Source: Clostridium sp. M62/1
GTDB lineage: Bacteria > Bacillota > Clostridia > Lachnospirales > Lachnospiraceae
NCBI RefSeq assembly: GCF_020736365.1
Contig: NZ_CP085988.1
Span: 479,501-543,500, forward strand
Reading direction: 5' to 3'
DNA length: 64,000 bases
The notes beneath the pieces are model-generated. The model searched no databases. It saw only the letters and a program-made list of their open reading frames with translations, and had not been told where the DNA came from. A program made the translations under genes and the position numbers. Shown here piece by piece: positions 1 to 64,000 of the stretch (within the stretch, counting starts at the first letter, position 1; the number at the start of each line of letters is the position of its first letter).

Positions 1-822
1 TTATTTATCTCTCCGCCCGCTGTAATTAAGCAGATTAATCTTCTGGAGGAAAGCCTTGACCTTCAGCTTTTTGTCCGTACTCATCGGGGCCTTAAACTCA
101 CGGCTGCAGGGAAATCACTGGAAAAAGATACCCGATATATCATTCAGTACTGTAATGCATCGGTTACACGGGCTAAGAATGCAATGCAAAAGGATAAAGA
201 AGTTATCCGCATAGGTAACTCTCCTATGACTCCTGCGGAGGCTATTGTTAATTTGTGGCCGAAGATCAAGGATGAATGCCCGGACATTAAGTTCCAGTTG
301 ATCCCGTATTATAATACCCCTGAAAATGCCAGGGAGATCCTTGCGAATCTGGGGGAAAATATCGATGTCGTGCCAGGAATCTTTGATGAAACGATGCTGG
401 AACTGCGCAAGTGTGCAGGTCTTGAGATATCCAGGGAACCGATCTGCTGTGCCGTGCCCATTCACCATCGTTTGGCAGAGAAAGACTCGCTTACCGTTAA
501 GGACCTTTATGGAGAAAAACTGATGCTCATAAGACGTAACTGGAGCCATCATGTAGATCTTTTACGGGATGAGATCTGGAAAAACCACCCGCAGATCCAG
601 ATCGTAGATTTTGATTTTTATAATACAGATGTGTTTAATGAATGCGAAAACAATAATTATATTTTAATGGCGATACAAAAATGGCAGTATGTACACCCAT
701 TTTTGAAGATCGTGCCTGTGGACTGGAGCTTTTCCATACCATATGGACTCCTCTATGCGACAAAACCTTCGCCTGTTGTGCGTAAATTTTTAAATGCGGT
801 GGAAAAAGTGACTCATCAATAG
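1..822 (+). CDS. LysR-family transcriptional regulator (5' truncated by window edge)
   Basis: The reading frame is open from base 1, so the start lies outside the window. The first 40 visible residues are the end of a LysR winged helix: SPPAVIKQINLLEESL, then LQLFVRTHRGLKLTAAG. A periplasmic-binding-like effector domain follows, with PICCAVPIHHRLAEKD and a late LDALxxVxxxxHQ-type end. LysR proteins bind a small effector and activate neighbouring or divergent genes. It is followed within 50 bp by a dyad promoter motif and a hairpin with a T-run, then by the exported hydrolase gene. It may control the redox/hydrolase island downstream, but that is inference. Family call is secure; the ligand is unknown. 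Confidence 0.88.
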   Translation, partial: LFISPPAVIKQINLLEESLDLQLFVRTHRGLKLTAAGKSLEKDTRYIIQYCNASVTRAKNAMQKDKEVIRIGNSPMTPAEAIVNLWPKIKDECPDIKFQLIPYYNTPENAREILANLGENIDVVPGIFDETMLELRKCAGLEISREPICCAVPIHHRLAEKDSLTVKDLYGEKLMLIRRNWSHHVDLLRDEIWKNHPQIQIVDFDFYNTDVFNECENNNYILMAIQKWQYVHPFLKIVPVDWSFSIPYGLLYATKPSPVVRKFLNAVEKVTHQ

Positions 823-830
823 CATCAAGT

Positions 831-855
831 AACTGATAACCTTTAAGTTTATACT
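831..855 (+). promoter_or_regulatory. Dyad operator/promoter A (copy of the motif at 10694)
   Basis: AACTGA, 7 bases, TAAGTT, followed directly by TATACT. The same layout (AACTTA-7-TAAGTT-CATACT) occurs at 10694-10718, and the two copies also share the next 25 bases up to GAGACTTCTTT. A dyad filling the space just upstream of a -10 box is typical of MerR-type activator promoters. Function is inferred. Confidence 0.5.
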
Positions 856-867
856 GCATAACCAATC

Positions 868-896
868 GAGACTTCTTTGGAAGTCTCCTTTTTTTT
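868..896 (+). terminator. Rho-independent terminator after lysR
   Basis: GAGACTTC, loop TTTG, GAAGTCTC, then C and eight T. An 8-bp perfect stem with a U-tract 46 bp after the LysR stop. It lies just downstream of operator A, so transcripts from that promoter would begin at this hairpin. Confidence 0.75.
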
Positions 897-931
897 ATAA
901 TAAAACCATCAAAGAGCAAGGGAAGTGAAAC

Positions 932-1963
932 ATGAACATCGGGAAAGTATTTTTGGGACTCTTATGCATCCAGCTTAGCCTGAATGGCTGCAGCACTCAA
1001 AGTCAGGCTTCGGTGCAGGCCTCTGAATTTTCAGAAGGCGAAGAAGATGAATATGTAACAGCTTCCGTAAAAAAGGATATGATGATAACACCGTTCGCTG
1101 AAGATACACCGATCAATACTGTGGCAAGCGATTCCGTGTTCGGTGACTATGGGCGTCTTTTATTTCCTGTTGATGACTGGTACATGAATGGAGATACTTT
1201 GGGAGAATTGAGGCTTACCTGGTACAACAATATCGATCCCAAGGAGACAGTAGAGATCGTAAATACACTCTGGCAGCGGGCAAATGCCGGAGAAACGGTG
1301 TTTTATGATATCTATACGGATGAAGAAAAAACAGCAGATCCTGCTAAGGAGGATACAGGCTTGTTTTTCTTTAAAGGCGATCCGGGAGCAAAATTTGCAG
1401 TATGCAATGCCGGCGGAGGATTTGCATATGTGGGAGCCATGCAGGACAGCTTTCCGCATGCTCTGGAACTGTCAAAACTTGGATATAACGCATTTGCATT
1501 GATCTACCGCCCAGGAGCACAGACTGCCTGTGAAGATCTTGCAAGAGCCATCAGCTTTATTTTTGAACATGCAGATGAGCTGGAAGTGGATACAGACTGC
1601 TATTCCCTGTGGGGCGGTTCTGCGGGAGGGCGCATGGCGGCATGGCTTGGAACCTACGGCCCGAAAGCCTTTGGAGGTGACGATCTTCCAAGACCAGGCG
1701 CAGTCATCATGCAGTACACTGGGCACAGTGAATATTCGGAGCAGGATCCGCCTACCTTTGCCTGCGTGGGAGAAAGAGATGGCATTGCAGACTGGCACAT
1801 TATGCAGAGAAGGCTTGAGGCCATGAGTGCAGCGGGAATCTCAACGGAATTCCACCATTATCCGGGCCTGCCCCATGGTTTCGGACTGGGAACAGGTACA
1901 GCTGCGGAAGGATGGCTTAATGAAGCTACAGCATTTTGGGAGGCACAGATGCCGACTGATTGA
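932..1963 (+). CDS. Exported lipoprotein alpha/beta hydrolase (esterase/acetylxylan-esterase-like)
   Basis: The N-terminus MNIGKVFLGLLCIQLSLNGC is a lipoprotein signal with lipobox LNGC, so the mature protein should be tethered outside the membrane by Cys20. After an acidic linker comes an alpha/beta hydrolase fold: oxyanion region NAGGGFAYVGAMQDSFP, nucleophile elbow GGSAGG near residue 230, a late Asp region CVGERDGIADW, and His in PGLPHGFGLG. This is the BD-FAE/carbohydrate-esterase type of hydrolase. Its substrate cannot be read. It has a good RBS (GGGAAGTGAAAC) and precedes the iron alcohol dehydrogenase by 38 bp in the same direction. A related lipoprotein lies at 15905. Confidence 0.8.
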   Translation: MNIGKVFLGLLCIQLSLNGCSTQSQASVQASEFSEGEEDEYVTASVKKDMMITPFAEDTPINTVASDSVFGDYGRLLFPVDDWYMNGDTLGELRLTWYNNIDPKETVEIVNTLWQRANAGETVFYDIYTDEEKTADPAKEDTGLFFFKGDPGAKFAVCNAGGGFAYVGAMQDSFPHALELSKLGYNAFALIYRPGAQTACEDLARAISFIFEHADELEVDTDCYSLWGGSAGGRMAAWLGTYGPKAFGGDDLPRPGAVIMQYTGHSEYSEQDPPTFACVGERDGIADWHIMQRRLEAMSAAGISTEFHHYPGLPHGFGLGTGTAAEGWLNEATAFWEAQMPTD

Positions 1964-2001
1964 CATAGATAAACAGATGAACAAAGAAAGGAAGCAGTGA
2001 T

Positions 2002-3168
2002 ATGAACAACTTTATTTTTCAAAATGCAACGAAGGTTTATTTTGGCAAAGGATGCGTAAAGGAGTATCTTGCATGCCTTACAAAAGATGCGGATACGATC
2101 TTGCTTGCCTATGGCGGAGGAAGCATCAAGAGAAACGGAGTTTACGATGAGATTACCGACATCCTCAAAAAGGAGGGAAAGACCATAGTTGAATTCTCCG
2201 GCATCATGTCAAATCCTACATATGCCAAGGTACAGGAGGGAGCAAAGCTCGCAAGAGATAATCATGCGGATATGATCCTTGCGGTAGGGGGCGGAAGCAC
2301 CATGGACTGCTGCAAAGCAGTTTCCCTTCAGGCAGGATATGACGGAGACATTTGGGAGGATTTCTGGGCACATCAGGGTGTTATTGACTTTGCTCCGCTT
2401 CCTCTTGGAGTGATCGTTACTGTAGCAGGTACTGGGAGTGAGTGCAACGGCGGCGCAGTCATCACAAATGAAGAGAAGAAGATCAAGATGGGCAGGGATT
2501 ACCCGAAACTGAATCCGACATTTGCACTGATGGATCCTACCTATACTTATTCAGTACCTATGGGACAGATGGTATCCGGCAGCTTTGATATTTTGAGCCA
2601 TATCATGGAGACTTATTTCAGTGAGCCTGATGAGGATAACGTATCTGACGATATCATGGAAGCATTGATGAGAAGCGTAATAAGAAATCTGAGGGAGGCC
2701 ATGAAGAACTCCGAAGATTATACAGCTCGTTCCAACCTTATGTGGGATTCAACCATGGCTGAAAACAGAGTCATAAAGATGGGAAAAAAGTGCGACTTTG
2801 AATGTCATAACATGGAACACCAGCTGGGAGCATACTCAAACTGTAATCACGGACAGGGCCTTGCTGTCATCCACCCTGTATATTACAGACATATCTATAA
2901 GGAAGGACTGTCTAAGTTCGTAAGATTTGCAAAGAATGTATGGGAAATCAGTGATGAAGGCAGAGATGAAGATGCTCTTGCGGTGGCAGGGATCAGTGCG
3001 CTTGCGGAATTTATTAAGGAGATCGGACTTCCCACTAAACTTAAGGAGATTGGAGTAAAAAAAGAGCAGCTTAAGGAAATCGCTGATTCCTGCGGCATCT
3101 CTCAGGGTAGCTATAAGGTCATGACGCACGAAGAAATCCTTCAGATATTTGAAGAGTGCTATGAATAA
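2002..3168 (+). CDS. Iron-containing alcohol dehydrogenase (YqhD/butanol dehydrogenase type)
   Basis: 388 residues, full length for group III Fe-ADHs of the BdhA/YqhD branch, which reduce aldehydes to alcohols with NAD(P)H in the cytosol. Visible features are the nucleotide-binding loop AVGGGSTMDCCKA near residue 98, TVAGTGSECNGGAVI, and the metal ligands in SFDILSHIMETYF (Asp, His), CHNMEHQLGAYSNCNHGQGLA (two His). The start ATG follows AAAGGAAGCAGTGAT. It sits between two exported proteins, a lipoprotein hydrolase and a lipoprotein flavodoxin, so an aldehyde freed outside could be reduced inside; that link is inference. Confidence 0.92.
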   Translation: MNNFIFQNATKVYFGKGCVKEYLACLTKDADTILLAYGGGSIKRNGVYDEITDILKKEGKTIVEFSGIMSNPTYAKVQEGAKLARDNHADMILAVGGGSTMDCCKAVSLQAGYDGDIWEDFWAHQGVIDFAPLPLGVIVTVAGTGSECNGGAVITNEEKKIKMGRDYPKLNPTFALMDPTYTYSVPMGQMVSGSFDILSHIMETYFSEPDEDNVSDDIMEALMRSVIRNLREAMKNSEDYTARSNLMWDSTMAENRVIKMGKKCDFECHNMEHQLGAYSNCNHGQGLAVIHPVYYRHIYKEGLSKFVRFAKNVWEISDEGRDEDALAVAGISALAEFIKEIGLPTKLKEIGVKKEQLKEIADSCGISQGSYKVMTHEEILQIFEECYE

Positions 3169-3204
3169 ATAAAACTACAGACTTAGAGAGGAGAATACTG
3201 AATT

Positions 3205-3900
3205 ATGAAAAAGAGACTGACGATCATTTTGAGCCTTGCAGTTTTAATGGGACTTGCAGGCTGCAGCAATCGCTCTGAAGCCGAGACTGAAGCGACGACA
3301 GCAGCACAGGAGACGGAAGTGGCTGCGGAGGAAACTACAGCAGGGGAGACAGAGAGTGAAGCATCGGAAGAAAACACTGAAACTGGCACTTCTGAAGAAG
3401 CTGATTCTGAAGCAGGCAGCGGCACGTTGGTCGTATATTATTCTGCTACAGGAAATACCGAGGCGGCGGCAAATTACATCGCAGATATCACAGGCGGGGA
3501 TTTGTTTGAGCTGGAGCCGGTAGAGCCTTATACGGATGATGACCTTAACTGGACCGATGATAACAGCAGAGTTACTCTTGAACATGAGGATGAGAGCCTG
3601 AGAGATGTGGAACTGGTAGCTGATACGGTAGATAACTGGGACAGCTATGATACGGTATTTATCGGGTATCCTATCTGGTGGGGCATAGCGGCATGGCCTG
3701 TTGATACATTCGTGGAAGCAAATGACTTTACCGGAAAGACTGTCATCCCGTTCTGTACATCTTCAAGCTCCGGCATTGGAGACAGCGGAAATCTCCTTGC
3801 AGAGATGGCAGGCACCGGAGACTGGCAGGAGGGCATGAGATTCAGCTCTCGCGTTGCCGAAGAGGATGTGCAGGAGTGGCTTGACAGCCTTGGAATGTGA
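3205..3900 (+). CDS. Lipoprotein flavodoxin (surface-anchored)
   Basis: MKKRLTIILSLAVLMGLAGC is a clear lipoprotein signal with lipobox LAGC. A linker of about 50 residues rich in Glu, Thr and Ala follows. The rest is a complete flavodoxin_4-type domain: VVYYSATGNTEAAANYIADITG is the FMN phosphate loop, YPIWWGIAAWPVDTFVE and IPFCTSSSSGIGDSG are the isoalloxazine loops. Flavodoxins are normally cytosolic, so a membrane-anchored external one is unusual. It probably shuttles electrons at the outer face of the membrane, perhaps from the DUF4405 protein encoded at 6463. A second exported flavodoxin lies at 7143. RBS AGAGAGGAG precedes the ATG. Confidence 0.88.
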   Translation: MKKRLTIILSLAVLMGLAGCSNRSEAETEATTAAQETEVAAEETTAGETESEASEENTETGTSEEADSEAGSGTLVVYYSATGNTEAAANYIADITGGDLFELEPVEPYTDDDLNWTDDNSRVTLEHEDESLRDVELVADTVDNWDSYDTVFIGYPIWWGIAAWPVDTFVEANDFTGKTVIPFCTSSSSGIGDSGNLLAEMAGTGDWQEGMRFSSRVAEEDVQEWLDSLGM

Positions 3901-3926
3901 TCAGAAAAAGGATGCTTAGACGAGAC

Positions 3927-6404
3927 ATGAAAAATAATAACGTAAAAAAGCTTCCTTTCGTTGCTATAGCGGGAGCAGCAATGTTCCTGCTGGCAGCTTG
4001 CGGAAGCAGCAATTCCGAAACAACTGCTGCTGAGACTGCTGCACAGGAGACGGAAGCGGATGAACTTCCTGATGGCGTGGTAGAAACAACAGAAGGGATG
4101 ATACAGGGATCGAATGAGGACGGAATATATCGTTATCTGGGGATCCCTTATGCAGAGGCAAAAGAACGCTTTGTCCCTGCAGAAGATGTGGAGCCTTGGG
4201 ACGACGTATTTGTAGCCGACAGCTATGGGCCCATGTCCCCTCAGGGATCTATATCAGGCGTGGGAGGCGATTCGAATCAGGATGGCACGGACAATAACTG
4301 CCAGAATCTGAATATCTGGACACCCGGAATCAATGACGACGAGAAACGTCCGGTCATGGTATGGCTCCATGGCGGCGGCTTTTCCACAGGCTCTGCCAAT
4401 GAGGCAGGGTATGACGGAGAAAACTTGAGCCGTAAGGGAGATGTGGTAGTCGTAGGAGTCAACCACAGGCTCAATACCTTTGGTTTCCTGGATCTTTCCG
4501 CTTATGATGATAAATATCAATACTCGTCAAATGTGGGAATCATGGACATTGTGGATGCGCTGCAATGGATACAGGATAATATTGAAGCTTTTGGCGGAGA
4601 CCCCGATAATGTGACGATATTCGGACAGTCCGGAGGCGGAGCAAAGGTGCTTGCATTGATGAGCTCTCCTTATGCAGAAGGCTTATTTGAAAGGGGGATC
4701 GTGGAGAGCGGCGCTACCGCAACGATGGGACCTGTCTTTAATTCTCAGGAGGCAAGCACAAGACTCGCGGAACATATTCTCGATAAGCTCGATATAGATC
4801 CTGAAAATGTGGATGAGATACAGGAAGTACCGGTTGATGAGCTTCAGGCGGCTGCTGCGGAGGCACTTTCTGAGACTGGAAATGAGCTTCAGATCCCTGC
4901 TGCACTTGGTGGAGGATATTCTATGGATTGGCAGCCTGTAATTGACGGAGATTTCCTCCCGACTGATCCGGTAAATGGAGATTCCTTTGCGGATGCAGGC
5001 AGAGATATACCGCTTCTGATCGGAAGCAATTTAAACGAATGGAGCGGATATTTTGAAGCTGATCCGATTGAGGGATCGGATGAGCTTACCGAAGCTCTGA
5101 GAGAAGCTTATCCAAACAAGCCTGAGCTTACTGCAGATATGGTGGATACGACTACGATCAGGATCCCGATCCTGAATATCATGGATCATAAGGTTGCTCA
5201 GGGCGGAGCTCCTGTATATGCATATATGTTTACATACGGAGATTCGTATCATACAGCGGAAATACCTTATGTGTTTAACAACGTGGAAAATGCTACGGAT
5301 GAGCAGCAGGTTCTTGCTGATCAGATCAGTGAGGCATGGATCAACTTCGCGAGAAACGGCGTTCCTTCCGCAGAGGGCCTTCCCGAATGGGATCCTTATA
5401 CCTTGGATGAAGGAGCAACCATGATTCTGGATACAGATTCGTATATGGCTTATCACCATGATGATGCACTCCTCTCGCTGTTGGTACCCGGATATACTCC
5501 CACATGGCAGACCTTAAGCAGTGCTGAGTCTCAGGAGGCCGGAGGATCAGCTGACGGAATAGTCACATCAGCAGAAGGCCTTCCCTTTGAAAGAGGGCAG
5601 CAGGTCTCAGGAGAATTTACGGGAAATGTATGGCTGGAGCCGCTTATTCCTCTCGATGATACTTATAACTTTCCTGCGACAAACAATATCATTTTTGAAC
5701 CCGGAGCAAGAAGCTTTTGGCATTCTCACGGAGGAATGACGATTATTGGTACCGGAGGGGTCGGTTATTATCAGGAAGAAGGAAAGCCTGCACAGATCAT
5801 TAAAAAAGGCGATGTGGTTCAATGCCCTGAGGGAGTGATGCACTGGCACGGCGCAGCGCCTGAAAACTGGTTTTCACAGATCGTGATCTTTGATTCCCAA
5901 TATGTTCCCGCAGGGGATGCTCCTGAAAGCAGGGAAGTAACATCCGATGAATATCAGAATCTTGAAGCAGCGGAGTATGTACCTTCGCATTCTGCGGGAG
6001 ATGAGTTTATGTTTGCCCGTGCGGCGGAGCCTATGACCTCCGATACCTTCAGTGGCCCTGTATATGTTTCTGAGATTATAGGCGAGGATAATGCCGCAGG
6101 CGCTCCGGGACTTCACTATGTAGTATTTGATCCCGGTGCCATTAATAACTGGCATACGCACGAAGGTGGACAGATTCTGATTGCTACAGATGGCATTGGC
6201 TATCATCAGATCAGAGGCGGTGAGGTACAGGTTATGCATCCAGGCGATGTGGCATTCTGTCCTCCGGGAGAGGAGCATTGGCATGGAGGAAGCGCAGGTA
6301 CATCCTTTGCTCATATAGCTATCAATACCAACCCGGAACTGACAGGCCTTATTTGGGGTGATCGTATCACGGATGAGGAGTACGCATCGCTTCCTGCAGA
6401 ATAA
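3927..6404 (+). CDS. Lipoprotein carboxylesterase type B fused to two cupin domains
   Basis: The chosen ATG gives MKNNNVKKLPFVAIAGAAMF and lipobox LAAC; an in-frame ATG at 3897 overlaps the upstream stop and would put ten charged residues before the signal. Residues about 40-530 are a type B carboxylesterase: WLHGGGFSTGSA oxyanion loop, GQSGGGA nucleophile elbow, LNEWSGYF acid region, HTAEIPYVF His. Two cupin barrels follow, one with FWHSHGG and HWHGAAPENW, the other with NWHTHEGG and HWHGGSAGTSF, each carrying the metal-binding His set. The first cupin resembles the free cytosolic cupin at 14369. An exported esterase plus metal-cupin fusion could deacylate and then isomerise or cleave a substrate. 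RBS spacing at 3927 is long, so the exact start is uncertain. Confidence 0.85.
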   Translation: MKNNNVKKLPFVAIAGAAMFLLAACGSSNSETTAAETAAQETEADELPDGVVETTEGMIQGSNEDGIYRYLGIPYAEAKERFVPAEDVEPWDDVFVADSYGPMSPQGSISGVGGDSNQDGTDNNCQNLNIWTPGINDDEKRPVMVWLHGGGFSTGSANEAGYDGENLSRKGDVVVVGVNHRLNTFGFLDLSAYDDKYQYSSNVGIMDIVDALQWIQDNIEAFGGDPDNVTIFGQSGGGAKVLALMSSPYAEGLFERGIVESGATATMGPVFNSQEASTRLAEHILDKLDIDPENVDEIQEVPVDELQAAAAEALSETGNELQIPAALGGGYSMDWQPVIDGDFLPTDPVNGDSFADAGRDIPLLIGSNLNEWSGYFEADPIEGSDELTEALREAYPNKPELTADMVDTTTIRIPILNIMDHKVAQGGAPVYAYMFTYGDSYHTAEIPYVFNNVENATDEQQVLADQISEAWINFARNGVPSAEGLPEWDPYTLDEGATMILDTDSYMAYHHDDALLSLLVPGYTPTWQTLSSAESQEAGGSADGIVTSAEGLPFERGQQVSGEFTGNVWLEPLIPLDDTYNFPATNNIIFEPGARSFWHSHGGMTIIGTGGVGYYQEEGKPAQIIKKGDVVQCPEGVMHWHGAAPENWFSQIVIFDSQYVPAGDAPESREVTSDEYQNLEAAEYVPSHSAGDEFMFARAAEPMTSDTFSGPVYVSEIIGEDNAAGAPGLHYVVFDPGAINNWHTHEGGQILIATDGIGYHQIRGGEVQVMHPGDVAFCPPGEEHWHGGSAGTSFAHIAINTNPELTGLIWGDRITDEEYASLPAE

Positions 6405-6462
6405 TTATTCCGGAAATAAACCTATAATGCAGAAGTATAACGATGAAAGGATAAAGGGAAAC

Positions 6463-7125
6463 ATGCCGTTTAAAGTAAAGCTGAGGCTCATAACAGACCT
6501 TTCAATGGTGGCAGCGCTGCTCCTTCTGATGCCTTACTCGCTTCTTGGAGAGAATGCTCACGAGTGGATCGGGATCATTATGTTCCTTCTCTTTATCCTT
6601 CATCACAAAATGAACCGCGCATGGATCATAAATCTGAGACATGGGAGGTACACGATAGCCCGTTTGATCGGAACGATTATAGATACCCTTATCCTTCTTA
6701 CAATGCTTGGTTCCATGACAAGCGGGATACTGATATCGAGGTATATCTTCGATTTCCTTCCGGTTAACAGTGAGATCGATGAGCTTGGAAGAGCAGTTCA
6801 TTTGTTCTGCGGATTCTGGGGATTTGTACTTATGAGCTATCACGCAGGACTTCATTTGGGAATGGTTAAAGGAATGCTTGGCGCAGGTAATGCAAAAGAT
6901 AAAAATAGTTTCTTGCCAAATCTGGGAGGATTTGCTGCGGCACTTTACGGAGCTTGCGCATTTTATCGGCATCGTATCATTTCCTACCTGCTTTTACAGA
7001 CCCATTTCTTGATGCTTGATTTTAATGAAACATTGGCTCACTATTTGTTTGACCATGTTATGATCATGATCCTGTTTATGTGGTTCGGATATTATTCGGA
7101 TAGATTTTTAAAAATTAAAAGATAA
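6463..7125 (+). CDS. DUF4405-like membrane protein, probable b-type cytochrome
   Basis: The ATG at 6463 follows GAAAGGATAAAGGG and is preferred over upstream in-frame ATGs that lie inside the esterase gene. About 220 residues with five to six membrane segments. Conserved His lie in pairs suited to heme b: ENAHEWIG, ILHHKMNR, AVHLFCGF and MSYHAGLHLGM. DUF4405 proteins are cytochrome-b-like and are known to occur with extracytoplasmic flavin proteins. Here it sits between two exported flavodoxin genes, so it may pass electrons from quinone or cytosolic donors across the membrane to them. Heme binding is inferred from the His pattern only. Confidence 0.72.
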   Translation: MPFKVKLRLITDLSMVAALLLLMPYSLLGENAHEWIGIIMFLLFILHHKMNRAWIINLRHGRYTIARLIGTIIDTLILLTMLGSMTSGILISRYIFDFLPVNSEIDELGRAVHLFCGFWGFVLMSYHAGLHLGMVKGMLGAGNAKDKNSFLPNLGGFAAALYGACAFYRHRIISYLLLQTHFLMLDFNETLAHYLFDHVMIMILFMWFGYYSDRFLKIKR

Positions 7126-7142
7126 AAGAGGTGAAATTAAGG

Positions 7143-8018
7143 ATGAAGAAGATATTTTTAAGACTTATCTCTGCAATCATTATGATCACTGCAGCTATGT
7201 CTATGACAGTATTTGCCCAAGGCTGGACTCTCGGACAGGAAGAAAACAGCGGAAGATGGTGGTATGACCTCGGAAACGGACAGTATTACGGACAGCCCGG
7301 TCAGGAAGTAGAATGGCAGTGGCTGGATGGAAATGCTGACGGAACGGCAGAATGCTATGCATTTGACAGTCAGGGATGGATGTATGCAGATACGACTACA
7401 CCTGACGGATATACGGTTGATTTTAACGGAGCATGGACCATAAATGGTGCGGTACAGACGCTGGCGGTAGCAGCCGGTTATGCCGGAACAGGAAGGCAGA
7501 CTGCTTTTGATACCTCCACAGCAGATACCGAGCCTGCACAGGAAGGCTGGATACTTATCGCATATTTCTCCAAGACAGGCAATACAGAAGAAGCGGCACG
7601 CATGATACAGGACATCACTGGTGCGGATATTTTTGAAATTATTGCAGCAGACGCATATCCGCAGAGTTATCAGGAAACTGTGGACAGGGCAAGGACCGAG
7701 CTTGATACCAATACACGTCCAGCGCTTGCATCGGAAGTAAGTGATATGCAGGATTATGATGTAATCCTTCTTGGGTATCCTATTTGGTGGCATACAGAGC
7801 CTATGATCATCAATACCTTCCTTGAAAGCTATGATCTTAATGGAAAGCTTATCATTCCCTTCTGTACCAGCGGCGGAAGCGATATCAGTGAAAGCATCCC
7901 TGATCTGACTGCGGTAGCGGGTGCGAGAGGCGCAAGAGTCGGAAACGGACTTACGGCAAATTATATAGACGAAGCCGCTATAAGAAGCTGGCTTTCCGGA
8001 AACGGAATTTTGGTTTAA
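7143..8018 (+). CDS. Secreted flavodoxin with N-terminal wall-binding-like segment
   Basis: ATG at 7143 follows AGAGGTG at 7127-7133. A Sec signal peptide (MKKIFLRLISAIIMITAAMS, cleavage after VFA) is not a lipobox. Residues about 30-115 contain aromatic, Gly-rich units (GRWWYDLGNGQYY, QWQWLDGN, YAFDSQGWMYAD, GYTVDFNGAW) like the repeats of choline/glucan-binding wall modules. A full flavodoxin domain follows: AYFSKTGNTEEAARMIQDITG, YPIWWHTEPMIINTFLE and IPFCTSGGSDIS. It would place a flavodoxin in the cell wall rather than on the membrane. It is a paralogue of the lipoprotein flavodoxin at 3205 with a different anchoring method. Confidence 0.82.
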   Translation: MKKIFLRLISAIIMITAAMSMTVFAQGWTLGQEENSGRWWYDLGNGQYYGQPGQEVEWQWLDGNADGTAECYAFDSQGWMYADTTTPDGYTVDFNGAWTINGAVQTLAVAAGYAGTGRQTAFDTSTADTEPAQEGWILIAYFSKTGNTEEAARMIQDITGADIFEIIAADAYPQSYQETVDRARTELDTNTRPALASEVSDMQDYDVILLGYPIWWHTEPMIINTFLESYDLNGKLIIPFCTSGGSDISESIPDLTAVAGARGARVGNGLTANYIDEAAIRSWLSGNGILV

Positions 8019-8059
8019 GTTTTGATAAAAAGTAAAAAAGAATGGAAGGAAAAAACCAT

Positions 8060-9253
8060 ATGAGAAAGAAATATAAAACTGCCGCACTGATGATTGCGGC
8101 GGCAATATCGGCGGCAGCTCTTTCGGGATGCTCTAATTCATCCGGAAGCACGCAGACAGAGGCGGCAACTGAAGCAGCCGCAGCTCCAGAGGCAGAGACT
8201 ACCGAAGCAGAGTCTGAGACTGAAAGCGAAGCTGAGGCGGCTGTAGCTGCTTCAGAAGACAGCGATGTGCTGATGATCGCAGACCAGGGCATTTTCTCTG
8301 CAGGCGGCACCACCATCACCTCTGATGGGACCTTTAACCCTGAGGACCATTGGGAGGAGACAGGCGCAGGCCAGACTGCCCATGTAGATCATGCAAATGT
8401 GCTTTTTCAGATCCCCGCAGAGGAAACCGGACTTCCGATGGTATTCCTGCATGGTTACGGACAGTCCCGTATGGGATGGATGACGACTCCTGACGGGCGT
8501 GAGGGCTGGTCGGATATGTTCCTGCACATGGGACACAGCGTATGGCTGATCGATGAGCCCCACAGAGGAGAGGCCGGAGCTACCTCCGTTAGTGGTGATA
8601 TCAGTACCAAGACCCTTGACCAGCGTTGGTACACACAGTTCCGTATTGGGAGATGGGAAAATGGCGAGTCAGTAGCCAACGAAGGCTCACAGTTCCCAAA
8701 TGACCTGGAATCAGTGGATCAGTTCTTCCGGCAGATGACGCCTGACACCGGCATGACCAGCGATATGGGCGCAGATTTTGACAATGATCTTGTGGCACAG
8801 GCGGTGGCAGCGACTATCGATGAAGTCTATGAGCGCACGGGCAAGGATTCCATCCTTGTGACTCATTCCCAGGGAGGAGGTCCCGGTTGGACGGCGGCAA
8901 AATACACGGACCATATTGCAGCGATTGTTGCTATTGAGCCCGGCGGAGCTCCTGCACCTGATTCAGAGGATTTCAATGCCGTGCTTGAGAAAAATATCCC
9001 TGTGACTATGTATTTCGGCGATTATATCGATAACGGCGATCCAGCTATTCAGGCGACTGCCGCATGGCAGGCAATGCGCCAGGCATGCTACGACTTTGAG
9101 ACTGCCTATAATGAGCAGGGAGGAAACTGTACGGTAGTGGACCTTCCTGAAGAGGGCATTACTGGCAACGACCACTTCATGTTCCAGGATCTTAATAACG
9201 ATGTGATCGCAGACCATATCGAGACATGGATCGAAACAAATGTTGAGCAGTGA
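8060..9253 (+). CDS. Exported lipoprotein alpha/beta hydrolase
   Basis: ATG at 8060 follows GGAAGGA at 8044-8050. The start MRKKYKTAALMIAAAISAAA leads to lipobox LSGC, and then an E/T/A-rich linker like that of the lipoprotein flavodoxin. The hydrolase domain has FLHGYGQSRMGWM (oxyanion), LVTHSQGGGPGW (nucleophile Ser), IAIEPGGAPAP and GNDHFMFQDL (catalytic His). Family members are serine hydrolases acting on esters or lactones; the substrate is not evident. It closes the first block of exported genes and is followed by a hairpin at 9276 before the MATE gene. Confidence 0.8.
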   Translation: MRKKYKTAALMIAAAISAAALSGCSNSSGSTQTEAATEAAAAPEAETTEAESETESEAEAAVAASEDSDVLMIADQGIFSAGGTTITSDGTFNPEDHWEETGAGQTAHVDHANVLFQIPAEETGLPMVFLHGYGQSRMGWMTTPDGREGWSDMFLHMGHSVWLIDEPHRGEAGATSVSGDISTKTLDQRWYTQFRIGRWENGESVANEGSQFPNDLESVDQFFRQMTPDTGMTSDMGADFDNDLVAQAVAATIDEVYERTGKDSILVTHSQGGGPGWTAAKYTDHIAAIVAIEPGGAPAPDSEDFNAVLEKNIPVTMYFGDYIDNGDPAIQATAAWQAMRQACYDFETAYNEQGGNCTVVDLPEEGITGNDHFMFQDLNNDVIADHIETWIETNVEQ

Positions 9254-9275
9254 TTTCAGAAATTAGTTTTAGACA

Positions 9276-9308
9276 GACCTGCCGGAATGCAAGATACTCC
9301 GGCAGGTC
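9276..9308. other. Perfect inverted repeat between hydrolase and MATE genes
   Basis: GACCTGCCGGA, 11-base loop, TCCGGCAGGTC: an 11-bp perfect stem. It is followed by A residues rather than T, so it is not a standard terminator in either direction. It could be a processing/stability hairpin or an operator for the MATE gene. Confidence 0.6.
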
Positions 9309-9326
9309 AAAAAAGAAGGGTAGAGT

Positions 9327-10694
9327 ATGTTAGCGGCTAAAAAGAAAGAAATATCGGAGAAAGAACTTTTTGAAGAGATGCCGGTGGCAAGGGCAGTGGC
9401 AATCCTTGCAATACCTACCGTGATCAGTCAGGTCGTAACCATGATATACAACCTGGCTGATACGTTTTTTGTGGGACAAATAGGAGATCCGCTTATGGTG
9501 GCTGCAGTATCGCTGGTATCGCCCTGGTTTAATCTGCTTACGGCATTGGGAAATCTGTTCGGCCTTGGCGGCAGCAGCCTGATATCAAGGCTTATGGGTA
9601 TGCAGAAGCAGGAAAATATTAAATACGTTTCTTCATTCTGCGTATGGGGAGGCGCATTCACTACACTTATATTTTCTGTACTTACGTATATATTCAGAGT
9701 TCCGCTTCTTACATTTCTGGGAGCAAGTACGGATACCATGAGATATGCCATGGATTACCTGAATTGGGTAGTCGTCATAGGGGGAGTGCCTACTATGACC
9801 GGACTTGCGCTTGGACATCTTCTCCGAAGTGAGGGCCATGCAAAGGAGGCCAGTACAGGCATGATGTTCGGCGGAATCCTCAATGTTATACTGGATCCGG
9901 TATTTATATTTGGGTTTGATCTAAATGTAGCGGGGGCGGCGATGGCAACGGCTCTTTCCAATACAGCTTCGGTAGTTTATTTTGTGATACAGTTCATGCG
10001 TCTTCGAAAAAAGACCTCAATCTCACTAAATATTGGCTCTTTTTCGTTTCGATATGTAAGAGATGTGTTTTCGGTAGGGCTGGCATCGGCTCTTGCGACA
10101 ACCCTTGGGAATGCCTCCAACATGGTTATGGTACATCTTGCCTCAGGCTACGGTGATATCCCTGTGGCGGCATACGGAGTGGTAAAGCGTATCGATCAGT
10201 TCCCGCTGAATGTCTCCATGGGGCTTTGTCAGGGCTTCATGCCCCTTGTGGGTTACAATTTTGCGGCAAAGAATTATGACCGTATGAAGAAGATATCGAC
10301 ATTTTCGTGGAAGACAGCCATCATCATGTCGGCCTGCTTTATTACCTGTTTTGCAGCCTTTGCACCCCAGATCCTGCATCTGTTTATACCGGAGGAACAG
10401 ACAAGTACGCTGGGAGCAGCTTTCCTTCGCATTGCCTGCCTGGCAGTGCCTCTTACAAGCGTTAATTTTCTGATAAGCTATACGCTTCAGGCCATGGGAA
10501 AGGGCGCTCAGTCCGCAGCGCTTACTTTCAGCCGACAGGGGCTCCTTAACATACCGCTGCTTTTGGCTATGAATTATTATGTGGGGCTCTATGGAATGAT
10601 CTGGACCCAGCTTTTGGTGGAGATCATCATGCTTCCGGTATCTCTTGGAATGTATTTTCATGTATTTCAGGGGCTTAAAAGGAATCAGTCATAA
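9327..10694 (+). CDS. MATE-family efflux transporter
   Basis: 455 residues, the usual length for a MATE antiporter, with about 12 membrane segments. Motifs include MPVARAVAILAIPTVISQVV at the start, YNLADTFFVGQIGDP in segment 2 and GLGGSSLISRLMG, typical of the NorM/DinF-like group. MATE pumps expel cationic drugs, flavins or metabolites using Na+ or H+ gradients. In this island it may export a flavin or a reduced product, but no substrate can be read. The predicted start follows AGAAGGGTAGAGT. The stop overlaps the start of operator B by one base. Confidence 0.9.
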   Translation: MLAAKKKEISEKELFEEMPVARAVAILAIPTVISQVVTMIYNLADTFFVGQIGDPLMVAAVSLVSPWFNLLTALGNLFGLGGSSLISRLMGMQKQENIKYVSSFCVWGGAFTTLIFSVLTYIFRVPLLTFLGASTDTMRYAMDYLNWVVVIGGVPTMTGLALGHLLRSEGHAKEASTGMMFGGILNVILDPVFIFGFDLNVAGAAMATALSNTASVVYFVIQFMRLRKKTSISLNIGSFSFRYVRDVFSVGLASALATTLGNASNMVMVHLASGYGDIPVAAYGVVKRIDQFPLNVSMGLCQGFMPLVGYNFAAKNYDRMKKISTFSWKTAIIMSACFITCFAAFAPQILHLFIPEEQTSTLGAAFLRIACLAVPLTSVNFLISYTLQAMGKGAQSAALTFSRQGLLNIPLLLAMNYYVGLYGMIWTQLLVEIIMLPVSLGMYFHVFQGLKRNQS

Positions 10695-10718
10695 ACTTAT
10701 AACCTGTAAGTTCATACT
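10694..10718 (+). promoter_or_regulatory. Dyad operator/promoter B
   Basis: AACTTA, TAACCTG, TAAGTT is a perfect 6-bp inverted repeat and is followed at once by CATACT as -10. The sequence down to GAGACTTCTTT (10740) matches operator A at 831. It should drive the reductase operon starting at 10799. Confidence 0.55.
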
Positions 10719-10798
10719 ACATAACAAAGAGAGACTTCTTTATGCTCTTCTGCGGATATAAAATTAGAAAAAAGAAGATAAAAAGAAGAGGTGGAAAG

Positions 10799-11824
10799 AT
10801 GGTAACCCGCGTTTTAGGAAAAGATTTATCAGTATCCGCTGTTGGACTTGGCTGCATGGGTTTTTCCCATGCTTACGGTGCGCCGACAGACGAAAAAGAA
10901 ACCATTCGCCTGCTGCGCCAGGCGTTCGATCTGGGATATACGTTTTTTGATACAGCAGAGGTTTACGGCACGCCGGATGATCCGCATATCAACGAAGTTC
11001 TGGTGGGGAAAGCCCTTGCTCCGGTGCGGGACCAGGTTGTCATCGCTACAAAATTTGGCCTGCGGTTTGACTTTGAAAGCGGTAAGGTACCGGTCCCCCT
11101 GATTCCGGACTCTCGACCGGAAACGATCCGCAGATCGGTGGAGGGTTCTCTCAGGCGTCTCGGTACCGATCATATCGATCTTTATTTTCAGCATCGCATT
11201 GACTCTTCCGTAGAGGCCGAGGTGGTGGCTGGTGTGATGGCAGATCTCATAAAGGAGGGTAAGATCACTCACTGGGGCATTTCAGAAGCAAACGAAGAAT
11301 ACCTGCGCCGCGCAAATGCGGTTTGTCCTGTGACTGCGGTGCAGAACCGATATTCCATGATGGCCCGCCATTATGAGAACCTATTCCCCGTGCTGGAGAA
11401 GCTTGGCGTTGGCCTGGTAGCCTTTTCCCCCATGGCGAACGGATTTCTTACCGGAAAATATGGAAAGGGACAGACGTTTGACCCGAAAACCGATTACCGC
11501 GCCGCTATGCCGCAGTTTACCGATGAGGCGGTAGACCAGAACGCTGCCCTTTTGAAGCTGCTTCATGACATGGCGGCAGAGAAAAACGCAACGCCTGCGC
11601 AGATCTCCATGGCTTGGATGCTCTGCAAGCAGCCCTGGATCGTGCCTATTCCCGGCACACGGAAAGAAGAACGGATGGCGGAAAACGCCGGAGCTGCCAG
11701 GATCAAGTTATCGTCCGATGAGGTCGATGCACTCGACAAGGCGCTGGATTCGATGGAAATGTCTGCCGTGTTTGGGGGAACACCTGCTTCTCTCCATGCA
11801 GCAGAAAAAGGTTCAGATAAGTAA
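10799..11824 (+). CDS. Aldo/keto reductase (AKR, YajO/GsaB-like)
   Basis: ATG at 10799 follows GAGGTGG at 10788; an in-frame ATG at 10742 adds a basic stretch with no homology sense. 341 residues. The AKR tetrad is complete: Asp and Tyr in YTFFDTAEVYG, Lys in VVIATKFG, His in IDLYFQHRID. The NADPH end motif IPGTRKEERMAENAGAA is present. It reduces carbonyls in the cytosol. First gene of a tightly spaced run (10799-15831) of reductases, cupin and decarboxylase-like genes controlled by operator B. Confidence 0.9.
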   Translation: MVTRVLGKDLSVSAVGLGCMGFSHAYGAPTDEKETIRLLRQAFDLGYTFFDTAEVYGTPDDPHINEVLVGKALAPVRDQVVIATKFGLRFDFESGKVPVPLIPDSRPETIRRSVEGSLRRLGTDHIDLYFQHRIDSSVEAEVVAGVMADLIKEGKITHWGISEANEEYLRRANAVCPVTAVQNRYSMMARHYENLFPVLEKLGVGLVAFSPMANGFLTGKYGKGQTFDPKTDYRAAMPQFTDEAVDQNAALLKLLHDMAAEKNATPAQISMAWMLCKQPWIVPIPGTRKEERMAENAGAARIKLSSDEVDALDKALDSMEMSAVFGGTPASLHAAEKGSDK

Positions 11825-11838
11825 AGGAGATGATCATA

Positions 11839-12915
11839 ATGAACCATATGAAGGGCGTTGTTATTACCGGTCAAAACGCTATGGCTATCAGTGAGGATTG
11901 CCCGCTTCCGGAAGAACCATGTTCTACGGGTGCATTTATCAAACCGCTCATCTGGTCGCCATGTACAAGCGATGCGCATCTATGTACTACCGGCTGCGCA
12001 TCCCTGCCCTATCTGCTTGGCAAGGCGGTAGGCCATGAGATGTGCGGCGAAATCATTAAGATTGGCGCAGATGTGCATGATTTTAAGGTGGGCGATAAGG
12101 TCATTGTCTGCTCTGTTATGCCGGTCTGGAGAAGCATGGAGGCACAGGACGGTCGGGCCAAACAACATCAGGACAATATGTATGCCGGCGTGGATTATCT
12201 GGATCGCGGTGGCTCCTTTGTGGAAACCTATTATATCCGGGATGCAGATATGAATCTGGCTAAAATCCCGGAGGGCGTCTCGCTGGAACAGGCAGTCATG
12301 GTGCCCGACATGATGTGTACCGCTTTTGAAGGCGTTCAGGCGCTCGGGATGAAATTCGGCCAGTCGGTTGCTGTGCTGGGCATTGGACCGGTGGGATTGA
12401 TGGTTGTCCGCGCAGCGGTTCTCCAGGGGGCGGGTAATATCTTTGCCATTGGTTCCCGCAAGGTGTGTTTTGATGTGGCGAAAGAATATGGCGCAACCCA
12501 TCTGATCGACTACCACGAACAGGATTATATTGATCGGATTGTTCAGGAGAACGGAGGTCCGGTGGACAATGTAGTGCTGTGCGGCGGCAGTGAAAAAGAA
12601 TTAAGTTTGGGATTGCAGATGCTGAAAAATGGCGGCACCCTGGTAAACTTAAGCGCCTACTTCAGTAATGCGTCTATCCCCATCCAACCAGCCGTGTGGG
12701 GCTTTGGCTATGGGGACAAAACCATCAAAGGCGTTGGATGCGGCGGCGGACGGCTGCTGATGTCCAGAATGGCGCAGCTAATCGCGACCGGCCGGGTTGA
12801 GCCGGAGAAACTTATTACCCACCGATACCATGGCATGGAACAAATCCCAGAAGCGATGAACCTGTTCCTGAACCATGACCGGAGCCTGATTAAGCCGGTG
12901 ATTTATAACGATTGA
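11839..12915 (+). CDS. Zinc-dependent NADP(H) secondary-alcohol dehydrogenase (TbADH-like)
   Basis: ATG at 11839 lies 9 bases after AAAGGAG; ATG 11830 is too close to it. The protein follows the Thermoanaerobacter/Clostridium beijerinckii isopropanol dehydrogenase family along its length: zinc ligands in APCTSD-like SPCTSDAH and GHEMCGEI, DADMNLAKIPEGV, MVPDMMCTAFEG, Rossmann motif AVLGIGPVGLMVV, and NADP-binding IGSRKVCFDVAKEYGA. These enzymes interconvert ketones or aldehydes with secondary alcohols using NADPH. There is no structural-zinc Cys cluster, as expected for this branch. Same operon as the AKR 14 bp upstream. Confidence 0.9.
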   Translation: MNHMKGVVITGQNAMAISEDCPLPEEPCSTGAFIKPLIWSPCTSDAHLCTTGCASLPYLLGKAVGHEMCGEIIKIGADVHDFKVGDKVIVCSVMPVWRSMEAQDGRAKQHQDNMYAGVDYLDRGGSFVETYYIRDADMNLAKIPEGVSLEQAVMVPDMMCTAFEGVQALGMKFGQSVAVLGIGPVGLMVVRAAVLQGAGNIFAIGSRKVCFDVAKEYGATHLIDYHEQDYIDRIVQENGGPVDNVVLCGGSEKELSLGLQMLKNGGTLVNLSAYFSNASIPIQPAVWGFGYGDKTIKGVGCGGGRLLMSRMAQLIATGRVEPEKLITHRYHGMEQIPEAMNLFLNHDRSLIKPVIYND

Positions 12916-12935
12916 TTTTCAATCAGAAAGGATGA

Positions 12936-13784
12936 ATGATGAAATACGCAACTTTGAACAACGAAGTAAAAATGCCTATGGCGGGTATCGGCACTTTTTT
13001 GCTGACGCCAGATGAAGCGGAGGCTTCTGTGCTCTCCGCCCTCCAGTGCGGCTATCGCCTGATTGATACCGCCAACGCCTATGTAAATGAGAAGGCCGTC
13101 GGCAGAGCGATGAAGAAATCCGGCGTTCCCCGTGAGGAAATTTTCCTGGAAACCAAGCTGTGGCCCAGCTTTTATGAGCAGGAGGATGCGGTGGAAAAGA
13201 CGCTGAAGCGCCTGGACATCGACTATATTGATCTGCTGTTGATCCACCAGCCTGCGGGCAATTATGTTGCCGGTTACCAGCAGATGGAGAAGGCTTATAA
13301 GGAAGGCAAAGTAAAAGCTATCGGCCTCTCCAACTTCAACGAAAAGCAGATTCAGGAAATCCTGGATATTTGCGAAGTAAAGCCCGCAATTCTTCAGACG
13401 GAAGTACATCCCTATTCGCAGGAAAAGAAGCTGAAGGAGTTCCTGGATAAGGAGGGCATCGTGATTCAGGCGTGGTATCCCCTGGGACATGGAGACAAGG
13501 CGCTGATCCAGGAGTCGCTATTCACTGAACTGGGTAAAAAGTATGGCAAGAGCAATGCCCAGATCATCCTACGCTGGCACATTCAGGATGGCAACATCGT
13601 GATCCCTGGCTCAAAAAATCCGGCGCATATCAAAGATAATTTCGATCTCTTTGACTTTGCCTTGACCGATGAGGAAATGGCGAAAATCACTGCTCTGGAC
13701 AAGCAGAAGCGTTACTACACCAGCACCCCGGAAATGCTGAAAAAGTATGTGGAAATGGTACCGGATGTAGACGGGCAGAAATAA
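12936..13784 (+). CDS. Aldo/keto reductase (2,5-diketogluconate reductase-like)
   Basis: 282 residues, standard for the DkgA-type AKR5 group. Tetrad: YRLIDTANAYVNEKAVG (Asp, Tyr), LETKLWP (Lys), DLLLIHQPAG (His). The conserved GLSNFNEKQI and VIPGSKNPAHIKDNF end are present. RBS GAAAGGA precedes tandem ATG codons at 12936 and 12939; either could be used. It probably reduces small carbonyl or methylglyoxal-like substrates with NADPH. Closely related to the AKR at 17143. Confidence 0.9.
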   Translation: MMKYATLNNEVKMPMAGIGTFLLTPDEAEASVLSALQCGYRLIDTANAYVNEKAVGRAMKKSGVPREEIFLETKLWPSFYEQEDAVEKTLKRLDIDYIDLLLIHQPAGNYVAGYQQMEKAYKEGKVKAIGLSNFNEKQIQEILDICEVKPAILQTEVHPYSQEKKLKEFLDKEGIVIQAWYPLGHGDKALIQESLFTELGKKYGKSNAQIILRWHIQDGNIVIPGSKNPAHIKDNFDLFDFALTDEEMAKITALDKQKRYYTSTPEMLKKYVEMVPDVDGQK

Positions 13785-13797
13785 GGAGGGATTTGTA

Positions 13798-14355
13798 ATG
13801 CGTAAGAATTTCGGAACAAAATCATGGTTTTACCCGCTGCCGGTGCTTATCATCGGCACCTATGATGAAAACGGCGCTCCTGACGCCATGAATGCCGCAT
13901 GGGGCGGCCTCTATGATGCTAATAAGGTGGTGCTCTGTCTGAGCGCCAGTCACAAGACCACAAAGAATATCCAGACTAAAGGCGCTTTTACCGTCAGCTT
14001 TGCCGACGCTGCTCATGCGGTCCCTGCAGATTATGTGGGGATGGTATCTGCCAATAACGAGCCGAAAAAGCTGGAGAAGTCCGGCTTCCATACCACCAGA
14101 AGTGAACTTGTGGACGCTCCTCTTATTGATGAGCTGCCGGTGACGCTGGAATGTAAATTGTTGAAAGTAAACGAGGACGGCAACATCATCGGCCAGATCG
14201 TGAACGTAAGCATTGACGAAAACGTCCTGAACAGCGAGGGAAAACTGGATATGAGCAAATTCCATCCGATTTCTTTTGAACCCGCAAACAATGGTTATCA
14301 TGTGCTGGGTGAACGTGTGGGAAATGCATTCAGCGATGGCGGCAAGTTGAAGTAA
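13798..14355 (+). CDS. Flavin reductase-like FMN-binding protein
   Basis: 185 residues of the flavin_reductase/FMN-binding split-barrel family: MRKNFGTKSWFYPLPVLIIG, APDAMNAAWGG, VVLCLSASHKTTKNI, GAFTVSFADAAHAV and late HPISFEPANNGYHVLGERVG. Members bind FMN and reduce flavins or use them in redox reactions in the cytosol. Strong RBS (AAGGAGGG) 13 bp after the AKR stop. It could supply reduced flavin to the exported flavodoxin system, which is inference. Confidence 0.86.
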   Translation: MRKNFGTKSWFYPLPVLIIGTYDENGAPDAMNAAWGGLYDANKVVLCLSASHKTTKNIQTKGAFTVSFADAAHAVPADYVGMVSANNEPKKLEKSGFHTTRSELVDAPLIDELPVTLECKLLKVNEDGNIIGQIVNVSIDENVLNSEGKLDMSKFHPISFEPANNGYHVLGERVGNAFSDGGKLK

Positions 14356-14368
14356 GGAGGCGAAGGAT

Positions 14369-14764
14369 ATGAGCGGTGAATTTCACAATCTGTTCCCGCA
14401 GGGCGGCCCCAACACGGTGGCCGGGAAGTATTTCAGCGGGGCCAGCTATCTCTGCCCTTTAAGCGATATGGGTGTTTCTGTTTCCAATGTTACCTTTGAA
14501 CCGGCCTGCCGGAATAACTGGCATATCCATCATAATGACGGCCAGATCCTGCTTTGCACAGCAGGGCGCGGATATTATCAGGAGTGGGGAAAGCCCGCTC
14601 AGGAACTGCATCCCGGCGATGTAGTCAACATCCCGCCGGAAGTAAAGCACTGGCACGGAGCTGCTCCGGACAGCTGGTTTGCTCATGTGGCGATTTCTAT
14701 TCCCGGCTCCAAAGCAGAGTGGCTGGAACCGGTGGACGAAACGGAATATGCGAAACTAAAATAA
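14369..14764 (+). CDS. Cupin-domain protein
   Basis: 131 residues, one cupin barrel. Metal ligands are visible in NNWHIHHNDGQILLC and VKHWHGAAPDSWFAHVAI. GRGYYQEWGKPAQELHPGDVV closely matches the first cupin of the exported carboxylesterase fusion at 3927 (GVGYYQEEGKPAQIIKKGDV). Such cupins are often paired with carboxymuconolactone decarboxylase-like proteins, as here. The enzymatic role is unknown. Confidence 0.86.
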   Translation: MSGEFHNLFPQGGPNTVAGKYFSGASYLCPLSDMGVSVSNVTFEPACRNNWHIHHNDGQILLCTAGRGYYQEWGKPAQELHPGDVVNIPPEVKHWHGAAPDSWFAHVAISIPGSKAEWLEPVDETEYAKLK

Positions 14765-14789
14765 GTCTAATCGAAAGGAATGGATTCTT

Positions 14790-15113
14790 ATGGATAAAGT
14801 AACAGCAGGCAGAGATGCCATGAGCAAATTTGCCCCGAAATTTGCGGAGTTAAATGATGACGTCCTTTTTGGAGAGGTCTGGTCACGGGAGGATAAGCTC
14901 TCTCCCCGCGATCGCAGCCTGATTACAGTATCTGCCCTGATGGCCAGCGGGATTCTGGATACTTCGCTTCTCCATCATATCGAACGGGCAAAGGCAAACG
15001 GCGTGACTGCCACGGAAATGAGCGAAGCTCTGACGCAGCTCGCTTTTTATGCCGGATGGCCCAAGGCGTGGGCAGCCCTGCGGATGGCGAAAGATGTTTA
15101 TGGAGAAGAATAA
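14790..15113 (+). CDS. Carboxymuconolactone decarboxylase-family protein
   Basis: 107 residues, a single CMD/AhpD-like domain: REDKLSPRDRSLITVSALMA, HHIERAKANGVTATEMSEALTQLAFYAGWPKAW. The CxxC of AhpD peroxidase partners is absent, and the pattern is that of the YurZ/decarboxylase branch. It sits between the cupin and the RibD-like reductase in one operon. Cupin plus CMD pairs are common in Firmicutes, usually next to aldo/keto reductases. Confidence 0.85.
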   Translation: MDKVTAGRDAMSKFAPKFAELNDDVLFGEVWSREDKLSPRDRSLITVSALMASGILDTSLLHHIERAKANGVTATEMSEALTQLAFYAGWPKAWAALRMAKDVYGEE

Positions 15114-15114
15114 G

Positions 15115-15831
15115 ATGGAGCGGCCTTTTGTTGTATGCCATATGCTCGCTTCCCTTGACGGGAAAATTGACGGGGCTTTCTTCGGTGCGCCGGAGGCAGC
15201 TCCGGCACTCAAAGCCTATGGCGAGCTGCGTGGCTTTTATAGCTGTCAGGCCACCCTGTACGGCACAACTACCATGCTGGGCGGTTATGTCGACGGACGG
15301 GTCGGCGCGCTTTCTGTCGGTGATACTTTACCGTCCCCAAAGGACTGGGTAAACCCCGCAGGAAAAGTTCTTGGCAATTTCATTGTATCCGTAGATCCTG
15401 TGGGAGAGCTGGCGTTTTCCTCCTCCACCATTGAGAAGAAGGGACGCCCCGCCACCCATGTGATCGAGGCACTGACTGAGCAGGCGTCGCCGGCATATCT
15501 CGCCTATCTGCAAAAGCAAGGGGTCTCCTATGTGTTCGCAGGGAAAGACCGGCTGGACTGCCCCCTTCTTTTACAGAAACTGCGCAATTTATTTGACATA
15601 GAGAAACTGATGGTGGCGGGCGGAGGTATTATCAACTGGTCGTTTGCTTCTGAGGGGATTATTGATGAGCTGAGCCTGGTTATTGCGCCGGTAGCTGATG
15701 GTGGTACGGATTCGGTTTCTATCTTTGAGCACTCAGCATTTTCTCCTGAAAGAATCCCTGTGGCATTACACCTGAAGGAAGCTAAGGCTTTAAATGGGGA
15801 TGCACTTTGGCTTAGATATTGTAGATCGTGA
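15115..15831 (+). CDS. RibD C-terminal/dihydrofolate reductase-like protein
   Basis: ATG at 15115 lies one base after the stop of the CMD gene and follows GGAGAAGA. 238 residues of the RibD_C fold: FVVCHMLASLDGKIDGAFFG, LYGTTTMLGGYVDG, YVFAGKDRLDCPLLLQKL, MVAGGGIINWSF and DELSLVIAPVADGG. Stand-alone members reduce pyrimidine- or pterin-like rings with NADPH; the true substrate is not known. Last gene of the 10799 operon. Confidence 0.82.
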   Translation: MERPFVVCHMLASLDGKIDGAFFGAPEAAPALKAYGELRGFYSCQATLYGTTTMLGGYVDGRVGALSVGDTLPSPKDWVNPAGKVLGNFIVSVDPVGELAFSSSTIEKKGRPATHVIEALTEQASPAYLAYLQKQGVSYVFAGKDRLDCPLLLQKLRNLFDIEKLMVAGGGIINWSFASEGIIDELSLVIAPVADGGTDSVSIFEHSAFSPERIPVALHLKEAKALNGDALWLRYCRS

Positions 15832-15904
15832 CCGAAAAAGGATGGCAGATATGTCTACTGTCATCTTATAGCAAAAATAATACTGAAAGGGAACACCTTA
15901 AAAC

Positions 15905-17086
15905 ATGAGAAAACGATCAATCATTGCCGTATTCTTCGTTGCAGTAGCATGTCTTACAGGATGTAGATCTGAAAATGGGAGCTTCCGACAGACCTCGACT
16001 GAGCAGGTATTATACCAGGAGGAAAATGATGCTTCGGAAGGAGAAAAGCTGATGGAGGGCCTTTCGGCAGTGGAAGAAGCAATGTTAAAAGGACAGAGTA
16101 CAGATGAAAGTACAGGGATAAGCTTAGAACAGAGACAGGATCTTAGGGAGGGTACATCGGAGGATACGGTAGCAACACCTGAGGATTTCCCAGAAGCTTA
16201 TAACTATGGAAGCGGACGCATAAGCGATATGGGAAGGACCGCTATGCTCAGGAGGATGCCGGAACCGGAAACTGAGATCACGGTACTGAATGCAGTTCCA
16301 AAGGCTGACAGGATAGAGGCATTTTACCTATGGGAAGAGGGAAATATGCCTGCGGTAACAAGGTTTACCGAAGATATGAGGGGTTACTTTGATGACTGGG
16401 ATTTTAGGCCGTTTGTAACCTCGATCCCAGTAGAGGAGGGCACGGAGCCCAGAGGTGCGGTAGTACTGATGGCAGGAGGTGCCTATCAGTTTCGTGGAAA
16501 CTACACCGATTCTCTTCCGACCGCAGCGGCCCTGAGACAATTTGGCTTTCAGACCTTTATCGTGGATTACAGGCTGAGTCCCTATAGCCAGGAGGAGGGC
16601 GCTCTGGATGTGGCCAGAGCAGTAAGGTTTATCCGAAAAAATGCAGACATTTACAGGATAGATCCTGATGATATAGCGGTCATGGGCTTTTCTGCGGGAG
16701 GCATTCAGGCTGGAGAATTTCTGATGCATTATGATGAGATGGTAAATGGAAGCTCCCTTGATGCAGATTATGTGCCTGATGAACTGGACGCTTTCCCTGC
16801 CCATGCAAGTGCAGCAGGTATGATATATTCGTTTTACGGCAGGCTCAGCGTCGGCAATATGGATCCACAGTGGCTGTCGGAAGGAGAACTTCCGCCCACA
16901 TTTTATGTCTATGGTACGGAGGATCCGTTTTACCGCCAGTTTGAACAGCAATACGGTGTTATCAGCAGTATGGATATTCCTACCGGCCGTATCGTACTGA
17001 ATGGCTGGCCCCACGGCTTCGGAGCAGATGGGGGCTGGGTTAGGGACTATGCTGACTGGCTGGAGGATATTTTTAATAATATGTAA
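15905..17086 (+). CDS. Exported lipoprotein alpha/beta hydrolase
   Basis: MRKRSIIAVFFVAVACLTGC is a lipoprotein signal (lipobox LTGC), followed by about 90 linker residues. The hydrolase domain has AVVLMAGGAYQFRGNY (oxyanion), FIVDYRLSPYSQEEGALDVARAVRFI, MGFSAGGIQAGEF (nucleophile), GTEDPFYRQFEQ and GWPHGFGADGGW (His). This is the BD-FAE/acetyl-esterase type and the closest relative in the window to the lipoprotein at 932. It is followed by a single AKR gene, repeating the exported-hydrolase/cytosolic-reductase pairing. Confidence 0.82.
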   Translation: MRKRSIIAVFFVAVACLTGCRSENGSFRQTSTEQVLYQEENDASEGEKLMEGLSAVEEAMLKGQSTDESTGISLEQRQDLREGTSEDTVATPEDFPEAYNYGSGRISDMGRTAMLRRMPEPETEITVLNAVPKADRIEAFYLWEEGNMPAVTRFTEDMRGYFDDWDFRPFVTSIPVEEGTEPRGAVVLMAGGAYQFRGNYTDSLPTAAALRQFGFQTFIVDYRLSPYSQEEGALDVARAVRFIRKNADIYRIDPDDIAVMGFSAGGIQAGEFLMHYDEMVNGSSLDADYVPDELDAFPAHASAAGMIYSFYGRLSVGNMDPQWLSEGELPPTFYVYGTEDPFYRQFEQQYGVISSMDIPTGRIVLNGWPHGFGADGGWVRDYADWLEDIFNNM

Positions 17087-17142
17087 GGATTTGTATTTTA
17101 GAGAGACATCAATACTCTTACTCAGGAAGGAAGACACATATT

Positions 17143-17997
17143 ATGGAATATACAACATTAAGTAATGGCGTGAGAATGCCGCGGATTGGATACGGAGTTT
17201 TTCAGGTTTCAAATGCAGAGTGTGAGCGCTGCGTGCTGGAGGCTGTTTCGGTGGGTTATCGTTCCATCGACACTGCTCAGTCCTATGGCAATGAGGAGGC
17301 TGTGGGAGAGGCTATAGCAAAGTGTAACGTGCAAAGAGAGAAACTCTTCCTCACCACGAAGATCTGGATGTCCAATGCCAGCTATGAGAAAGCAAAGGCT
17401 TCCATAGATAAGTCCCTTAGAAATCTCAGGACCGATTATCTTGACCTGATGCTGATCCATCAGCCCTTCGGGGACTACTATGGCGCATATCGTGCCATGG
17501 AGGAGGCCTATAAGGCCGGAAAGTTGAGAGCCATAGGCGTATCTAACTTTTATCCTGACAGGCTGATTGACCTGTGTCAGTTTGCGGAGATCAGCCCCAT
17601 GGTAAACCAGGTGGAGACACATGTGTTCCAACAGCAGAAGATCGCCCATGAATATATGAAGAAGTACGGAGTGCAGCACGAGGCCTGGGGCCCCTTTGCC
17701 GAGGGCAAAAAGAGCTGTTTTACAAATCCGGTACTGGTCGGGATCGGTGAAAAGTATGGAAAGAGCGCAGCTCAGATCGCCCTTCGTTTCCTGATCCAGT
17801 CGGATGTGGTGGCCATCCCAAAGTCCACGCACAAGGAGCGCATGGAGCAGAACATAGATGTCTTTGATTTTAAGCTCACAGAGGATGATATGAATGCGAT
17901 CCGGGCTCTGGACGAGGGTAAGAGCCTGTTTTTTGACCACTATGATCCTGCCACTGTGGAAATGCTTACAAACATGGGAAAGACAAGGAGCGTGTAA
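17143..17997 (+). CDS. Aldo/keto reductase (2,5-diketogluconate reductase-like)
   Basis: 284 residues. Tetrad present: YRSIDTAQSYGNEEAVG, LFLTTKIWM, DLMLIHQPFGDYYG. GVSNFYPDRLIDL, HEAWGPFAEGK and AIPKSTHKERMEQNIDVFDF follow the family. It is the third AKR of the island and a paralogue of the one at 12936. Good RBS (CAGGAAGGAAG). Likely an NADPH-dependent carbonyl reductase of the cytosol. Confidence 0.9.
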   Translation: MEYTTLSNGVRMPRIGYGVFQVSNAECERCVLEAVSVGYRSIDTAQSYGNEEAVGEAIAKCNVQREKLFLTTKIWMSNASYEKAKASIDKSLRNLRTDYLDLMLIHQPFGDYYGAYRAMEEAYKAGKLRAIGVSNFYPDRLIDLCQFAEISPMVNQVETHVFQQQKIAHEYMKKYGVQHEAWGPFAEGKKSCFTNPVLVGIGEKYGKSAAQIALRFLIQSDVVAIPKSTHKERMEQNIDVFDFKLTEDDMNAIRALDEGKSLFFDHYDPATVEMLTNMGKTRSV

Positions 17998-18011
17998 TAG
18001 GAGAGCATGAG

Positions 18012-18977
18012 ATGAGCAGAGCACTGGATCGAAAACATAAGAGAGGCTATCAGATAATTGCTTTCAGCAAAAGCTCATGTTTTATTTCACTTTGTCTGAG
18101 TCTGATGCTTCTGGTTTCCGGTTGCGGGAAGACAGTGGAGGCTTCAGCTGAAACGGCGGGGGTAAGTCAGGTAATTGACACTGCTGCTTTAAATGAAGGG
18201 ACGGTATCAGAGGAAGTGCCTGTAGCAACTGAGAGCAGTATCAAAACTGGACTGATAGCGGAACAGATCCTTGAGGGGAAAACAGGAATCATTCATTACA
18301 GCTATTATCTTCCGGAGGACTATGATGAAAGCAGGAAATATCCCCTCATGATGACCATGCCCGGCTATGACATGATGTGGTTTGGTGAGGATTCCTCAGG
18401 AAATAACCTCAACTGGCGAGGATTTTTATGTTGGACAGAGCTTCCGGAGGACATGATTGTGGTTTCCGCCCAGCTTGAGGACTGGGGAGAGACGTCAGCA
18501 AGGCAGGCGATAGAGCTTACGGAATATTTCATAAATCATTATTCCGTGGATACGGACAGGGTCTATGCTTCGGGTTATTCCGCAGGGGGAGAAACTATGT
18601 CTCAGGCTGTCTCTATGCGGCCGGATATCTATGCTGCATATCTCCATGGTGCATCTCAGTGGGATGGAGAGTATGCCCCAATAGCAGAAAATACTGTATC
18701 AGTTTATATTTTTATGGCTGAAAATGATGAATATTATGGATCAAGGCGTGCGAGGGAGGCTTACGAGCATCTTTATGACGCTTATAGGAAGGCTGGCTGG
18801 AGTGATGATGATATTTCTCAGATGCTCCAGATCCGGACTCCGGACGATGAATGGTTTGCAGAACATGGTGTTACAAGCAATTATCATGGAGGAGGCAATG
18901 TGGTTTTCGAGGAGGATGATATCCTTAAATGGGTAGTCGGGCATTACAAAAACGAGATTGAAACTACAATAAATTGA
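18012..18977 (+). CDS. Exported lipoprotein esterase (PHB-depolymerase/feruloyl-esterase-like)
   Basis: The ATG at 18012 follows ATAGGAGAG. The N-terminus is long and basic (RALDRKHKRGY) before a hydrophobic stretch ending in lipobox VSGC, so export as a lipoprotein is likely. The domain contains GIIHYSYYLPEDYDESRKYP, MTMPGYDMMWFG, YASGYSAGGETMSQAV (nucleophile), FMAENDEYYGSRRAREAYE and a late His in TSNYHGGGNVVF. This is the pattern of dienelactone/feruloyl-type esterases. Fourth stand-alone lipoprotein hydrolase of the island. Confidence 0.78.
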   Translation: MSRALDRKHKRGYQIIAFSKSSCFISLCLSLMLLVSGCGKTVEASAETAGVSQVIDTAALNEGTVSEEVPVATESSIKTGLIAEQILEGKTGIIHYSYYLPEDYDESRKYPLMMTMPGYDMMWFGEDSSGNNLNWRGFLCWTELPEDMIVVSAQLEDWGETSARQAIELTEYFINHYSVDTDRVYASGYSAGGETMSQAVSMRPDIYAAYLHGASQWDGEYAPIAENTVSVYIFMAENDEYYGSRRAREAYEHLYDAYRKAGWSDDDISQMLQIRTPDDEWFAEHGVTSNYHGGGNVVFEEDDILKWVVGHYKNEIETTIN

Positions 18978-18997
18978 CGAATAAAGGGGAATATGGC

Positions 18998-19627
18998 ATG
19001 AAAATTTTGCTTGTAAATGGGAGCCCACATAAAGAAGGCTGCACATATACAGCTCTTTGTGAGGTATCAGATGCGCTTAATAAAAATGAGATTGATACGG
19101 ATCTGTTCTGGATCGGCAATAAATCGATTTCAGGGTGTATTGCCTGTCACCAATGCAGGAAGCTCGGCAAATGTGTTTTCAGCGATACAGTCAATGAGTT
19201 TCTTGAGATAGCTGGAGATTATGATGGATTTGTATTTGGTTCACCTGTATATTTCGCAGGCGCAACAGGGGCAATCACTTCATTTTTGGATCGGGCATTC
19301 TATTCAGATCTGCAGAGCGGAGGCAGAAGATTTTATCTGAAACCCACGGCTGCGGTATTGTCAGCACGGCGTGCCGGTACTACGGCTACATGGGATCAGA
19401 TGAATAAATATTTTGGCCTTATGCAAATGCCAATTATAACTTCGCAATATTGGAATATGGTTCATGGGACAAATCCAGATGAGGTACGAAAGGATCTGGA
19501 GGGAATGCAGACGATGAGAACACTGGGAAATAATATGGCATTTTTTTTAAAATGTATTGAACTGAGTGAAGGAAGGATACCTGTTCCTGTCCAGGAAATT
19601 GCTGAATATACCAATTTTATTCATTAA
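18998..19627 (+). CDS. NADPH-dependent FMN reductase / iron-sulfur-flavoprotein-like
   Basis: ATG at 18998 follows AAAGGGG; the in-frame ATG at 18974 overlaps the upstream gene. 209 residues: MKILLVNGSPHKEGCTYTAL is the FMN phosphate loop, SGCIACHQCRKLGKC is a Cys motif like that of iron-sulfur flavoproteins, and FVFGSPVYFAGATGAITSFLDRAFY is the flavin-ring loop. The family moves electrons from NAD(P)H or ferredoxin to small acceptors in the cytosol. The Cys spacing CxxC..C may bind a cluster, but one ligand is not obvious. Confidence 0.85.
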   Translation: MKILLVNGSPHKEGCTYTALCEVSDALNKNEIDTDLFWIGNKSISGCIACHQCRKLGKCVFSDTVNEFLEIAGDYDGFVFGSPVYFAGATGAITSFLDRAFYSDLQSGGRRFYLKPTAAVLSARRAGTTATWDQMNKYFGLMQMPIITSQYWNMVHGTNPDEVRKDLEGMQTMRTLGNNMAFFLKCIELSEGRIPVPVQEIAEYTNFIH

Positions 19628-19674
19628 TAGGTTTTGAGGGCTATCTTTTTTACGATGGAGGTGGGTTATGATTT

Positions 19675-20385
19675 ATGGGGAAAAAGATTTTAATCATTAC
19701 AAAGAATCCGCTTTCTTTTAAAGACATCCAAAAGAGGCTTGAAACGGATAATACCAAACTATTTATAGTTCATTCCATAAATGAAGGATTGTATCTATTT
19801 CTTGAAAAACAATTCTTTTTGGTAATTTTGGACAGCTCATTTTCACGGAAGGAAAGCATTGCTTTTTTATCCAAGATACATAGTAGTCATCAGGTACCGA
19901 TTTTGATATTGTCAGGAATGGTCAATGATAAGCATAATCATGATGCTTTAGGGATCGTTTCGGATAACTTCCTTGACAAGCCGGATGGTCTGTCCGCTTC
20001 ATGGGATAGAGCCGAGTGCCTGATGCAAAATTATATGAGAAGCTGTAAGGACTGCCAGAGAGGCTATACACTGATTTTTGGTGGAAATCTTGTTATTGAT
20101 CCAATTGGCAGACAGGTATCATTAAACGGAGAAGAGCTTCAGCTTACAAGAAAGGAATTTGATCTTCTGTTTTGCCTGGCAAGTCATGTGGGTCAGGTAC
20201 TGAGCCGTGAGCAGCTGTATCAGATGGTGTGGGATGAAAATTCCGTTTATAATGTAGATGAAACAGTAAAGGCCCATATAAAATCGCTCAGGAAAAAGTT
20301 GACACCTTCGGGAGCCGAGTATATAAAAAATGTGTGGGGAATCGGGTATCGATTCTCAACAGATGAGAATAAAGAGCAGTCGTAG
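19675..20385 (+). CDS. Orphan OmpR/PhoB-type response regulator with altered receiver
   Basis: Residues 1-115 form a receiver-like domain with Asp53 (VILDSSFS), a Ser in LILSG and Lys in FLDKPDG. The usual pair of acidic residues after strand 1 is missing (LIITKNP), so Mg-dependent phosphorylation is doubtful. Residues about 135-232 are a winged helix: GGNLVIDPIGRQVSLNGEELQLTRKEFDLLFCLASHVG, YNVDETVKAHIKSLRKKL, NVWGIGYRF. No histidine kinase is adjacent. Start ATG is 10 bases after GGAGGTGG. It is the last gene before mobile DNA. Confidence 0.85.
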   Translation: MGKKILIITKNPLSFKDIQKRLETDNTKLFIVHSINEGLYLFLEKQFFLVILDSSFSRKESIAFLSKIHSSHQVPILILSGMVNDKHNHDALGIVSDNFLDKPDGLSASWDRAECLMQNYMRSCKDCQRGYTLIFGGNLVIDPIGRQVSLNGEELQLTRKEFDLLFCLASHVGQVLSREQLYQMVWDENSVYNVDETVKAHIKSLRKKLTPSGAEYIKNVWGIGYRFSTDENKEQS

Positions 20386-20480
20386 CAAGTTTGCTGCGGC
20401 TGCTTTAAAATTCCCTAAGATTTCTCTGTTTGCACCCCTGAAAATTCCCTATTCCTTGGTATCCTGATACCAGATGGAAG

Positions 20481-20509
20481 CCCGTCAAAAAAAACGGTAT
20501 TTTGACGGG
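20481..20509 (+). other. Perfect hairpin upstream of the leader ORF
   Basis: CCCGTCAAAA, 9-base loop, TTTTGACGGG. A 10-bp perfect stem 62 bases before the small leader ORF, with no T-run after it. Likely part of the 5' leader or an operator. Confidence 0.55.
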
Positions 20510-20570
20510 TACATATGCCATGCTTATAAGAGAACCCTCGGATATCGTTGATATCAGGAGGGACATTTTT

Positions 20571-20636
20571 ATGCGTTGGATTAATTCCGCGCCGCTGCTG
20601 ATCAAAAGCAGCGACATTCTATTGCGACTCACCTAA
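20571..20636 (+). CDS. 21-residue leader peptide upstream of an attenuator
   Basis: ATG after a strong RBS (CAGGAGGG, 9-base spacing), 21 codons, begins MRWINSAPLLIK and ends at TAA. The ORF contains its own hairpin (GCTGCT at 20594 with AGCAGC at 20607). A second hairpin (GGCTG/CAGCC, 20640-20658) follows, then a strong terminator at 20731. This is the layout of translational/transcriptional attenuators as found before resistance or regulatory genes on mobile elements. The sensed signal is not evident: there is no run of one amino acid. Confidence 0.55.
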   Translation: MRWINSAPLLIKSSDILLRLT

Positions 20637-20730
20637 ACAGGCTGAACGGTGAACAGCCAAAAAAATTGATGCTTCTTCCGCTGATTTTTGCGGCGACAGA
20701 AGCGAACCAACAGAACATGTAAAACAGGAA

Positions 20731-20776
20731 AAGAACGACTGTACAGCGAAAGAAAACTGTATAGTCGTTCTTTTTT
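20731..20776 (+). terminator. Strong hairpin terminator/attenuator before the sigma-like gene
   Basis: AAGAACGACT-GTACAG pairs with CTGTAT-AGTCGTTCTT around a 10-base loop and ends in TTTTTT. It lies between the leader ORF and the sigma-like gene, so it may control readthrough. Confidence 0.75.
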
Positions 20777-20860
20777 GTTGCCTACAGCAGGAACCACGGT
20801 GCCGTGGCCCGCCGCTTGTCCTTCGTTTTCGCGCAATTCGAGAATGAAGGAGGACAAGCA

Positions 20861-21313
20861 ATGGCAAAGCCATATAGGCTTCCGGACTTTAAAAAGGTTT
20901 ATCCGGAAGCAAAAAATGAAATTATTGCTGTGTTGAAGATATCGGAAAGAAAAATGCAGTATCAGGAGTATGACTTAAAAAATGAACAGATCGTGATAGA
21001 CATGGAAAAGCAGACCGTGACCGTTATTCCGAGTAGGGAAGATTCCTACGAGCGGATGAAAGAAGCGGATGTACAGTTCAGGGACGAAGGACCCGGACCG
21101 GAGGAACAGGCCATCCTCCGTATGGAGATCGAGCAACTGTACAGTGCGATCCTCTGCCTGTCTGAGGATGACCGATATCTGATCGTTCAGCTCTATTTTG
21201 AGGAACGGACGGAGCGGTGTCTGGCAAAAGAATTAGGATGTTCCCAGAATGCTGTCAATAAGCGGAGACAAAACATTTTAAAGAGATTGCGTCATCTGAT
21301 GGAAAATTTTTAA
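20861..21313 (+). CDS. Sigma-70 region 4-like regulator of the mobile element
   Basis: ATG at 20861 follows GAAGGAGGACAAGCA; longer in-frame starts run into the terminator region. 150 residues, beginning MAKPYRLPDFKKVYPE. The C-terminal 70 residues are a sigma region 4-type helix-turn-helix: LSEDDRYLIVQLYFEERTER, CLAKELGCSQNAVNKRRQNI, LKRLRHLMEN. No region 2 is visible, so it may be a regulator rather than a full sigma factor. Small sigma-like genes of this kind are common in Lachnospiraceae conjugative elements. Confidence 0.72.
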   Translation: MAKPYRLPDFKKVYPEAKNEIIAVLKISERKMQYQEYDLKNEQIVIDMEKQTVTVIPSREDSYERMKEADVQFRDEGPGPEEQAILRMEIEQLYSAILCLSEDDRYLIVQLYFEERTERCLAKELGCSQNAVNKRRQNILKRLRHLMENF

Positions 21314-21363
21314 AAAAATTTGTTCTCGTGGGTTGTCAAACCGGTCTGCCAACGTGGAAGTAA

Positions 21364-21800
21364 TTGAGAGGGTCAATTTCCCTCATCCGCTCCTTGAAAA
21401 ATACCGTTCATGACGGTCATATCCGGAAACACAGATACTTTAGCTGTTCAAGCCCAAAAGGGAAAGCATTGCGGAGGATACGCGAGGACCACCTGCAGGT
21501 AGTCAGAGTACTTGTTAAAAGAAAAGCATCAAAGGTGCAGAGCGGCAACTATCCATCCCAAAGCAGCCTCGGCCGGCTGCCTGCCATGACCTGAACAGCC
21601 TATCATGATACTTCCGTCCAGTCACAGCCCCGCAAGAAGCGGGATCACGCAATGAGGACGGCTCGGAGAGATCCTCGGAGGGGTGAAATGCCCATGACGG
21701 CCTTAAGCCGAGGCCGGTCTGTGTTTACCGCCCAAGGGTGCATAAAGTGCATCCGGCTCCGGGGAGTAGTGTCGAATAGGAGCCACGCGAAGCGAAGAAC
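21364..21800 (+). ncRNA. Candidate structured non-coding RNA in a 600-bp gene-free region
   Basis: Between the sigma-like gene (ends 21313) and pemK (21922) no credible ORF with an RBS is present. Many compensable stems can be read on the plus strand: GAGGG/CCCTC (21368/21380), ACCGT/ACGGT (21403/21413), GCAGCC/GGCTGC (21563/21575), CCCGC/GCGGG (21629/21639), CCTCGG/CCGAGG (21673/21708), GGGTGCA/TGCATCC (21736/21748), GGCTCC/GGAGCC (21755/21779). The base composition is higher in GC than the flanking AT-rich recombinase genes. No group I or II intron core was recognised. Ends are approximate. Confidence 0.5.
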
Positions 21801-21921
21801 AAGTAAGTTTTCATATTAGAAACTACGGCAGCAGGTGTCCATACATGGAGGCAAAGATTTTTACAGTCCGATTCCACCTGTCGCCGTCCTTGTGATATGA
21901 AGCCGGAAAGGAGGTTCTGAT

Positions 21922-22323
21922 GTGGGTATTAGAAAAGGTGATATCTACTATGCGGATCTGACACCTGTTGTCGGCTCCGAACAAGGAGGAGTACGCCCGG
22001 TATTGATCATTCAAAATGATGTGGGTAACCGATTCAGCCCTACTGTGATCGCGGCGGCGATCACCAGCCGTCAAGGGAAGCGTATCCTTCCCACGCATAT
22101 TCGCTTAGAAGATGATCTGCAAGGACTGCATAACAATTCCATGGTTTTGTTGGAGCAGATACGGACAATAGACAGAACACGACTGCGGGAATACATAGGG
22201 CGATTGAATGTCAGCACCATGCATGAGATCGACCATGCCATTGCGGTAAGCTTTGGGCTTAATGAAATTTTGAGACGGGATGGTGCTTATGGTAATAGAG
22301 GAGAGAGACGGGGGAGGGATTAA
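21922..22323 (+). CDS. PemK/MazF-family endoribonuclease toxin without adjacent antitoxin
   Basis: GTG start after GGAAAGGAGG. 133 residues with all MazF landmarks: RKGDIYYADLTPVVGSEQGG, VRPVLIIQNDVGNRFSPTVIAAAITSR, KRILPTHIRL, MVLLEQIRTIDRTRL. Such proteins cleave single-stranded mRNA at short sites. No antitoxin ORF precedes it; the upstream 600 bp is the structured non-coding region. The C-terminus is extended and charged (RGERRGRD). It may stabilise the element, with an RNA, a distant protein or no antitoxin at all. Confidence 0.85.
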   Translation: MGIRKGDIYYADLTPVVGSEQGGVRPVLIIQNDVGNRFSPTVIAAAITSRQGKRILPTHIRLEDDLQGLHNNSMVLLEQIRTIDRTRLREYIGRLNVSTMHEIDHAIAVSFGLNEILRRDGAYGNRGERRGRD

Positions 22324-22662
22324 GTGGAGAAGATAAAACAAGCATGGATCTACTGTGCCATTGATGCACCAGAAGATACTCATGGCAGACTGAAAGAGCA
22401 GTTTAAACGCCTTTATGATTATGCAGAACAGGGGGAATTCGAAACCATTGGAAGTTCCAGTGACTGCGGAAGCAGACCGCTTATGGATCGTCCGGGATTC
22501 AGACATTTCATAGAGGTGGCAAAAAAGGGGAGAGCAAATGTTATGCTGGTTATAAACAGAAATCCCTTGTCCTATTCGTCTATGCAGCTGGCACAGATAC
22601 AGGCTATGGCAGAATCTCTAAACGTAGAGATATGGTCGCCCCAGGAAGGCAGGATATTTTGA
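22324..22662 (+). CDS. Degenerate serine-recombinase (resolvase) N-terminal-like domain protein
   Basis: GTG start directly after the pemK stop, with RBS GGGGGAGG inside pemK. 112 residues follow the order of a resolvase catalytic domain: WIYCAIDAPEDTHGRLKEQFKRLYDYAE (normally YxRVSTxxQ...L..Q...L..YA), then GSSSDCGSRPLMDRPGFRHFIEVAKKGRANVMLVINRNPLS. The nucleophile region has Ala-Pro where Ser is expected and the first catalytic Arg is missing, so it should not cut DNA. There is no DNA-binding tail. It may be a decoy or a regulatory subunit of the recombinases downstream. Confidence 0.55.
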   Translation: MEKIKQAWIYCAIDAPEDTHGRLKEQFKRLYDYAEQGEFETIGSSSDCGSRPLMDRPGFRHFIEVAKKGRANVMLVINRNPLSYSSMQLAQIQAMAESLNVEIWSPQEGRIF

Positions 22663-22688
22663 GATACTGTTAGAAAGGGGATAGGGCT

Positions 22689-23081
22689 ATGACATCAGAT
22701 AGTAGAAAAATGATTCAGGACATTATGGATTCTGAAAGTATGGGTTATGCCTATGTGTATCCATTGGATGGCGGTCCCAGGAAGGAATACCTGATTTCCT
22801 TGGCACCAGAGAATATGGCAAATTTTATTGGTAAAAAGGGATATGACGCAGAAAAAATAGTTATTACGGATGTATTGGATCGCCTGGTAGTGAATACCAG
22901 CATGGTCTTTCTTGATACCTGTCCAGACCAAAAACTGTGTCGAAAGATAATTGGTTATCTGGCACCTATTCAGATGGGAGAAAAAGAAGCCGGATCTATT
23001 CTTGCGATAAGCCGTAATACTGCAGATGAATACTTTCAAGAGGAAGATCAGATGGTAATAACGGCAGAGATGGGGATGTAA
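22689..23081 (+). CDS. Hypothetical protein of the mobile module
   Basis: 130 residues, good RBS (AGAAAGGGGATAGGG). Not recognised. It contains NFIGKKGYDAEKIVITDVLDRL, resembling a beta-alpha domain, and an end segment ISRNTADEYFQEEDQMVI. No membrane segment or signal. Placed 26 bp after the resolvase-like gene and 28 bp before a one-helix membrane peptide, so probably co-transcribed with both. Confidence 0.6.
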   Translation: MTSDSRKMIQDIMDSESMGYAYVYPLDGGPRKEYLISLAPENMANFIGKKGYDAEKIVITDVLDRLVVNTSMVFLDTCPDQKLCRKIIGYLAPIQMGEKEAGSILAISRNTADEYFQEEDQMVITAEMGM

Positions 23082-23109
23082 TAAATTATTGAAATGAAGA
23101 GGTGACAAT

Positions 23110-23208
23110 ATGGTGTGGGTACTGGGAATATTGCTGGGGTTGACAGTTGGATTTATTGTACTTCTGTCGATAGCATTTCGTATTGCTGGAAGCTACCAGA
23201 TAGACTGA
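23110..23208 (+). CDS. Small single-span membrane protein
   Basis: 32 residues starting MVWVLGILLGLTVGFIVLLS, one hydrophobic helix and a short tail (RIAGSYQID). RBS GAAGAGGTG is 5 bases upstream. It follows the hypothetical gene in the same direction. The function is unknown; small membrane peptides like this are common in mobile-element operons. Confidence 0.5.
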   Translation: MVWVLGILLGLTVGFIVLLSIAFRIAGSYQID

Positions 23209-23335
23209 AGGGCTTTGTTGGTAGTGCTTGGATAAAGGGAATAGAAAGGGCCTAATTTCAGTGGTCTTTGTGAATAGCTATATGGACGTTTACGCAATAT
23301 ACTGTGTATAGCGTTAGAGGAAAGGAGAGGGTAAT

Positions 23336-24454
23336 GTGGCAAGATATATCGTAGATTCGCAGATGGAAAACCACGAAAAATATTACTTTATTCGTGAAGT
23401 GGAAAGCCAGGATATCGTACTATTACCCACCAAGTACTTGATGCATAAAAAGAGATCAAGGCTATCCCCAAATACAGTCAGAAGAAGTGCTGGAGCAATT
23501 TCTTATTATCTGAATTATCTGGACGAATATTCTCTTAGACTGGATGATATATGGGAAATGAAATATGACAAACAGCAGGAACATTTTACAGATTATTTAA
23601 TATGGCTGCAAGCTGGACTACATAGTGGGGATAATCTCAAAAAGAATCCGTGTAATGAAACATGTAATGCATATTTGAAAGAGGTATTCCGATTTTATGG
23701 ATTTGCGGGACGACAGGATGAGCCTGTGAAGCAATTGAAGGTTCTTTCAGATATGAGAATTATTGTAAATAATTCTGTGGGAGTAAGAAGAACCATCCAT
23801 CGAAATAGTTTTCACGGGTATTTACAGGAAAAAGGGCATATAGGAAAAACCATCGAGCAGGATAAGATTGTGAGGCTATTAAAGGCATGTGCCAATTGCC
23901 GCGATCAAATCCTGCTTTTATTATTAGCGGAAACAGGGTTTCGCATCGGTGAACTCTTAGGAGTCAGGTATGCGACAGATATTGATTATGAGAGGCATTT
24001 ATTATATGTCAACTTCCGTGAAGATAATGAAAATGAGGCCAGAGCAAAAAATGCAGAGTATCGGAAGGTTAAAATCAGTGATGCAACATTTGAAATCTTG
24101 CAATTCTATATGGAGGAATATCAAGACCTTATCTTTCAACAGGAGTATTTGATTATTAACATTGCCGGGGACTATGCGGGAAAGCCTATGCAAGATACAG
24201 GTGTGTATGCCTTAATGGAACGTTTGCAAAAGAAAACAGGGATAAAGGTAACTCCTCATATGCTTCGTCACTATTTTGCAAACGCCAGAAGAAAAGCGGG
24301 ATGGAAACTGGAACTTATAAGCCAAGCACTGGGACATCGAAATATAGAGACAACGATGAGATATCTGAATATTTCAGATGAAGAGCTGATTGAAGTCAGT
24401 GAAAAATTTTATGGACAGCATCAATCCATATATGGAGTTGATAAGTTGCTTTAA
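23336..24454 (+). CDS. Tyrosine recombinase, TnpA-like
   Basis: GTG start after AAAGGAGAGGG. 372 residues: SAM-like N-terminal domain to about residue 165 and a catalytic domain with Arg in AETGFRIGELLGVRY, HxxR in TPHMLRHYFANA, His in LGHRNIETTMRYLNI and Tyr in RYLNI. This is the Tn554 TnpA class, close to XerC/D in architecture. It cuts and joins at the transposon ends with TnpB. First of three recombinases in series; stop is 12 bp before the next gene. Confidence 0.88.
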   Translation: MARYIVDSQMENHEKYYFIREVESQDIVLLPTKYLMHKKRSRLSPNTVRRSAGAISYYLNYLDEYSLRLDDIWEMKYDKQQEHFTDYLIWLQAGLHSGDNLKKNPCNETCNAYLKEVFRFYGFAGRQDEPVKQLKVLSDMRIIVNNSVGVRRTIHRNSFHGYLQEKGHIGKTIEQDKIVRLLKACANCRDQILLLLLAETGFRIGELLGVRYATDIDYERHLLYVNFREDNENEARAKNAEYRKVKISDATFEILQFYMEEYQDLIFQQEYLIINIAGDYAGKPMQDTGVYALMERLQKKTGIKVTPHMLRHYFANARRKAGWKLELISQALGHRNIETTMRYLNISDEELIEVSEKFYGQHQSIYGVDKLL

Positions 24455-24466
24455 GGAGGGAACTAT

Positions 24467-26443
24467 GTGCCTGCATTAAGAATATTAAATACGGAACTTC
24501 AAGAAAAGTTGGACTACCTTCGCACTCAACTGACAAAAGGAAATGAAGCACCGAGTATAGGCTGGGAATATGCAGAGTACTACCTGGCAGAGGCAGGAAT
24601 ATATGATGTTCTGCTAATAGAAGAAAAAGATTTCTGTAACTATAAATCCTTTTTGATAAAAACAGGCCGCTTTACAAAAAATCAGGTTTTTCAATTATCA
24701 GGATCTTTACGGAGACTTAAGCAGGAACTTATCCAAAATGAATACGGAGAACTGATAAATGAAATTGAGCAGTGTGATACAGCCCAAAGTAAGCTGAAAG
24801 GGAATGTCAGGAACTTTTTGATACGCCAAGGGATACATCATATCAGAGAAGTGGATTATGGTATCCGGAAACTGTATGAAAGTGAATTAAAGAAAACAAA
24901 ATCTTCATCTAAAACTTTTGAGTATTTAAAAGCACTGGATCGAATCAAACAATTTGATATCAGAAAAGAGATGACAACTGTTTCAGGAAGAAACCGAATG
25001 CAGCTTAAATATGAAAAACAAGTGATTTTCCTGCCCTATATTCCAGATCAGGATCTGGCTGCAGAGTTTGAGTATATTCATGATAAGAGCGAATTGGTGT
25101 GGGACTTTAGCCGGAATGCATCAGAAAAGCTAAAGAGGCAGGTCTTTCAAGTGTTATGTTATGCACTGGAAAATATAAAAGACGGCAAGGACCGTAGGGT
25201 TCGGTATCTGCTTCCTTTAAAGTGGCTGTACGAATTTTGTATAGAGAAAGAAATCGGAGATATCGAATGCCTTGAGATAGCTCAGATACAAGGGTTAGAA
25301 ACAATTGTTGCAGGCAAAGTTGTCAATGTGAAAAACAGCATGCAGATTGTGGATAACAGCCGCAAAATATTATTTATGAGTGGACAGGAAATTCATTGGC
25401 ATGCGAATGTTTGGTATCTGGAACGGTTCAATTTCGCACCGGAACGAATCAATCCAAGCAATCCTGTGTATCGTTTTACATTTTATGAAGTGTTGAATTT
25501 GAAGAATCGGGAACTGCTGCAGGAATATATGAGGTATCAAGTGGGTATCGGTAACCTGACAATCAATAATATTCGAAGCCAGCTTAGCTATATAAAAAGG
25601 TTCTTAATCTATTTTGATGGGATGGAATCTATATGCCGAGTTACAGATGAGCAGATAGGCGAATACTTTACTTTAATTATAGATGAGGGAAATAAGGCGG
25701 AGACAGTAAACAGACAGATATTTGATGTTTATAAGTTTTTCCAATATCTGAATGTCAAAGGATATATTAAGAAGCAAGTCTTTGATCCTGGCTACTATAG
25801 TTTAAAAGCCCATCCTTATCATCATGACCGGAGCGTTCAAGAAGATAAGTACATGGAGATTTTAAACAAGCTGAAATATTTTCCGGAAGTCCAACGTTTG
25901 ATTTTCTTAAACCTATGGGCAACCGGATTGCGAATCAGCGAGGTTTGTACTCTGAAAGGGGGTGCTTATTATTGGGATGGAGAAGATGCCTGGCTCAAAG
26001 TATATCAGATTAAGATGAAAGCGGAGAAGATGATTCCAATATCGTTGGTACTTTATCGGATCATGAAGATTTATATAAAAAAGCATCAGATTAAAACTAC
26101 GGAATTCCTTTTTAAAGCACAAGATGGAGGTGCATATCGGACAGGAACATTCCTCAAAGGCTTTAGATCAAACTGTAAGAAATATGGCGTGTGCCTTTCC
26201 GGAGATAAATTTAAAACTCATGATTACCGGCATACTATGGCAAGCGGTCTTTATGATAATGGAGTATCTATTCAGACAATACGCGATTATTTGGGTCATA
26301 ACAATGAAGATATGACGAAGCAGTATATAGACTATATGCCAAAGAGGATAGAACAAGCCAATACGGACTATTTTAGACAGCCTGGTAACGCCCTTGCAGC
26401 TGGGATTATACCGAAAAAGAGAGGTGAGAAAACTGGAAAATAA
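24467..26443 (+). CDS. Tyrosine recombinase, TnpB-like (large)
   Basis: GTG start after TTAAGGAGGGAACTAT. 658 residues, near the length of Tn554 TnpB (630). The long N-terminal 450 residues are of unknown detail. The catalytic domain is at the end: NLWATGLRISEVCTLKG (Arg), KMKAEKMIPI (Lys), THDYRHTMASGLYDNG (HxxR), LGHNNEDMTKQYIDY (His, Tyr). The last 20 bp overlap the start of the third recombinase, showing tight coupling. Confidence 0.87.
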   Translation: MPALRILNTELQEKLDYLRTQLTKGNEAPSIGWEYAEYYLAEAGIYDVLLIEEKDFCNYKSFLIKTGRFTKNQVFQLSGSLRRLKQELIQNEYGELINEIEQCDTAQSKLKGNVRNFLIRQGIHHIREVDYGIRKLYESELKKTKSSSKTFEYLKALDRIKQFDIRKEMTTVSGRNRMQLKYEKQVIFLPYIPDQDLAAEFEYIHDKSELVWDFSRNASEKLKRQVFQVLCYALENIKDGKDRRVRYLLPLKWLYEFCIEKEIGDIECLEIAQIQGLETIVAGKVVNVKNSMQIVDNSRKILFMSGQEIHWHANVWYLERFNFAPERINPSNPVYRFTFYEVLNLKNRELLQEYMRYQVGIGNLTINNIRSQLSYIKRFLIYFDGMESICRVTDEQIGEYFTLIIDEGNKAETVNRQIFDVYKFFQYLNVKGYIKKQVFDPGYYSLKAHPYHHDRSVQEDKYMEILNKLKYFPEVQRLIFLNLWATGLRISEVCTLKGGAYYWDGEDAWLKVYQIKMKAEKMIPISLVLYRIMKIYIKKHQIKTTEFLFKAQDGGAYRTGTFLKGFRSNCKKYGVCLSGDKFKTHDYRHTMASGLYDNGVSIQTIRDYLGHNNEDMTKQYIDYMPKRIEQANTDYFRQPGNALAAGIIPKKRGEKTGK

Positions 26444-27926
26444 GATACATATCTATGAGCTGGATTGTTATATCAATGCTACAGAAGAACAGAAATCAAA
26501 AATGCGGATTCGAAAAGAACGTTACTTTGATTTAGATGGACTCCCCTCGGAAGAGGTAAAGAGCCTGCTGGAGGATTTCATTTGGGAAAGAGGAAAGAGG
26601 CTTGCACCAAGCAGCTTGGCTTCTGAAATCCTTTATTATAATAATATCTGTCACTTCCTGATTGATAAAGATATTAAGGCGCTTAGGTATAAAGATGAGA
26701 ACAAAATCATTCTGCAGTTAAAAAGCTGGATGCTTGAAGAAGGATACGCTCTTACGAGTAAGAAGTATCGGGAAATTTCTGGAATTACAGCTATAGAAAC
26801 TCCAAATATGGTTAAACATATGAAAAAAATTCTGGAGTATTCCCAAAAGAATGAAGAATGCTCAGAACAGGACAGGGACATCTGGCGGCTGGATAAGTTC
26901 GACTTCCCCCTTCGGATAAATCCAATAAAGAATGTAAAGACTATAAGTTTTAAGCCAATCAATCAAGAGGTTATCCGTAAGGAAGTCAAAGCGGCAATTT
27001 TTATGCATTTAAAATATGAAGCATTAGGAACCATTATTGCTGAAATGACAGCGACCAAGAGGTTTTGCAAATACCTGGCTTTAAGGCACACGGATATACA
27101 ATCCTTACTGGATTTAACACGGGATATCATAGAAAAGTATTTGATCTATCTCCAGACCGAGGCAAAAGACAGGAAAAATTATCGTACCGATTTATATAGC
27201 TTAAGGCGGGTAATAGAAGATGTTGGTAATCATTATGACAGACAGGACATTAAATGTTTATTTATAAGCAATGATTTCCCAAGTACGCCGAGATACCTGT
27301 TTCGCTTCTACTCGGATGAAACCATAAAGCGATTGAATGAGTATATCTTCCAGATGGATGAGCAAATAGCCAGAGCTCTGATTCTTCACCAACTGCTGGG
27401 AACAAGGATCTCAGATACGCTTACGCTGAAAACAGACTGTTTGAGTATTAGAGAAAACCGGTATTTTATAAGGATTGAGCAGGTAAAATCAATCACATAC
27501 AAAAAAGCTATTAGTGATGAAGTGGCCCGACTTATTATAAAAGCTATTGACTACACGGAACAGCAGTATGGAAAAACAGAATATATTTTTGTAAAGAAGG
27601 ATGACCCATCAAAGCCATTTCAATATAGCATGCTTCAGAATCAGGTTATGAAACTGATTAGGAGAAACGATATACGGGATGAGAACGGGGAGCTGCTAAA
27701 CTTTGGGACCCATATGTTCAGGCATTGCTATGGAAAAAAATTAACAGAGATGCATATCGATGACTGGATGATCGCAAGGCTCCTTGGGCATAAAACTTTG
27801 CAAAGTGTGTCTTATTACCGCAAAATCGGGAACAAAATGATGGCAGATGAAACACGGGCAGCCAGAGAAAGGATTGATATGATTTTGCTGGATATTGTGA
27901 AGGAGTGGGATGGCTATGAAATATGA
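26424..27926 (+). CDS. Third tyrosine recombinase of the trio
   Basis: GTG at 26424 gives MRKLENKIHIYELDCY and overlaps the preceding gene by 20 bp; a longer frame from 26394 lies wholly inside that gene. About 500 residues. Catalytic features: LHQLLGTRISDTLTLK (Arg), IEQVKSITYKKAI (Lys), GTHMFRHCYGKKLTEM (HxxR), LLGHKTLQSVSYYRKIG (His, Tyr). All catalytic residues look present, so it should be active. Recombinase trios acting together are known from RIT elements and Tn554 relatives. The start could also be a later codon. Confidence 0.85.
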   Translation: MRKLENKIHIYELDCYINATEEQKSKMRIRKERYFDLDGLPSEEVKSLLEDFIWERGKRLAPSSLASEILYYNNICHFLIDKDIKALRYKDENKIILQLKSWMLEEGYALTSKKYREISGITAIETPNMVKHMKKILEYSQKNEECSEQDRDIWRLDKFDFPLRINPIKNVKTISFKPINQEVIRKEVKAAIFMHLKYEALGTIIAEMTATKRFCKYLALRHTDIQSLLDLTRDIIEKYLIYLQTEAKDRKNYRTDLYSLRRVIEDVGNHYDRQDIKCLFISNDFPSTPRYLFRFYSDETIKRLNEYIFQMDEQIARALILHQLLGTRISDTLTLKTDCLSIRENRYFIRIEQVKSITYKKAISDEVARLIIKAIDYTEQQYGKTEYIFVKKDDPSKPFQYSMLQNQVMKLIRRNDIRDENGELLNFGTHMFRHCYGKKLTEMHIDDWMIARLLGHKTLQSVSYYRKIGNKMMADETRAARERIDMILLDIVKEWDGYEI

Positions 27927-28338
27927 CAAGATGATAGCCGTGAACAGAGCAGAGAGTGAGAAGAAAGTTGAAAAGGCCATACAGGCGATAGAGGATATGA
28001 AGTCCAGAGGTGTTCAAGTTTCTGTGACGGAACTAACTCGTTGTACGGGCTTATCCAGAGGTTTCTTTTATAAAAATATGTTAGTACGCCAGAAGTTGGA
28101 CGAGGTTACTAAGCAAATTTCACCAATTAGAGAAGGGCAAACGGCACGGAATCAGTTTGTAAGAGATAGCAAACTACAGGCTATCAGGGAAGATTTTGGA
28201 AAGTCTGAAGCTGAAAACCAGAGGCTGAAACTTGAAAATGCGCAGCTTGCTCAAAGGTGTACTGATCTTCAAAAAGAGGTAGATGCATTGAAAAAACGGT
28301 TGGATCGAAAAGAAATTGCTTTACTGAAAAAAATATAG
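27910..28338 (+). CDS. TnpC-like DUF6262 protein, copy 1
   Basis: ATG overlaps the end of the third recombinase by 17 bp. 142 residues: MAMKYDKMIAVNRAESEKKV, a helix-turn-helix segment VTELTRCTGLSRGFFYKN, and a C-terminal coiled coil (ENQRLKLENAQLAQRCTDLQKEVDAL). Tn554 TnpC is a small accessory protein that orients or stimulates transposition. Similar genes are at 28351 and 43213. Confidence 0.75.
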   Translation: MAMKYDKMIAVNRAESEKKVEKAIQAIEDMKSRGVQVSVTELTRCTGLSRGFFYKNMLVRQKLDEVTKQISPIREGQTARNQFVRDSKLQAIREDFGKSEAENQRLKLENAQLAQRCTDLQKEVDALKKRLDRKEIALLKKI

Positions 28339-28350
28339 GAGGAGCTAAAA

Positions 28351-28719
28351 TTGAAGTATGATAAAATAGTTCGGATGAAGAAACAGAAGGCAAAGCAGAA
28401 TTTAGAAATAGTCAGAATAGAGATTGAAAATATGCTTAAATCTGGTGAGAGCATCAATGTAACAGCTTTAGCTAAAAGGGCTGGAGTTTCAAGAAGCTAT
28501 TTTTACAGAAATAAAGAAGCGGCTCAATTGGTAAATCAAGCATTAAAAAAAGAAGAACATATTTTAAAAGAGCACGCAGGTGTTGTACATATCCCGGAAG
28601 ATATTGAAGAAAAGATGATTGATTTGCGAATAGAAATTATGAGACTTGAGAGTGAAAATTACAATTTTGATACCTACAATTCTTTAACACCTAACTGGTA
28701 TTATAAAGTGTTACGATAA
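28351..28719 (+). CDS. TnpC-like DUF6262 protein, copy 2 (altered C-terminus)
   Basis: TTG start after ATAGGAGGAG. 122 residues. The front matches copy 1 (MKYDKIVRMKKQKAKQN, VTALAKRAGVSRSYFYRNKE), but the coiled coil stops after IEIMRLESENYN and is replaced by an unrelated end, FDTYNSLTPNWYYKVLR. This suggests the 3' part was exchanged or lost, about 150 bp before the IME left end. The IME itself did not cut the frame. Confidence 0.65.
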   Translation: MKYDKIVRMKKQKAKQNLEIVRIEIENMLKSGESINVTALAKRAGVSRSYFYRNKEAAQLVNQALKKEEHILKEHAGVVHIPEDIEEKMIDLRIEIMRLESENYNFDTYNSLTPNWYYKVLR

Positions 28720-28812
28720 AATCCGCAATGCCTTGATTTTACTACAGTTTTGGCAAGTGAGCTTTCCCTTAGACTTTCCCTTATGTTATATCCTTTTCCC
28801 TTGTGTTACGAC

Positions 28813-28838
28813 ACCTCATAAGGGCAAAAACAAGGGAA
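28813..28838. repeat. attL of the IME (26-bp direct repeat)
   Basis: Starts ACCTCATAAGGGCAAAAACA and ends AGGGAA; identical to 43082-43107. Both copies are preceded by TTTCCCTTGT, which forms an inverted repeat with ACAAGGGAA at the end of the repeat, as expected for a tyrosine-recombinase core site. Three more TTTCCCTT copies lie at 28770-28808. Confidence 0.8.
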
Positions 28839-28943
28839 GCAAAATCCGGTAACAGCTAATAACATTATATAAATCACATAATCGGCTGGAACTGGTCAAG
28901 ATGCTTCTACAACTGAAACAGATAAGAGAAAGGACTTTGCAAT

Positions 28944-29186
28944 ATGAATATCGTTCATGCAGAATATAATAAATATCACAACATCATAGACATCAATTAT
29001 TACAATGGCTACATACTTCGGATTGACTGTGGCAAGGCAGAAGATGGATTGATTACTACTCCTAACTCTCAACGAATGTTGGATGCACTGGCGATTGACA
29101 ATCCACTAGAATATGCCCGTTTGTATCTTGATTCAGAAATGCAAGATTGGGTGAATGCGATGAATATGGAATGGTATAGCACTTGA
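28944..29186 (+). CDS. DUF6061-like small protein
   Basis: 80 residues: MNIVHAEYNKYHNIIDINYY, NGYILRIDCGKAEDGLITTPNSQRMLDALAIDNPLEYARLYLD. Small proteins of this type occur at the edges of Tn916-like and other Clostridia elements. RBS AGAGAAAGGAC. No catalytic motif seen. It is the only plus-strand gene at the left edge of the IME and faces the minus-strand cargo across a shared terminator. Confidence 0.65.
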   Translation: MNIVHAEYNKYHNIIDINYYNGYILRIDCGKAEDGLITTPNSQRMLDALAIDNPLEYARLYLDSEMQDWVNAMNMEWYST

Positions 29187-29272
29187 TAAAAGAACATAAA
29201 AATGAGAAGAAATCTGTCAAAAGTATTTCTATAAAATACGATATTTCTTTAGCCCTTCCATAAATAATGAAA

Positions 29273-29320
29273 TAGAGCCGATAACTCACAATCGAAATAA
29301 CGAGTGATTCATCGGCTCTA
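29273..29320. terminator. Bidirectional terminator
   Basis: TAGAGCCGAT pairs with ATCGGCTCTA over a 28-base loop, AT-rich on both sides. Lies between the DUF6061-like gene and the convergent 29367 gene. Confidence 0.65.
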
Positions 29321-29366
29321 TATTTTATGGTTATGGATATCATGAGTATCGCTTTATATGCAATTG

Positions 29367-29729
29367 CTATTTTGTTAATTCCCAATATTTATGACCCATA
29401 AAGAAGATTGTTAATTCGTTTTGATCTACTTCTATCTCAAAATTCACGCTATTATCTCTCTGTTCCACAAAAATCATATTTGAGGAAGATATGCTATATA
29501 ATGCATTGCCACAGGTAATACCCAATTCGGGCATATCTTTGTTTACAACAAGTCCTCCATTTTCTTGAAAGGTAAACACTTCCTCTGCATTTGCATTCTT
29601 CCATGTACCAATAATATTTTTTTTATTCTGAATGTGCTTTATTTTTCCAACACATACAACGATAAGTATAGCTACACTTACAATTAAAGCAATGCCTACA
29701 ACACTCTTTGCCAATTTCTTTTTATTCAA
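29367..29729 (-). CDS. Membrane-anchored small protein with lipocalin-like segment
   Basis: 120 residues. One N-terminal membrane helix (KSVVGIALIVSVAILIVVCV), then a short outside domain: IIGTWKNANAEEVFTFQENGGLVVNKDMPE. The GTWK...FxxxG pattern resembles lipocalin-like/DUF5640 domains that bind small molecules. No enzyme motif. Last gene on the minus strand of the cargo, 138 bp after its upstream neighbour, so possibly transcribed with it. Could be an immunity or sensor protein for the exported factor; inference only. Confidence 0.55.
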   Translation of the reverse strand: MNKKKLAKSVVGIALIVSVAILIVVCVGKIKHIQNKKNIIGTWKNANAEEVFTFQENGGLVVNKDMPELGITCGNALYSISSSNMIFVEQRDNSVNFEIEVDQNELTIFFMGHKYWELTK

Positions 29730-29867
29730 TTTCTATTATCTCCATTTTTAGTTTCTTTAAGATTGAATGATTCCATATTGCTTAATTCAGTATCTCCATG
29801 AATTTCTAACATTGATACGCTTCTCACAGGAAATAGAATAGGAGAGATTCATTCATAAATAATTAAA

Positions 29868-30551
29868 TCATTCATACTTACCTGAATTTGTAATGTTTTT
29901 CCATATTTTCTCATAATTATCTACTATAGTTTTTTCTGAGGTCAAAAATGCAAACATAGATATACTTGAATAGAGAGTTTCCGCCGAATCAAAAACCACA
30001 CAACTTTCATCATGAGTTAGATTTCTCTTTGAATATATTTCCGATACAGGCATAAATGAATTTTCTTCCTCTTTGGTGTATTTATACCCATCAATACATC
30101 CTAGATTTTTTAAAAATATTAAATAAGTATCTTCGGTCTTCAGATATTGCCATCCGTTAGTGTAAAATTCTTCACCTCTAACAAATGATACAGGTTCTAT
30201 AATGTAAATACAGTCACCTACTGAAAGATTAGCAGAATTATCCTTATAGATTTCCTCTATTTTTACCATTGTTTTTGTTGATCGTAAACTCATTTCACGA
30301 GAATTTGTTACAGTTATACGAGCTATTAAAGAAGAATCTTTTTCCATATCATCCAATGAGTAATTACTTTCATTGTTAAAGTAAGAAGTTTTCTGCCCTC
30401 CTGTATAGAAAATTTCCATAGCTGTATTTTCTGATAAAGCAATATCAGGATCATGAACCCCTGTAGTTGTTTTTATCCCAGTCTTTCCATAGAATAAGGC
30501 TGTCACCATACAAATGATTACAACACAGATAGTTAATACAAATTTCTTCAT
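29868..30551 (-). CDS. Exported protein, paralogue of the lipoprotein at 33687
   Basis: 227 residues with an N-terminal signal/anchor (FVLTICVVIICMVTALFYG). The domain SSLIARITVTNSREM ... TKTMVKIEEIYKDNSANLSVGDCIYIIEPVSF ... TYLIFLKNLG follows the same order as DYVFVAKVVSC ... TNYTIQVLENIKGEL ... SIYIFLAYAQEDG in the lipoprotein at 33687. The two are therefore likely homologous. Start ATG overlaps the ABC ATPase stop by one base, so it belongs to the exporter operon. The function is unknown. Confidence 0.6.
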   Translation of the reverse strand: MKKFVLTICVVIICMVTALFYGKTGIKTTTGVHDPDIALSENTAMEIFYTGGQKTSYFNNESNYSLDDMEKDSSLIARITVTNSREMSLRSTKTMVKIEEIYKDNSANLSVGDCIYIIEPVSFVRGEEFYTNGWQYLKTEDTYLIFLKNLGCIDGYKYTKEEENSFMPVSEIYSKRNLTHDESCVVFDSAETLYSSISMFAFLTSEKTIVDNYEKIWKNITNSGKYE

Positions 30552-31186
30552 TACATCAACTCCTTAATTTTACCAAATTCCATGCATATCTTCTCATCCG
30601 CTAATATTTCAATATCTTCTTTATTATGGCTTGTCAGTATAGTAATGGTATCATTCTTTTTTTCTTCCAATATACGTTCACGAAATAAATCAATGCTATG
30701 CTGATCCAATGCGTTAGTTGGCTCATCCAAAAGCAAAATTTTTGGATGTTCCATCAGTGCTTGACAAAGAGCTAGTTTTTGACGCATTCCTAATGAATAT
30801 TTATTTACTTTTTTCTTTGATTTGGGATCAAGACCAAAGTATATCATTATTTCATATATTTCTTCATCTGATACAATTCCTTTTATATTGGAAAGCATTT
30901 TCAAATTTTCAAATCCTGAATACATACTCCAAAAAGAAATATTTTCAATAACAGCTCCTAAATCTGGTAAAACATCCATATCTTTATGTAATGCCTTGTG
31001 ATTATATTTTATGTATCCTTTGTCTGTATTTATAAAACCTGCAATGGCTCTGAGTAGCATTGTTTTACCTGAACCATTTTTACCATATATTCCATATATT
31101 TTACCAGATTCAAATGTATAACTGATATCATCAAGCACTTTTTCACCTTTAATTGACTTTGAAATAGATTTTACATATAAATTCAT
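30551..31186 (-). CDS. ABC transporter ATP-binding protein of the agr-linked exporter
   Basis: 211 residues; the ATG at 31186 has GAGGTG at 10 bases, better than the ATG at 31195. Complete NBD: Walker A GIYGKNGSGKTMLLRAIAG, signature YSLGMRQKLALCQAL, Walker B ILLLDEPTNALD, H-loop ILTSHNKEDIEI. It is the bacteriocin/lantibiotic self-protection or export type (CcmA-like, one NBD per gene). With the two membrane proteins upstream it forms an ABC-2-type transporter. Gap to the permease gene is 15 bp. Confidence 0.85.
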   Translation of the reverse strand: MNLYVKSISKSIKGEKVLDDISYTFESGKIYGIYGKNGSGKTMLLRAIAGFINTDKGYIKYNHKALHKDMDVLPDLGAVIENISFWSMYSGFENLKMLSNIKGIVSDEEIYEIMIYFGLDPKSKKKVNKYSLGMRQKLALCQALMEHPKILLLDEPTNALDQHSIDLFRERILEEKKNDTITILTSHNKEDIEILADEKICMEFGKIKELM

Positions 31187-31200
31187 GGATATCATTCACC

Positions 31201-32001
31201 TCACAATATTTGTTTTTTTTCGCAAAGAAATTTACCTATCCACACCAAAACAGCGGATGATATAACTGAAATGAGACAGCTTGACTTAAAATTCAATAAA
31301 TCTATATTGCTTGTAGTCCATTCGTAATTTTCTTCGACATAATATATAATAAGCTTGTTATGCCAATTAAATAAAGGAATATGTAGCAAGGAATAATGCC
31401 AAATTTTCCATATAACATTTCCCATTGAAAAATAAAATCCACACACCATTACTGGAATAAAAAATACAATAAATGCAACGATGTATCCTATAATTGAATC
31501 TTTCCAAAATGAAAACAAATAACTAATCATTTGCAAATGAAAAATCTCTATCAATAGCATAAAAATAACTTTGAAATCTTCTAAGCCATTAGAGGTATGC
31601 TCTACAAAAAGAAAAAACAAATAATCGGAAACAACTACAATACAGTCACGTAATATCATTTTTATTAATATATCCTTATAAATTATGTGTTTTTTCCCAT
31701 AACGAGGAAGTAGAATTACCATGTTATCATTTGCATCATTAAATAAGTCCATTGTAAGATAACAAATCTCAAGGATAAACAAAATCGCAAAAAATGATAA
31801 AGATATAAGGTCAAACGAATGATCTATTAGTATTCCCCCAAAATATATTTGTGAACGTACTCCTTCTGTTATTGTAACCAGACTATTATGAAACCCCAAG
31901 TACACATTAGCATAAAAATATCTAATTACAAATGTTATAAGTGATACTAGTAAGCATTTTCCAACATTAACATTCAAAATTTTTTTCTTATATAACTTCA
32001 T
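31201..32001 (-). CDS. ABC-2-type membrane protein
   Basis: 266 residues with about six hydrophobic segments (for example LLVSLITFVIRYFYANVYLG, LISLSFFAILFILEICYL, IVAFIVFFIPVMVCGFYFSM). No conserved motif beyond the ABC permease look. It overlaps the upstream permease gene by 14 bp and is followed by the ATPase, so it is a likely subunit of the same transporter. Confidence 0.68.
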   Translation of the reverse strand: MKLYKKKILNVNVGKCLLVSLITFVIRYFYANVYLGFHNSLVTITEGVRSQIYFGGILIDHSFDLISLSFFAILFILEICYLTMDLFNDANDNMVILLPRYGKKHIIYKDILIKMILRDCIVVVSDYLFFLFVEHTSNGLEDFKVIFMLLIEIFHLQMISYLFSFWKDSIIGYIVAFIVFFIPVMVCGFYFSMGNVIWKIWHYSLLHIPLFNWHNKLIIYYVEENYEWTTSNIDLLNFKSSCLISVISSAVLVWIGKFLCEKKQIL

Positions 32002-32818
32002 AATTTTTTATTTTTCTCTGTATAATGCCAATACTTAATCCAAAAATAAGCAATATCAGAACAATTTCTCCTATTATATTTCCATGAACATTAGGCATAA
32101 TATAACCTTGTATAGAGAATTCATTTAGCCCAAAGACAGAAACAATCAAATTAAAAACAATATAGAATATAAACAAAGCACCAGGTATCTTTGCGAAATA
32201 TAGAACTTTCATTTTGTTATAATATGAAAGAGCATAAGCTAAGATAGCTAATCCCGAGCCAAAAATTCCGTAATTAAAAATGTATATTAGATTATATAAA
32301 GTTGGATGTTGCAATCTCACCATATCAAGAAAATTGTCAGCGTTATATGATACCAAACCTATAGCGTAATCAGGTTCTCCCCAAGCACTGTCATATCCAT
32401 GTATTGGATATGTCAAGTGGCATAATAATAAATTTATGAGCATTGGTATTGTTATTGTCAAAAAGGTTACAATCAGAATGCCAAATAATTTTCCTGCTAA
32501 ATATTTCTTTTTCCCGATTCTTTGAATAAGTAGGATTGAACTATTGCTTTTTTCTTCTCTTATTAAGGAAAGTGATGCAATAATTGTTGCATAAACAGGC
32601 AATAACAGATACATTATATATGGAATATATGCCGCTTCAGTGCCCTGTAATACGAAATTTTCATTTGCTGAACGAATAAATTGATAACTTTTTCCTATAT
32701 CATTTTTTACACATAAAATATACGAAGCAATATTTAAAATCATTAGAGCAATAAAAACAACTTTATATTCTGCACGATCAATACAATGTTTGATTTCTAT
32801 AAGAACCATTTTTTTCAT
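31988..32818 (-). CDS. ABC-2-type membrane permease
   Basis: ATG at 32818 (MKKMVLIEIKHCIDRAEYKV); an upstream TTG at 32830 is possible, and neither has a strong RBS. About 276 residues, six membrane segments: VVFIALMILNIASYIL, ILIVTFLTITIPMLINLLL and others. The LSLIREEKSNSSILLIQRIGKKKYLAGKLFG loop is the typical ABC-2 coupling region. Its start lies only 15 bp after a hairpin terminator, so expression probably depends on readthrough from the agrD promoter. Confidence 0.7.
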   Translation of the reverse strand: MKKMVLIEIKHCIDRAEYKVVFIALMILNIASYILCVKNDIGKSYQFIRSANENFVLQGTEAAYIPYIMYLLLPVYATIIASLSLIREEKSNSSILLIQRIGKKKYLAGKLFGILIVTFLTITIPMLINLLLCHLTYPIHGYDSAWGEPDYAIGLVSYNADNFLDMVRLQHPTLYNLIYIFNYGIFGSGLAILAYALSYYNKMKVLYFAKIPGALFIFYIVFNLIVSVFGLNEFSIQGYIMPNVHGNIIGEIVLILLIFGLSIGIIQRKIKNYEVI

Positions 32819-32832
32819 AATCTTTACCAAAA

Positions 32833-32862
32833 GGGCATAAACCCACGAAGAGGTTTATGCCC
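32833..32862 (-). terminator. Readthrough terminator between secreted-protein gene and exporter
   Basis: On the minus strand GGGCATAAACC, 8-base loop, GGTTTATGCCC, then TTTTGG. The 11-bp perfect stem with a short U-tract is placed just after the secreted-protein gene and before the permeases, as in many bacteriocin operons, where it lowers transporter expression relative to the peptide. Confidence 0.75.
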
Positions 32863-32872
32863 ATCCCTTCTG

Positions 32873-33292
32873 TTATCTAAAATCTACATTTCCACTTACA
32901 AATGCAGTTGATAATTGAGATTGATAATTTTCCATTCCCATACCGACCTGTGTGTTAGTAGAATTATAACCGCTCTTGGTAAAGATTAAATTACAAGATC
33001 CTGTTCCAACACCCTGCTTATACTTATTAGATATTTTACTCTTGCTGTTATTGACAGCCCAGAAATTTGCGTAAGAGGTATTGGTAATTGCTGTTACCTC
33101 ATTTGTGATGTAATCATCGGATGTTGTTTTTGCATGCATAGAGGTAAAGTTATTAGTCTTATTCAGTTTAAGTGCATAAGCGGTGTAAGATGCCGCCTGA
33201 GAATATGCTGCTGAAGAAAGAAATACACATCCTGCACAAAACAAACCAATACCTACTTTTGCAATCTTCTGTTTTAAACTTTTTAACATCAT
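32873..33292 (-). CDS. Small secreted protein (DUF2712-like), candidate QS-controlled effector
   Basis: ATG at 33292 follows GGGAGGA with 8-base spacing. 139 residues with a signal peptide (AKVGIGLFCAGCVFLSSAAY, cleavage after QAA). The mature part of about 105 residues is rich in Ser, Thr, Asn and Tyr: SYTAYALKLNKTNNFTSMH, ANFWAVNNSKSKISNKYKQG, VGTGSCNLIFTKSGY. This resembles DUF2712 and lactococcin-972-like secreted proteins, often next to an ABC exporter. It starts 18 bp after agrD and shares its promoter. A bacteriocin-like or matrix role is inferred, not shown. Confidence 0.62.
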   Translation of the reverse strand: MMLKSLKQKIAKVGIGLFCAGCVFLSSAAYSQAASYTAYALKLNKTNNFTSMHAKTTSDDYITNEVTAITNTSYANFWAVNNSKSKISNKYKQGVGTGSCNLIFTKSGYNSTNTQVGMGMENYQSQLSTAFVSGNVDFR

Positions 33293-33310
33293 AGTCAATT
33301 CCTCCCAATC

Positions 33311-33457
33311 TTATTTTTTTAACTGCGTTGGTACTTTTGGTTCATACAACAAACCACGGCACAATGAATTTGCATTACTTCGAGCAATAGCAGTCACTGC
33401 CTGAAGTACGAGACGGGCACTTTTCTGGGGTGCCTTGTTTACTTGCTTATTGTCCAT
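33311..33457 (-). CDS. agrD: AgrD-type cyclic lactone/thiolactone autoinducer precursor
   Basis: 48 residues after a strong RBS (AAGGAGGGGGGG). It starts MDNKQVNKAPQKSARLVLQA, an amphipathic leader, and ends CRGLLYEPKVPTQLKK. A Cys followed by a short hydrophobic loop and the conserved tail xxP(K/E)VPxxLKK is the hallmark of clostridial AgrD peptides. AgrB would cleave before the tail and cyclise the Cys to give the signal; the core is likely around ANSLCRGLLY. It lies on the strand opposite to agrCAB, 1.8 kb away, and heads the operon for the secreted protein and exporter. Confidence 0.85.
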   Translation of the reverse strand: MDNKQVNKAPQKSARLVLQAVTAIARSNANSLCRGLLYEPKVPTQLKK

Positions 33458-33530
33458 CGTTTTCACCCCCCCCCTCCTTAATTGTCTGACAATTACAGAC
33501 AACTTTATTTGTTTACCATGGTATGTGCTT

Positions 33531-33599
33531 AATATAACAGAGTATTTAATTTTTTCAATCCCTCTATGCACGAATGGTAGCCCAACATGCACGAACTGT
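33531..33599 (-). promoter_or_regulatory. LytTR (AgrA) boxes and promoter of agrD operon
   Basis: On the minus strand: box 1 ACAGTTCGT (33599-33591), box 2 ACCATTCGT (33578-33570), start-to-start 21 bp. After 11 bases comes -35 TTGAAA (33558-33553), 16 bases, -10 TATATT (33536-33531). Boxes match the AgrA/LytTR consensus ACMGTTNRT, and the placement just upstream of -35 fits activation. The same layout occurs at 35092-35160. Confidence 0.78.
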
Positions 33600-33622
33600 T
33601 CTACATATAGGTATAAAACCGA

Positions 33623-33661
33623 AAAGATGGCAGATAGGTTAAGCACCTACCTGCCATCTTT
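33623..33661 (-). terminator. Terminator of the protease-lipoprotein operon
   Basis: AAAGATGGCAGATAGGT and ACCTACCTGCCATCTTT form a 17-bp stem with one mismatch and a 5-base loop; U-rich sequence follows on the minus strand. It separates the lipoprotein gene from the agrD promoter. Confidence 0.78.
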
Positions 33662-33686
33662 AATCTATATATTTCAGAAATAATGA

Positions 33687-34358
33687 TTAATTATTGTCAG
33701 TCTCATATATAGATTTATAACGCTCTCGATCAACTGGAATAATCTCATTATCATTAGCATCTTTATATGTAATAAACTCATCGTATTCTGTAACTGATTT
33801 TTCCTCTGAGACAGAATTAATAGAATACATATTCGAATCGTTACACATTACATTTGAATTTGGACCAGAAATTAGTAACGAACCATCCTCTTGTGCATAT
33901 GCCAAAAAGATATAAATGGAATTTTCGGAAGGCAGTGAATCATTCTCAAACAGATAAATAGCATCTTGTTTTTCTGAAATTCCGCCTTGTTTAACAATAG
34001 GAATAGGTTTATCTGTAATAAGTTCACCTTTTATATTTTCGAGAACCTGAATAGTATAATTAGTGTAAGGCGAACCGACCTCCTTAGGATTTCCTTTTTC
34101 ATCTTCAGTCGTTATAACATTTCGATACTCGGTTCCATCGCAACTGACAACCTTTGCTACAAATACGTAATCACAGATACCAACAGCTTCGCGAATGTTA
34201 TCAGTATCATATACAAAAGATGCGTGCATCTGGTGGATTGGCAAGTTAGATACATTTGTATTCAGTTGACTTGCATTATTTTTGGATGCACATCCTGTAA
34301 AAAACATTCCTACGATAAGAACAATAGACAAAATACCATAGATACTTGATTTTTTCAT
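33687..34358 (-). CDS. Lipoprotein of the QS-controlled protease operon
   Basis: 223 residues; signal MKKSSIYGILSIVLIVGMFF with lipobox FTGC. Mature domain: DYVFVAKVVSCDGTEYRN, TNYTIQVLENIKGEL, PIPIVKQGGISEKQDAIYLF, NSIYIFLAYAQEDGSLLISG. It resembles the protein at 29868 in order and spacing. No enzyme motif recognised. It begins 15 bp after the matrixin protease gene, so both are made together. It might be an inhibitor, substrate or anchor for the protease. Confidence 0.68.
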   Translation of the reverse strand: MKKSSIYGILSIVLIVGMFFTGCASKNNASQLNTNVSNLPIHQMHASFVYDTDNIREAVGICDYVFVAKVVSCDGTEYRNVITTEDEKGNPKEVGSPYTNYTIQVLENIKGELITDKPIPIVKQGGISEKQDAIYLFENDSLPSENSIYIFLAYAQEDGSLLISGPNSNVMCNDSNMYSINSVSEEKSVTEYDEFITYKDANDNEIIPVDRERYKSIYETDNN

Positions 34359-34373
34359 AGCGTTCTCCCTCCC

Positions 34374-34895
34374 CTAATAATTATTATATGCGGCATCATA
34401 TGAATCTTTATCATTTTGAGATAATGCCTGCGTACTAGTATGTCCCGTAATTGCTGCATCCATAACATCTGTTGAAGTACTGTGATCCAACCCTAATGCA
34501 TGTCCCAATTCATGTGTCGCTACATTCTGTTTTTTACTATTACTATAACCGCTCATATAATAGGTATTGAGTTCAATTTTACCACTAGAATATGTCATGC
34601 CTGCCCATCCATTCGAAGCATTGACATCGCTTACGTATACATCTTCTACAACAAAAGCACTGTCTTTTCTGATTACTCCAGATTTATATGCATTCCATGT
34701 GGCAGCCCCAGTGTTAATATAACTCATGTAAGTGCTGTTTCCGTCATAGTCTAGATGTTTGCCAGAATCAACAAGATCCCATGTTTGTACATAAGCTTGT
34801 GCAAATGCCGTAATAGGAAATAGCATTGCTATAGCCATTAAAGTTATAATGCTATACAATAAATGATTTTTTAAAACAGATTTTTTAAAATGCAT
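34374..34895 (-). CDS. Secreted matrixin-type (M10) zinc metalloprotease
   Basis: 173 residues; signal peptide (YSIITLMAIAMLFPITAFA, cleavage after AFA). The catalytic motif is complete: VATHELGHALGLDHS (HExxHxxGxxH), followed by the Met-turn STDVMDAAI. The domain is short, with no prodomain or cysteine switch, as in bacterial matrixin-like enzymes. RBS AAGGAGT. The only promoter signal upstream is the LytTR pair at 35092-35160, so secretion of the protease should be quorum controlled, like exoproteases under agr in Staphylococcus. Confidence 0.85.
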   Translation of the reverse strand: MHFKKSVLKNHLLYSIITLMAIAMLFPITAFAQAYVQTWDLVDSGKHLDYDGNSTYMSYINTGAATWNAYKSGVIRKDSAFVVEDVYVSDVNASNGWAGMTYSSGKIELNTYYMSGYSNSKKQNVATHELGHALGLDHSTSTDVMDAAITGHTSTQALSQNDKDSYDAAYNNY

Positions 34896-35091
34896 ACTCC
34901 TTCACTCCTTTTCAATCATGTAACAACGGTTATCTTCAATTATTCTTAAAGGTTATCTTTATGAAAATTGAAACGCAACACATACTAGTACACATTATAT
35001 ATCCTGTTAATATTCCTAAAGTACGACATCTTATCATCTCCACTCCATATTATAGATTCTCAGAATACTTAAGATGTAGTAGTATACCTTG

Positions 35092-35160
35092 AATATAACA
35101 AAATCTTTATACTTTTCAATACCTCTATGCATGAATGGTAGCTCACTATGCACAAACGGT
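35092..35160 (-). promoter_or_regulatory. LytTR (AgrA) boxes and promoter of the protease operon
   Basis: On the minus strand: ACCGTTTGT (35160-35152), ACCATTCAT (35139-35131), 21 bp apart; 11 bases; TTGAAA (35119-35114); 16 bases; TATATT (35097-35092). Every spacing equals that at 33531-33599. The start codon is about 190 bp downstream, so the 5' UTR is long. Confidence 0.78.
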
Positions 35161-35171
35161 AGCATATTATG

Positions 35172-35200
35172 TTGTGTACCTACTTTATTGATGATAAAAT
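35172..35200 (+). promoter_or_regulatory. Probable sigma-A promoter of agrCAB
   Basis: TTGTGT, 17 bases, TAAAAT, 33 bp before the agrC start. It is back to back with the LytTR boxes for the protease operon, so AgrA bound there could also affect agrCAB. Confidence 0.45.
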
Positions 35201-35232
35201 ATGACGGAGAATGATTAAAGGAAGTGGTAGCT

Positions 35233-36585
35233 ATGCTATATATTGACTCAATATGGGAATATATTGTTAATTTCTTAGAACTGGCATTGTTTATAATATT
35301 TATCCATAAAAAATTGCGTATTCGAGCAAATTATAAACATCAAGCAGTTTTGATGTTTCTTTTCGTATCATTTCAGTTTGCTGTGTTATGCACGCTGAAT
35401 AAAATGGGAATATCATCCTACAGCACTTTGATGTCATCTTGTGTTTTGGACATTGGATATGCAGTATTGTTCTATCGTGATAGTATAATTCGCCGTATCT
35501 TTTGGGGCTTTTCGTATTCCATCATTTGCTTAGTTGCAGAACAGATTTCGTTCTTTATTCCCGTTACTCTTTATAAAGGAGCGTCTCTGGAGCTATTATT
35601 AGGTGGAACATTACGGAAGCCATATACCATGTTATATTTGGCAATGATAGCTGTTTTTGTCTTGTTATTTCATTCTATTGGAAACAAAGACATATCTCTT
35701 TCACCGTTCCAAAAAGTTGCATATATTTTCATCGCAATTTCTGGACTTGCAATCGGGCACTACATATTAAGGCTGACTTTGGAATCTGTTGATAAATTTG
35801 GTGATTCATCCTTTTCAGCTAGGCTATCATTGGTTGACTTGTTTTTTATTATTTTATTTTTAGTATTGATGCTATACATATACCAGCTAGGTTATTCAAA
35901 AGAAGAAAACATACGATTACTGGAAGAACAAAAGATTTATGAGCTGGAAAGGACTGAGTTCAATAGCTTATCTGAGACAACTGAACGATTACGAAAAATG
36001 AAACATGATATGCAGATTTATGTGGATGCAATCAACGTATTAGCAAAAGACAAGAAATGGGATGAACTTATAGCATATACAGAGCAATACCATAACACTC
36101 TTGCAACTACGCAAAGTGCCATAGCAACGGGAAATATTGCTATTGACTGCATACTTACCGCAAAACTTGATTATGCTGAAAAACACGGAATTAAGACAGA
36201 ATATTCTATTATGGCTCCTGAAAATTTTCCGCTTGATTCTGTTGAGCTTTCATCCATACTTGGAAATATATGGAATAATTCCATTGAAGCAGGAGAAAGA
36301 CTTATAATCTCTGATCCAACCGAGCATCCATACATTTATTTTTATATTAAACCTTACCAGAATATGATACTGATTCACATTGAAAATAATTATGATGGTG
36401 TGATAAAAGGTAGCATTGATGGAGACATTTTGAGTGTTAAACAAGGAAAAGAACATGGACTTGGGATAAGACGAGTAAAAGAGCTTGTAGAAAAGGCAGA
36501 TGGCGTATTGCAGATTACATCTGATAACAAAATTTTTTCCGTACATATTATGATACCGGATAAGGAGAATAACAAACTACTATGA
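35233..36585 (+). CDS. agrC: AgrC-like membrane histidine kinase (GHKL family)
   Basis: ATG at 35233 follows AAAGGAAGTGG; the GTG at 35224 lies inside this RBS. 450 residues: six or seven membrane segments to about residue 225 (peptide-sensing domain), a coiled linker EENIRLLEEQKIYELERTEF, the phospho-acceptor region LRKMKHDMQIYVDAI (His), N-box LGNIWNNSIEAGERL and GLGIRRVKELVEKADG (G-box). This is the HPK10/GHKL architecture of AgrC. It should bind the cyclic peptide made from AgrD. The stop overlaps the next gene by 4 bp. Confidence 0.85.
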   Translation: MLYIDSIWEYIVNFLELALFIIFIHKKLRIRANYKHQAVLMFLFVSFQFAVLCTLNKMGISSYSTLMSSCVLDIGYAVLFYRDSIIRRIFWGFSYSIICLVAEQISFFIPVTLYKGASLELLLGGTLRKPYTMLYLAMIAVFVLLFHSIGNKDISLSPFQKVAYIFIAISGLAIGHYILRLTLESVDKFGDSSFSARLSLVDLFFIILFLVLMLYIYQLGYSKEENIRLLEEQKIYELERTEFNSLSETTERLRKMKHDMQIYVDAINVLAKDKKWDELIAYTEQYHNTLATTQSAIATGNIAIDCILTAKLDYAEKHGIKTEYSIMAPENFPLDSVELSSILGNIWNNSIEAGERLIISDPTEHPYIYFYIKPYQNMILIHIENNYDGVIKGSIDGDILSVKQGKEHGLGIRRVKELVEKADGVLQITSDNKIFSVHIMIPDKENNKLL

Positions 36586-37316
36586 AAATGAAAATAACCA
36601 TACTTGAAGATTCTGTGATCGAATCAGAACGGCTGAAAAATGGAATAAGAAAATACGGGCAGCAATATGATTGGGATATTGAAATTGACGAATACGAATC
36701 GGGCGAAGAATATTTTTCAAAAAATTCTGAAGGCACAACTATACAGGCTTCAGCATTTTTCCTTGACATACAAATGGGGCAAATGAATGGAATTGAGGTT
36801 GCTAAACGCCTTCGTGAATCTGGTTATCAAGGTATTATTGTATTTTTAACAGCTTTTAGAGAATATGTATTCCGAGGATATGAAGTCAGAGCTTTAAACT
36901 ACTTGCTAAAACCCGTCAAGGAAAATACTCTTTTTCTGTGTTTGGATGAAATCGCGAAGGGGTTATCTAATAATACCTACATATACCGAAACAAGCAGGA
37001 AATTGTAAGTATTCCCTATGCAGATATATTGACATTTTCGAGCAGATTACATTATGTGGATATATTGACCGTAGACGGCAAATGCTATGAACAAATGTCT
37101 ACCCTAAATAAGATTATTGTCCATTTGCCAAGTGAATTTATCCGAACCCATCGTTCTTATATTGTAAATATGGCACATATCTATCGTATTACATCAGGAA
37201 CGATTGAATTGTCAAATCATCTAACTACACAAATCGCACGTTCTTATTCCAAAGACGTGATAAGTGCTTTTGCCAAATATACAACAAGATTTGATACAAG
37301 CGGGGATTTTGAATGA
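36582..37316 (+). CDS. agrA: AgrA-like LytTR response regulator
   Basis: 244 residues. Receiver: ITILEDSVIESERLKNG (acidic pocket), AFFLDIQMGQMNGIEVA (phospho-Asp), FLTAFREYVFRGYEVRALNYLLKPV (Thr, Lys). LytTR DNA-binding domain from about residue 135: YADILTFSSRLHYVDILTVDGKCYEQMSTLNKI, FIRTHRSYIVNMAHIYRI. LytTR proteins bind direct repeats with 21-22 bp period; two such pairs occur nearby, at 33570 and 35131. Its start and stop both overlap neighbours, as in translationally coupled operons. Confidence 0.86.
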   Translation: MKMKITILEDSVIESERLKNGIRKYGQQYDWDIEIDEYESGEEYFSKNSEGTTIQASAFFLDIQMGQMNGIEVAKRLRESGYQGIIVFLTAFREYVFRGYEVRALNYLLKPVKENTLFLCLDEIAKGLSNNTYIYRNKQEIVSIPYADILTFSSRLHYVDILTVDGKCYEQMSTLNKIIVHLPSEFIRTHRSYIVNMAHIYRITSGTIELSNHLTTQIARSYSKDVISAFAKYTTRFDTSGDFE

Positions 37317-37879
37317 TTACGAAGTGGGCTACATCTATTGCTAATAAGTTAGCAGAACTATCCGGGGAGGATGTTTCTGCGGATCAATTAGAAATATACA
37401 TATATGGCTTAGAATGTTTTTTGAATACTTTTATAACCATAGTGTTATTGTTCGTATGGGGAGTTTTATCACATACACTCGGCTATACCCTAATTTGGGT
37501 AATTACCTTTTCATTGTTACGACATTATACCGGAGGTGCCCATGCTCCAACGCAGTTAACATGTATCTTAGGCAGCTTTTTTCTCGGTTGTCTTGATAAG
37601 TGGGCTATAATCTATTTAAAGCCAACTGTACTAGGATATTTGATACTTGTCCTTATGTGTATATTATTTGCACCTATAAGTAACCATAAAATATGTTTAA
37701 CCACCAAACAAAAATGGATACATAAACTTATTTCTGTGATAATTGTTAGCATTGGATTTCTGCTGTTTTATAAAATTGGAAACACGAAGATGAATACCAC
37801 ATTGTTTTATTCCTTTTTCTGCGTAATCATTCTTATGATAGTCGAAACAATTAAAAATCTAATGAGACACTTTAAATAG
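37313..37879 (+). CDS. agrB: AgrB-like autoinducer-processing membrane peptidase
   Basis: 188 residues with about five membrane segments. The catalytic pair of AgrB is present: LLRHYTGGAHAPTQLTC has His and Cys seven residues apart, as H77 and C84 in S. aureus AgrB. The ATG overlaps agrA by 4 bp. It should cut AgrD at its tail and form the ring. It is the last gene of agrCAB and is followed by a strong bidirectional terminator. The order C-A-B with agrD elsewhere differs from the usual agrBDCA. Confidence 0.87.
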   Translation: MITKWATSIANKLAELSGEDVSADQLEIYIYGLECFLNTFITIVLLFVWGVLSHTLGYTLIWVITFSLLRHYTGGAHAPTQLTCILGSFFLGCLDKWAIIYLKPTVLGYLILVLMCILFAPISNHKICLTTKQKWIHKLISVIIVSIGFLLFYKIGNTKMNTTLFYSFFCVIILMIVETIKNLMRHFK

Positions 37880-37903
37880 CAGGATGACTTTTCATAAATA
37901 TTC

Positions 37904-37940
37904 AAAAAAGATAAAGAATTTGATGGTCTTTATCTTTTTT
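37904..37940. terminator. Bidirectional terminator between agrB and relaxase
   Basis: AAAAAAGATAAAGA pairs with TCTTTATCTTTTTT around a 9-base loop; A-run on one side and T-run on the other serve both strands. Confidence 0.82.
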
Positions 37941-37953
37941 GAATTTAATTAGA

Positions 37954-39519
37954 TTATCTAGCTCCTCTGTCTGATGGCGAACGATAGTTAAAATCTCTGT
38001 CCTGTTCCCGTTTCTGAACTTCTGCCTGTTTTTCTGCCAGCTTTCGATGGATTGAGTTTTCTCCATACTTGGAGTTCCATTCCTTGTTTGCTTTGACATA
38101 GGATTCATACTCGGACTTGCCTTGTTTATAGACTTGCAGGAACGCATCTACCGTTGGATATTTGTAATCCTGCACGATATGGGATAATCCCTGCTTCATA
38201 ATCTTAATCGTTTCTGCGTATTTGTTAGACTGTGCCTGCAATTCCTTTCGTTTCTTTCCTTGGAATAATCCTGTACAGTTCTTCAAATCCTCGTCAATAA
38301 GGTCTTTTTTCACTTCCTGCGTATGAATGGCTCTGTTTTGTCGTTTAAGTTTCTCCATAATCTCTTCAAGTCGCATCTCATAATCGTGTGCCAGCTCAGA
38401 CATTCTTGGTCTTGGCGGAATAACGGTCTTTTCTGCGGTAGTAGTAGCAGGTGCTTTGAATGGTTGGGTCACAGCAGGAATTGTCTGATTGTCTGTCTGT
38501 GTAACGGATGGAGCTGGTTGTTTCTCTTGTTTTTCATTTCTTCGCTCCATAAGGTCGGAGATTCTGGCTTTCTGTTGTTCCTGTTTCTGTATCAGCAACT
38601 TTATGAGTTCTTTTAACAGCTCGATTGCCCGAAAGATAATCATAAACAAAAGCTCCGGATGATTGCCATACTTGTGAATGGATTCCTTAATCGGAGTTGA
38701 AATCTGTTCCTGCTTTACCTTTAAGATTTCCTTTCGCTCCATCCCCGATACCAAAGCGTGATCCACAGTACGATTCCAGTCCTGTATGACCTTATTATTG
38801 AGTGTAATCTTATCTGCCTTTGGATTGTTCTTACCGATTTTCTTAGTGGCAAGATAGACATCCCCACGCTTGAATGCAGACAGCTTTTCTTTCTCATCTT
38901 TGACAAGTCCGTTGATGACATCGGTATAAAATACCTTGACCTCATCTAAGAAATGTTCCTGCTTAAAGCGAGCGTCCTTGATGGTAAACATCTGTCTTTC
39001 GTAGACCTCACCTTTCTTGATCACCTTACACCTTTTACGGATAGTTCCATTCTCGTCTAGGATTTCTTTCTTGGTACGAACATGATTACCTTTCTCATCA
39101 TAGAACATATTTCTGGTGGCAATCTTTTCTATCGGTTCGTCAAGATAATTTCGTTCTGCAAAGATAAGATGGATATGATAATTCGTCTTTCGTTTGTTAT
39201 GATGGAGTGCTGCAATACAATCAACACCATACCGACTTTTGAATTTATCCGTCATATATTTTAATAGTCCGTCTGGCGGATAATCCACAAAGGATTCCGG
39301 CAGGGCAATGATAAATTCTCTTGCTTCGATACATTTTCCCTCTGTACCGCTTTTCTTAAATTCTGCCTGATTGCACTTGGCAAGTTCTGTCCAAAATTTT
39401 CGGTCTGTGGTTTCATATACCGCATAGAGATTTTCCTGTTTTTTGTCACTGGAGATATAATAGATTCTTCCACGAACATTATGGAGCTTTGACATCTGCA
39501 CAAATGAATTTCTTGGCAT
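37954..39519 (-). CDS. mobA: MobA/MobL-type (MOBQ) relaxase
   Basis: 521 residues. The relaxase domain is N-terminal: MPRNSFVQMSKLHNVRGRIYYISS, REFIIALPESFVDYPP, and the metal-binding His in TNYHIHLIFAERNYL (motif III, HxH). The remainder is helical (MSELAHDYEMRLEEIMEKLK, KKRKELQAQSNKYAETI) and probably binds accessory proteins. The nucleophile would be Tyr in the first 25 residues (RIYYIS). It nicks oriT and leads the strand into the recipient through a helper mating pore. RBS AAAGGAGG. The putative oriT lies 145 bp upstream of its start. Confidence 0.82.
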   Translation of the reverse strand: MPRNSFVQMSKLHNVRGRIYYISSDKKQENLYAVYETTDRKFWTELAKCNQAEFKKSGTEGKCIEAREFIIALPESFVDYPPDGLLKYMTDKFKSRYGVDCIAALHHNKRKTNYHIHLIFAERNYLDEPIEKIATRNMFYDEKGNHVRTKKEILDENGTIRKRCKVIKKGEVYERQMFTIKDARFKQEHFLDEVKVFYTDVINGLVKDEKEKLSAFKRGDVYLATKKIGKNNPKADKITLNNKVIQDWNRTVDHALVSGMERKEILKVKQEQISTPIKESIHKYGNHPELLFMIIFRAIELLKELIKLLIQKQEQQKARISDLMERRNEKQEKQPAPSVTQTDNQTIPAVTQPFKAPATTTAEKTVIPPRPRMSELAHDYEMRLEEIMEKLKRQNRAIHTQEVKKDLIDEDLKNCTGLFQGKKRKELQAQSNKYAETIKIMKQGLSHIVQDYKYPTVDAFLQVYKQGKSEYESYVKANKEWNSKYGENSIHRKLAEKQAEVQKREQDRDFNYRSPSDRGAR

Positions 39520-39663
39520 AGCGATTTCCTCCTTTCCCAGTTTTGATTTTGGAAAAGAGGACAGATAAGATAGATGAGATGTGAGTAGTAAACTTTCCCT
39601 GTGAGCGAGTGCATAGGCACTCGTCTTGCGAACACATCCGCCTTGTGGCGGCTAAGCCTCGCA

Positions 39664-39718
39664 GAGCGAAATACACAGAGTACAAAACGAAGTTTTGTGC
39701 GATGGGTGTATTTCGCTC
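39664..39718. other. Putative oriT (MOBQ type)
   Basis: Inner hairpin ACAAAAC-GAA-GTTTTGT (39682-39698), enclosed by GAGCGAAATACAC (39664) and GTGTATTTCGCTC (39706), a 13-bp stem. The layout AACGAAGTT, then TGCG and a G/T-rich stretch, matches MOBQ oriTs of pIP501/pGO1 type (AACGAAGTTACTGCG then the nic). Two smaller hairpins at 39607-39622 and 39638-39651 flank it. Position just upstream of the relaxase fits. Confidence 0.62.
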
Positions 39719-40285
39719 TCAAACGCCGAGGGCTTGCTTATGAAGTTCACTTTTAGCTGTAACTGTTCCCTCAGCACCTAATTTTGTGCCTTTAATGGCA
39801 CACTTTTTATGTGCCGTATCCGGCACTCCCTTTTCTTAACAGAAATGCTAGAAGATTGCTATGAAAATCAGCGAAACAATAGACGAATCCGTTAGCACTT
39901 TTGCCTTAACAATAGCATTGTTCTATTATTCAGACTTTTTAGCAAAAACCGTAGAAACAGTAGAAGTCTGCTATTAAAATCGAAAAAACAATAGCACGAT
40001 TCGTTAGCATTTTTGCCCTGACAATAGCATTGTGTTACTTCGCTTACTTTTAAACTGTGTCTGGCAAGGAAGTGGTAGTAAAAGTTCCTATTAAATTTCA
40101 TTTTTAATAGTGCATTGTTTTATTACATTTTGATTTTAATAGAGCTTTTTACTATTAACTCTTTGAAAATGTACCCCATAGATTGGACACTCAAAATCAT
40201 AGTAGCGTACACTTTTTGTCATAGGTCGGACAGCTTTTTTCATAGCTACACTTGGTATGACTTCTCACAGCACTTTTTGTAAGTT

Positions 40286-40435
40286 GGGTGGACTTGTCCT
40301 ACCAGTCGGCTTCACTTGGGTGGATGGTTGCACCCACTTCATTTTCTGGCTTGGGTGGACTATTCATAACACCTTTTGCATCTTGGGTGGACTTGTCCTA
40401 CCAACAAGCTATAACTGGGTGGACGATTGCACCCA
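40286..40435. repeat. GGGTGGA iterons with nested palindromes
   Basis: GGGTGGA occurs at 40286, 40318, 40353, 40385 and 40417, spaced 32, 35, 32 and 32 bp, about three helical turns. A larger 99-bp unit repeats the 19-mer GGGTGGACTTGTCCTACCA (40286, 40385). The palindrome GGACTTGTCC appears at 40290, 40389 and 40484, and TGGGTG-8-CACCCA hairpins at 40317 and 40416. The rest of 39720-40570 holds no gene; imperfect AACAATAGCA repeats lie at 39900-40030. Could be a replication origin, oriT accessory sites or Xis/Int arms. Confidence 0.6.
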
Positions 40436-40573
40436 TTCACATCCATCTTGTCCTCATTTTCCAAAAGTTCTGGTTGTATCTGAGGACTTGTCCGTGATAT
40501 AATCTATTTGCGTGTAGGTATATCATGGCTTTTAGTCAGATACATACCAGAGGGATGGTCTTAGGACTGTCCC

Positions 40574-40807
40574 TTATTCATTTTTCATTGTTCCCTTGAC
40601 CGCTTTTACTGCGTGTCTGTCTCGTAAATCCTTCCCCTCATTGAGAATCAGAAACTCGTCTAATCGTTCCCTGCGGATTAAGATTTTTCTTCCCACTCTA
40701 AGGATAGGCAGCTTTTCCCATTCCACAAGATTTCTAAGAGTGTTTCTTCCGATACCTGTATAGTCGGCAGCTTCTTCAATGGAGAGAGCAAACTTTAATT
40801 CTGTCAT
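40574..40807 (-). CDS. xis: Excisionase (Xis), Tn916-type
   Basis: 77 residues: FALSIEEAADYTGIGRNTLR is the MerR-like winged-helix DNA-binding motif of excisionase family proteins, followed by PILRVGRKILIRRERLDEFL. The family bends attachment-site DNA and steers the integrase toward excision. The tail (DLRDRHAVKAVKGTMKNE) is longer than usual. It lies on the minus strand, opposite to the regulator and integrase, so a divergent control region (40808-41044) separates them. Confidence 0.85.
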   Translation of the reverse strand: MTELKFALSIEEAADYTGIGRNTLRNLVEWEKLPILRVGRKILIRRERLDEFLILNEGKDLRDRHAVKAVKGTMKNE

Positions 40808-40894
40808 TCGATCACCTCATTCCTGCGTAGGATTACAAGTCTTGTATATCAGAGGATGTTCCTTTTTGAAGAAAGGATTAGCCTTTTTTAAAAC

Positions 40895-41013
40895 TTGCGT
40901 TACGCAATTCTGATTAAAGTATATATCTTTTATAACGCTATGTCAAGCCTTACGAAATTCTATCATCTTTTATAGAATTGCGTATTGCAATATATCGTGT
41001 TATGTGGTATAGT
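40895..41013. promoter_or_regulatory. Divergent control region with operators and promoter
   Basis: Promoter for the regulator: TTGCAA (40985), 17 bases, TATAGT (41008). Inverted repeats: TTGCG-TTA-CGCAA (40895-40907), AATTCTAT-8-ATAGAATT (40956-40979) and ATTGC-GTATT-GCAAT over the -35 region. These look like operators for the Cro/CI-type regulator, which would repress its own gene and xis. Confidence 0.6.
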
Positions 41014-41044
41014 AATGACATACCGAAAAAGGAGGTTCGCAAGT

Positions 41045-41668
41045 ATGTTAAAAGATAAAGAATTGCGAAAGACAATCGGTAGCAGAGCAAAAAGCCGTAG
41101 ACAGGAGTTAGGATTGAACCAGCCTTATGTCGCTGAAAAAATGGGCGTGACAGCCTCAACCATTCAGAGATACGAAGCAGGAACGATTGATAACACCAAG
41201 AAAATGACCTTAGAAGGTCTGGCAGATGCACTTCATGTATCTGTGGAATGGCTGAAAGGTGAGACGGACGAATACGAAACAGACATTACGGATAAAAGAG
41301 AATTACAGATTCGTGATGTGATGACTTCCATTCTGAATAAGCTCCCTTATGATATGGAACAGTCCGAAAGTGATTTTTCCAAAGACCTGCTACTACTGAT
41401 GTTACGGGAATACGAGCTGTTCGTGGATTCGTTCCAGTTCGCTTGTAAGAATTTCAAAGGAAATACAGATAACAAAATGCTCGCCCAGACAATGGGGTTT
41501 GAATCCAATAAGGAATACAATGAGATTATGTTCCTTAGAGAAATCACCCACACCGTCAACGCATTGAACGATATGGGCGATATTGTAAGACTGTATTCTA
41601 AGAATCCTGAGACAGCGAAAAATCGACTAGCCAATCTTTTATCAGAAAAAGATCCCGATTCGGTATAG
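41045..41668 (+). CDS. Cro/CI-family transcriptional regulator of the IME
   Basis: ATG at 41045 follows AAAAAGGAGG; an upstream in-frame ATG at 40985 lies in the promoter. 207 residues. HTH_3 domain near the N-terminus: IGSRAKSRRQELGLNQPYVAEKMGVTASTIQRYEAGTIDN, then LEGLADALHVSVEWLKGETD. The C-terminal part is helical, likely for dimerisation or inducer response. It is placed like the regulators that control xis and int in related elements. Confidence 0.85.
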   Translation: MLKDKELRKTIGSRAKSRRQELGLNQPYVAEKMGVTASTIQRYEAGTIDNTKKMTLEGLADALHVSVEWLKGETDEYETDITDKRELQIRDVMTSILNKLPYDMEQSESDFSKDLLLLMLREYELFVDSFQFACKNFKGNTDNKMLAQTMGFESNKEYNEIMFLREITHTVNALNDMGDIVRLYSKNPETAKNRLANLLSEKDPDSV

Positions 41669-41751
41669 ATAGGCAGACGGAGCTATGATATACTTACACG
41701 CAAGAAGCATTTCACCAGTTCCGATTGCCGATATCGAAAGGAGAAACGATT

Positions 41752-43050
41752 ATGGCAAAAGGTTCTGTAAGGAAGAAAGGCAAGAAATGGTACTACCGCT
41801 TTTATGTGGAGGATGCAAGTGGTAACTTGGTTCAGAAAGAATTTGCAGGTACGGAGAGCAAATCAGAGACAGAGAAAATGTTACGCAAGGCTATGGAGGA
41901 TTATGACGCAAAGAAATTTCTAGCCAAAGCGGACAACCTCACACTCGGACAGATGCTAGATGTATGGGCAGAGGAAGATTTGAAAACGGGTTCACTTAGC
42001 AACGGTACAGTCGGTAACTATTTACAGGCAGTAAACAGGATTAAACAACACCCAATCGGAAACAGAAAACTAAAGACAGTCACTTCGGAGCATTTGCAGA
42101 AGTTTATGGATTTACTTGCATTTGGCGGTGAGGAAGGAAATTTTAAGTCAAAGGGTTACACCATCGACTATATCCGTTCTTTCCACGCAGTCCTGCAACA
42201 GTCCTTCCGATTTGCAGTCTTTCCAAAGCAGTACATCACATTCAATCCAATGCAGTATGTGGTAATGCGTAGGAAAGCCGAGGAAGATGTGGATTTGTTT
42301 TCTGATAATGATGAGGATGCAGAGGTTATCAACCCGATTACACCAGAGCAGTATCAAACGCTTATGGAGTATCTGGAAGAAAGAAACAAGCCTGCTGTCC
42401 TGCCGGTACAGATAGCGTACTACACAGGTCTTAGACTTGGAGAGGTATGCGGACTGTCTTGGAGTGACATTAACTTTGAGGAACAGTATCTGACAGTACG
42501 AAGAAGTGTCCGTTACAACGGAGCAAGGCACAAGACCGAGATTGGTCCGACAAAGCGAAAGAAAGTCCGTATCGTGGATTTCTGTGATACGCTCGCTGAC
42601 ATCTTAAAGAAAGCGAAAAAGGAACAGAGAAAGCAGGTATTCAGTTACGGAGAACTCTATCAGAGGAACTACTACAGGGAAGTTAAGGAAAAGAATCGTA
42701 TCTACTATGAGCTTTATCATTTGGATGGCACAGAGGACATTCCGCTTGATTACAACGAGATTGACCTTGTATGTATCAGACCGGACGGAGCATACGAAGC
42801 CCCTGCAACGGTTGAGACAGCTTTAAGGACAGCAAGGAAACGATTGTCGGAGCTTGATGATAATTTCCACTTCCACACCCTGCGACACACTTATACCACA
42901 AACCTGCTCTCAAATGGAGCAGCACCAAAGGATGTACAGGAATTACTTGGACACTCGGATGTAAGTACCACTATGAATGTCTATGCACACGCTAACCGAG
43001 AAGGTAAGCGAAACTCAGCCCGACTACTTGATAAGGTGGTTGGAGAATAA
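41752..43050 (+). CDS. int: Tn916-type tyrosine integrase
   Basis: ATG at 41752 follows AAAGGAG; the in-frame ATG at 41725 has none. 432 residues. Arm-binding domain MAKGSVRKKGKKWYYRFYVE, core-binding segment TLGQMLDVWAEEDLKTG, catalytic domain: YYTGLRLGEVCGLSW (Arg), HTLRHTYTTNLLSNG (HxxR), LLGHSDVSTTMNVYAH (His, Tyr). It should integrate the element at the 26-bp core located 31 bp past its stop. Slightly longer than Tn916 Int (405) owing to an insert around EVKEKNRIYYELYHLDG. Confidence 0.9.
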   Translation: MAKGSVRKKGKKWYYRFYVEDASGNLVQKEFAGTESKSETEKMLRKAMEDYDAKKFLAKADNLTLGQMLDVWAEEDLKTGSLSNGTVGNYLQAVNRIKQHPIGNRKLKTVTSEHLQKFMDLLAFGGEEGNFKSKGYTIDYIRSFHAVLQQSFRFAVFPKQYITFNPMQYVVMRRKAEEDVDLFSDNDEDAEVINPITPEQYQTLMEYLEERNKPAVLPVQIAYYTGLRLGEVCGLSWSDINFEEQYLTVRRSVRYNGARHKTEIGPTKRKKVRIVDFCDTLADILKKAKKEQRKQVFSYGELYQRNYYREVKEKNRIYYELYHLDGTEDIPLDYNEIDLVCIRPDGAYEAPATVETALRTARKRLSELDDNFHFHTLRHTYTTNLLSNGAAPKDVQELLGHSDVSTTMNVYAHANREGKRNSARLLDKVVGE

Positions 43051-43081
43051 AATCGAATAAGAAAAACTTTCCCTTGTAGAT

Positions 43082-43107
43082 ACCTCATAAGGGCAAAAAC
43101 AAGGGAA
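43082..43107. repeat. attR of the IME (26-bp direct repeat)
   Basis: Identical to 28813-28838 and 31 bp after the integrase stop. Preceded by TTTCCCTTGT as at the left end. Confidence 0.8.
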
Positions 43108-43212
43108 AAGGATACATATAGAGTGGCAAGGCATACCGCCAAGTCGCATAAAATAAGGAAAGTTGAGATTTTAGTTATACAAATTCTAAATTGAGAGAAA
43201 TATTGAGGGATA

Positions 43213-43605
43213 ATGGCTATGAAGTATGATAAAATGGTATCTATTAATCGAGAGAAAAGCCAAGAAAAAATCGCTTTTGCAAAAAGAACTATTGATGAAA
43301 TGCTTGAGAGAAAAGAAAAAGTCACAATTGCTGCTTTAGCGAAATATACAGGGTTATCTAAAGGATTTTTTTACAGCAATTCTGAAGTACGAGATGCTGT
43401 GAATAAAGCATTACTACAACAAGGGGCATGTTATAATCCCAAACAGGTTATTGTAGATCAAGTAATGTCAGGAAAGATAACCACGTTGAAGAAGATGCTC
43501 AGTTTACAAAAAAAGACTATTAAACAGTTAGAAATACAAAATCAGGAATTGCAGGAAGAAAACAGGTCATTAAAAAAAGAATTAGAAATTCTGCGTAATA
43601 ATTGA
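43213..43605 (+). CDS. TnpC-like DUF6262 protein, copy 3
   Basis: 130 residues starting MAMKYDKMVSINREKSQEKI, as copy 1. HTH segment VTIAALAKYTGLSKGFFYSNSE, then an intact C-terminal coiled coil (QKKTIKQLEIQNQELQEENR). It lies 105 bp outside the IME right end, so it belongs to the Tn554-like host element, separated from its operon by the IME insertion. It ends 24 bp before the terminator hairpin. Confidence 0.75.
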   Translation: MAMKYDKMVSINREKSQEKIAFAKRTIDEMLERKEKVTIAALAKYTGLSKGFFYSNSEVRDAVNKALLQQGACYNPKQVIVDQVMSGKITTLKKMLSLQKKTIKQLEIQNQELQEENRSLKKELEILRNN

Positions 43606-43629
43606 AAAAGGTTTCTTAATCGATAATAA

Positions 43630-43660
43630 AGCAGGCTCCAATAAAAGGGGCCTGCTATTT
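43630..43660 (+). terminator. Terminator at right end of the Tn554-like element
   Basis: AGCAGGCTCC, loop AATAAAA, GGGGCCTGCT, then ATTTTA: 10-bp stem with one G-U pair. Confidence 0.78.
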
Positions 43661-43750
43661 TAGTAAAAACTGAAAATAAACACAATGAACGGTGCTTACA
43701 TTCTGTTAGAGCCAATAAAATCAAGCATTTCCGAGAGAGGGGTGTATTTT

Positions 43751-43858
43751 ATGGTGGTTCTGATCGGTTTGGTGATCATTTTTAAAGAGCAGATTAATAA
43801 GCTTCTGGAGACAATTTTTAAAGAAATCAACAGTCAGTCAAAAGAAGTGTATAAGTGA
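43751..43858 (+). pseudogene. 3' half of a Flp1-type (type IVb) pilin gene, cut by the mobile element
   Basis: Frame MVVLIGLVIIFKEQINKLLE then TIFKEINSQSKEVYK ends just before the DUF5702 gene. This is the second half of the hydrophobic segment and the tail of a Flp1 pilin, which in Lachnospiraceae tad loci stands exactly here. The N-terminal leader with its G/E cleavage site and the first half of the helix are missing; upstream codons read ERGVYF, which does not fit a pilin. An RBS-like GAGAGAGGGGTG precedes the ATG, so a 35-residue remnant might still be made. Confidence 0.72.
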
Positions 43859-43887
43859 TTAGGCAGGAGGGAGATTCCAGATTCAGT

Positions 43888-45837
43888 ATGAGAATTATGG
43901 GAGAGAGGAAGGAAAACAGATCGGATAAGGGTGTCGGAAAACAAAGCCCCAGAGCTCTGAATGGAAGCGTCACAGTGTTTTTGAGCATGATTCTGCTCTG
44001 CATGATATCGATTATGTGCGCACTTCTCCATTCTGCCCGTCTGGCAGGTTCCGGCTGGTATCTTCAGACTGCCATGAACTCCTCTCTCGATTCTCTTATG
44101 AGCAAATATCACAGAGAAGCCTGGGAGAGGTACCATCTGCTGCTTCTTGAAACAGAGGGGAAAGAAGCCCTGGCAGATGAATTTTCTGAGTATCTGAATC
44201 AATATCTGGAATGTGATTCGGTCTATGGGCTGAGAAATGAGAATACGCAGATCAAAGACGAGGTACTGGTGACAGAGGACGGAGGAAGTCCGCTGGAGGA
44301 GGAAATTCTCGATTATATGAAATTCGGTATTTTCACAGATCTGGGAGATGAGGCATCGCTGACAGAGTTTTCAGAGGTGATGCGAGCGTCTGATGGGATT
44401 CATGCCGTAAAGGAAAGCTACCAGATTCACTCAGAACAGGCATTTCGGCTGGAGGAGATCTTGGAGGAGATTCAAAATTCCCTTGGGAGGCAGCAGGAGA
44501 TGTTAGATGAGTGCAGAGACGAGCTTGGCGAGTGCCGGGGGACTGCTTTTATAAAGACAGCAGAAAAAATGGCCGGGGAGATGGAGCGGATCCCTGCTCT
44601 GATGGAAAAATATGAGCTGACAGCGGAACTTTTCAAAAAAGAGCTGGATGAATCAGAACGGAAGGCAGAGCAGAAGCGGGAAGAGATAGGCGAGACAGCG
44701 TGGGAGGCCCTGAAAGGCCAGATGGATTCCTATCGCTCTTATACAGATGCAGAAGGGGAGAGGAGACTGGAAGTAGAGCGGATTGCGGAAGAGACACAGA
44801 AAAACAGGGAGATTGTGGAGGAGTCCATAGAGAGAGCTGTGGAAGTTAAGGAGTACATTGATTCATGGGAAGGGGATGACGAGGACGACGAGCTGGATGA
44901 GGAGAAACTCTGGAAGAATGTGCGCAGCAGCCTGAATCGATGCCGCATTCCCACCCCAGGTTACCAGGCAGGAATTGAGGACAGACAGAGACTGGGAATC
45001 CTCCAAAAAATAAACAATATGGCAAAAATGGATCTGCTTGACTTTGTGCTTCCGAAAGGAGCAGAGATATCTGAAAGAGAAATGAAAATGGGAGAACTGC
45101 CCTCAGGAGGAAAAGACGGATATAAAATGGGACTTGATTCTGTAAGTGCCAAAGGGCTTATTGACAGAGCTCTCATAAATAAATATGTGGAGGTCCATTT
45201 TCCGAGATATGAAAACGAGCAGCAGGAAGGAGAACAGAAAAGACAGCTTTTCTATGAACAGGAATATATCATTAACGGAAAAAGGAAGGATAGGGAGAAT
45301 TTGAGCCAGACAGTCAAAAAACTTCTGGCGGTCAGAGAGGGAATGAACTTGATTCATATTTTAGGTGACAGTGAAAAACGGGAAGAGGCAAGACTTTTGG
45401 CCTTGGCGCTGACAGGGGCTGCCGGTGTGACACCCATTGCAGATATAGCGGCATTTTTTATTATGGGAGTATGGGCATTTGCTGAGTCAGTGGAGGATGT
45501 GAGAGCGCTGCTTCAGGGGGAAGGAGTTCCGCTGATTAAGGGAAAAGAAGACTGGAGGCTGAATCTGGATGAGATTTTCAATTTTGTGGATAAAAAGGAA
45601 AAAATTTCAGAAGGCGGTGGAAAAGACGGTCCTGATTATGGAGATTATCTAAAAGGATTTCTGCTGATTCAGGACAGAATTCAGAGAAATGAACGCATGA
45701 TGGATCTCATCCAGTATAATCTGTCAGGTACCCAGGAGAGTTTCAGAATGAATCGATGTGCAGTCAGTGTGGAGGCAGAGTGTACAGCTAAGGGTACAGT
45801 TTCCACAGTCAGAAAGAGAGCAGCAAAAAAATATTAG
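43888..45837 (+). CDS. DUF5702 pilus-locus protein (TadG-like)
   Basis: ATG at 43888 chosen after AGGAGGG at 43865 (long spacing); a GTG at 43855 overlapping the pilin stop is an alternative. About 650 residues. A short basic start leads to one membrane segment (VTVFLSMILLCMISIMCALL) with the ARLAGSGWYLQTAMNSSLDSL motif typical of DUF5702. Long coiled coils follow (residues 190-360). The protein is thought to be a pseudopilin-like or assembly component of tad pili. First intact gene right of the mobile DNA. Confidence 0.8.
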   Translation: MRIMGERKENRSDKGVGKQSPRALNGSVTVFLSMILLCMISIMCALLHSARLAGSGWYLQTAMNSSLDSLMSKYHREAWERYHLLLLETEGKEALADEFSEYLNQYLECDSVYGLRNENTQIKDEVLVTEDGGSPLEEEILDYMKFGIFTDLGDEASLTEFSEVMRASDGIHAVKESYQIHSEQAFRLEEILEEIQNSLGRQQEMLDECRDELGECRGTAFIKTAEKMAGEMERIPALMEKYELTAELFKKELDESERKAEQKREEIGETAWEALKGQMDSYRSYTDAEGERRLEVERIAEETQKNREIVEESIERAVEVKEYIDSWEGDDEDDELDEEKLWKNVRSSLNRCRIPTPGYQAGIEDRQRLGILQKINNMAKMDLLDFVLPKGAEISEREMKMGELPSGGKDGYKMGLDSVSAKGLIDRALINKYVEVHFPRYENEQQEGEQKRQLFYEQEYIINGKRKDRENLSQTVKKLLAVREGMNLIHILGDSEKREEARLLALALTGAAGVTPIADIAAFFIMGVWAFAESVEDVRALLQGEGVPLIKGKEDWRLNLDEIFNFVDKKEKISEGGGKDGPDYGDYLKGFLLIQDRIQRNERMMDLIQYNLSGTQESFRMNRCAVSVEAECTAKGTVSTVRKRAAKKY

Positions 45838-46000
45838 GAGCAAGCAGTTAGAGGTTATTCTCCATACCCCCTCCCTCTTTGAATGTTTGTAAGACCTCTC
45901 CAGGTACAATGGTTCAGATACAGATAATTTTCATTTAAACAGTCTGACTGCAGTGATTGCAGAAATCCGGGCGTGCAGAGAGCAGGAGGGGGTATGGAGA

Positions 46001-46849
46001 ATGACATTTAAGATGGGAAAGAGAAGAAAAACTGTATCAGGGAGCCTTACAGTAGAAGCCGCTCTGGGACTTACCCTGTTTGTACTTTTTTCAGTGTGTA
46101 TGATGATGCCAATGGAAATGCTGAGAACCAGGCAGAAGGTTCAGACTGTTCTTGAAGTGACAGCCAGAGAGATGAGTCAGTATGCCTATATTCTCTACAG
46201 GCTGGATCAGGGAGATGACACGGTTTTAGAGGAGAGTGAAAACTGGGAAAAAGAGCTTTCCGGCCTTTTAGCCGGAATGGCTGTCAGAGCGTATTTAAGA
46301 GAAAAAATAGAGGGGATTGCAGGAAAAGGAAGAATTGAAAATCTGAGGATCACAGAGGCATCCCTGATGGAAGACGGGGAAAATATCATCCTTGCGGCAG
46401 AATACGATTTAAAAATTCCATTTTCTGTCTTTCATATCAGCAGAATACAGGCGTCGTCCAGGACAGCCAGAAGAGCATGGATTGGCAGTGAGGGTGACAG
46501 AAACCGCGGGAAGGAAACAGAAAAAGCAGAGGAAGTGATGGTATATATCGGCTCTTCCATGGGGCGCTATCATCTCTCGAGAAAATGCCATTATCTGACT
46601 AATGAGTTTCGTGCTGTCTCCTATGAAAGTATAGAAAACCTGAGAAATCAGTCGGGAGGGAAATATTACTCGTGCAGCGTGTGTGGAAAAGCCTGCGGCG
46701 CGGGAGATACCGTTTATATTATGCCAAACGGCTCCCATTATCACAGCCGGACGGACTGCCCGTCTGTGGTAAGCTATGTGAGAGAAGTTCCCCTGAGCCA
46801 GGCAGAACATCTGGGAGCCTGCTCCTACTGTGGAGGAAATAAGACATGA
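46001..46849 (+). CDS. TadE-like pilus protein with Cys/His-rich C-terminal domain
   Basis: ATG at 46001 follows AGGAGGGGG. About 282 residues. TadE motif at the N-terminus: GSLTVEAALGLTLFVLFSVC, a pseudopilin-like helix with its Glu. The C-terminal 100 residues have two similar metal-site-like units: YHLSRKCHYLT with CSVCGKACG, and HYHSRTDCPSV with CSYCGG. These Cys/His sets resemble a duplicated zinc ribbon, unusual for a protein exposed outside. Stop overlaps the prepilin peptidase start by 4 bp. Confidence 0.75.
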   Translation: MTFKMGKRRKTVSGSLTVEAALGLTLFVLFSVCMMMPMEMLRTRQKVQTVLEVTAREMSQYAYILYRLDQGDDTVLEESENWEKELSGLLAGMAVRAYLREKIEGIAGKGRIENLRITEASLMEDGENIILAAEYDLKIPFSVFHISRIQASSRTARRAWIGSEGDRNRGKETEKAEEVMVYIGSSMGRYHLSRKCHYLTNEFRAVSYESIENLRNQSGGKYYSCSVCGKACGAGDTVYIMPNGSHYHSRTDCPSVVSYVREVPLSQAEHLGACSYCGGNKT

Positions 46850-47319
46850 AGGCAGTATTTGCTGTTTTTCTGTGCGCATGCGCATGGAAAGATTTAAAAG
46901 AAAAGGAAATACCGCTGATCTTTTTTGTGGTCGCTGCAGCGGCAGGAGTTATATGGGCGGCAGGAGATCTCGGGACAGGGGGATGGAAAGAGGGAGAACA
47001 GGTGTTTAGAAAGCTGTTCGGTCAGGCGGCTTCACTTCTTCCAGGGACAGGTCTTTTGATCATATCATATTGTACCAAAGGCGCGGTTGGAAAGGGAGAC
47101 GGATTGTTCTTTCTCGTTTCAGGATTGTATTTAGGATTCTGGAAGTGCCTGGCGCTGCTGTTCTGCGGTCTTTTGTTTTGCAGCGCATGGGGACTTGGAA
47201 TGCTCATCTGGGGATTCTGCGCTGGAAAAAAAGTAAAGGATATAAGACTTCCCTTTCTGCCGTTTCTTATTCCGGCAGCAGTGATCCTGCAAATATTTAT
47301 TCCATCCGGGCTCGTATAA
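46846..47319 (+). CDS. Prepilin peptidase, TadV/CpaA type
   Basis: 157 residues, several membrane helices. Both catalytic Asp are visible: ACAWKDLKEKEIP and the GxGD motif AVGKGDGLFFLV. The N-terminal methylase domain of PilD is absent, as usual for tad peptidases. It would cleave Flp1 and TadE prepilins. Its own pilin substrate gene upstream is broken. Confidence 0.82.
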   Translation: MKAVFAVFLCACAWKDLKEKEIPLIFFVVAAAAGVIWAAGDLGTGGWKEGEQVFRKLFGQAASLLPGTGLLIISYCTKGAVGKGDGLFFLVSGLYLGFWKCLALLFCGLLFCSAWGLGMLIWGFCAGKKVKDIRLPFLPFLIPAAVILQIFIPSGLV

Positions 47320-47425
47320 ATGAGAAAAAAGGGACTTTTCGCTTTTATGGCTGTGATTTGAGATTTTTCCTTATGGGAAACAGGAGAATCTCTGGGATGA
47401 AGAAACGCAGAACAGGAGAAATGGG

Positions 47426-47842
47426 ATGAAGAAGATAAAGAGACAGGGAACAGAAGGAAAGAGGAGAACAGGACTTCAGGCATCCGTTACAGTGGAGGCT
47501 TCTATAGTGATGGCGGTGGTACTGTTTACCTGTGCTGCTATTCTGGGAGAGGGCTTTCGGGTGCATGAAAGGACAGCCGGTATGCTGATTCTTATGGATG
47601 CAGCAGAGATGGCACAGACAGGTATAGATAGAGAAAGCTCCATAAGAGAGTGTGAGGAGTGGGCAAACAGGGCCCTCCGCTCTTATTACCGCTTAGGGGG
47701 AAGTTCTATCAGTATAGAAAAAAAGGGAGAAAATTTGACAGGAGTCTTTACAAATATACAGGGTCAGGAGGAAGGAACAGTGAGTATTAAACGATTTGAA
47801 CCTCAGAAGTTTCTGAGAATCGTGAGAGCGATCGGTATATAA
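47426..47842 (+). CDS. TadE-like pseudopilin
   Basis: 138 residues. The motif LQASVTVEASIVMAVVLFTC is a TadE N-terminal helix with conserved Glu; a short outside domain follows (VHERTAGMLILMDAAEMAQTGIDRE). RBS AGGAGAAATGGG. Second TadE-like gene of the locus. Confidence 0.75.
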   Translation: MKKIKRQGTEGKRRTGLQASVTVEASIVMAVVLFTCAAILGEGFRVHERTAGMLILMDAAEMAQTGIDRESSIRECEEWANRALRSYYRLGGSSISIEKKGENLTGVFTNIQGQEEGTVSIKRFEPQKFLRIVRAIGI

Positions 47843-48040
47843 GGGGTGTTTACTCTGCGACGGTTGCGAATCAGTTCCGTAGCATGATTTTTCCTGTGAG
47901 GGAGATTGTCAGCGAAACGGAGGAAAATGCTGATTCTTATGCCAATGAAAAAAGAGCGAAATAATAAAGAGAGGGAAAAATAAAATAACTGCAAAAAGCA
48001 GAAAACGATTCTGTCTGCGTGCAGAGCGGGAGGTGGAAAT

Positions 48041-49741
48041 GTGGAGCAGTTGAGGGTAAGCTACCGAAGAGAAATGAACCACAATTACATGATTTTAAGT
48101 GATCCTGAGCTTCAGGCAGACAGCTATGTGGGAAAAATGCTTTCAGAAAACAATATTGAGGGGCTCTTAAAATTCCGCCAGAAGCATACGGAGGAAGGGG
48201 ATGTATACTGCTATGAGATAACTTCAAAGCAGCCTCTGTCAAGGCTTCTGGAAGGAAGACTTATATCCTATGACGAAATTCGGGCCATCCTGCTCTCTGC
48301 AGCTGGAATGCTGCGCCGTACAGAGGAATATCTTCTGAAAGAAGAGCAGATTCTTCTGGAGCCAGACTATATTTACGTAGAACCGGAGGATTTCGCGGTA
48401 TTTTTCTGCCTGCTTCCGGGATACAGCCAGAGCTTTCCGGATGCTTTTACACAACTGCTCCAATATATTCTTGAGAAGGTTAACCATCAGGATCACAGGA
48501 GTGTTGTCCTGGCCTATGGGCTCTACCATGAGAGCCTCAAAGAAAATTATGGGATGGAAGATCTTCTGAAATATCTGTCAGGAGTTGAGAGAGGAAAAAA
48601 CAGATGGGAGATGGCCGGGGCTTCAGCGAAAGAAGATAGGAAAGAAGCCTGGGACAAATGGGATGCACCTGAAAACCGGGAACGAATGGATCGAGGAAAC
48701 AGAGACAGCTCCTGCAGGTCTTTCAGAGATATTCAAAGAGAAGGGGATGGTGAGAGCGGGAATCGTGACGGGGCAGAGTGCCAGGGGAAAAGTACAGATA
48801 CCGGGAGAGAGCATCAGGGAAAGATATGGAAAAAGAACAGGGAGCCTATGTTTGACCAGATTTCCGAAAGAAACGAAAGCAGTGAGGTAAAAAAACGAGA
48901 GAATGAATTTTTTCATCCCATTAGGCTGGTTCTCGGTATCCTTTTCCTGGAAGGACTCATCTACCTGTTTAAAGGAATGTCGGGGCTAAAAAACTATGGG
49001 GTTTTGCCACTTGTGATTGTATCCCTGCTGTATCTGGTTGGGAGAGTTTTATCTGTTCATTTTAAACAATCGGAGACAGCAGCAGAAGAGACAAGCACAA
49101 ACCCTTCCCTTTCTCAGAAGCCGTCTGATTTGTTTTTTATGGAACAGGAAAGGGAGAAAAAACCTGACTGGGGCTCACGGGAGAGCGGCAGGGAAGAATG
49201 TCCAGAGGCGTGCGGGAGAGAAAAAAGGTCCATACGAAGCAGGAGCCTAAAAGAAACAGAGCCAGAAGGGAAAAAGGAGTTCAAAAGCGGCGGAAAAGAG
49301 AGACAGAGGGAGCAGGACGAGTGGAAAATTCTGTTTCAGTCTTTTGACGAAGGCTCTCCGGATATAGAGAGCTCTGGACAGAAGGAAAAACAGTGTGAGA
49401 AAGATACACAGCTATTAAATGATTTGGCATCTGCATACGAAGGCCACAGAGCATGTCTCGAAAGCTCTTCTAAAGACAGAGAGGATATTGAAATTCCCTA
49501 TGTTCCCTTTCTGATAGGTAAACATGAGGAGATGAATGACTATGTGCTCAATTATCCCACAGTCAGCCGCCTTCACCTCAGAGTTGACAAAAAAGAAAAA
49601 GTTTACATTTTTACAGATATGAATTCTACCAATGGAACTACAGTAAATGGATACAAGATGGAAGCAAATGAAACGGTAAGCGTAAAAGAGGGGGATACCG
49701 TCCAGATAGCAGGGCTCAGTTACCGATTTAGGGAGAGCTGA
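48041..49741 (+). CDS. DUF6382 and FHA-domain membrane protein
   Basis: GTG start after GGGAGGTGG. 566 residues. N-terminal DUF6382 domain (about 1-180): RVSYRREMNHNYMILSD, FRQKHTEEGDVYCYEIT. A charged linker precedes two membrane helices (LVLGILFLEGLIYLF, LPLVIVSLLYLVGRVL), then another linker and a C-terminal FHA domain: IPYVPFLIGKHEEMNDYVLN, VSRLHLRV, MNSTNGTTVNG. FHA domains bind phospho-Thr, so the pilus machine may be tuned by a Ser/Thr kinase. Confidence 0.82.
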   Translation: MEQLRVSYRREMNHNYMILSDPELQADSYVGKMLSENNIEGLLKFRQKHTEEGDVYCYEITSKQPLSRLLEGRLISYDEIRAILLSAAGMLRRTEEYLLKEEQILLEPDYIYVEPEDFAVFFCLLPGYSQSFPDAFTQLLQYILEKVNHQDHRSVVLAYGLYHESLKENYGMEDLLKYLSGVERGKNRWEMAGASAKEDRKEAWDKWDAPENRERMDRGNRDSSCRSFRDIQREGDGESGNRDGAECQGKSTDTGREHQGKIWKKNREPMFDQISERNESSEVKKRENEFFHPIRLVLGILFLEGLIYLFKGMSGLKNYGVLPLVIVSLLYLVGRVLSVHFKQSETAAEETSTNPSLSQKPSDLFFMEQEREKKPDWGSRESGREECPEACGREKRSIRSRSLKETEPEGKKEFKSGGKERQREQDEWKILFQSFDEGSPDIESSGQKEKQCEKDTQLLNDLASAYEGHRACLESSSKDREDIEIPYVPFLIGKHEEMNDYVLNYPTVSRLHLRVDKKEKVYIFTDMNSTNGTTVNGYKMEANETVSVKEGDTVQIAGLSYRFRES

Positions 49742-50062
49742 ACCATCTTCAGCAATGTTCTGTTACACGACAGAGAGAATAATTTTTCAGTATTTTTCTA
49801 TTGTTTTAGGGGAATAATCATGGAATTGACAGTAAATATATGGTATAATGACCGCAGGGCGGGCATTATACCTGCGCATGCCGGTTTCAGCATGTACTGC
49901 TGAAATCCGGGCGCTAGATTCCGCCGGAGGCGTCAAAAACACGAAAGGGGCGGGCGTGCCTCTGCTGATGTTGAATGATGCTGAGGTTTAAAGTTGAGAA
50001 TAAAAATTTTAATGGAACGGATGGCGGCTGTAATCAGGAAATTTAAAGGGATGTTTTAATAG
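49742..50062 (+). other. Gene-free stretch with a long hairpin
   Basis: No ORF with RBS. A long stem forms from GCGC (49874), CCGG, TTTCAGCA, loop TGTAC, TGCTGAAA, CCGG, GCGC (to 49914). Upstream lies TTGACA (49826) with TATAAT at only 12 bp. It may encode a small RNA or be a long leader of the rhomboid gene. Confidence 0.35.
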
Positions 50063-50680
50063 ATGAATAGGTTTGAAAGAATATCACGGGTAAATGGAGC
50101 TATTATCATAATTAATATCATTATTTTTCTCCTCCCGGATGTTTTTAGCTTTCTGACAGACAAGGAATGGATTTATGAAAATGGAGCCGTAATTCCTGTT
50201 CTTGTGGTAGAAAATGGAGAATATTACCGTTTAATTACCTCTGTATTTCTGCATTTTAGTATCAGGCATCTTCTGAATAATATGCTTGTCCTGTTCATAT
50301 TGGGTGACAGGCTGGAGCAGATTTTGGGAGGGGTCAGGTATCTTTTATTTTACCTGCTCTGTGGATTAGGGGCTAATATTGTTTCCCTGATATTTGATCT
50401 GAAGATGGGTGATTGGTATACCATGTCAGCAGGTGCGTCGGGCGCTATTTTTGGCGTTGTGGGCGGACTGATGTGGATTGTTTTCATGAATAGAGGAAGG
50501 CTGGGAGATTTGAGCAGCGGACAGCTTGCAGTGATGGCTTTTTTTACACTGTACCTGGGATTTACCAGTTCCGGTGTGGACAATGCGGCTCATGTGGGAG
50601 GCCTGTTAGTTGGAATTTTGCTGGGAATACCATTTTATGTTTGGGTTTCCAGGAAAAAATATACAGACATTATTAAGTAA
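50063..50680 (+). CDS. Rhomboid-family intramembrane serine protease
   Basis: 205 residues, six membrane segments. Catalytic Ser in TMSAGASGAIFGVVGG (GxSG) and His in DNAAHVGGLLVGILLG. The HFSIRHLLNNMLVLFILGDRLE segment is the conserved HxxxxHxxxN oxyanion region. It cleaves membrane proteins within their helices. Start ATG has a weak RBS (AAAGGGATG at 50047). Confidence 0.88.
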   Translation: MNRFERISRVNGAIIIINIIIFLLPDVFSFLTDKEWIYENGAVIPVLVVENGEYYRLITSVFLHFSIRHLLNNMLVLFILGDRLEQILGGVRYLLFYLLCGLGANIVSLIFDLKMGDWYTMSAGASGAIFGVVGGLMWIVFMNRGRLGDLSSGQLAVMAFFTLYLGFTSSGVDNAAHVGGLLVGILLGIPFYVWVSRKKYTDIIK

Positions 50681-50701
50681 GTCAGAAAAGGAGTGGTTCC
50701 A

Positions 50702-51124
50702 ATGGTAGAGAAAGAGTGTATTTTTTGCAAGATAGCGAATGGAGAGATTCCGTCCGCTACGGTTTATGAGGATGGTGATTTCAGGGTGATACTGGATCTC
50801 GGTCCTGCCTCAAGGGGCCATTCCCTGATTCTTCCTAAGCAGCATTACAGGGATCTGTGTGAGCTGGATGATGCAGTTGCAGCAAAAATTCTTCCGCTTG
50901 CCGGAAGACTTGGAAAGGCGATGATGAAGACGCTGGGATGCGCCGGATTTAATGTTGTTCAGAACAATGGAGAGGCCGCAGGTCAGACCGTCTTTCATTT
51001 CCATGTCCATGTGATTCCAAGATATGAGAATGGGCCGGAAATGGTAGCCTGGAAACCTGGAAAGATGGAGCAGGAGGAGCTGACGAAGATAAGCGGCATG
51101 CTCAAGTCTGAGATGGACGCATAG
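50702..51124 (+). CDS. HIT-family (Hint/PKCI-like) nucleotide-binding protein
   Basis: ATG at 50702 follows AAGGAG at 8 bases; GTG at 50693 is inside this RBS. 140 residues: ECIFCKIANGEIPSATVYED, GHSLILPKQHY, and the HIT triad FHFHVHVIPRY. Hydrolyses phosphoramidate or AMP-linked compounds in the cytosol. Confidence 0.92.
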   Translation: MVEKECIFCKIANGEIPSATVYEDGDFRVILDLGPASRGHSLILPKQHYRDLCELDDAVAAKILPLAGRLGKAMMKTLGCAGFNVVQNNGEAAGQTVFHFHVHVIPRYENGPEMVAWKPGKMEQEELTKISGMLKSEMDA

Positions 51125-51132
51125 GAGAACGT

Positions 51133-51702
51133 ATGCAACAGAGGGATGCTGAACTGTTGCGGGCTCTATATGAAAACTATCTGATACCGTTGAAGAAGTA
51201 TGCTGTGAAGATTGGCGTGGACTGTGATTATATTGAGGATATGGTTCACGAGACATTTCTGGAATATTATGCCAGATATTCTCTGGAATTTGGTGACAGG
51301 CAGAAGCGTGTTCTTCTTACCATGATACTCAGGTGCAGATGGATTGACTATTGCAGAAAAAATAAACGATGCAGCTCATTCGGCACTTACGAGCATATTG
51401 AAATAGTATCAGCGCTTGAAAAGCTTCTGGATAAGGATACGCTTCATTATGTGATGGAAAATGACATTTACAGGCAAATCAGGGATCTGATGGACGGGAT
51501 GAAAAAGGACTGGCGTGACGTTCTCATTCTTTATGTTCTGGAGGGCAGAACAATCAAAGATACGAGTCAGATCCTGGGAATTGCGGAAACGGTATGCCGT
51601 TCCCGCATCTTCCGGGCCAGGCAGGAGCTGAAAAGGCTCCTTGAGAATAAGGCGATCTTTGACATTCAATCTAATTCATGCAGTCATGAATCAGATCCAT
51701 AA
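51133..51702 (+). CDS. RNA polymerase sigma-70 factor, ECF-like
   Basis: 189 residues. Region 2: [47 protein letters not shown]. Region 4: [41 protein letters not shown]. No anti-sigma gene is adjacent. Its last 32 bp overlap the end of murG on the opposite strand. Confidence 0.82.
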
Positions 51703-52735
51703 TGGTTTCTACAGCATTGTTTAATGTGCTTGTCTCCATCGCATTGATAAAGGACTGACGATTTTTATAGGTTTCGGAAACTGCCTGGAAGAGTGTATCA
51801 GGTGTCAGAACCTCCTCTTCCAAAACAGCGCTGAAGCCCTGTTTGGCAAAAGATTTTGCATTCAGAATCTGATCTCCGCGGCTGGCAGCGGCAGAAAGAG
51901 GAATCAGAATGTTAGGTTTTCTCAGAGCCAGAATTTCGCAGATAGAGTTTGCACCTGCCCTGGATATAACCAGATCCGAGGCAGCGAACAGATGGCGCAG
52001 AGGTTTATCGACGTATTCATACTGAACATATCCGGATAATCCTGTCAGGCTTTCGTCGAGATTACCTTTTCCGCATATATGTATCACCTGAAACTGGGAT
52101 AAAAGCCGGGGCAGAATACTGCGGACTGCATGATTTACGGTGACAGAGCCCAGACTTCCGCCGATGACCAGAATGACGGGGCGGTTAGCAGAAAGACCCG
52201 CATACTGAAGTCCTGCAAGGCGGTCACCGGTGAGCAGCTCTTTCCTGATAGGGGAACCGGTAAGCACAGCCTTCTCCTTGGGAAGGAAGCTGAGTGTTTC
52301 GGGAAAATTGCAGCAGACTTTTTTTGCGGCTGGGATACAGATTTTATTTGCCAGTCCCGGGGTCATATCAGACTCATGGATGATAACAGGAACTTTATAG
52401 TGTTTTGCAGCCAGAACAACGGGGACAGCGACAAAACCGCCCTTTGAAAATACAATGTCCGGTCTGTATTTTTTAATCAGTTTTCTGGCCTGAGAATAAC
52501 CCTTTAGAACTCTGAGGGGGTCAGAAAAGTTTTTCAGATCAAAATAGCGGCGTAATTTACCAGAGGATATACCGTCATAGGGAATTTTGGCATCCTCGAT
52601 GAGTCTGCGCTCAATACCGTTATAGGAACCGATATAGCGGATTTCAAACCCCTCTGCGCGGAGGGAAGGGAGCAGAGCCAGGTTCGGGGTAACATGGCCG
52701 GCAGTTCCGCCGCCGGTCAAAACGATTTTTTTCAT
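51671..52735 (-). CDS. murG: UDP-GlcNAc:lipid I N-acetylglucosaminyltransferase MurG
   Basis: 354 residues, full length. [18 protein letters not shown] is the N-terminal glycine motif; [45 protein letters not shown] and [24 protein letters not shown] are family signatures. It adds GlcNAc to lipid I on the inner face of the membrane. It stands alone, away from any dcw cluster. RBS GGAGGCAAGATTAT. Confidence 0.95.
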
Positions 52736-52867
52736 ATAATCTTGCCTCCATATAAATTACAGTAAGAAACGACAGATCTTCATTTCTTCAGCATATTATT
52801 ATAGTAAACGCTAAATAGAAAAAGTCAACCCCAGAAACACTTTGATAAGGTTTGAAGGAGGTGTGAG

Positions 52868-53233
52868 GTGGGTACAAATCAGAATGAAAATGAAACAGAT
52901 CAAGAATTGGACAAGCGCCTGAAATGTGCCTGCGGATGGGACGAAGAGCAGCTTCTGAAAGAATTGGAGGACGCAGAAAAAGAGATATCTGAGGAAGATC
53001 TCCCTCTGTCCGGAAAATACAGCTTTGAAAGACTTTTAAAGGATATCGAGGAGAGAAAGATTGAGCCTGAGAGAGGGGACAGGGAGGAAGCAGAATCAGG
53101 GCAGAATTTAGAGACTTCCATGTCAGCAGGTGAGGGAGAAGTCTGTTCACTTCAGCAGCTCGTTATCCTGATAAGGGCATCTGTGGCAGCCGTTACAGCA
53201 GCGTCTGCTATGCTTTTCCTATGTATGTTCTAA
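52868..53233 (+). CDS. Hypothetical tail-anchored acidic protein
   Basis: GTG start after AAGGAGG. 121 residues, very acidic, with CACGWDEEQLLKELEDAEKE, LPLSGKYSFERLLKDIEERK and a C-terminal hydrophobic helix (LVILIRASVAAVTAASAMLF) with only a few residues after it. Not recognised. It might be a membrane-tethered regulator. Confidence 0.6.
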   Translation: MGTNQNENETDQELDKRLKCACGWDEEQLLKELEDAEKEISEEDLPLSGKYSFERLLKDIEERKIEPERGDREEAESGQNLETSMSAGEGEVCSLQQLVILIRASVAAVTAASAMLFLCMF

Positions 53234-53600
53234 ATTGACCTGACGCTTGTATCAGACAAAGCAGGCGGATAAGAAAACGGCTAATGGGAAAAGGGAATCC
53301 GCTATATGAAAAGAATCGTTTGAAAAGAAATGGCTTTCGGAAGCAGGGGAAAGTCCGAGAGCCTGTGGTTAAATACATAACGGTGCAGATAGTGCCTGCA
53401 GAGAGGGACTGCCGCAATAATCATCCGTACATGGAAACGTGAAAACGGACATCAGGCGGAGAATAACATCTGTCCTTCAGATATTTCATTGCGGCAGCTC
53501 CTTCTTAAAACTGAAAACGGGTGAAAAGAATACCAGCAAAACAGAAGGGTACTAATGTACACATAGTGAAGAATGGGTACTCAGGGAAGGCTCTTCTGAT
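53234..53600. other. Gene-free stretch with a bracketing inverted repeat
   Basis: CTGCCGCAAT (53409-53418) is perfectly complementary to ATTGCGGCAG (53488-53497), enclosing about 70 bases. No ORF with RBS. Could be a small RNA or a 3' structure of either neighbour. Confidence 0.4.
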
Positions 53601-53846
53601 CTACAGTTTGGCCTTGTATTGCTTTAAGGCATTGGCAAGCTGATCGGGACAGGAGGTAGGGCGGAAGCCGCAGCGGATTCCGTTAAGTCTGGAAATCACC
53701 TCGTCAATATCCATTCCCTCCACAAGGCGGGCAACTCCCTGTGTATTTCCTGAACAGCCGCCGATAAAGCGCACATTTGTCAGCTTATTGTCTATAATAT
53801 CAAATTCAATTTCACGTGAACAGACGCCATTCGTAGCATAAATCAT
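53601..53846 (-). CDS. TSCPD-domain protein (TIGR03905-like)
   Basis: 81 residues from the ATG at 53846, which follows AGAGAGGAGA. IGGCSGNTQGVARLVEGMDIDEV, GIRCGFRPTSCPDQLANAL is the TSCPD motif otherwise found at the end of vitamin-B12-type ribonucleotide reductases. Stand-alone copies have no known job. The longer frame to 53996 lacks an RBS. Confidence 0.86.
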   Translation of the reverse strand: MIYATNGVCSREIEFDIIDNKLTNVRFIGGCSGNTQGVARLVEGMDIDEVISRLNGIRCGFRPTSCPDQLANALKQYKAKL

Positions 53847-54024
53847 GATAAAATCTCCTCTCTGATATAATAAATGGAACCCTTTTCTTTGCTGATTGAA
53901 AAGAGCTTTTCTGTAAACAGATATAAAAAGACTGCAGCAGTTCTGAAACAGACTCTGCGGGAAAAGGCTTTTAAGGTCTGCAGATTTTCTTTTCACAGTG
54001 GATTATACCCTCCTTTAAAAAGAA

Positions 54025-54053
54025 TTGTCAAGAAAAGGGAGATCCTCTATAAT
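54025..54053 (+). promoter_or_regulatory. Sigma-A promoter upstream of mtnN
   Basis: TTGTCA, 17 bases, TATAAT. It is the only good promoter in the 400-bp gap before mtnN and gives a leader of about 190 nt. Confidence 0.6.
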
Positions 54054-54250
54054 AAGGGGAAGCAGCAGTCTGACGCGTTCTTTCCGGAGCCCTATATTCG
54101 CTCTTTGCAGGAGAGAAAAGAACAGACGAAACAGATGTTTTAGGTTATCCATATGGCCGTACGGTGTTGGCTATGAGTGAAAAAATCTGAAGAATAAGAC
54201 AAATACAGCCCACAGAGGGTGGAAAATGCAGGACAAAAGGAGGCAGACAA

Positions 54251-54949
54251 ATGCTTGGTATTATTGGGGCAATGGATGAAGAAGTTGCAAAGATTAAGGA
54301 GGAGATGGAAGAGGCTGAGGTTATAACTGTGGCCGGTATGGATTTTTATGTTGGAAAGCTGGCAGGAAAAGATGCAGTGGTTGTGCGTTCCGGCATCGGT
54401 AAGGTAAACGCAGGCATGTGCACACAGATTCTGGCAGACAGATTCCATGTAGATGCAGTGATCAATACGGGGATTGCAGGCTCACTGAAGAATGAAATTA
54501 ATATCGGTGACATTGTTATCTCCACAGACACGGTGCAGCATGATATGGATGCCAGCGGGTTTGGATACAGAAAGGGACAGATTCCAAGGGTGGATACCTT
54601 TTCCTTTAAGGCGGACGAGAAACTGAGCAGTCTGGCTCTTGCCTGCAATGAGAAAGTAAACCCGGATATTCAGGCCTTTTTGGGGCGCGTAGTCAGCGGT
54701 GATCAGTTTATTTCCGACAGAGATAAGAAGAAATGGCTGGCCCAGGAATTTGAGGCGAGCTGCACGGAGATGGAGGGCGCTGCCATTGCCCAGGCAGCAT
54801 ACCTGAACGGTATTCCTTATCTGGTAATCCGTGCAATTTCCGATAAGGCAGATGACAGCGCGGGGATGGATTACGCGGAGTTTGAGGCTCAGGCTATCCG
54901 CCATTCCGTAAACCTGATTCTGGAAATGGCAAAGAGGATTTCCTGCTAA
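54251..54949 (+). CDS. mtnN: 5'-methylthioadenosine/S-adenosylhomocysteine nucleosidase
   Basis: 232 residues. MLGIIGAMDEEVAKIKEEME (catalytic Glu near 12), VVVRSGIGKVNAGMCTQIL, VINTGIAGSL, VSGDQFI, SCTEMEGAAIAQAAY and IRAISDKADDSAG match MtnN/Pfs. It removes adenine from MTA and SAH, feeding the methyl cycle and AI-2 production. RBS AAAAGGAGG. Confidence 0.95.
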   Translation: MLGIIGAMDEEVAKIKEEMEEAEVITVAGMDFYVGKLAGKDAVVVRSGIGKVNAGMCTQILADRFHVDAVINTGIAGSLKNEINIGDIVISTDTVQHDMDASGFGYRKGQIPRVDTFSFKADEKLSSLALACNEKVNPDIQAFLGRVVSGDQFISDRDKKKWLAQEFEASCTEMEGAAIAQAAYLNGIPYLVIRAISDKADDSAGMDYAEFEAQAIRHSVNLILEMAKRISC

Positions 54950-55208
54950 AAGGATAGGAGACAGAGCAGGAAGAGTGTCTGCGGCACAGAGATTGAGGAG
55001 GCGGTTCAAGCAAAATGTGACGCAATATTTCCAGATTCGCAGGATGTCCGGTCCGGATGGCCTGCAGCGGTGTGCAAATCCCCGAAAAGCTTTATTTTAT
55101 GGGGGAATTTGACGATCGATTCTAAGCCCTTCTCTCTTTTCAAAGACAGGACAGGCGGCTATAATAAAAGCCATCTGGAAAAATCTGGAGAAGAAAGGGG
55201 AGCTTTTT

Positions 55209-56288
55209 ATGCTGGAAATTTTACAAACAGGAAAAGCATTGTATGCGCTGGCGGCTATCGGCATCATAGGTGTCTTAAGCAAGCTCGTCACGCGCAGCCT
55301 CTACAAAAGACTGATCCGTGAAACGGATAATATGGCGGCCACGAAGAACAAAAACCTGAAAATACTGAAGCAGAAGCTGGAGAACGCCTGCCGGCTGAAC
55401 CAGACCATTGTGAACACCCAGGCTTATCTGGAACGTCAGATGTACGGGTTTCGGTTTATGAAGGTTTCTCTTCAGAGCTGGAATAATGTTTCTCTCCAGA
55501 TGGCAATTCTGGGAATTATGGCAGGAGGGGCAGCCTCCTTTGCCTCCTACTGGTACAGGCTGGATTCCTATTACATTGTGCTTTATGCGTCGGCAGGGGC
55601 TTTTCTGGGGCTTTTTCTGGCTTTTCTGGAGAGCAGCTTTAATATTGGGCTGAAGCAGCAGCGCCTTGCCAATGCCCTTCTGGAATATACGGATAATTCC
55701 GTGTTTGTCCGCGCTGCCAGGGAAAACGGCGGAAGGGATGAGCGACTTCAGGACAATGTGAGAAGGCTTCCGGTGAGAGAGATTGGGACAGACCGGGGAG
55801 ACGACAGAGAACTCATAATCCGGGAGAATGAGCTGAGGGACGGGCTGATTCGGGATGCGGTAAAAACTTCTGCCCAGACAAGAGGACAGGTACAGCAGGA
55901 CAGGCGTTCTGGATTTAGTGACAAGCACGTGGACAAGCCAGCCGGACTTAAAAGGCTGAAGGCAGAGAAGATGGTAAAGGCGAAAAAGAGTGCAGCTTCG
56001 GCAGGGGAGGACACACTCTCAGCCTTTGACACAGCGCAGTCATCAGCTATTGGAGGAATGGAGGGAGGCGTTTCAGAGAGGGGAGAGGCGCCGGCAGACG
56101 CTTCCAGAAAGGAGCAGGCAGGCCGTCTGGGGGCTGTGAGGGATATTGACTATTTAAAACACAGTCTGGAACAGATTGCGGCCAGCAGGGAAAAGACAAA
56201 GAAGGAGGAGGATTGGACCAAGGAGCTGGCTCCGGAAGAGATGAAGGTGCTGGGAGAGCTCATAAGGCAATACTTTTCCGCAGATTAA
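55209..56288 (+). CDS. Conserved membrane protein with long cytosolic coiled tail
   Basis: 359 residues. Three membrane segments (ALAAIGIIGVLSKLVT, MAILGIMAGGAASFASYWY, IVLYASAGAFLGLFLAFLE), then about 200 charged residues. KNKNLKILKQKLENACRLNQ looks coiled. No known motif. A TATAAT at 55160 with TTTCAA 16 bp upstream may be its promoter. Family not recognised beyond Lachnospiraceae-type hypothetical. Confidence 0.65.
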   Translation: MLEILQTGKALYALAAIGIIGVLSKLVTRSLYKRLIRETDNMAATKNKNLKILKQKLENACRLNQTIVNTQAYLERQMYGFRFMKVSLQSWNNVSLQMAILGIMAGGAASFASYWYRLDSYYIVLYASAGAFLGLFLAFLESSFNIGLKQQRLANALLEYTDNSVFVRAARENGGRDERLQDNVRRLPVREIGTDRGDDRELIIRENELRDGLIRDAVKTSAQTRGQVQQDRRSGFSDKHVDKPAGLKRLKAEKMVKAKKSAASAGEDTLSAFDTAQSSAIGGMEGGVSERGEAPADASRKEQAGRLGAVRDIDYLKHSLEQIAASREKTKKEEDWTKELAPEEMKVLGELIRQYFSAD

Positions 56289-56394
56289 AAAACGGCGGTC
56301 CCGGCTGGGAGAGACAAAAGCATGGGGCAGACAGGCGGCAGGTGAAAAGGAAGACAGGGCGAAAAAGGGTGTGTATGCAAACGGAAGAAGGATG

Positions 56395-56423
56395 TTGATA
56401 AATTTATAACAGATTGCTATAAT
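56395..56423 (+). promoter_or_regulatory. Sigma-A promoter of pgi
   Basis: TTGATA, 17 bases, TATAAT, about 105 bp before the pgi start. Confidence 0.68.
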
Positions 56424-56529
56424 AGCGTTAAACGCATAGGCGTCAGGAACTGGGCTGCCGGCCGGCTAAAGGACGGACACGGCATTCCCATGATCAGAGT
56501 CCGACACATAAGAAAAGGAGAGAGAACAA

Positions 56530-57879
56530 ATGGGCAGAGAAGTGACATTTGACTATTCCAAAGCAGCTTCCTTTGTGAGAGCCGAGGAGCTGGAAAACAT
56601 GAAGAGCGCAGTTATGTGCGCAAAAGATGTGCTTGTAAACAGGACAGGTGCGGGAAATGACTTTTTAGGCTGGATTGATCTGCCGGTTGACTACGATAAA
56701 GAAGAATTTGCAAGGATCAAAAAGGCAGCTGAGAAAATTCAGAGTGACTCCGATGTGCTTCTGGTTGTGGGAATCGGCGGCTCCTATCTGGGCGCAAGGG
56801 CTGCCATTGAATTTTTAAACCACAGCTTTTACAATGTGCTTCCCAAGGGAAAGAGAAAGACACCGGAAATCTACTTTGTAGGAAACAGCATCAGCAGCAA
56901 GTATATTAAGGATCTGCAGGATGTGCTGGAGGGAAAGGATTTCTCCGTCAACATTATCTCTAAATCAGGCACAACCACTGAGCCGGCTATCGCATTCCGC
57001 GTATTCAAAAAGATGCTGATCGATAAGTACGGAAAAGAGGAGGCTGGAAGAAGAATCTACGCAACCACAGACAGGGCCAAGGGAGCTCTCAAGAACCTGG
57101 CCAACGAGGAGGGCTATGAGTCCTTTGTGGTTCCGGACGATGTAGGCGGCCGTTTTTCCGTGCTCACGGCAGTGGGACTTCTCCCGATTGCAGTCAGCGG
57201 AGCTGACATTGACAAGCTGATGGAGGGCGCTGCTTCAGGAAGAAAAAAGGCCCTTGAGGCGCCGTACGAGGAGAACGGGGCTCTCCTGTACGCGGCGATC
57301 AGAAATATTCTCCACAGGAAGGGAAAACAGGTGGAGATCGTTGCCAACTACGAGCCGAGCCTGCACTATGTATCAGAGTGGTGGAAGCAGCTCTACGGAG
57401 AGAGCGAGGGCAAGGATCAGAGAGGCATTTTCCCGGCAGCCGTTGATCTGACAACGGATCTTCACTCCATGGGACAGTTTATTCAGGACGGCTCCAGAAT
57501 TATGTTCGAAACCGTGCTGAATGTGGAGGAATCTCCTGCAGAGGTTCTGCTTGACAGGGAAGAGGTAGACACAGACGGCATGAATTATCTGGCCGGAAAG
57601 AGCGTGGATTTTGTAAACAAGAGCGCTATGAACGGAACAATTCTGGCCCACACAGACGGAAACGTGCCGAATCTGCTTGTAAATATCCCTGAGCAGAATG
57701 AGTTTTGCTTAGGCGAGCTGTTCTATTTCTTTGAGTTTGCCTGCGGAGTGAGCGGATATCTGTTGGGCGTGAACCCGTTCAACCAGCCGGGCGTTGAGAG
57801 CTACAAGAAAAACATGTTTGCTCTCTTAGGAAAACCGGGATATGAGGAAGCCAGAGAGGAGCTTTTAAAGAGACTCTAG
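56530..57879 (+). CDS. pgi: Glucose-6-phosphate isomerase
   Basis: 449 residues, the short bacterial form. [37 protein letters not shown] (sugar-phosphate site), [16 protein letters not shown] (catalytic region), [15 protein letters not shown] [14 protein letters not shown] with the Lys. It interconverts G6P and F6P in glycolysis. RBS AAAAGGAGAG; strong terminator downstream. Confidence 0.96.
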
Positions 57880-57928
57880 GACTTTACGGGAGCAGATTCA
57901 TATTCCTTTTAACGCTCCCGCATAAATA

Positions 57929-57976
57929 AAAGAAGACGCTGTCCAGCCTGATTCAGACTGGACAGCGCCTTCTTTT
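57929..57976. terminator. Bidirectional terminator between pgi and CoA-transferase
   Basis: AAGAAGACGCTGTCCAG pairs with CTGGACAGCGCCTTCTT (one bulge/mismatch), followed by TTATTT; A-rich on the other side. Confidence 0.85.
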
Positions 57977-58062
57977 ATTTCATGCCCACAGTCAGCCTGC
58001 AGGCTGTTCTGTCCGGGCTTTCAGAATATCTGTAACACACCCCAACATTCAGTATAGAACCC

Positions 58063-59382
58063 CTATTTAAAGGTTTCTGCCGCGTATCTGGAGAGTTCCT
58101 CCCTGAAGTCCGGGTGCGCAATTGAGATCATGGCTTTAGCTCTCTCCCGGAGAGACAGGCCTGAGAGCTTTGCAACGCCGAACTCTGTGGCAACGTACTG
58201 GATCATGGTTCGGGGTGCGGAAACCGTGCTCTGGCCCGGGATGAAGGGGACAATGTTGGATTTTAAAGTGCCGTCCTTTTTGCGGTGGGTGGAGGCCAGG
58301 CAGATAAATCCTTTTCCGCCCTCTGAGCGGAAGGCGCCCTCCAGGAAATCCAGCTGGCCGCCTGTGCCGGAGAGCTGTCTGCTGCCGGCGGATTCGGCAT
58401 TTTCCTGACCCATCAGATCCAGCTCCACACCTCCGTTGATGCTGATCACATGTTTCATCCGGCTGATCCGCTCCGGTGAGTGGACATAATCCACATCAGC
58501 AGGGCAGAAAAGCTGAGGCTCCTCGTCCAGCCAGCGGTAGAGCTCCTGAGAACCCATGGCCAGATTCCAGGTGGAAAAGCCGGTGTCAATTTCCTTTTTC
58601 CGGTTGGTGAGCTTTCCTGCCCGGTAGAGGGCCAGAAAAGCATCGCTGATGGTCCCTGTATGGCAGCCCAGATCCCGTCTGTCAGACTCTGCCAGAAGGT
58701 TTGCAACTGTAAACGGAACCCCGCCGACTCCGAGAGAGAGAACGGCTCCGTCCGGGATCTCCTCCACTACATGGCGGGCGATGGCGATGTCCGTGTCAGA
58801 GGGCTCCCTGTAGGTGCGGACAGGAAGCGGTTCATGCTCGCCCTCCACGATGTAGTCTGCTTCGGACAGATGGACTCTGTGGGAGCCGTTTACTCCCTGG
58901 AGCCTGGGGAGATGCTCGTTGATCTCAAAGATAACTGTCCGGGCATGTTCAAAAATCGTTCTCCAGGCATAGTTGGAGATGCCCAGGCCGCAGTAGCCGC
59001 TGTCATCAGGGCGGGAAACGGGAACAAAGGCCACATCCACGCGGATGTGTCTGCGGTACAGCTCAGGCAGGGAGCGCAGAATCATAGGGATGAACTGACA
59101 CAGTCCGCGGCTCTGCAGTTTTCTCTCGTAGTCGCCGATATGCCAGCTGTAGTATGTAAAGGCAGACTGCTCTGGGTCGCTTTCCACAACCTCAATTCTG
59201 GGGCGTATCACAAGACCTCCCCGGACTTTGACATCCTTCAGCTCCTCCTTTCTGGCCGCCAGGGCCCGATCCATCAGCTCCGGAAAGCCGGCGCCAAATC
59301 CGTAATCAACCCAGTCACCGGAGCGGACAGCCTTCGCCGCTGTCTCCGGCGTCACGAATTTGCTTCTGTAATCATTTGACAT
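58063..59382 (-). CDS. Acetyl-CoA hydrolase/4-hydroxybutyrate-type CoA-transferase lacking the usual catalytic Glu
   Basis: ATG at 59382 follows GAAAGGA. About 439 residues in the Cat1/AbfT/But family: VTPETAAKAVRSGDWVDYGF, VSRPDDSGYCGLGISNY, LSLGVGGVPFTVANLLAESD, INGGVELDLMGQENAESAG, STHRKKDGTLKSNIVPFI, VATEFGVAKLSGLSLRERAKAMISIAHPDFR. The motif that carries the catalytic Glu (GIHSEMISD in Cat2, GMHTEM in But) reads GCHTGTISDAFLALYRAG here, with Gly at about residue 243. So classic Glu-CoA ping-pong chemistry may not be possible. Family membership is firm; activity is open. Confidence 0.85.
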   Translation of the reverse strand: MSNDYRSKFVTPETAAKAVRSGDWVDYGFGAGFPELMDRALAARKEELKDVKVRGGLVIRPRIEVVESDPEQSAFTYYSWHIGDYERKLQSRGLCQFIPMILRSLPELYRRHIRVDVAFVPVSRPDDSGYCGLGISNYAWRTIFEHARTVIFEINEHLPRLQGVNGSHRVHLSEADYIVEGEHEPLPVRTYREPSDTDIAIARHVVEEIPDGAVLSLGVGGVPFTVANLLAESDRRDLGCHTGTISDAFLALYRAGKLTNRKKEIDTGFSTWNLAMGSQELYRWLDEEPQLFCPADVDYVHSPERISRMKHVISINGGVELDLMGQENAESAGSRQLSGTGGQLDFLEGAFRSEGGKGFICLASTHRKKDGTLKSNIVPFIPGQSTVSAPRTMIQYVATEFGVAKLSGLSLRERAKAMISIAHPDFREELSRYAAETFK

Positions 59383-59529
59383 AATCAGTGTTCCTTTCAG
59401 CTTTTGCAGTTTTTGATTAATCATACCTTAGAAAGATTCATATTTCAACAGTGAAAAAACACCTTGCGAAACAGGCGGCTCCGTGCGACAATAAACGGGA
59501 CAGGAAAAAGACAGGAGAGGAGAGAGGGT

Positions 59530-59796
59530 ATGTTCCGGCTTTGGGCGAAAATTTGGAAGGACAACAGGATGCAGAGGGACACGGTGATTGAGAACGCAGA
59601 CTACTCCATGTCCAGAACAGCCATGGTGTTTGACGCCATTGAGAAGGTCTGCTATGAATTCGATCTGGGACAGCCGATCTGGCTGGATGCAAATATTGAG
59701 GACTTCAGGCGCCATGACAGGACGAGATTTTCAAAGGACAATTTTGTAGAGTCCATTGAGTTTGATTATCTGGAAATACAGGTGATTGAGGAGTAA
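59530..59796 (+). CDS. Small conserved hypothetical protein
   Basis: ATG at 59530 follows AGGAGAGGAGAGAGG; the longer frame to 59464 has no RBS. 88 residues, acidic: MFRLWAKIWKDNRMQRDTVI, FDAIEKVCYEFDLGQPIWLD, FDYLEIQVIEE. No signal or membrane segment. Not recognised. Confidence 0.65.
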   Translation: MFRLWAKIWKDNRMQRDTVIENADYSMSRTAMVFDAIEKVCYEFDLGQPIWLDANIEDFRRHDRTRFSKDNFVESIEFDYLEIQVIEE

Positions 59797-59917
59797 AAAG
59801 GAGAGCAGAGGGGCTATGCCGGAGAACGGCTTTCTGATATAATCTTATACAGAACATTCAAAGGCTTCAGGAGGAAAAGACAGTGCAGAGAAACAATGGC
59901 TGTCTGGGAGGAACAAA

Positions 59918-61015
59918 ATGGCACAGACAATAACGGACTTCAGAGAATTTCTGACAGATGCGAAGCAGATTGCCGCAGAGCTTTCAGAGCTGGAGCAGTC
60001 TGAGGCGCAGGCCAGAGAGGAGGAGAGCAGGCTTCTGCGGACTCTGGAGGCAGAGAAAAAGGCAGTCACAGACAATATCAACCAGACTGTAAAGCGCCGC
60101 AGGGATGAGATCAGCAAGAGCTATGACAATGAAATTTCCATCACACAGGATCGGTTAAAGAAGACAAGAGCAAGAAGGGAAAAGGCAAAAAACCAGGGGA
60201 TAAAGGATCGGATTGAGGAGGAAACCTCCGAGCTTCACCTGCACAACCGGGAGCTTAAGGTGAGGATGAAAACCCTGTTTCAGAAGGAGCATGTACCTGC
60301 TTTCTGCCAGAGTGGATTTTATTATGCCCTCTATTTTCCAAGAGGGTTGAAAGAATCGCTTATTCTTCTGGCCACGCTGATTGTCTGTTTTCTTCTGATC
60401 CCCTATGGGATTTATTCTGCAGCTCCGGTTCAGAAAACGGTTTATCTGATTCTGATTTACTTTGCCTGCGTGCTGGTATTTGGCGGGCTTTATACAGTGG
60501 TGGGAAATATGACAAGAGGGCGTCACCAGAAGGCCCTCAGAGAGGGACGGCAGATTCGGAATGTCATGCAGTCCAACTACAGAAAGATACGTATGATCAC
60601 CTCCTCCATAAAGAGGGACAAGAATGAGTCTGTCTACAACCTGGAAAAGTATGATGACGAGATTTCTCAGCTTGAGCAGGATGTGGACGACATGCTGAAA
60701 AAGAAGAAGGATGCGCTAAATACCTTCGAGAATGTGACCAGGATGATTATTTCCGATGAGATCGCCCAGAACAGCAGAGAAAAGCTGGAGGCTATGGAGG
60801 CCAGGCACGAGGAGGCTTCCAGCCACCTGAAATACATTCAGACGATTCTTCAGGAGAAGCGAATCTATATGACAAACACCTATGAAACGTACCTGGGAAA
60901 GGAATTTCTGAGTGCGGAGAGAATTGAGGCCTTAAAAACGATCATAGAGGCCGGCGAGGCGTCAAATATCAGCGAGGCCATAGAGGTTTACAGAGGGCGC
61001 GGAAAGAAGGAATAG
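59918..61015 (+). CDS. Coiled-coil protein with two central membrane helices
   Basis: 365 residues. Long N-terminal coiled coil (residues 15-125), two membrane helices (ESLILLATLIVCFLLIPYGI, TVYLILIYFACVLVFGGLYT), and a second coiled coil (residues 200-330: KYDDEISQLEQDVDDMLKKK). Not recognised. Could be a structural membrane or division-related protein. Confidence 0.65.
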   Translation: MAQTITDFREFLTDAKQIAAELSELEQSEAQAREEESRLLRTLEAEKKAVTDNINQTVKRRRDEISKSYDNEISITQDRLKKTRARREKAKNQGIKDRIEEETSELHLHNRELKVRMKTLFQKEHVPAFCQSGFYYALYFPRGLKESLILLATLIVCFLLIPYGIYSAAPVQKTVYLILIYFACVLVFGGLYTVVGNMTRGRHQKALREGRQIRNVMQSNYRKIRMITSSIKRDKNESVYNLEKYDDEISQLEQDVDDMLKKKKDALNTFENVTRMIISDEIAQNSREKLEAMEARHEEASSHLKYIQTILQEKRIYMTNTYETYLGKEFLSAERIEALKTIIEAGEASNISEAIEVYRGRGKKE

Positions 61016-61042
61016 TTTCACATCAGGTAATAGGAAGCAGAG

Positions 61043-61093
61043 GAAAGGAAAAACCTGAAAGGCAAAAAGAAGGCCTTTCAGGTTTTTCCTTTC
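61043..61093. terminator. Long hairpin terminator
   Basis: GAAAGGAAAAACCTGAAAGGC pairs with GCCTTTCAGGTTTTTCCTTTC across a 9-base loop; works for the plus-strand gene ending at 61015. Confidence 0.85.
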
Positions 61094-61166
61094 TGCATAT
61101 TTTTGGGACACCCTGTTTATAATAGAATTAATTCAGAATTTAATTTTAATGACGGGCGGTTGTGAT

Positions 61167-61766
61167 ATGAAGATTTTGGAATGGATGGCAACAAAGGACA
61201 GCCGGGATATCTACTATTTTAACTCAGACAGGAATTTCGAGGCGGAGGCCTTTGCGGCCAGGCTTCATCAGATGATAGAGGAGGAGAAGCTGCGCCAGGG
61301 AAAAAGAGGGGTTGTGTTTCTCTGCATTGGCACCGATCGGTCCACCGGGGACAGCCTGGGGCCGTTAATCGGATATAAGCTCAGGAAAATGGAGGTGTCC
61401 GGCGCGTCCGTGTTCGGAACTCTGGAACGGCCGGTCCACGCCATGAATCTGGAGGACTATGTAAGGGTGATACAGAGCTGCTATCATGACTGCCTTGTGG
61501 TGGCGGTGGACGCGTCGGTAGGAAACAGGGAGCATATAGGGTATCTGACACTGGGAAAGGGGGCCCTGAAGCCGGGACTCGGCGTCAGCAAGGAGCTTCA
61601 GGCAGTGGGGGATATTTTTATCACCGGAATTGTGGGCAGCTGCAGCAGCTATGATCCGCTGATGCTTCAGAGCGTCAGGCTTTCCGTGGTCATGCGGATG
61701 GCCGACTGCATCAGCAGAAGCATAGGAATTGTCGAAAAATTATGGGATAATGCTGCCCTCGTTTGA
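61167..61766 (+). CDS. yyaC: Spore protease YyaC family protein
   Basis: ATG at 61167 preferred over 61149, which follows only T residues; its RBS is weak. About 199 residues: VVFLCIGTDRSTGDSLGPLIG, VHAMNLEDYVRVI, VVAVDASVGNREHIGYLTLG, PGLGVSKELQAVGDIFITGI. This matches YyaC, related to the Gpr/hydrogenase-maturation peptidase fold and found in spore formers. It supports a sporulating host. Confidence 0.88.
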   Translation: MKILEWMATKDSRDIYYFNSDRNFEAEAFAARLHQMIEEEKLRQGKRGVVFLCIGTDRSTGDSLGPLIGYKLRKMEVSGASVFGTLERPVHAMNLEDYVRVIQSCYHDCLVVAVDASVGNREHIGYLTLGKGALKPGLGVSKELQAVGDIFITGIVGSCSSYDPLMLQSVRLSVVMRMADCISRSIGIVEKLWDNAALV

Positions 61767-61905
61767 CAAGTTTTTTACAGGCTCTGTGATATGATTTCCC
61801 AGATGGAAGAGGGCCGCCGTTTTCTTACAGACAGACGGCGGCTGAGAAATATGCTGCAGGGGGACAAGCTCTGCTGCAGAAAACAGAGAAGCGGGGTGAG
61901 CCTGA

Positions 61906-63360
61906 ATGGGAGATTTATATGAGCCATTATCAAAGCTGCCGAAAAATATAAGGCAGATAGGAGACCGGGACGATACGGTCAAGCTGTACATGGAGGACTA
62001 CGTAAGCACATATCTGAAACGCCTTTTTCCCACTGGAGGACAGGATCTGAGAGTGGGGCTTTTGCTGGGAACGGAGAAAACCGAGGATGGGACTCCGTTC
62101 ATTTTCGTGGATGGGGCCCTGGAGATGGAGGATGTGACAGCCGAGGGAGAAAAGGTGGTATTTACGGAGGCAGCCTGGAAGAAGGCTTACCAGAATATTG
62201 AGGAATCATTTCCCAGAAGAACCGTGCAGGGCTGGTTTCTCTGCGGGGCGCCCGGCTGCGCCTTAAGCCCCCTCAACTACTGGAAGCAGCATGGCCAGTA
62301 TTTCAGCGAAAAAAACCAGCTCATGTATCTGAACAGCGGCATCGAGGGAGATGAATCAGTTTACATAACATCAGACGACGGGTTCTACAGGCTGAAGGGG
62401 TACTGTATCTATTATGACAGAAATCAGATGATGCAGGATTACATGATCTGCAGGAAGGATGTAAAGCGGGTGGAATCCGGCGCAGGGGACCGGGTGATCC
62501 GGGATTTCAGGGAGAGGATGGAAGACAGGAAGAAGGAAGCCATGAGCCACAGGCATACAGTCAGAAACCTGGGACTTGTGTGCAGCACCATGTCCCTGGT
62601 GATTCTGGCAGGCGGAGTGACAATGCTCAATAATTACCAGAAAATGCAGGAGATGGAAACGGCTCTTGTCTCCGTGCTTCCAGAGGGAGCAAGACCCTGG
62701 GACAGGGAGGATAACAGAGAGGAGAGCGTACCTGTGGTGGTGGAAGAAATAAAGGGGAATGTGTACCCTGAGGAGACGGATTCACAGAGCCAGAACTCTG
62801 AGAATGGAGCTCAGTCAGTTAAGCTCTCTGACGGCACTTTGTATCTGGAGGACACAGCTGAGAGCGCGGGGACAGAGAAAATGGGAGAGCTCTCCTCAGA
62901 AAAAGCTCCGGTGGGGAGCCAGGCAGAAGGAGGGGACAGCAGCGCAGTCCGGTCAGAGCAGGCTTCCAAAGCAGAGAGCGGGGAGATAAAGGCTGAGAGC
63001 AGTGAAGCTCCAGAAGAAAAGTCAGAGGCAGAAAATCAGGAGGCAGACTCAGGGGGAGAAGAGACGGGGGATGCCGCCAAGGACCAGAAAGACAGCACAG
63101 CTGACAGCCAGCCAGACCCAGAATCCGGTGAGGTTTCTGTGCCGGTGACAGATATGACCCCCGGGGCAAAATATCTGGTGGGAGAAGGAGAAACCCTGTA
63201 CGGGATCTGTTTTAAGCTGTATGGAAATATCAATTATGTGAAGGACATCTGCGCGCTGAACGGAGTGTCGGACATCAACCACATTATGGCAGGACAGAAG
63301 CTGATTCTGCCGGCGGAAGTGCCGGTACTGGAGGAGATGAAAGGAGCGGTGGAAGAGTAG
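61906..63360 (+). CDS. LysM-domain membrane protein
   Basis: 484 residues. N-terminal domain of about 215 residues resembling a JAB/Mov34-like or unknown fold (VGLLLGTEKTEDGTPFIFVD), then a membrane helix (LGLVCSTMSLVILAGGVTML), a low-complexity Ser/Glu/Ala spacer and a C-terminal LysM (KYLVGEGETLYGICFKLYGN, GVSDINHIMAGQKLILP). The LysM would bind peptidoglycan outside. RBS GGGGTGAG. Confidence 0.78.
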   Translation: MGDLYEPLSKLPKNIRQIGDRDDTVKLYMEDYVSTYLKRLFPTGGQDLRVGLLLGTEKTEDGTPFIFVDGALEMEDVTAEGEKVVFTEAAWKKAYQNIEESFPRRTVQGWFLCGAPGCALSPLNYWKQHGQYFSEKNQLMYLNSGIEGDESVYITSDDGFYRLKGYCIYYDRNQMMQDYMICRKDVKRVESGAGDRVIRDFRERMEDRKKEAMSHRHTVRNLGLVCSTMSLVILAGGVTMLNNYQKMQEMETALVSVLPEGARPWDREDNREESVPVVVEEIKGNVYPEETDSQSQNSENGAQSVKLSDGTLYLEDTAESAGTEKMGELSSEKAPVGSQAEGGDSSAVRSEQASKAESGEIKAESSEAPEEKSEAENQEADSGGEETGDAAKDQKDSTADSQPDPESGEVSVPVTDMTPGAKYLVGEGETLYGICFKLYGNINYVKDICALNGVSDINHIMAGQKLILPAEVPVLEEMKGAVEE

Positions 63361-63658
63361 ACTATGCGCAGCAAAAGCAGCCTGATGCTTGGCGGGACAG
63401 AGCAGGGCTGAGCAGCTGCGGCAATACGTCTTTTTGGAAAAAAGTAGTTCATATCTCCCATAATCTGTTGTATAATCGGTGATATAGCAAAATGACATAC
63501 AGAAGAACCTGACCCCTGAAGGCAGGCAGCAGGCGCTGTCAGGACCACGGGAGGCAGGGCAGATCAATCCATGGATCATAACGCATATGGTATCAGACAG
63601 CGGCACGGCTTCCGGGCAAGAGGCCTGGGGCGTTGTGTGGATTGACATGACGGGAGAT

Positions 63659-64000
63659 ATGCAGATGAGTAATATGGACTCTATGGAAAGAGAACGAAAA
63701 AAAAGACAGCTTAGAGAACGGATGATCAGCTCGTCGGGATCGCCGGATTCTTCCGGAAGGGGAGGAGGCCGCAGTCTCAGCGAGGAGGAGATTGTCCGAA
63801 ATGCGGAGAGACATACAAGGCGAAAGAGAATCCGCCTTCTCGCGGCAGTAGCAGTGCTTGTGATTGCGGCGGCGGGAATTTTCTATTATTACTTCTATGT
63901 GCGCAGGTATGAGACCTATAAGGTAGACTGGGAGCGGCAGGTTCCGGCCAGCGAGGGAGGTTTTTCCGGGTACGAGAGCTTTGGGAGCAATGTTCTCAAG
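63659..64000 (+). CDS. DUF5711-like membrane-anchored protein (3' truncated by window edge)
   Basis: Frame open to the window end. A basic N-terminal region (ERERKKRQLRERMISS), one membrane helix (IRLLAAVAVLVIAAAGIFYY), then YKVDWERQVPASEGGFSGYESFGSNVLK, which resembles the start of the beta-propeller of DUF5711 proteins. Start could be the ATG at 63659 or 63665. A promoter-like TTCATA-17-TATAAT lies at 63448-63476; the 300 bp before the gene hold nothing else clear. Confidence 0.65.
   Translation, partial: MQMSNMDSMERERKKRQLRERMISSSGSPDSSGRGGGRSLSEEEIVRNAERHTRRKRIRLLAAVAVLVIAAAGIFYYYFYVRRYETYKVDWERQVPASEGGFSGYESFGSNVLK

Follow-up and report, generated by a model that had tools for sequence, protein, structure and literature searches.

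Agr quorum sensing is mostly described as a species' four-gene operon. The Staphylococcus aureus system (agrBDCA, RNAIII) combines four components, a LytTR regulator, positive feedback and two divergent inducible promoters, as summarised in part in PMC8748961. For the streptococcal sil system (SilA-SilB, SilCR, SilD-E), PMC2766830 describes the two-component genes on one non-induced unit, the signal gene on a second unit that is read in the opposite direction and induced by the peptide, and more induced payload promoters; SilA sites consist of 10 bp repeats with an 11-bp spacer. On the Clostridioides difficile phage phiCDHM1, the agr3 locus places agr genes on a mobile element subject to horizontal transfer and comprises agrC, agrB and agrD without a response regulator (PMC3901668). 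An agrD without a neighbouring agrB is agrD2 of C. autoethanogenum, which accompanies agrC2 and presumably relies on an agrB1 located elsewhere (PMC8748961). Among titles and abstract openings, a scope outside which most subscription papers fall, no agrD-led payload operon set apart from agrCAB on a mobilizable element was found.

The locus described here shares features with all four systems. It lies in a stretch of 64,000 nucleotides from Clostridium sp. M62/1, referred to as the window, and we read it, with a probability of roughly 0.7, as a complete agr circuit that is cargo of a small mobilizable element, with feedback via the signal gene alone and a swappable secreted payload. The central genes are as follows:

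33311..33457, minus strand: agrD, 48-aa AIP precursor (TIGR04223 quorum_AgrD, 40.5 bits, cut-off 19; 39.5 bits in the whole-genome search)
33687..34358, minus strand: lipoprotein paired with the matrixin
34374..34895, minus strand: small secreted matrixin-type metalloprotease (M10; PF00413 Peptidase_M10, 36.4 bits, cut-off 24)
35224..36585, plus strand: agrC, receptor histidine kinase (GHKL ATPase domain, 66.9 bits, cut-off 22)
36582..37316, plus strand: agrA, response regulator (LytTR and Response_reg domains)
37313..37879, plus strand: agrB, AIP-processing membrane peptidase (PF04647, 95.3 bits, cut-off 23)

A sequence-only reading had recognised AgrD, AgrB, AgrC and AgrA, had put agrCAB on the plus strand and agrD on the minus strand some 1.8 kb away with a matrixin and a lipoprotein gene between them, and had seen agrD as split from agrB and first in an output operon. 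All of this was borne out: every named gene was found in its place, AgrD, AgrB, AgrC and the matrixin score above the cut-offs, agrD lies 1.77 kb from agrC and 3.86 kb from agrB on the opposite strand, and the matrixin (34374-34895, minus) and lipoprotein (33687-34358, minus) genes stand in between. The agr type is evident from an AgrD-family precursor, an AgrB with the His and Cys residues and a GHKL kinase encoded together with a LytTR regulator, the two genes overlapping (35224-36585 and 36582-37316). AgrB H77 and C84, which we take to be the catalytic positions, are invariant in the 12 sequences compared. AgrB would process AgrD, whose predicted ring C-R-G-L-L is followed by YEPKVPTQLKK with a PxxP motif. 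Against the AgrA equivalog model NF046049, the agrA product scored 48.3 bits (cut-off 400), which weakens orthology to that model's AgrA and leaves the function claim as it is. The usual agr layout, agrB and agrD as neighbours on one strand, is absent.

In S. aureus the four agr genes form one induced operon, whereas the operator in the window would drive only agrD and the payload, with agrD apart from agrB on the other strand; an RNAIII-like effector was not noticed in the window. The sil peptide is processed by the ABC transporter of the inducible unit (PMC2766830); the window has an AgrD-type precursor, with AgrB on the other unit. Judged by its genes, the locus is sil-like in layout and not a member of the sil family: the peptide belongs to the AgrD family, and no peptidase domain was found by Pfam in the 214-aa ATPase. 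Unlike the agr3 locus of phiCDHM1 (PMC3901668), the window has a full set of circuit genes, in a split arrangement and carried by a mobilizable element. Unlike agrD2, the window agrD is the first gene of a payload operon that points away from its own agrCAB.

Analysis of the intergenic regions revealed the following elements:

33531..33599, minus strand: control region of agrD, with a direct repeat of 21-bp period and a promoter, TTGAAA-16-TATATT
35092..35160, minus strand: second control-region copy ahead of the matrixin gene, repeat and promoter
35172..35200, plus strand: agrCAB candidate promoter, TTGTGT-17-TAAAAT
32833..32862, minus strand: terminator-like hairpin between the secreted-protein gene and the ABC genes
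33623..33661, minus strand: terminator-like hairpin 3' of the lipoprotein gene

The two 69-bp control regions are 81% identical and precede agrD and the matrixin-lipoprotein pair, respectively. Their 21-bp direct repeats and promoter look as expected for a LytTR regulator, and AgrA would presumably bind the repeats; the period equals the 10 bp plus 11 bp spacer given for SilA sites in PMC2766830. A 39-bp pattern drawn from both sites had 0 expected matches in 100 window shuffles, and a search of the genome with the 19-bp operator core returned two exact matches, which are the two control regions, and two with 3 mismatches. The latter pair was rejected as further operators; both are without a second repeat and were taken as chance. 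Upstream of agrD, the repeat period recurs in the window, L018, L022, L024 and the distant L067 and L070 (0 to 2 of 200 shuffles equally good in each) and is absent from L068 (95/200). The period alone is weak for the matrixin copy (24/200) and for L027 (22/200).

The candidate agrCAB promoter agrees with the consensus at 8 of 12 positions, under the threshold of the promoter scan, and promoter-like matches in the region were not commoner than chance (44 found, 56.5 expected from shuffles). Of the eight agrC/agrB-side regions, it is present in those of the window, L018, L022 and L024 (spacer 16 bp in L024) and not in those of L027, L067, L068 and L070. This promoter is probably not induced.

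In the mechanism that we propose, agrC, agrA and agrB would be made from a promoter without AgrA-type repeats in an activating position, so that receptor, regulator and processing enzyme would stand ready. External signal would act through AgrC and AgrA on the common AgrA-type operator and promoter on the opposite strand, raising agrD, and thus more signal, together with the payload behind it. In the window, the first payload unit would consist of a small secreted protein plus an ABC transporter; the second, served by the other operator copy, would be the secreted matrixin protease with its lipoprotein. That agrD heads an operon of a secreted protein and an ABC exporter, as proposed before, stands for the first part, agrD being first and the secreted protein next, and less well for the second: the hairpin at 32833-32862 precedes the ABC genes, so their co-transcription with the secreted-protein gene may be partial and the claim that they join the induced unit is weaker.

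The remaining payload and cargo genes are as follows:

32873..33298, minus strand: small secreted protein, first payload gene; signal peptide and ~105 aa, predicted beta-sandwich
31988..32818, minus strand: ABC-2 permease (PF12679, 30 bits, cut-off 27.2)
31201..32001, minus strand: permease-like membrane protein; no family match, role from position
30551..31195, minus strand: ABC transporter ATPase; best NCBIfam model lantibiotic protection TIGR03740, under its cut-off
29868..30551, minus strand: exported protein of 227 aa, cargo; no family
29367..29729, minus strand: small exported or membrane-anchored protein (our reading), cargo; ORF with a DUF5640 match under the cut-off

For the payload, the most likely role is that of a secreted protein that antagonises others or shapes the niche, accompanied by self-protection. 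Its narrower form as a bacteriocin-type weapon comes close to an even chance: neighbours would be harmed by the small secreted protein, the producer would be shielded by the ABC transporter and lipoproteins, and the circuit would let element carriers attack only when numerous. Four unrelated cargo sets (window, L018/L024, L022 and L013/L027) each begin with a small secreted protein, followed by an ABC ATPase and a pair of larger membrane proteins; exported proteins or lipoproteins are also present in three of these sets, the signal peptides and most permeases being assigned by our own reading. The ATPases of the window and L013 score best against the lantibiotic protection model TIGR03740 (146.8 and 172.7 bits), and that of L022 against TIGR03608 of the lactococcin-972 type (197.7 bits). 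However, all these scores are under the curated cut-offs (309.75 for TIGR03740, 254.85 for TIGR03608), such ATPases match ~190 models each, and for the ATPase in the L018 cargo other models rank first. For the window's secreted protein, no family (Pfam, NCBIfam) and no significant fold match was found; the secreted payload proteins as a group are without a family, the one that was folded gave no significant match, and no toxicity is known for them.

A payload that acts on the host or on common nutrients instead of on rivals, with the matrixin and the secreted protein as public goods, is unlikely, if less so than the readings discussed below. It has a parallel in enterococci, where gelatinase is under Fsr control.

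The genes behind agrD differ between otherwise similar loci. Homology between the window and L018 ends at window position 33299, 12 bases beyond agrD; the agr proteins are 92-98% identical and the proteins next to agrD 20%, a value equalled in 171/200 shuffles of the mature part. Conversely, L018 and L024 have the payload in common (first protein 73.8%) despite AgrB being 56.6% alike. These comparisons show that the secreted-protein/ABC module behind agrD was exchanged, more recently than the divergent layout arose. The matrixin-lipoprotein pair also occurs without the operator, on G268:C4 and G101:C25: a scan of the 400 bases 5' of these matrixin genes gave no operator, the best matches having 20 (G268) and 19 (G101) mismatches of 37, against 1 in the window. 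The pair was inserted between the two operator copies as a later event. The operator with agrD would then be a fixed socket, and the genes behind it exchangeable. In G268, a further agr-like locus, only distantly related, lies 14 kb away from the matrixin gene; it was noticed through an AgrB match, and its agrA and agrC are 28-29% identical (L083).

That the circuit is cargo of a mobilizable element, as previously claimed, was upheld by an integrase and excisionase, defined ends and copies at different sites in different genera. The element is laid out as follows:

28665..43182, no strand assigned: integrative mobilizable element, 14,518 bp, with ends TTTTGATACC... and ...TTATACAA
28810..28838, plus strand: left subterminal direct repeat, 97% identical to the right copy
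43079..43107, plus strand: right subterminal direct repeat, 97% identical to the left copy
37954..39519, minus strand: putative relaxase of MobA/MobL type (25.5 bits, slightly short of the Pfam cut-off, 26.7)
40574..40807, minus strand: Tn916-type excisionase (PF09035, 36.6 bits, above cut-off)
41039..41668, plus strand: HTH regulator of the element backbone, conserved in L018, L098 and L099
41749..43050, plus strand: tyrosine integrase (PF00589, 106.6 bits, above cut-off)

Eight loci (window, L015, L016, L017, L018, L019, L020 and L023) have the same element ends and differ in the flanks at one or both ends, and when the window flanks are joined with 1, 4 or 7 bases trimmed, a DUF6262 reading frame stays open. 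The 29-bp direct repeats were rejected as attachment sites, given that the flank comparison places the left end ~145 bp and the right end ~75 bp outside them; they may be integrase arm sites. Fusicatenibacter saccharivorans and Roseburia faecis have near-identical copies, inserted at sites other than that in the window. L016 (G118) matches the window over 14,546 bp at 99.94% and L017 over 14,529 bp at 99.98%, both with different flanks, and one chromosomal window gene has no DNA match in either of their genomes. The element may still be transferred today, in which case a recipient might gain both signal and response, as proposed before. Pfam scans of its 17 presumed genes gave no conjugation family, so a helper would be needed. 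AgrB had no match in viral_contigs (profile) or phages, the operator pattern and the relaxase had none in viral_contigs, and the element DNA had no near-identity match in plasmids. Elements of G148 and G008 (L098, L099) have the same backbone (integrase 74-76%, excisionase, HTH regulator, relaxase and left-end homology); unlike in the window, their cargo slot holds other genes, and no agr query matched there.

The circuit had been called rearranged. As a description of an uncommon layout this holds, since in a family survey, among the 92 agrD genes for which an agrB was listed no more than 10 kb away, only 7 had it on the opposite strand, compared with 73 in the usual adjacent one-strand layout. 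As a one-off event it does not: agrD is divergent from agrCAB in all 10 informative loci, i.e., those that hold the stretch among the 15 related loci found. Related loci keep the layout even where AgrB identity falls to 38%, and it recurs in more distant loci. It is thus a conserved state of this agr clade and probably ancestral. A second agrD, which the earlier account had named as a finding that would overturn it, was not found when a home-made AgrD profile was run over the 15 related loci; one clear match was obtained in each of 10 and none in 5, all others having E values of at least 0.048. The profile was run on 26 loci, and of its 28 training loci L039 came out empty.

A decayed or dormant circuit, with agrD and agrCAB as uncoupled remnants and the layout as drift, is very improbable. 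Metagenome protein sets do hold truncated or fused AgrD and AgrB forms, the backbone is broken in L019 and agrB in L023 and L028; yet all four agr genes are full length in the window, L016 and L017, conservation extends to the AIP core and to the His and Cys of AgrB, and most loci keep the operator. Several of the truncated forms resemble, by our reading, frameshifts or assembly joins. Selection against the circuit was likewise considered from these forms and rejected, as assembly can give rise to the frameshifts or unrelated tails seen in several of them.

That the window agrD is served by a different AgrB, and the window AgrB serves another peptide, is barely credible: an agrD without its own agrB does occur (33 of 125 in the family survey lacked a listed one within 10 kb, an upper bound; agrD2 in PMC8748961), but the genome holds one AgrB and one convincing AgrD (TIGR04223 search), and the two co-occur in every informative relative. 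A second, weaker AgrD match reached 18.4 bits, or 19 with its neighbours and so formally at the cut-off, and lies, as we read it, antisense inside a lipoprotein gene; a third reached 12.3 bits, under the cut-off.

Returning to the mobile circuit with its swappable payload, a ring of CRGLL or CRGLM is predicted in 28 of 29 readable relatives, and its carriers presumably come from humans, mice and the rumen, judging in part by record names. A tentative extension, to which we give somewhat less than an even chance, is a mobile signal-gated cargo socket, in which a near-invariant AIP is kept across several Lachnospiraceae species while the payload behind agrD is exchanged. If so, carriers of different species would hear the same signal and release different secreted products; with a common AIP and differing payloads, the element would sense the density of its own carriers across species, not that of any single species. 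The window circuit would be a portable gut module, with feedback apparently only via the signal gene and outputs swapped at a defined junction. Whether mobile elements conduct quorum sensing of their own across gut species thereby becomes testable, and the module offers a natural template for payloads under signal control. In the AgrB cluster there are 734 member sequences, which suggests that the circuit is not rare.

The agr genes and their immediate neighbours are distributed over both strands of the element as follows:
35224-36585, plus strand, agrC, with the expected domains
36582-37316, plus strand, agrA, with the expected domains
37313-37879, plus strand, agrB, with an AgrB score exceeding the curated cut-off
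33311-33457, minus strand, agrD, with an AgrD score exceeding the curated cut-off
32873-33298, minus strand, gene of a small secreted protein, starting 12 bases past agrD
33687-34358, minus strand, lipoprotein gene, between agrD and agrC
34374-34895, minus strand, matrixin gene, between agrD and agrC
Four-base overlaps join agrC to agrA and agrA to agrB. On the minus strand, agrD is followed by the secreted-protein gene, two permease-like genes, the gene of an ABC ATPase and those of two exported proteins. Both the separation of agrD from agrCAB and its position at the head of secreted-protein and ABC genes, as described in the sequence-only reading, were thus confirmed. The 3.92-Mb genome, in which the window occupies G000:C1:479501-543500, contains one AgrB (PF04647), and its best AgrD match (TIGR04223) is the agrD of the window at 39.5 bits. 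A second match, scoring 18.4 bits or, with neighbours, 19 and so nominally equal to the cut-off, is on the antisense strand of a putative lipoprotein gene; a third, at 12.3 bits, is under the cut-off. Because AgrB is single and only one AgrD match is strong, the two proteins are without another credible partner in this assembly, which is rated 98% complete.

An AgrB alignment, searched against the species-genome collection, hit 35 stretches, 15 of which encode a relative. In all ten loci holding both genes (L016, L017, L018, L019, L020, L022, L023, L024, L027 and L028), agrD is divergent from agrC; of the other five, L015 begins in the operator, L021, L025 and L026 begin inside agrA or agrB, and in L029 both agrA and agrB are fragmentary. 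A second agrD next to agrB, named earlier as an argument against a split circuit, was sought with a six-frame AgrD profile and found in none of the 15 loci. By this comparison, the split is the regular arrangement in a clade of agr loci, some of them mobile, with payload exchange behind the signal gene. The arrangement noticed earlier stands as an observation, but not its description as rearranged, since a fresh rearrangement does not agree with the divergent agrD of the relatives.

In a family survey, AgrD was detected at E <= 0.001 in 71 of 299 genomes, with at least 125 genes, and 150 AgrB were among the matches listed; only the best candidates per genome were scored for either protein, and both counts are lower bounds. 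A listed AgrB lay within 10 kb of 92 of the 125 agrD genes, leaving 33 (an upper bound) with no listed AgrB. In 73 cases it shared the strand of agrD at no more than 400 bp, in 12 it shared the strand at a greater distance, and in seven it was on the opposite strand, namely:
G000 (the window genome) and G118 (another genus of the same family), one element
G268, locus L027
G164 (L067), agrCAB divergent from agrD, then a secreted protein with YD repeat
G151 (L070), agrB and agrA divergent from agrD, on a contig too short for agrC
G002 (L068), a secreted protein behind agrD
G087, a different layout with agrD antisense inside the agr cluster
Further on in the divergent locus of G164 (L067:8217-14293), an RHS-like-looking protein has a chitinase-domain match below the cut-off. 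Genome G054 (e.g., L074-L077) has at least 13 AgrD and at least two AgrB among the matches listed, with many orphan agrD; in the four loci read, agrD lies behind putative kinase and regulator genes, and none of the listed agrB is closer than 10 kb.

A ring followed by a conserved tail was recognised in 29 of 46 AgrD relatives, the ring being CRGLL in 26, CRGLM in two and CRVL in one; the remaining 17 sequences are truncated or fused within the ring or after it, with CRGLL still visible in four. L024, whose AgrB is about 57% identical to that of the window, keeps CRGLL, and L013/L027, at 38%, has CRGLM; the ring of L067 differs. Conservation of the predicted signal ring is suggestive only, because the 46 relatives are mostly close kin. 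The P-x-x-P motif, named as an AgrB site in PMC3901668, is present in AgrD.

Between the window and the Petralouisia muris element (L018), the agr proteins are 92-98% identical, and DNA homology ends at window position 33299, 12 bases past agrD; the proteins next to agrD share 20% over 114 aa and are unrelated, since shuffling the mature part gave an equally good value in 171 of 200 trials. The L018 payload has its relative in L024, with 73.8% identity for the first protein and 77.4% for the ATPase; AgrB of L024 is only 56.6% identical. A third payload is found in L022 and a fourth in L027/L013. Related payloads beside diverged AgrB, together with the end of homology, indicate that genes were swapped just behind agrD, which remained with the regulatory module.

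The four payload sets have a common plan of a small secreted protein, an ATPase and two larger membrane proteins, with exported or lipoproteins in three sets. Our first guess is antagonism to other bacteria, to which the ATPases of three sets point by leaning to bacteriocin protection or export models, although all these scores are below cut-off and the secreted protein of the window (32873-33298), a predicted beta sandwich, gave no significant match. A role in host or nutrient use is our second guess.

Two copies of a 69-bp stretch, 81% identical, lie at 33531-33599 upstream of agrD and at 35092-35160 upstream of the matrixin gene, both reading toward minus-strand genes. Each contains a promoter (TTGAAA-16-TATATT, extended -10) and a pair of imperfect direct repeats whose period is 21 bp (ACAGTTCGTG / ACCATTCGTG and ACCGTTTGTG / ACCATTCATG). 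This period is the geometry of LytTR regulators, by analogy with which the stretch is a putative AgrA operator; for SilA, sites of 10-bp repeats with an 11-bp spacer are described in PMC2766830. Scored for periodicity only, the agrD copy is exceptional, being equalled by 2 of 200 shuffled sequences, unlike the matrixin copy, which 24 of 200 equal. The repeat also precedes agrD in L067 (2 of 200) and L070 (0 of 200) and, weakly, in L027 (22 of 200), and was not found there in L068 (95 of 200). An exact copy of the 19-bp core occurs at two places in the genome; two sites with three mismatches were rejected as further operators, the second repeat being absent at both. For agrCAB, one promoter was proposed:
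35172-35200, plus strand, candidate agrCAB promoter, TTGTGT-17-TAAAAT
It agrees with the consensus at 8 of 12 positions and is kept in four of eight regions compared (the window, L018, L022 and, with a 16-bp spacer, L024), not being seen in L027, L067, L068 and L070; its placement is a guess from conservation only.

Among the 15 relatives, the matrixin-lipoprotein pair is confined to L015, L016 and L017; in L026, a 55-residue part of the matrixin is weakly matched. Two further genomes of the 299 hold the pair, at G268:C4 (77% and 62%) and G101:C25 (47% and 33%), where the operator was not found, the best sites differing from it at 20 and 19 of 37 positions. G268 also has a distant agr-like locus, 14 kb from the pair. 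The agrC-agrD interval has one control region in L018, L022, L024 and L027 versus two in the window, exactly bordering the inserted pair, which we read as probable capture under a duplicated operator.

With this layout, on a reading that we hold probable at roughly 70%, agrCAB would be steadily made, agrD and payload would be inducible, and amplification would proceed through the precursor amount alone. Anatomy, conservation, payload exchange and copies at different sites are shown, each regulatory and chemical step being one that we infer from sequence. An element-bearing cell would always be able to sense and process, and signal and payload would rise together. The sil layout, as described in PMC2766830, works alike, but the window circuit is made of agr parts.

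Comparison with an F. saccharivorans contig, Roseburia faecis M72 and an uncultured relative placed the element ends at 28665 and 43182; the alignments cover 14,546 bp at 99.94% for the first and 14,529 bp at 99.98% for the second. Flanking DNA differs at one or both ends among eight loci (the window, L015, L016, L017, L018, L019, L020 and L023). When the window flanks were joined, trims of 1, 4 or 7 bases gave a continuous DUF6262 frame and other trims from 0 to 8 stopped earlier; the element therefore interrupts a DUF6262 gene. It encodes a tyrosine integrase, a Tn916-type excisionase and a MobA/MobL-type relaxase scoring just under the cut-off, and conjugation families had no match among the 17 presumed element genes scanned. 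A chromosomal gene of the window (56530-57879, putative glucose-6-phosphate isomerase), taken as a control for transfer, has a 75% DNA match in P. muris and none in the genomes of F. saccharivorans and R. faecis, a single-gene result that gene absence would equally give. Backbone relatives in genomes G148 and G008 share the integrase (74-76%), excisionase, HTH, relaxase and left end; agr queries found no match in them, and their cargo slot holds other genes, which supports the agr circuit being cargo. With the defined ends and differing flanks, this upholds the earlier claim of cargo status on a mobilizable element.

By eye, the slot in G148 (L098:10005-14436) has two genes resembling aminoglycoside phosphotransferase and acetyltransferase, and that in G008 (L099:11182-11868) a putative SdpI-like membrane protein. 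The agr element appears nested in another mobile element (23336-28719, 43213-43605), in which three adjoining genes (23336-27926) look like tyrosine recombinases of Tn554-like type (judged against PF00589 for the third), followed by DUF6262 genes, one of them the interrupted one. Upstream of the relaxase gene, imperfect direct repeats at 39841-40152 and 40251-40435 (99 and 86 nt, 74-76% identical, plus a shorter pair) are a possible transfer or replication origin. In L019 (10648-12726), an element copy carries an internal deletion that fuses the relaxase and integrase genes.
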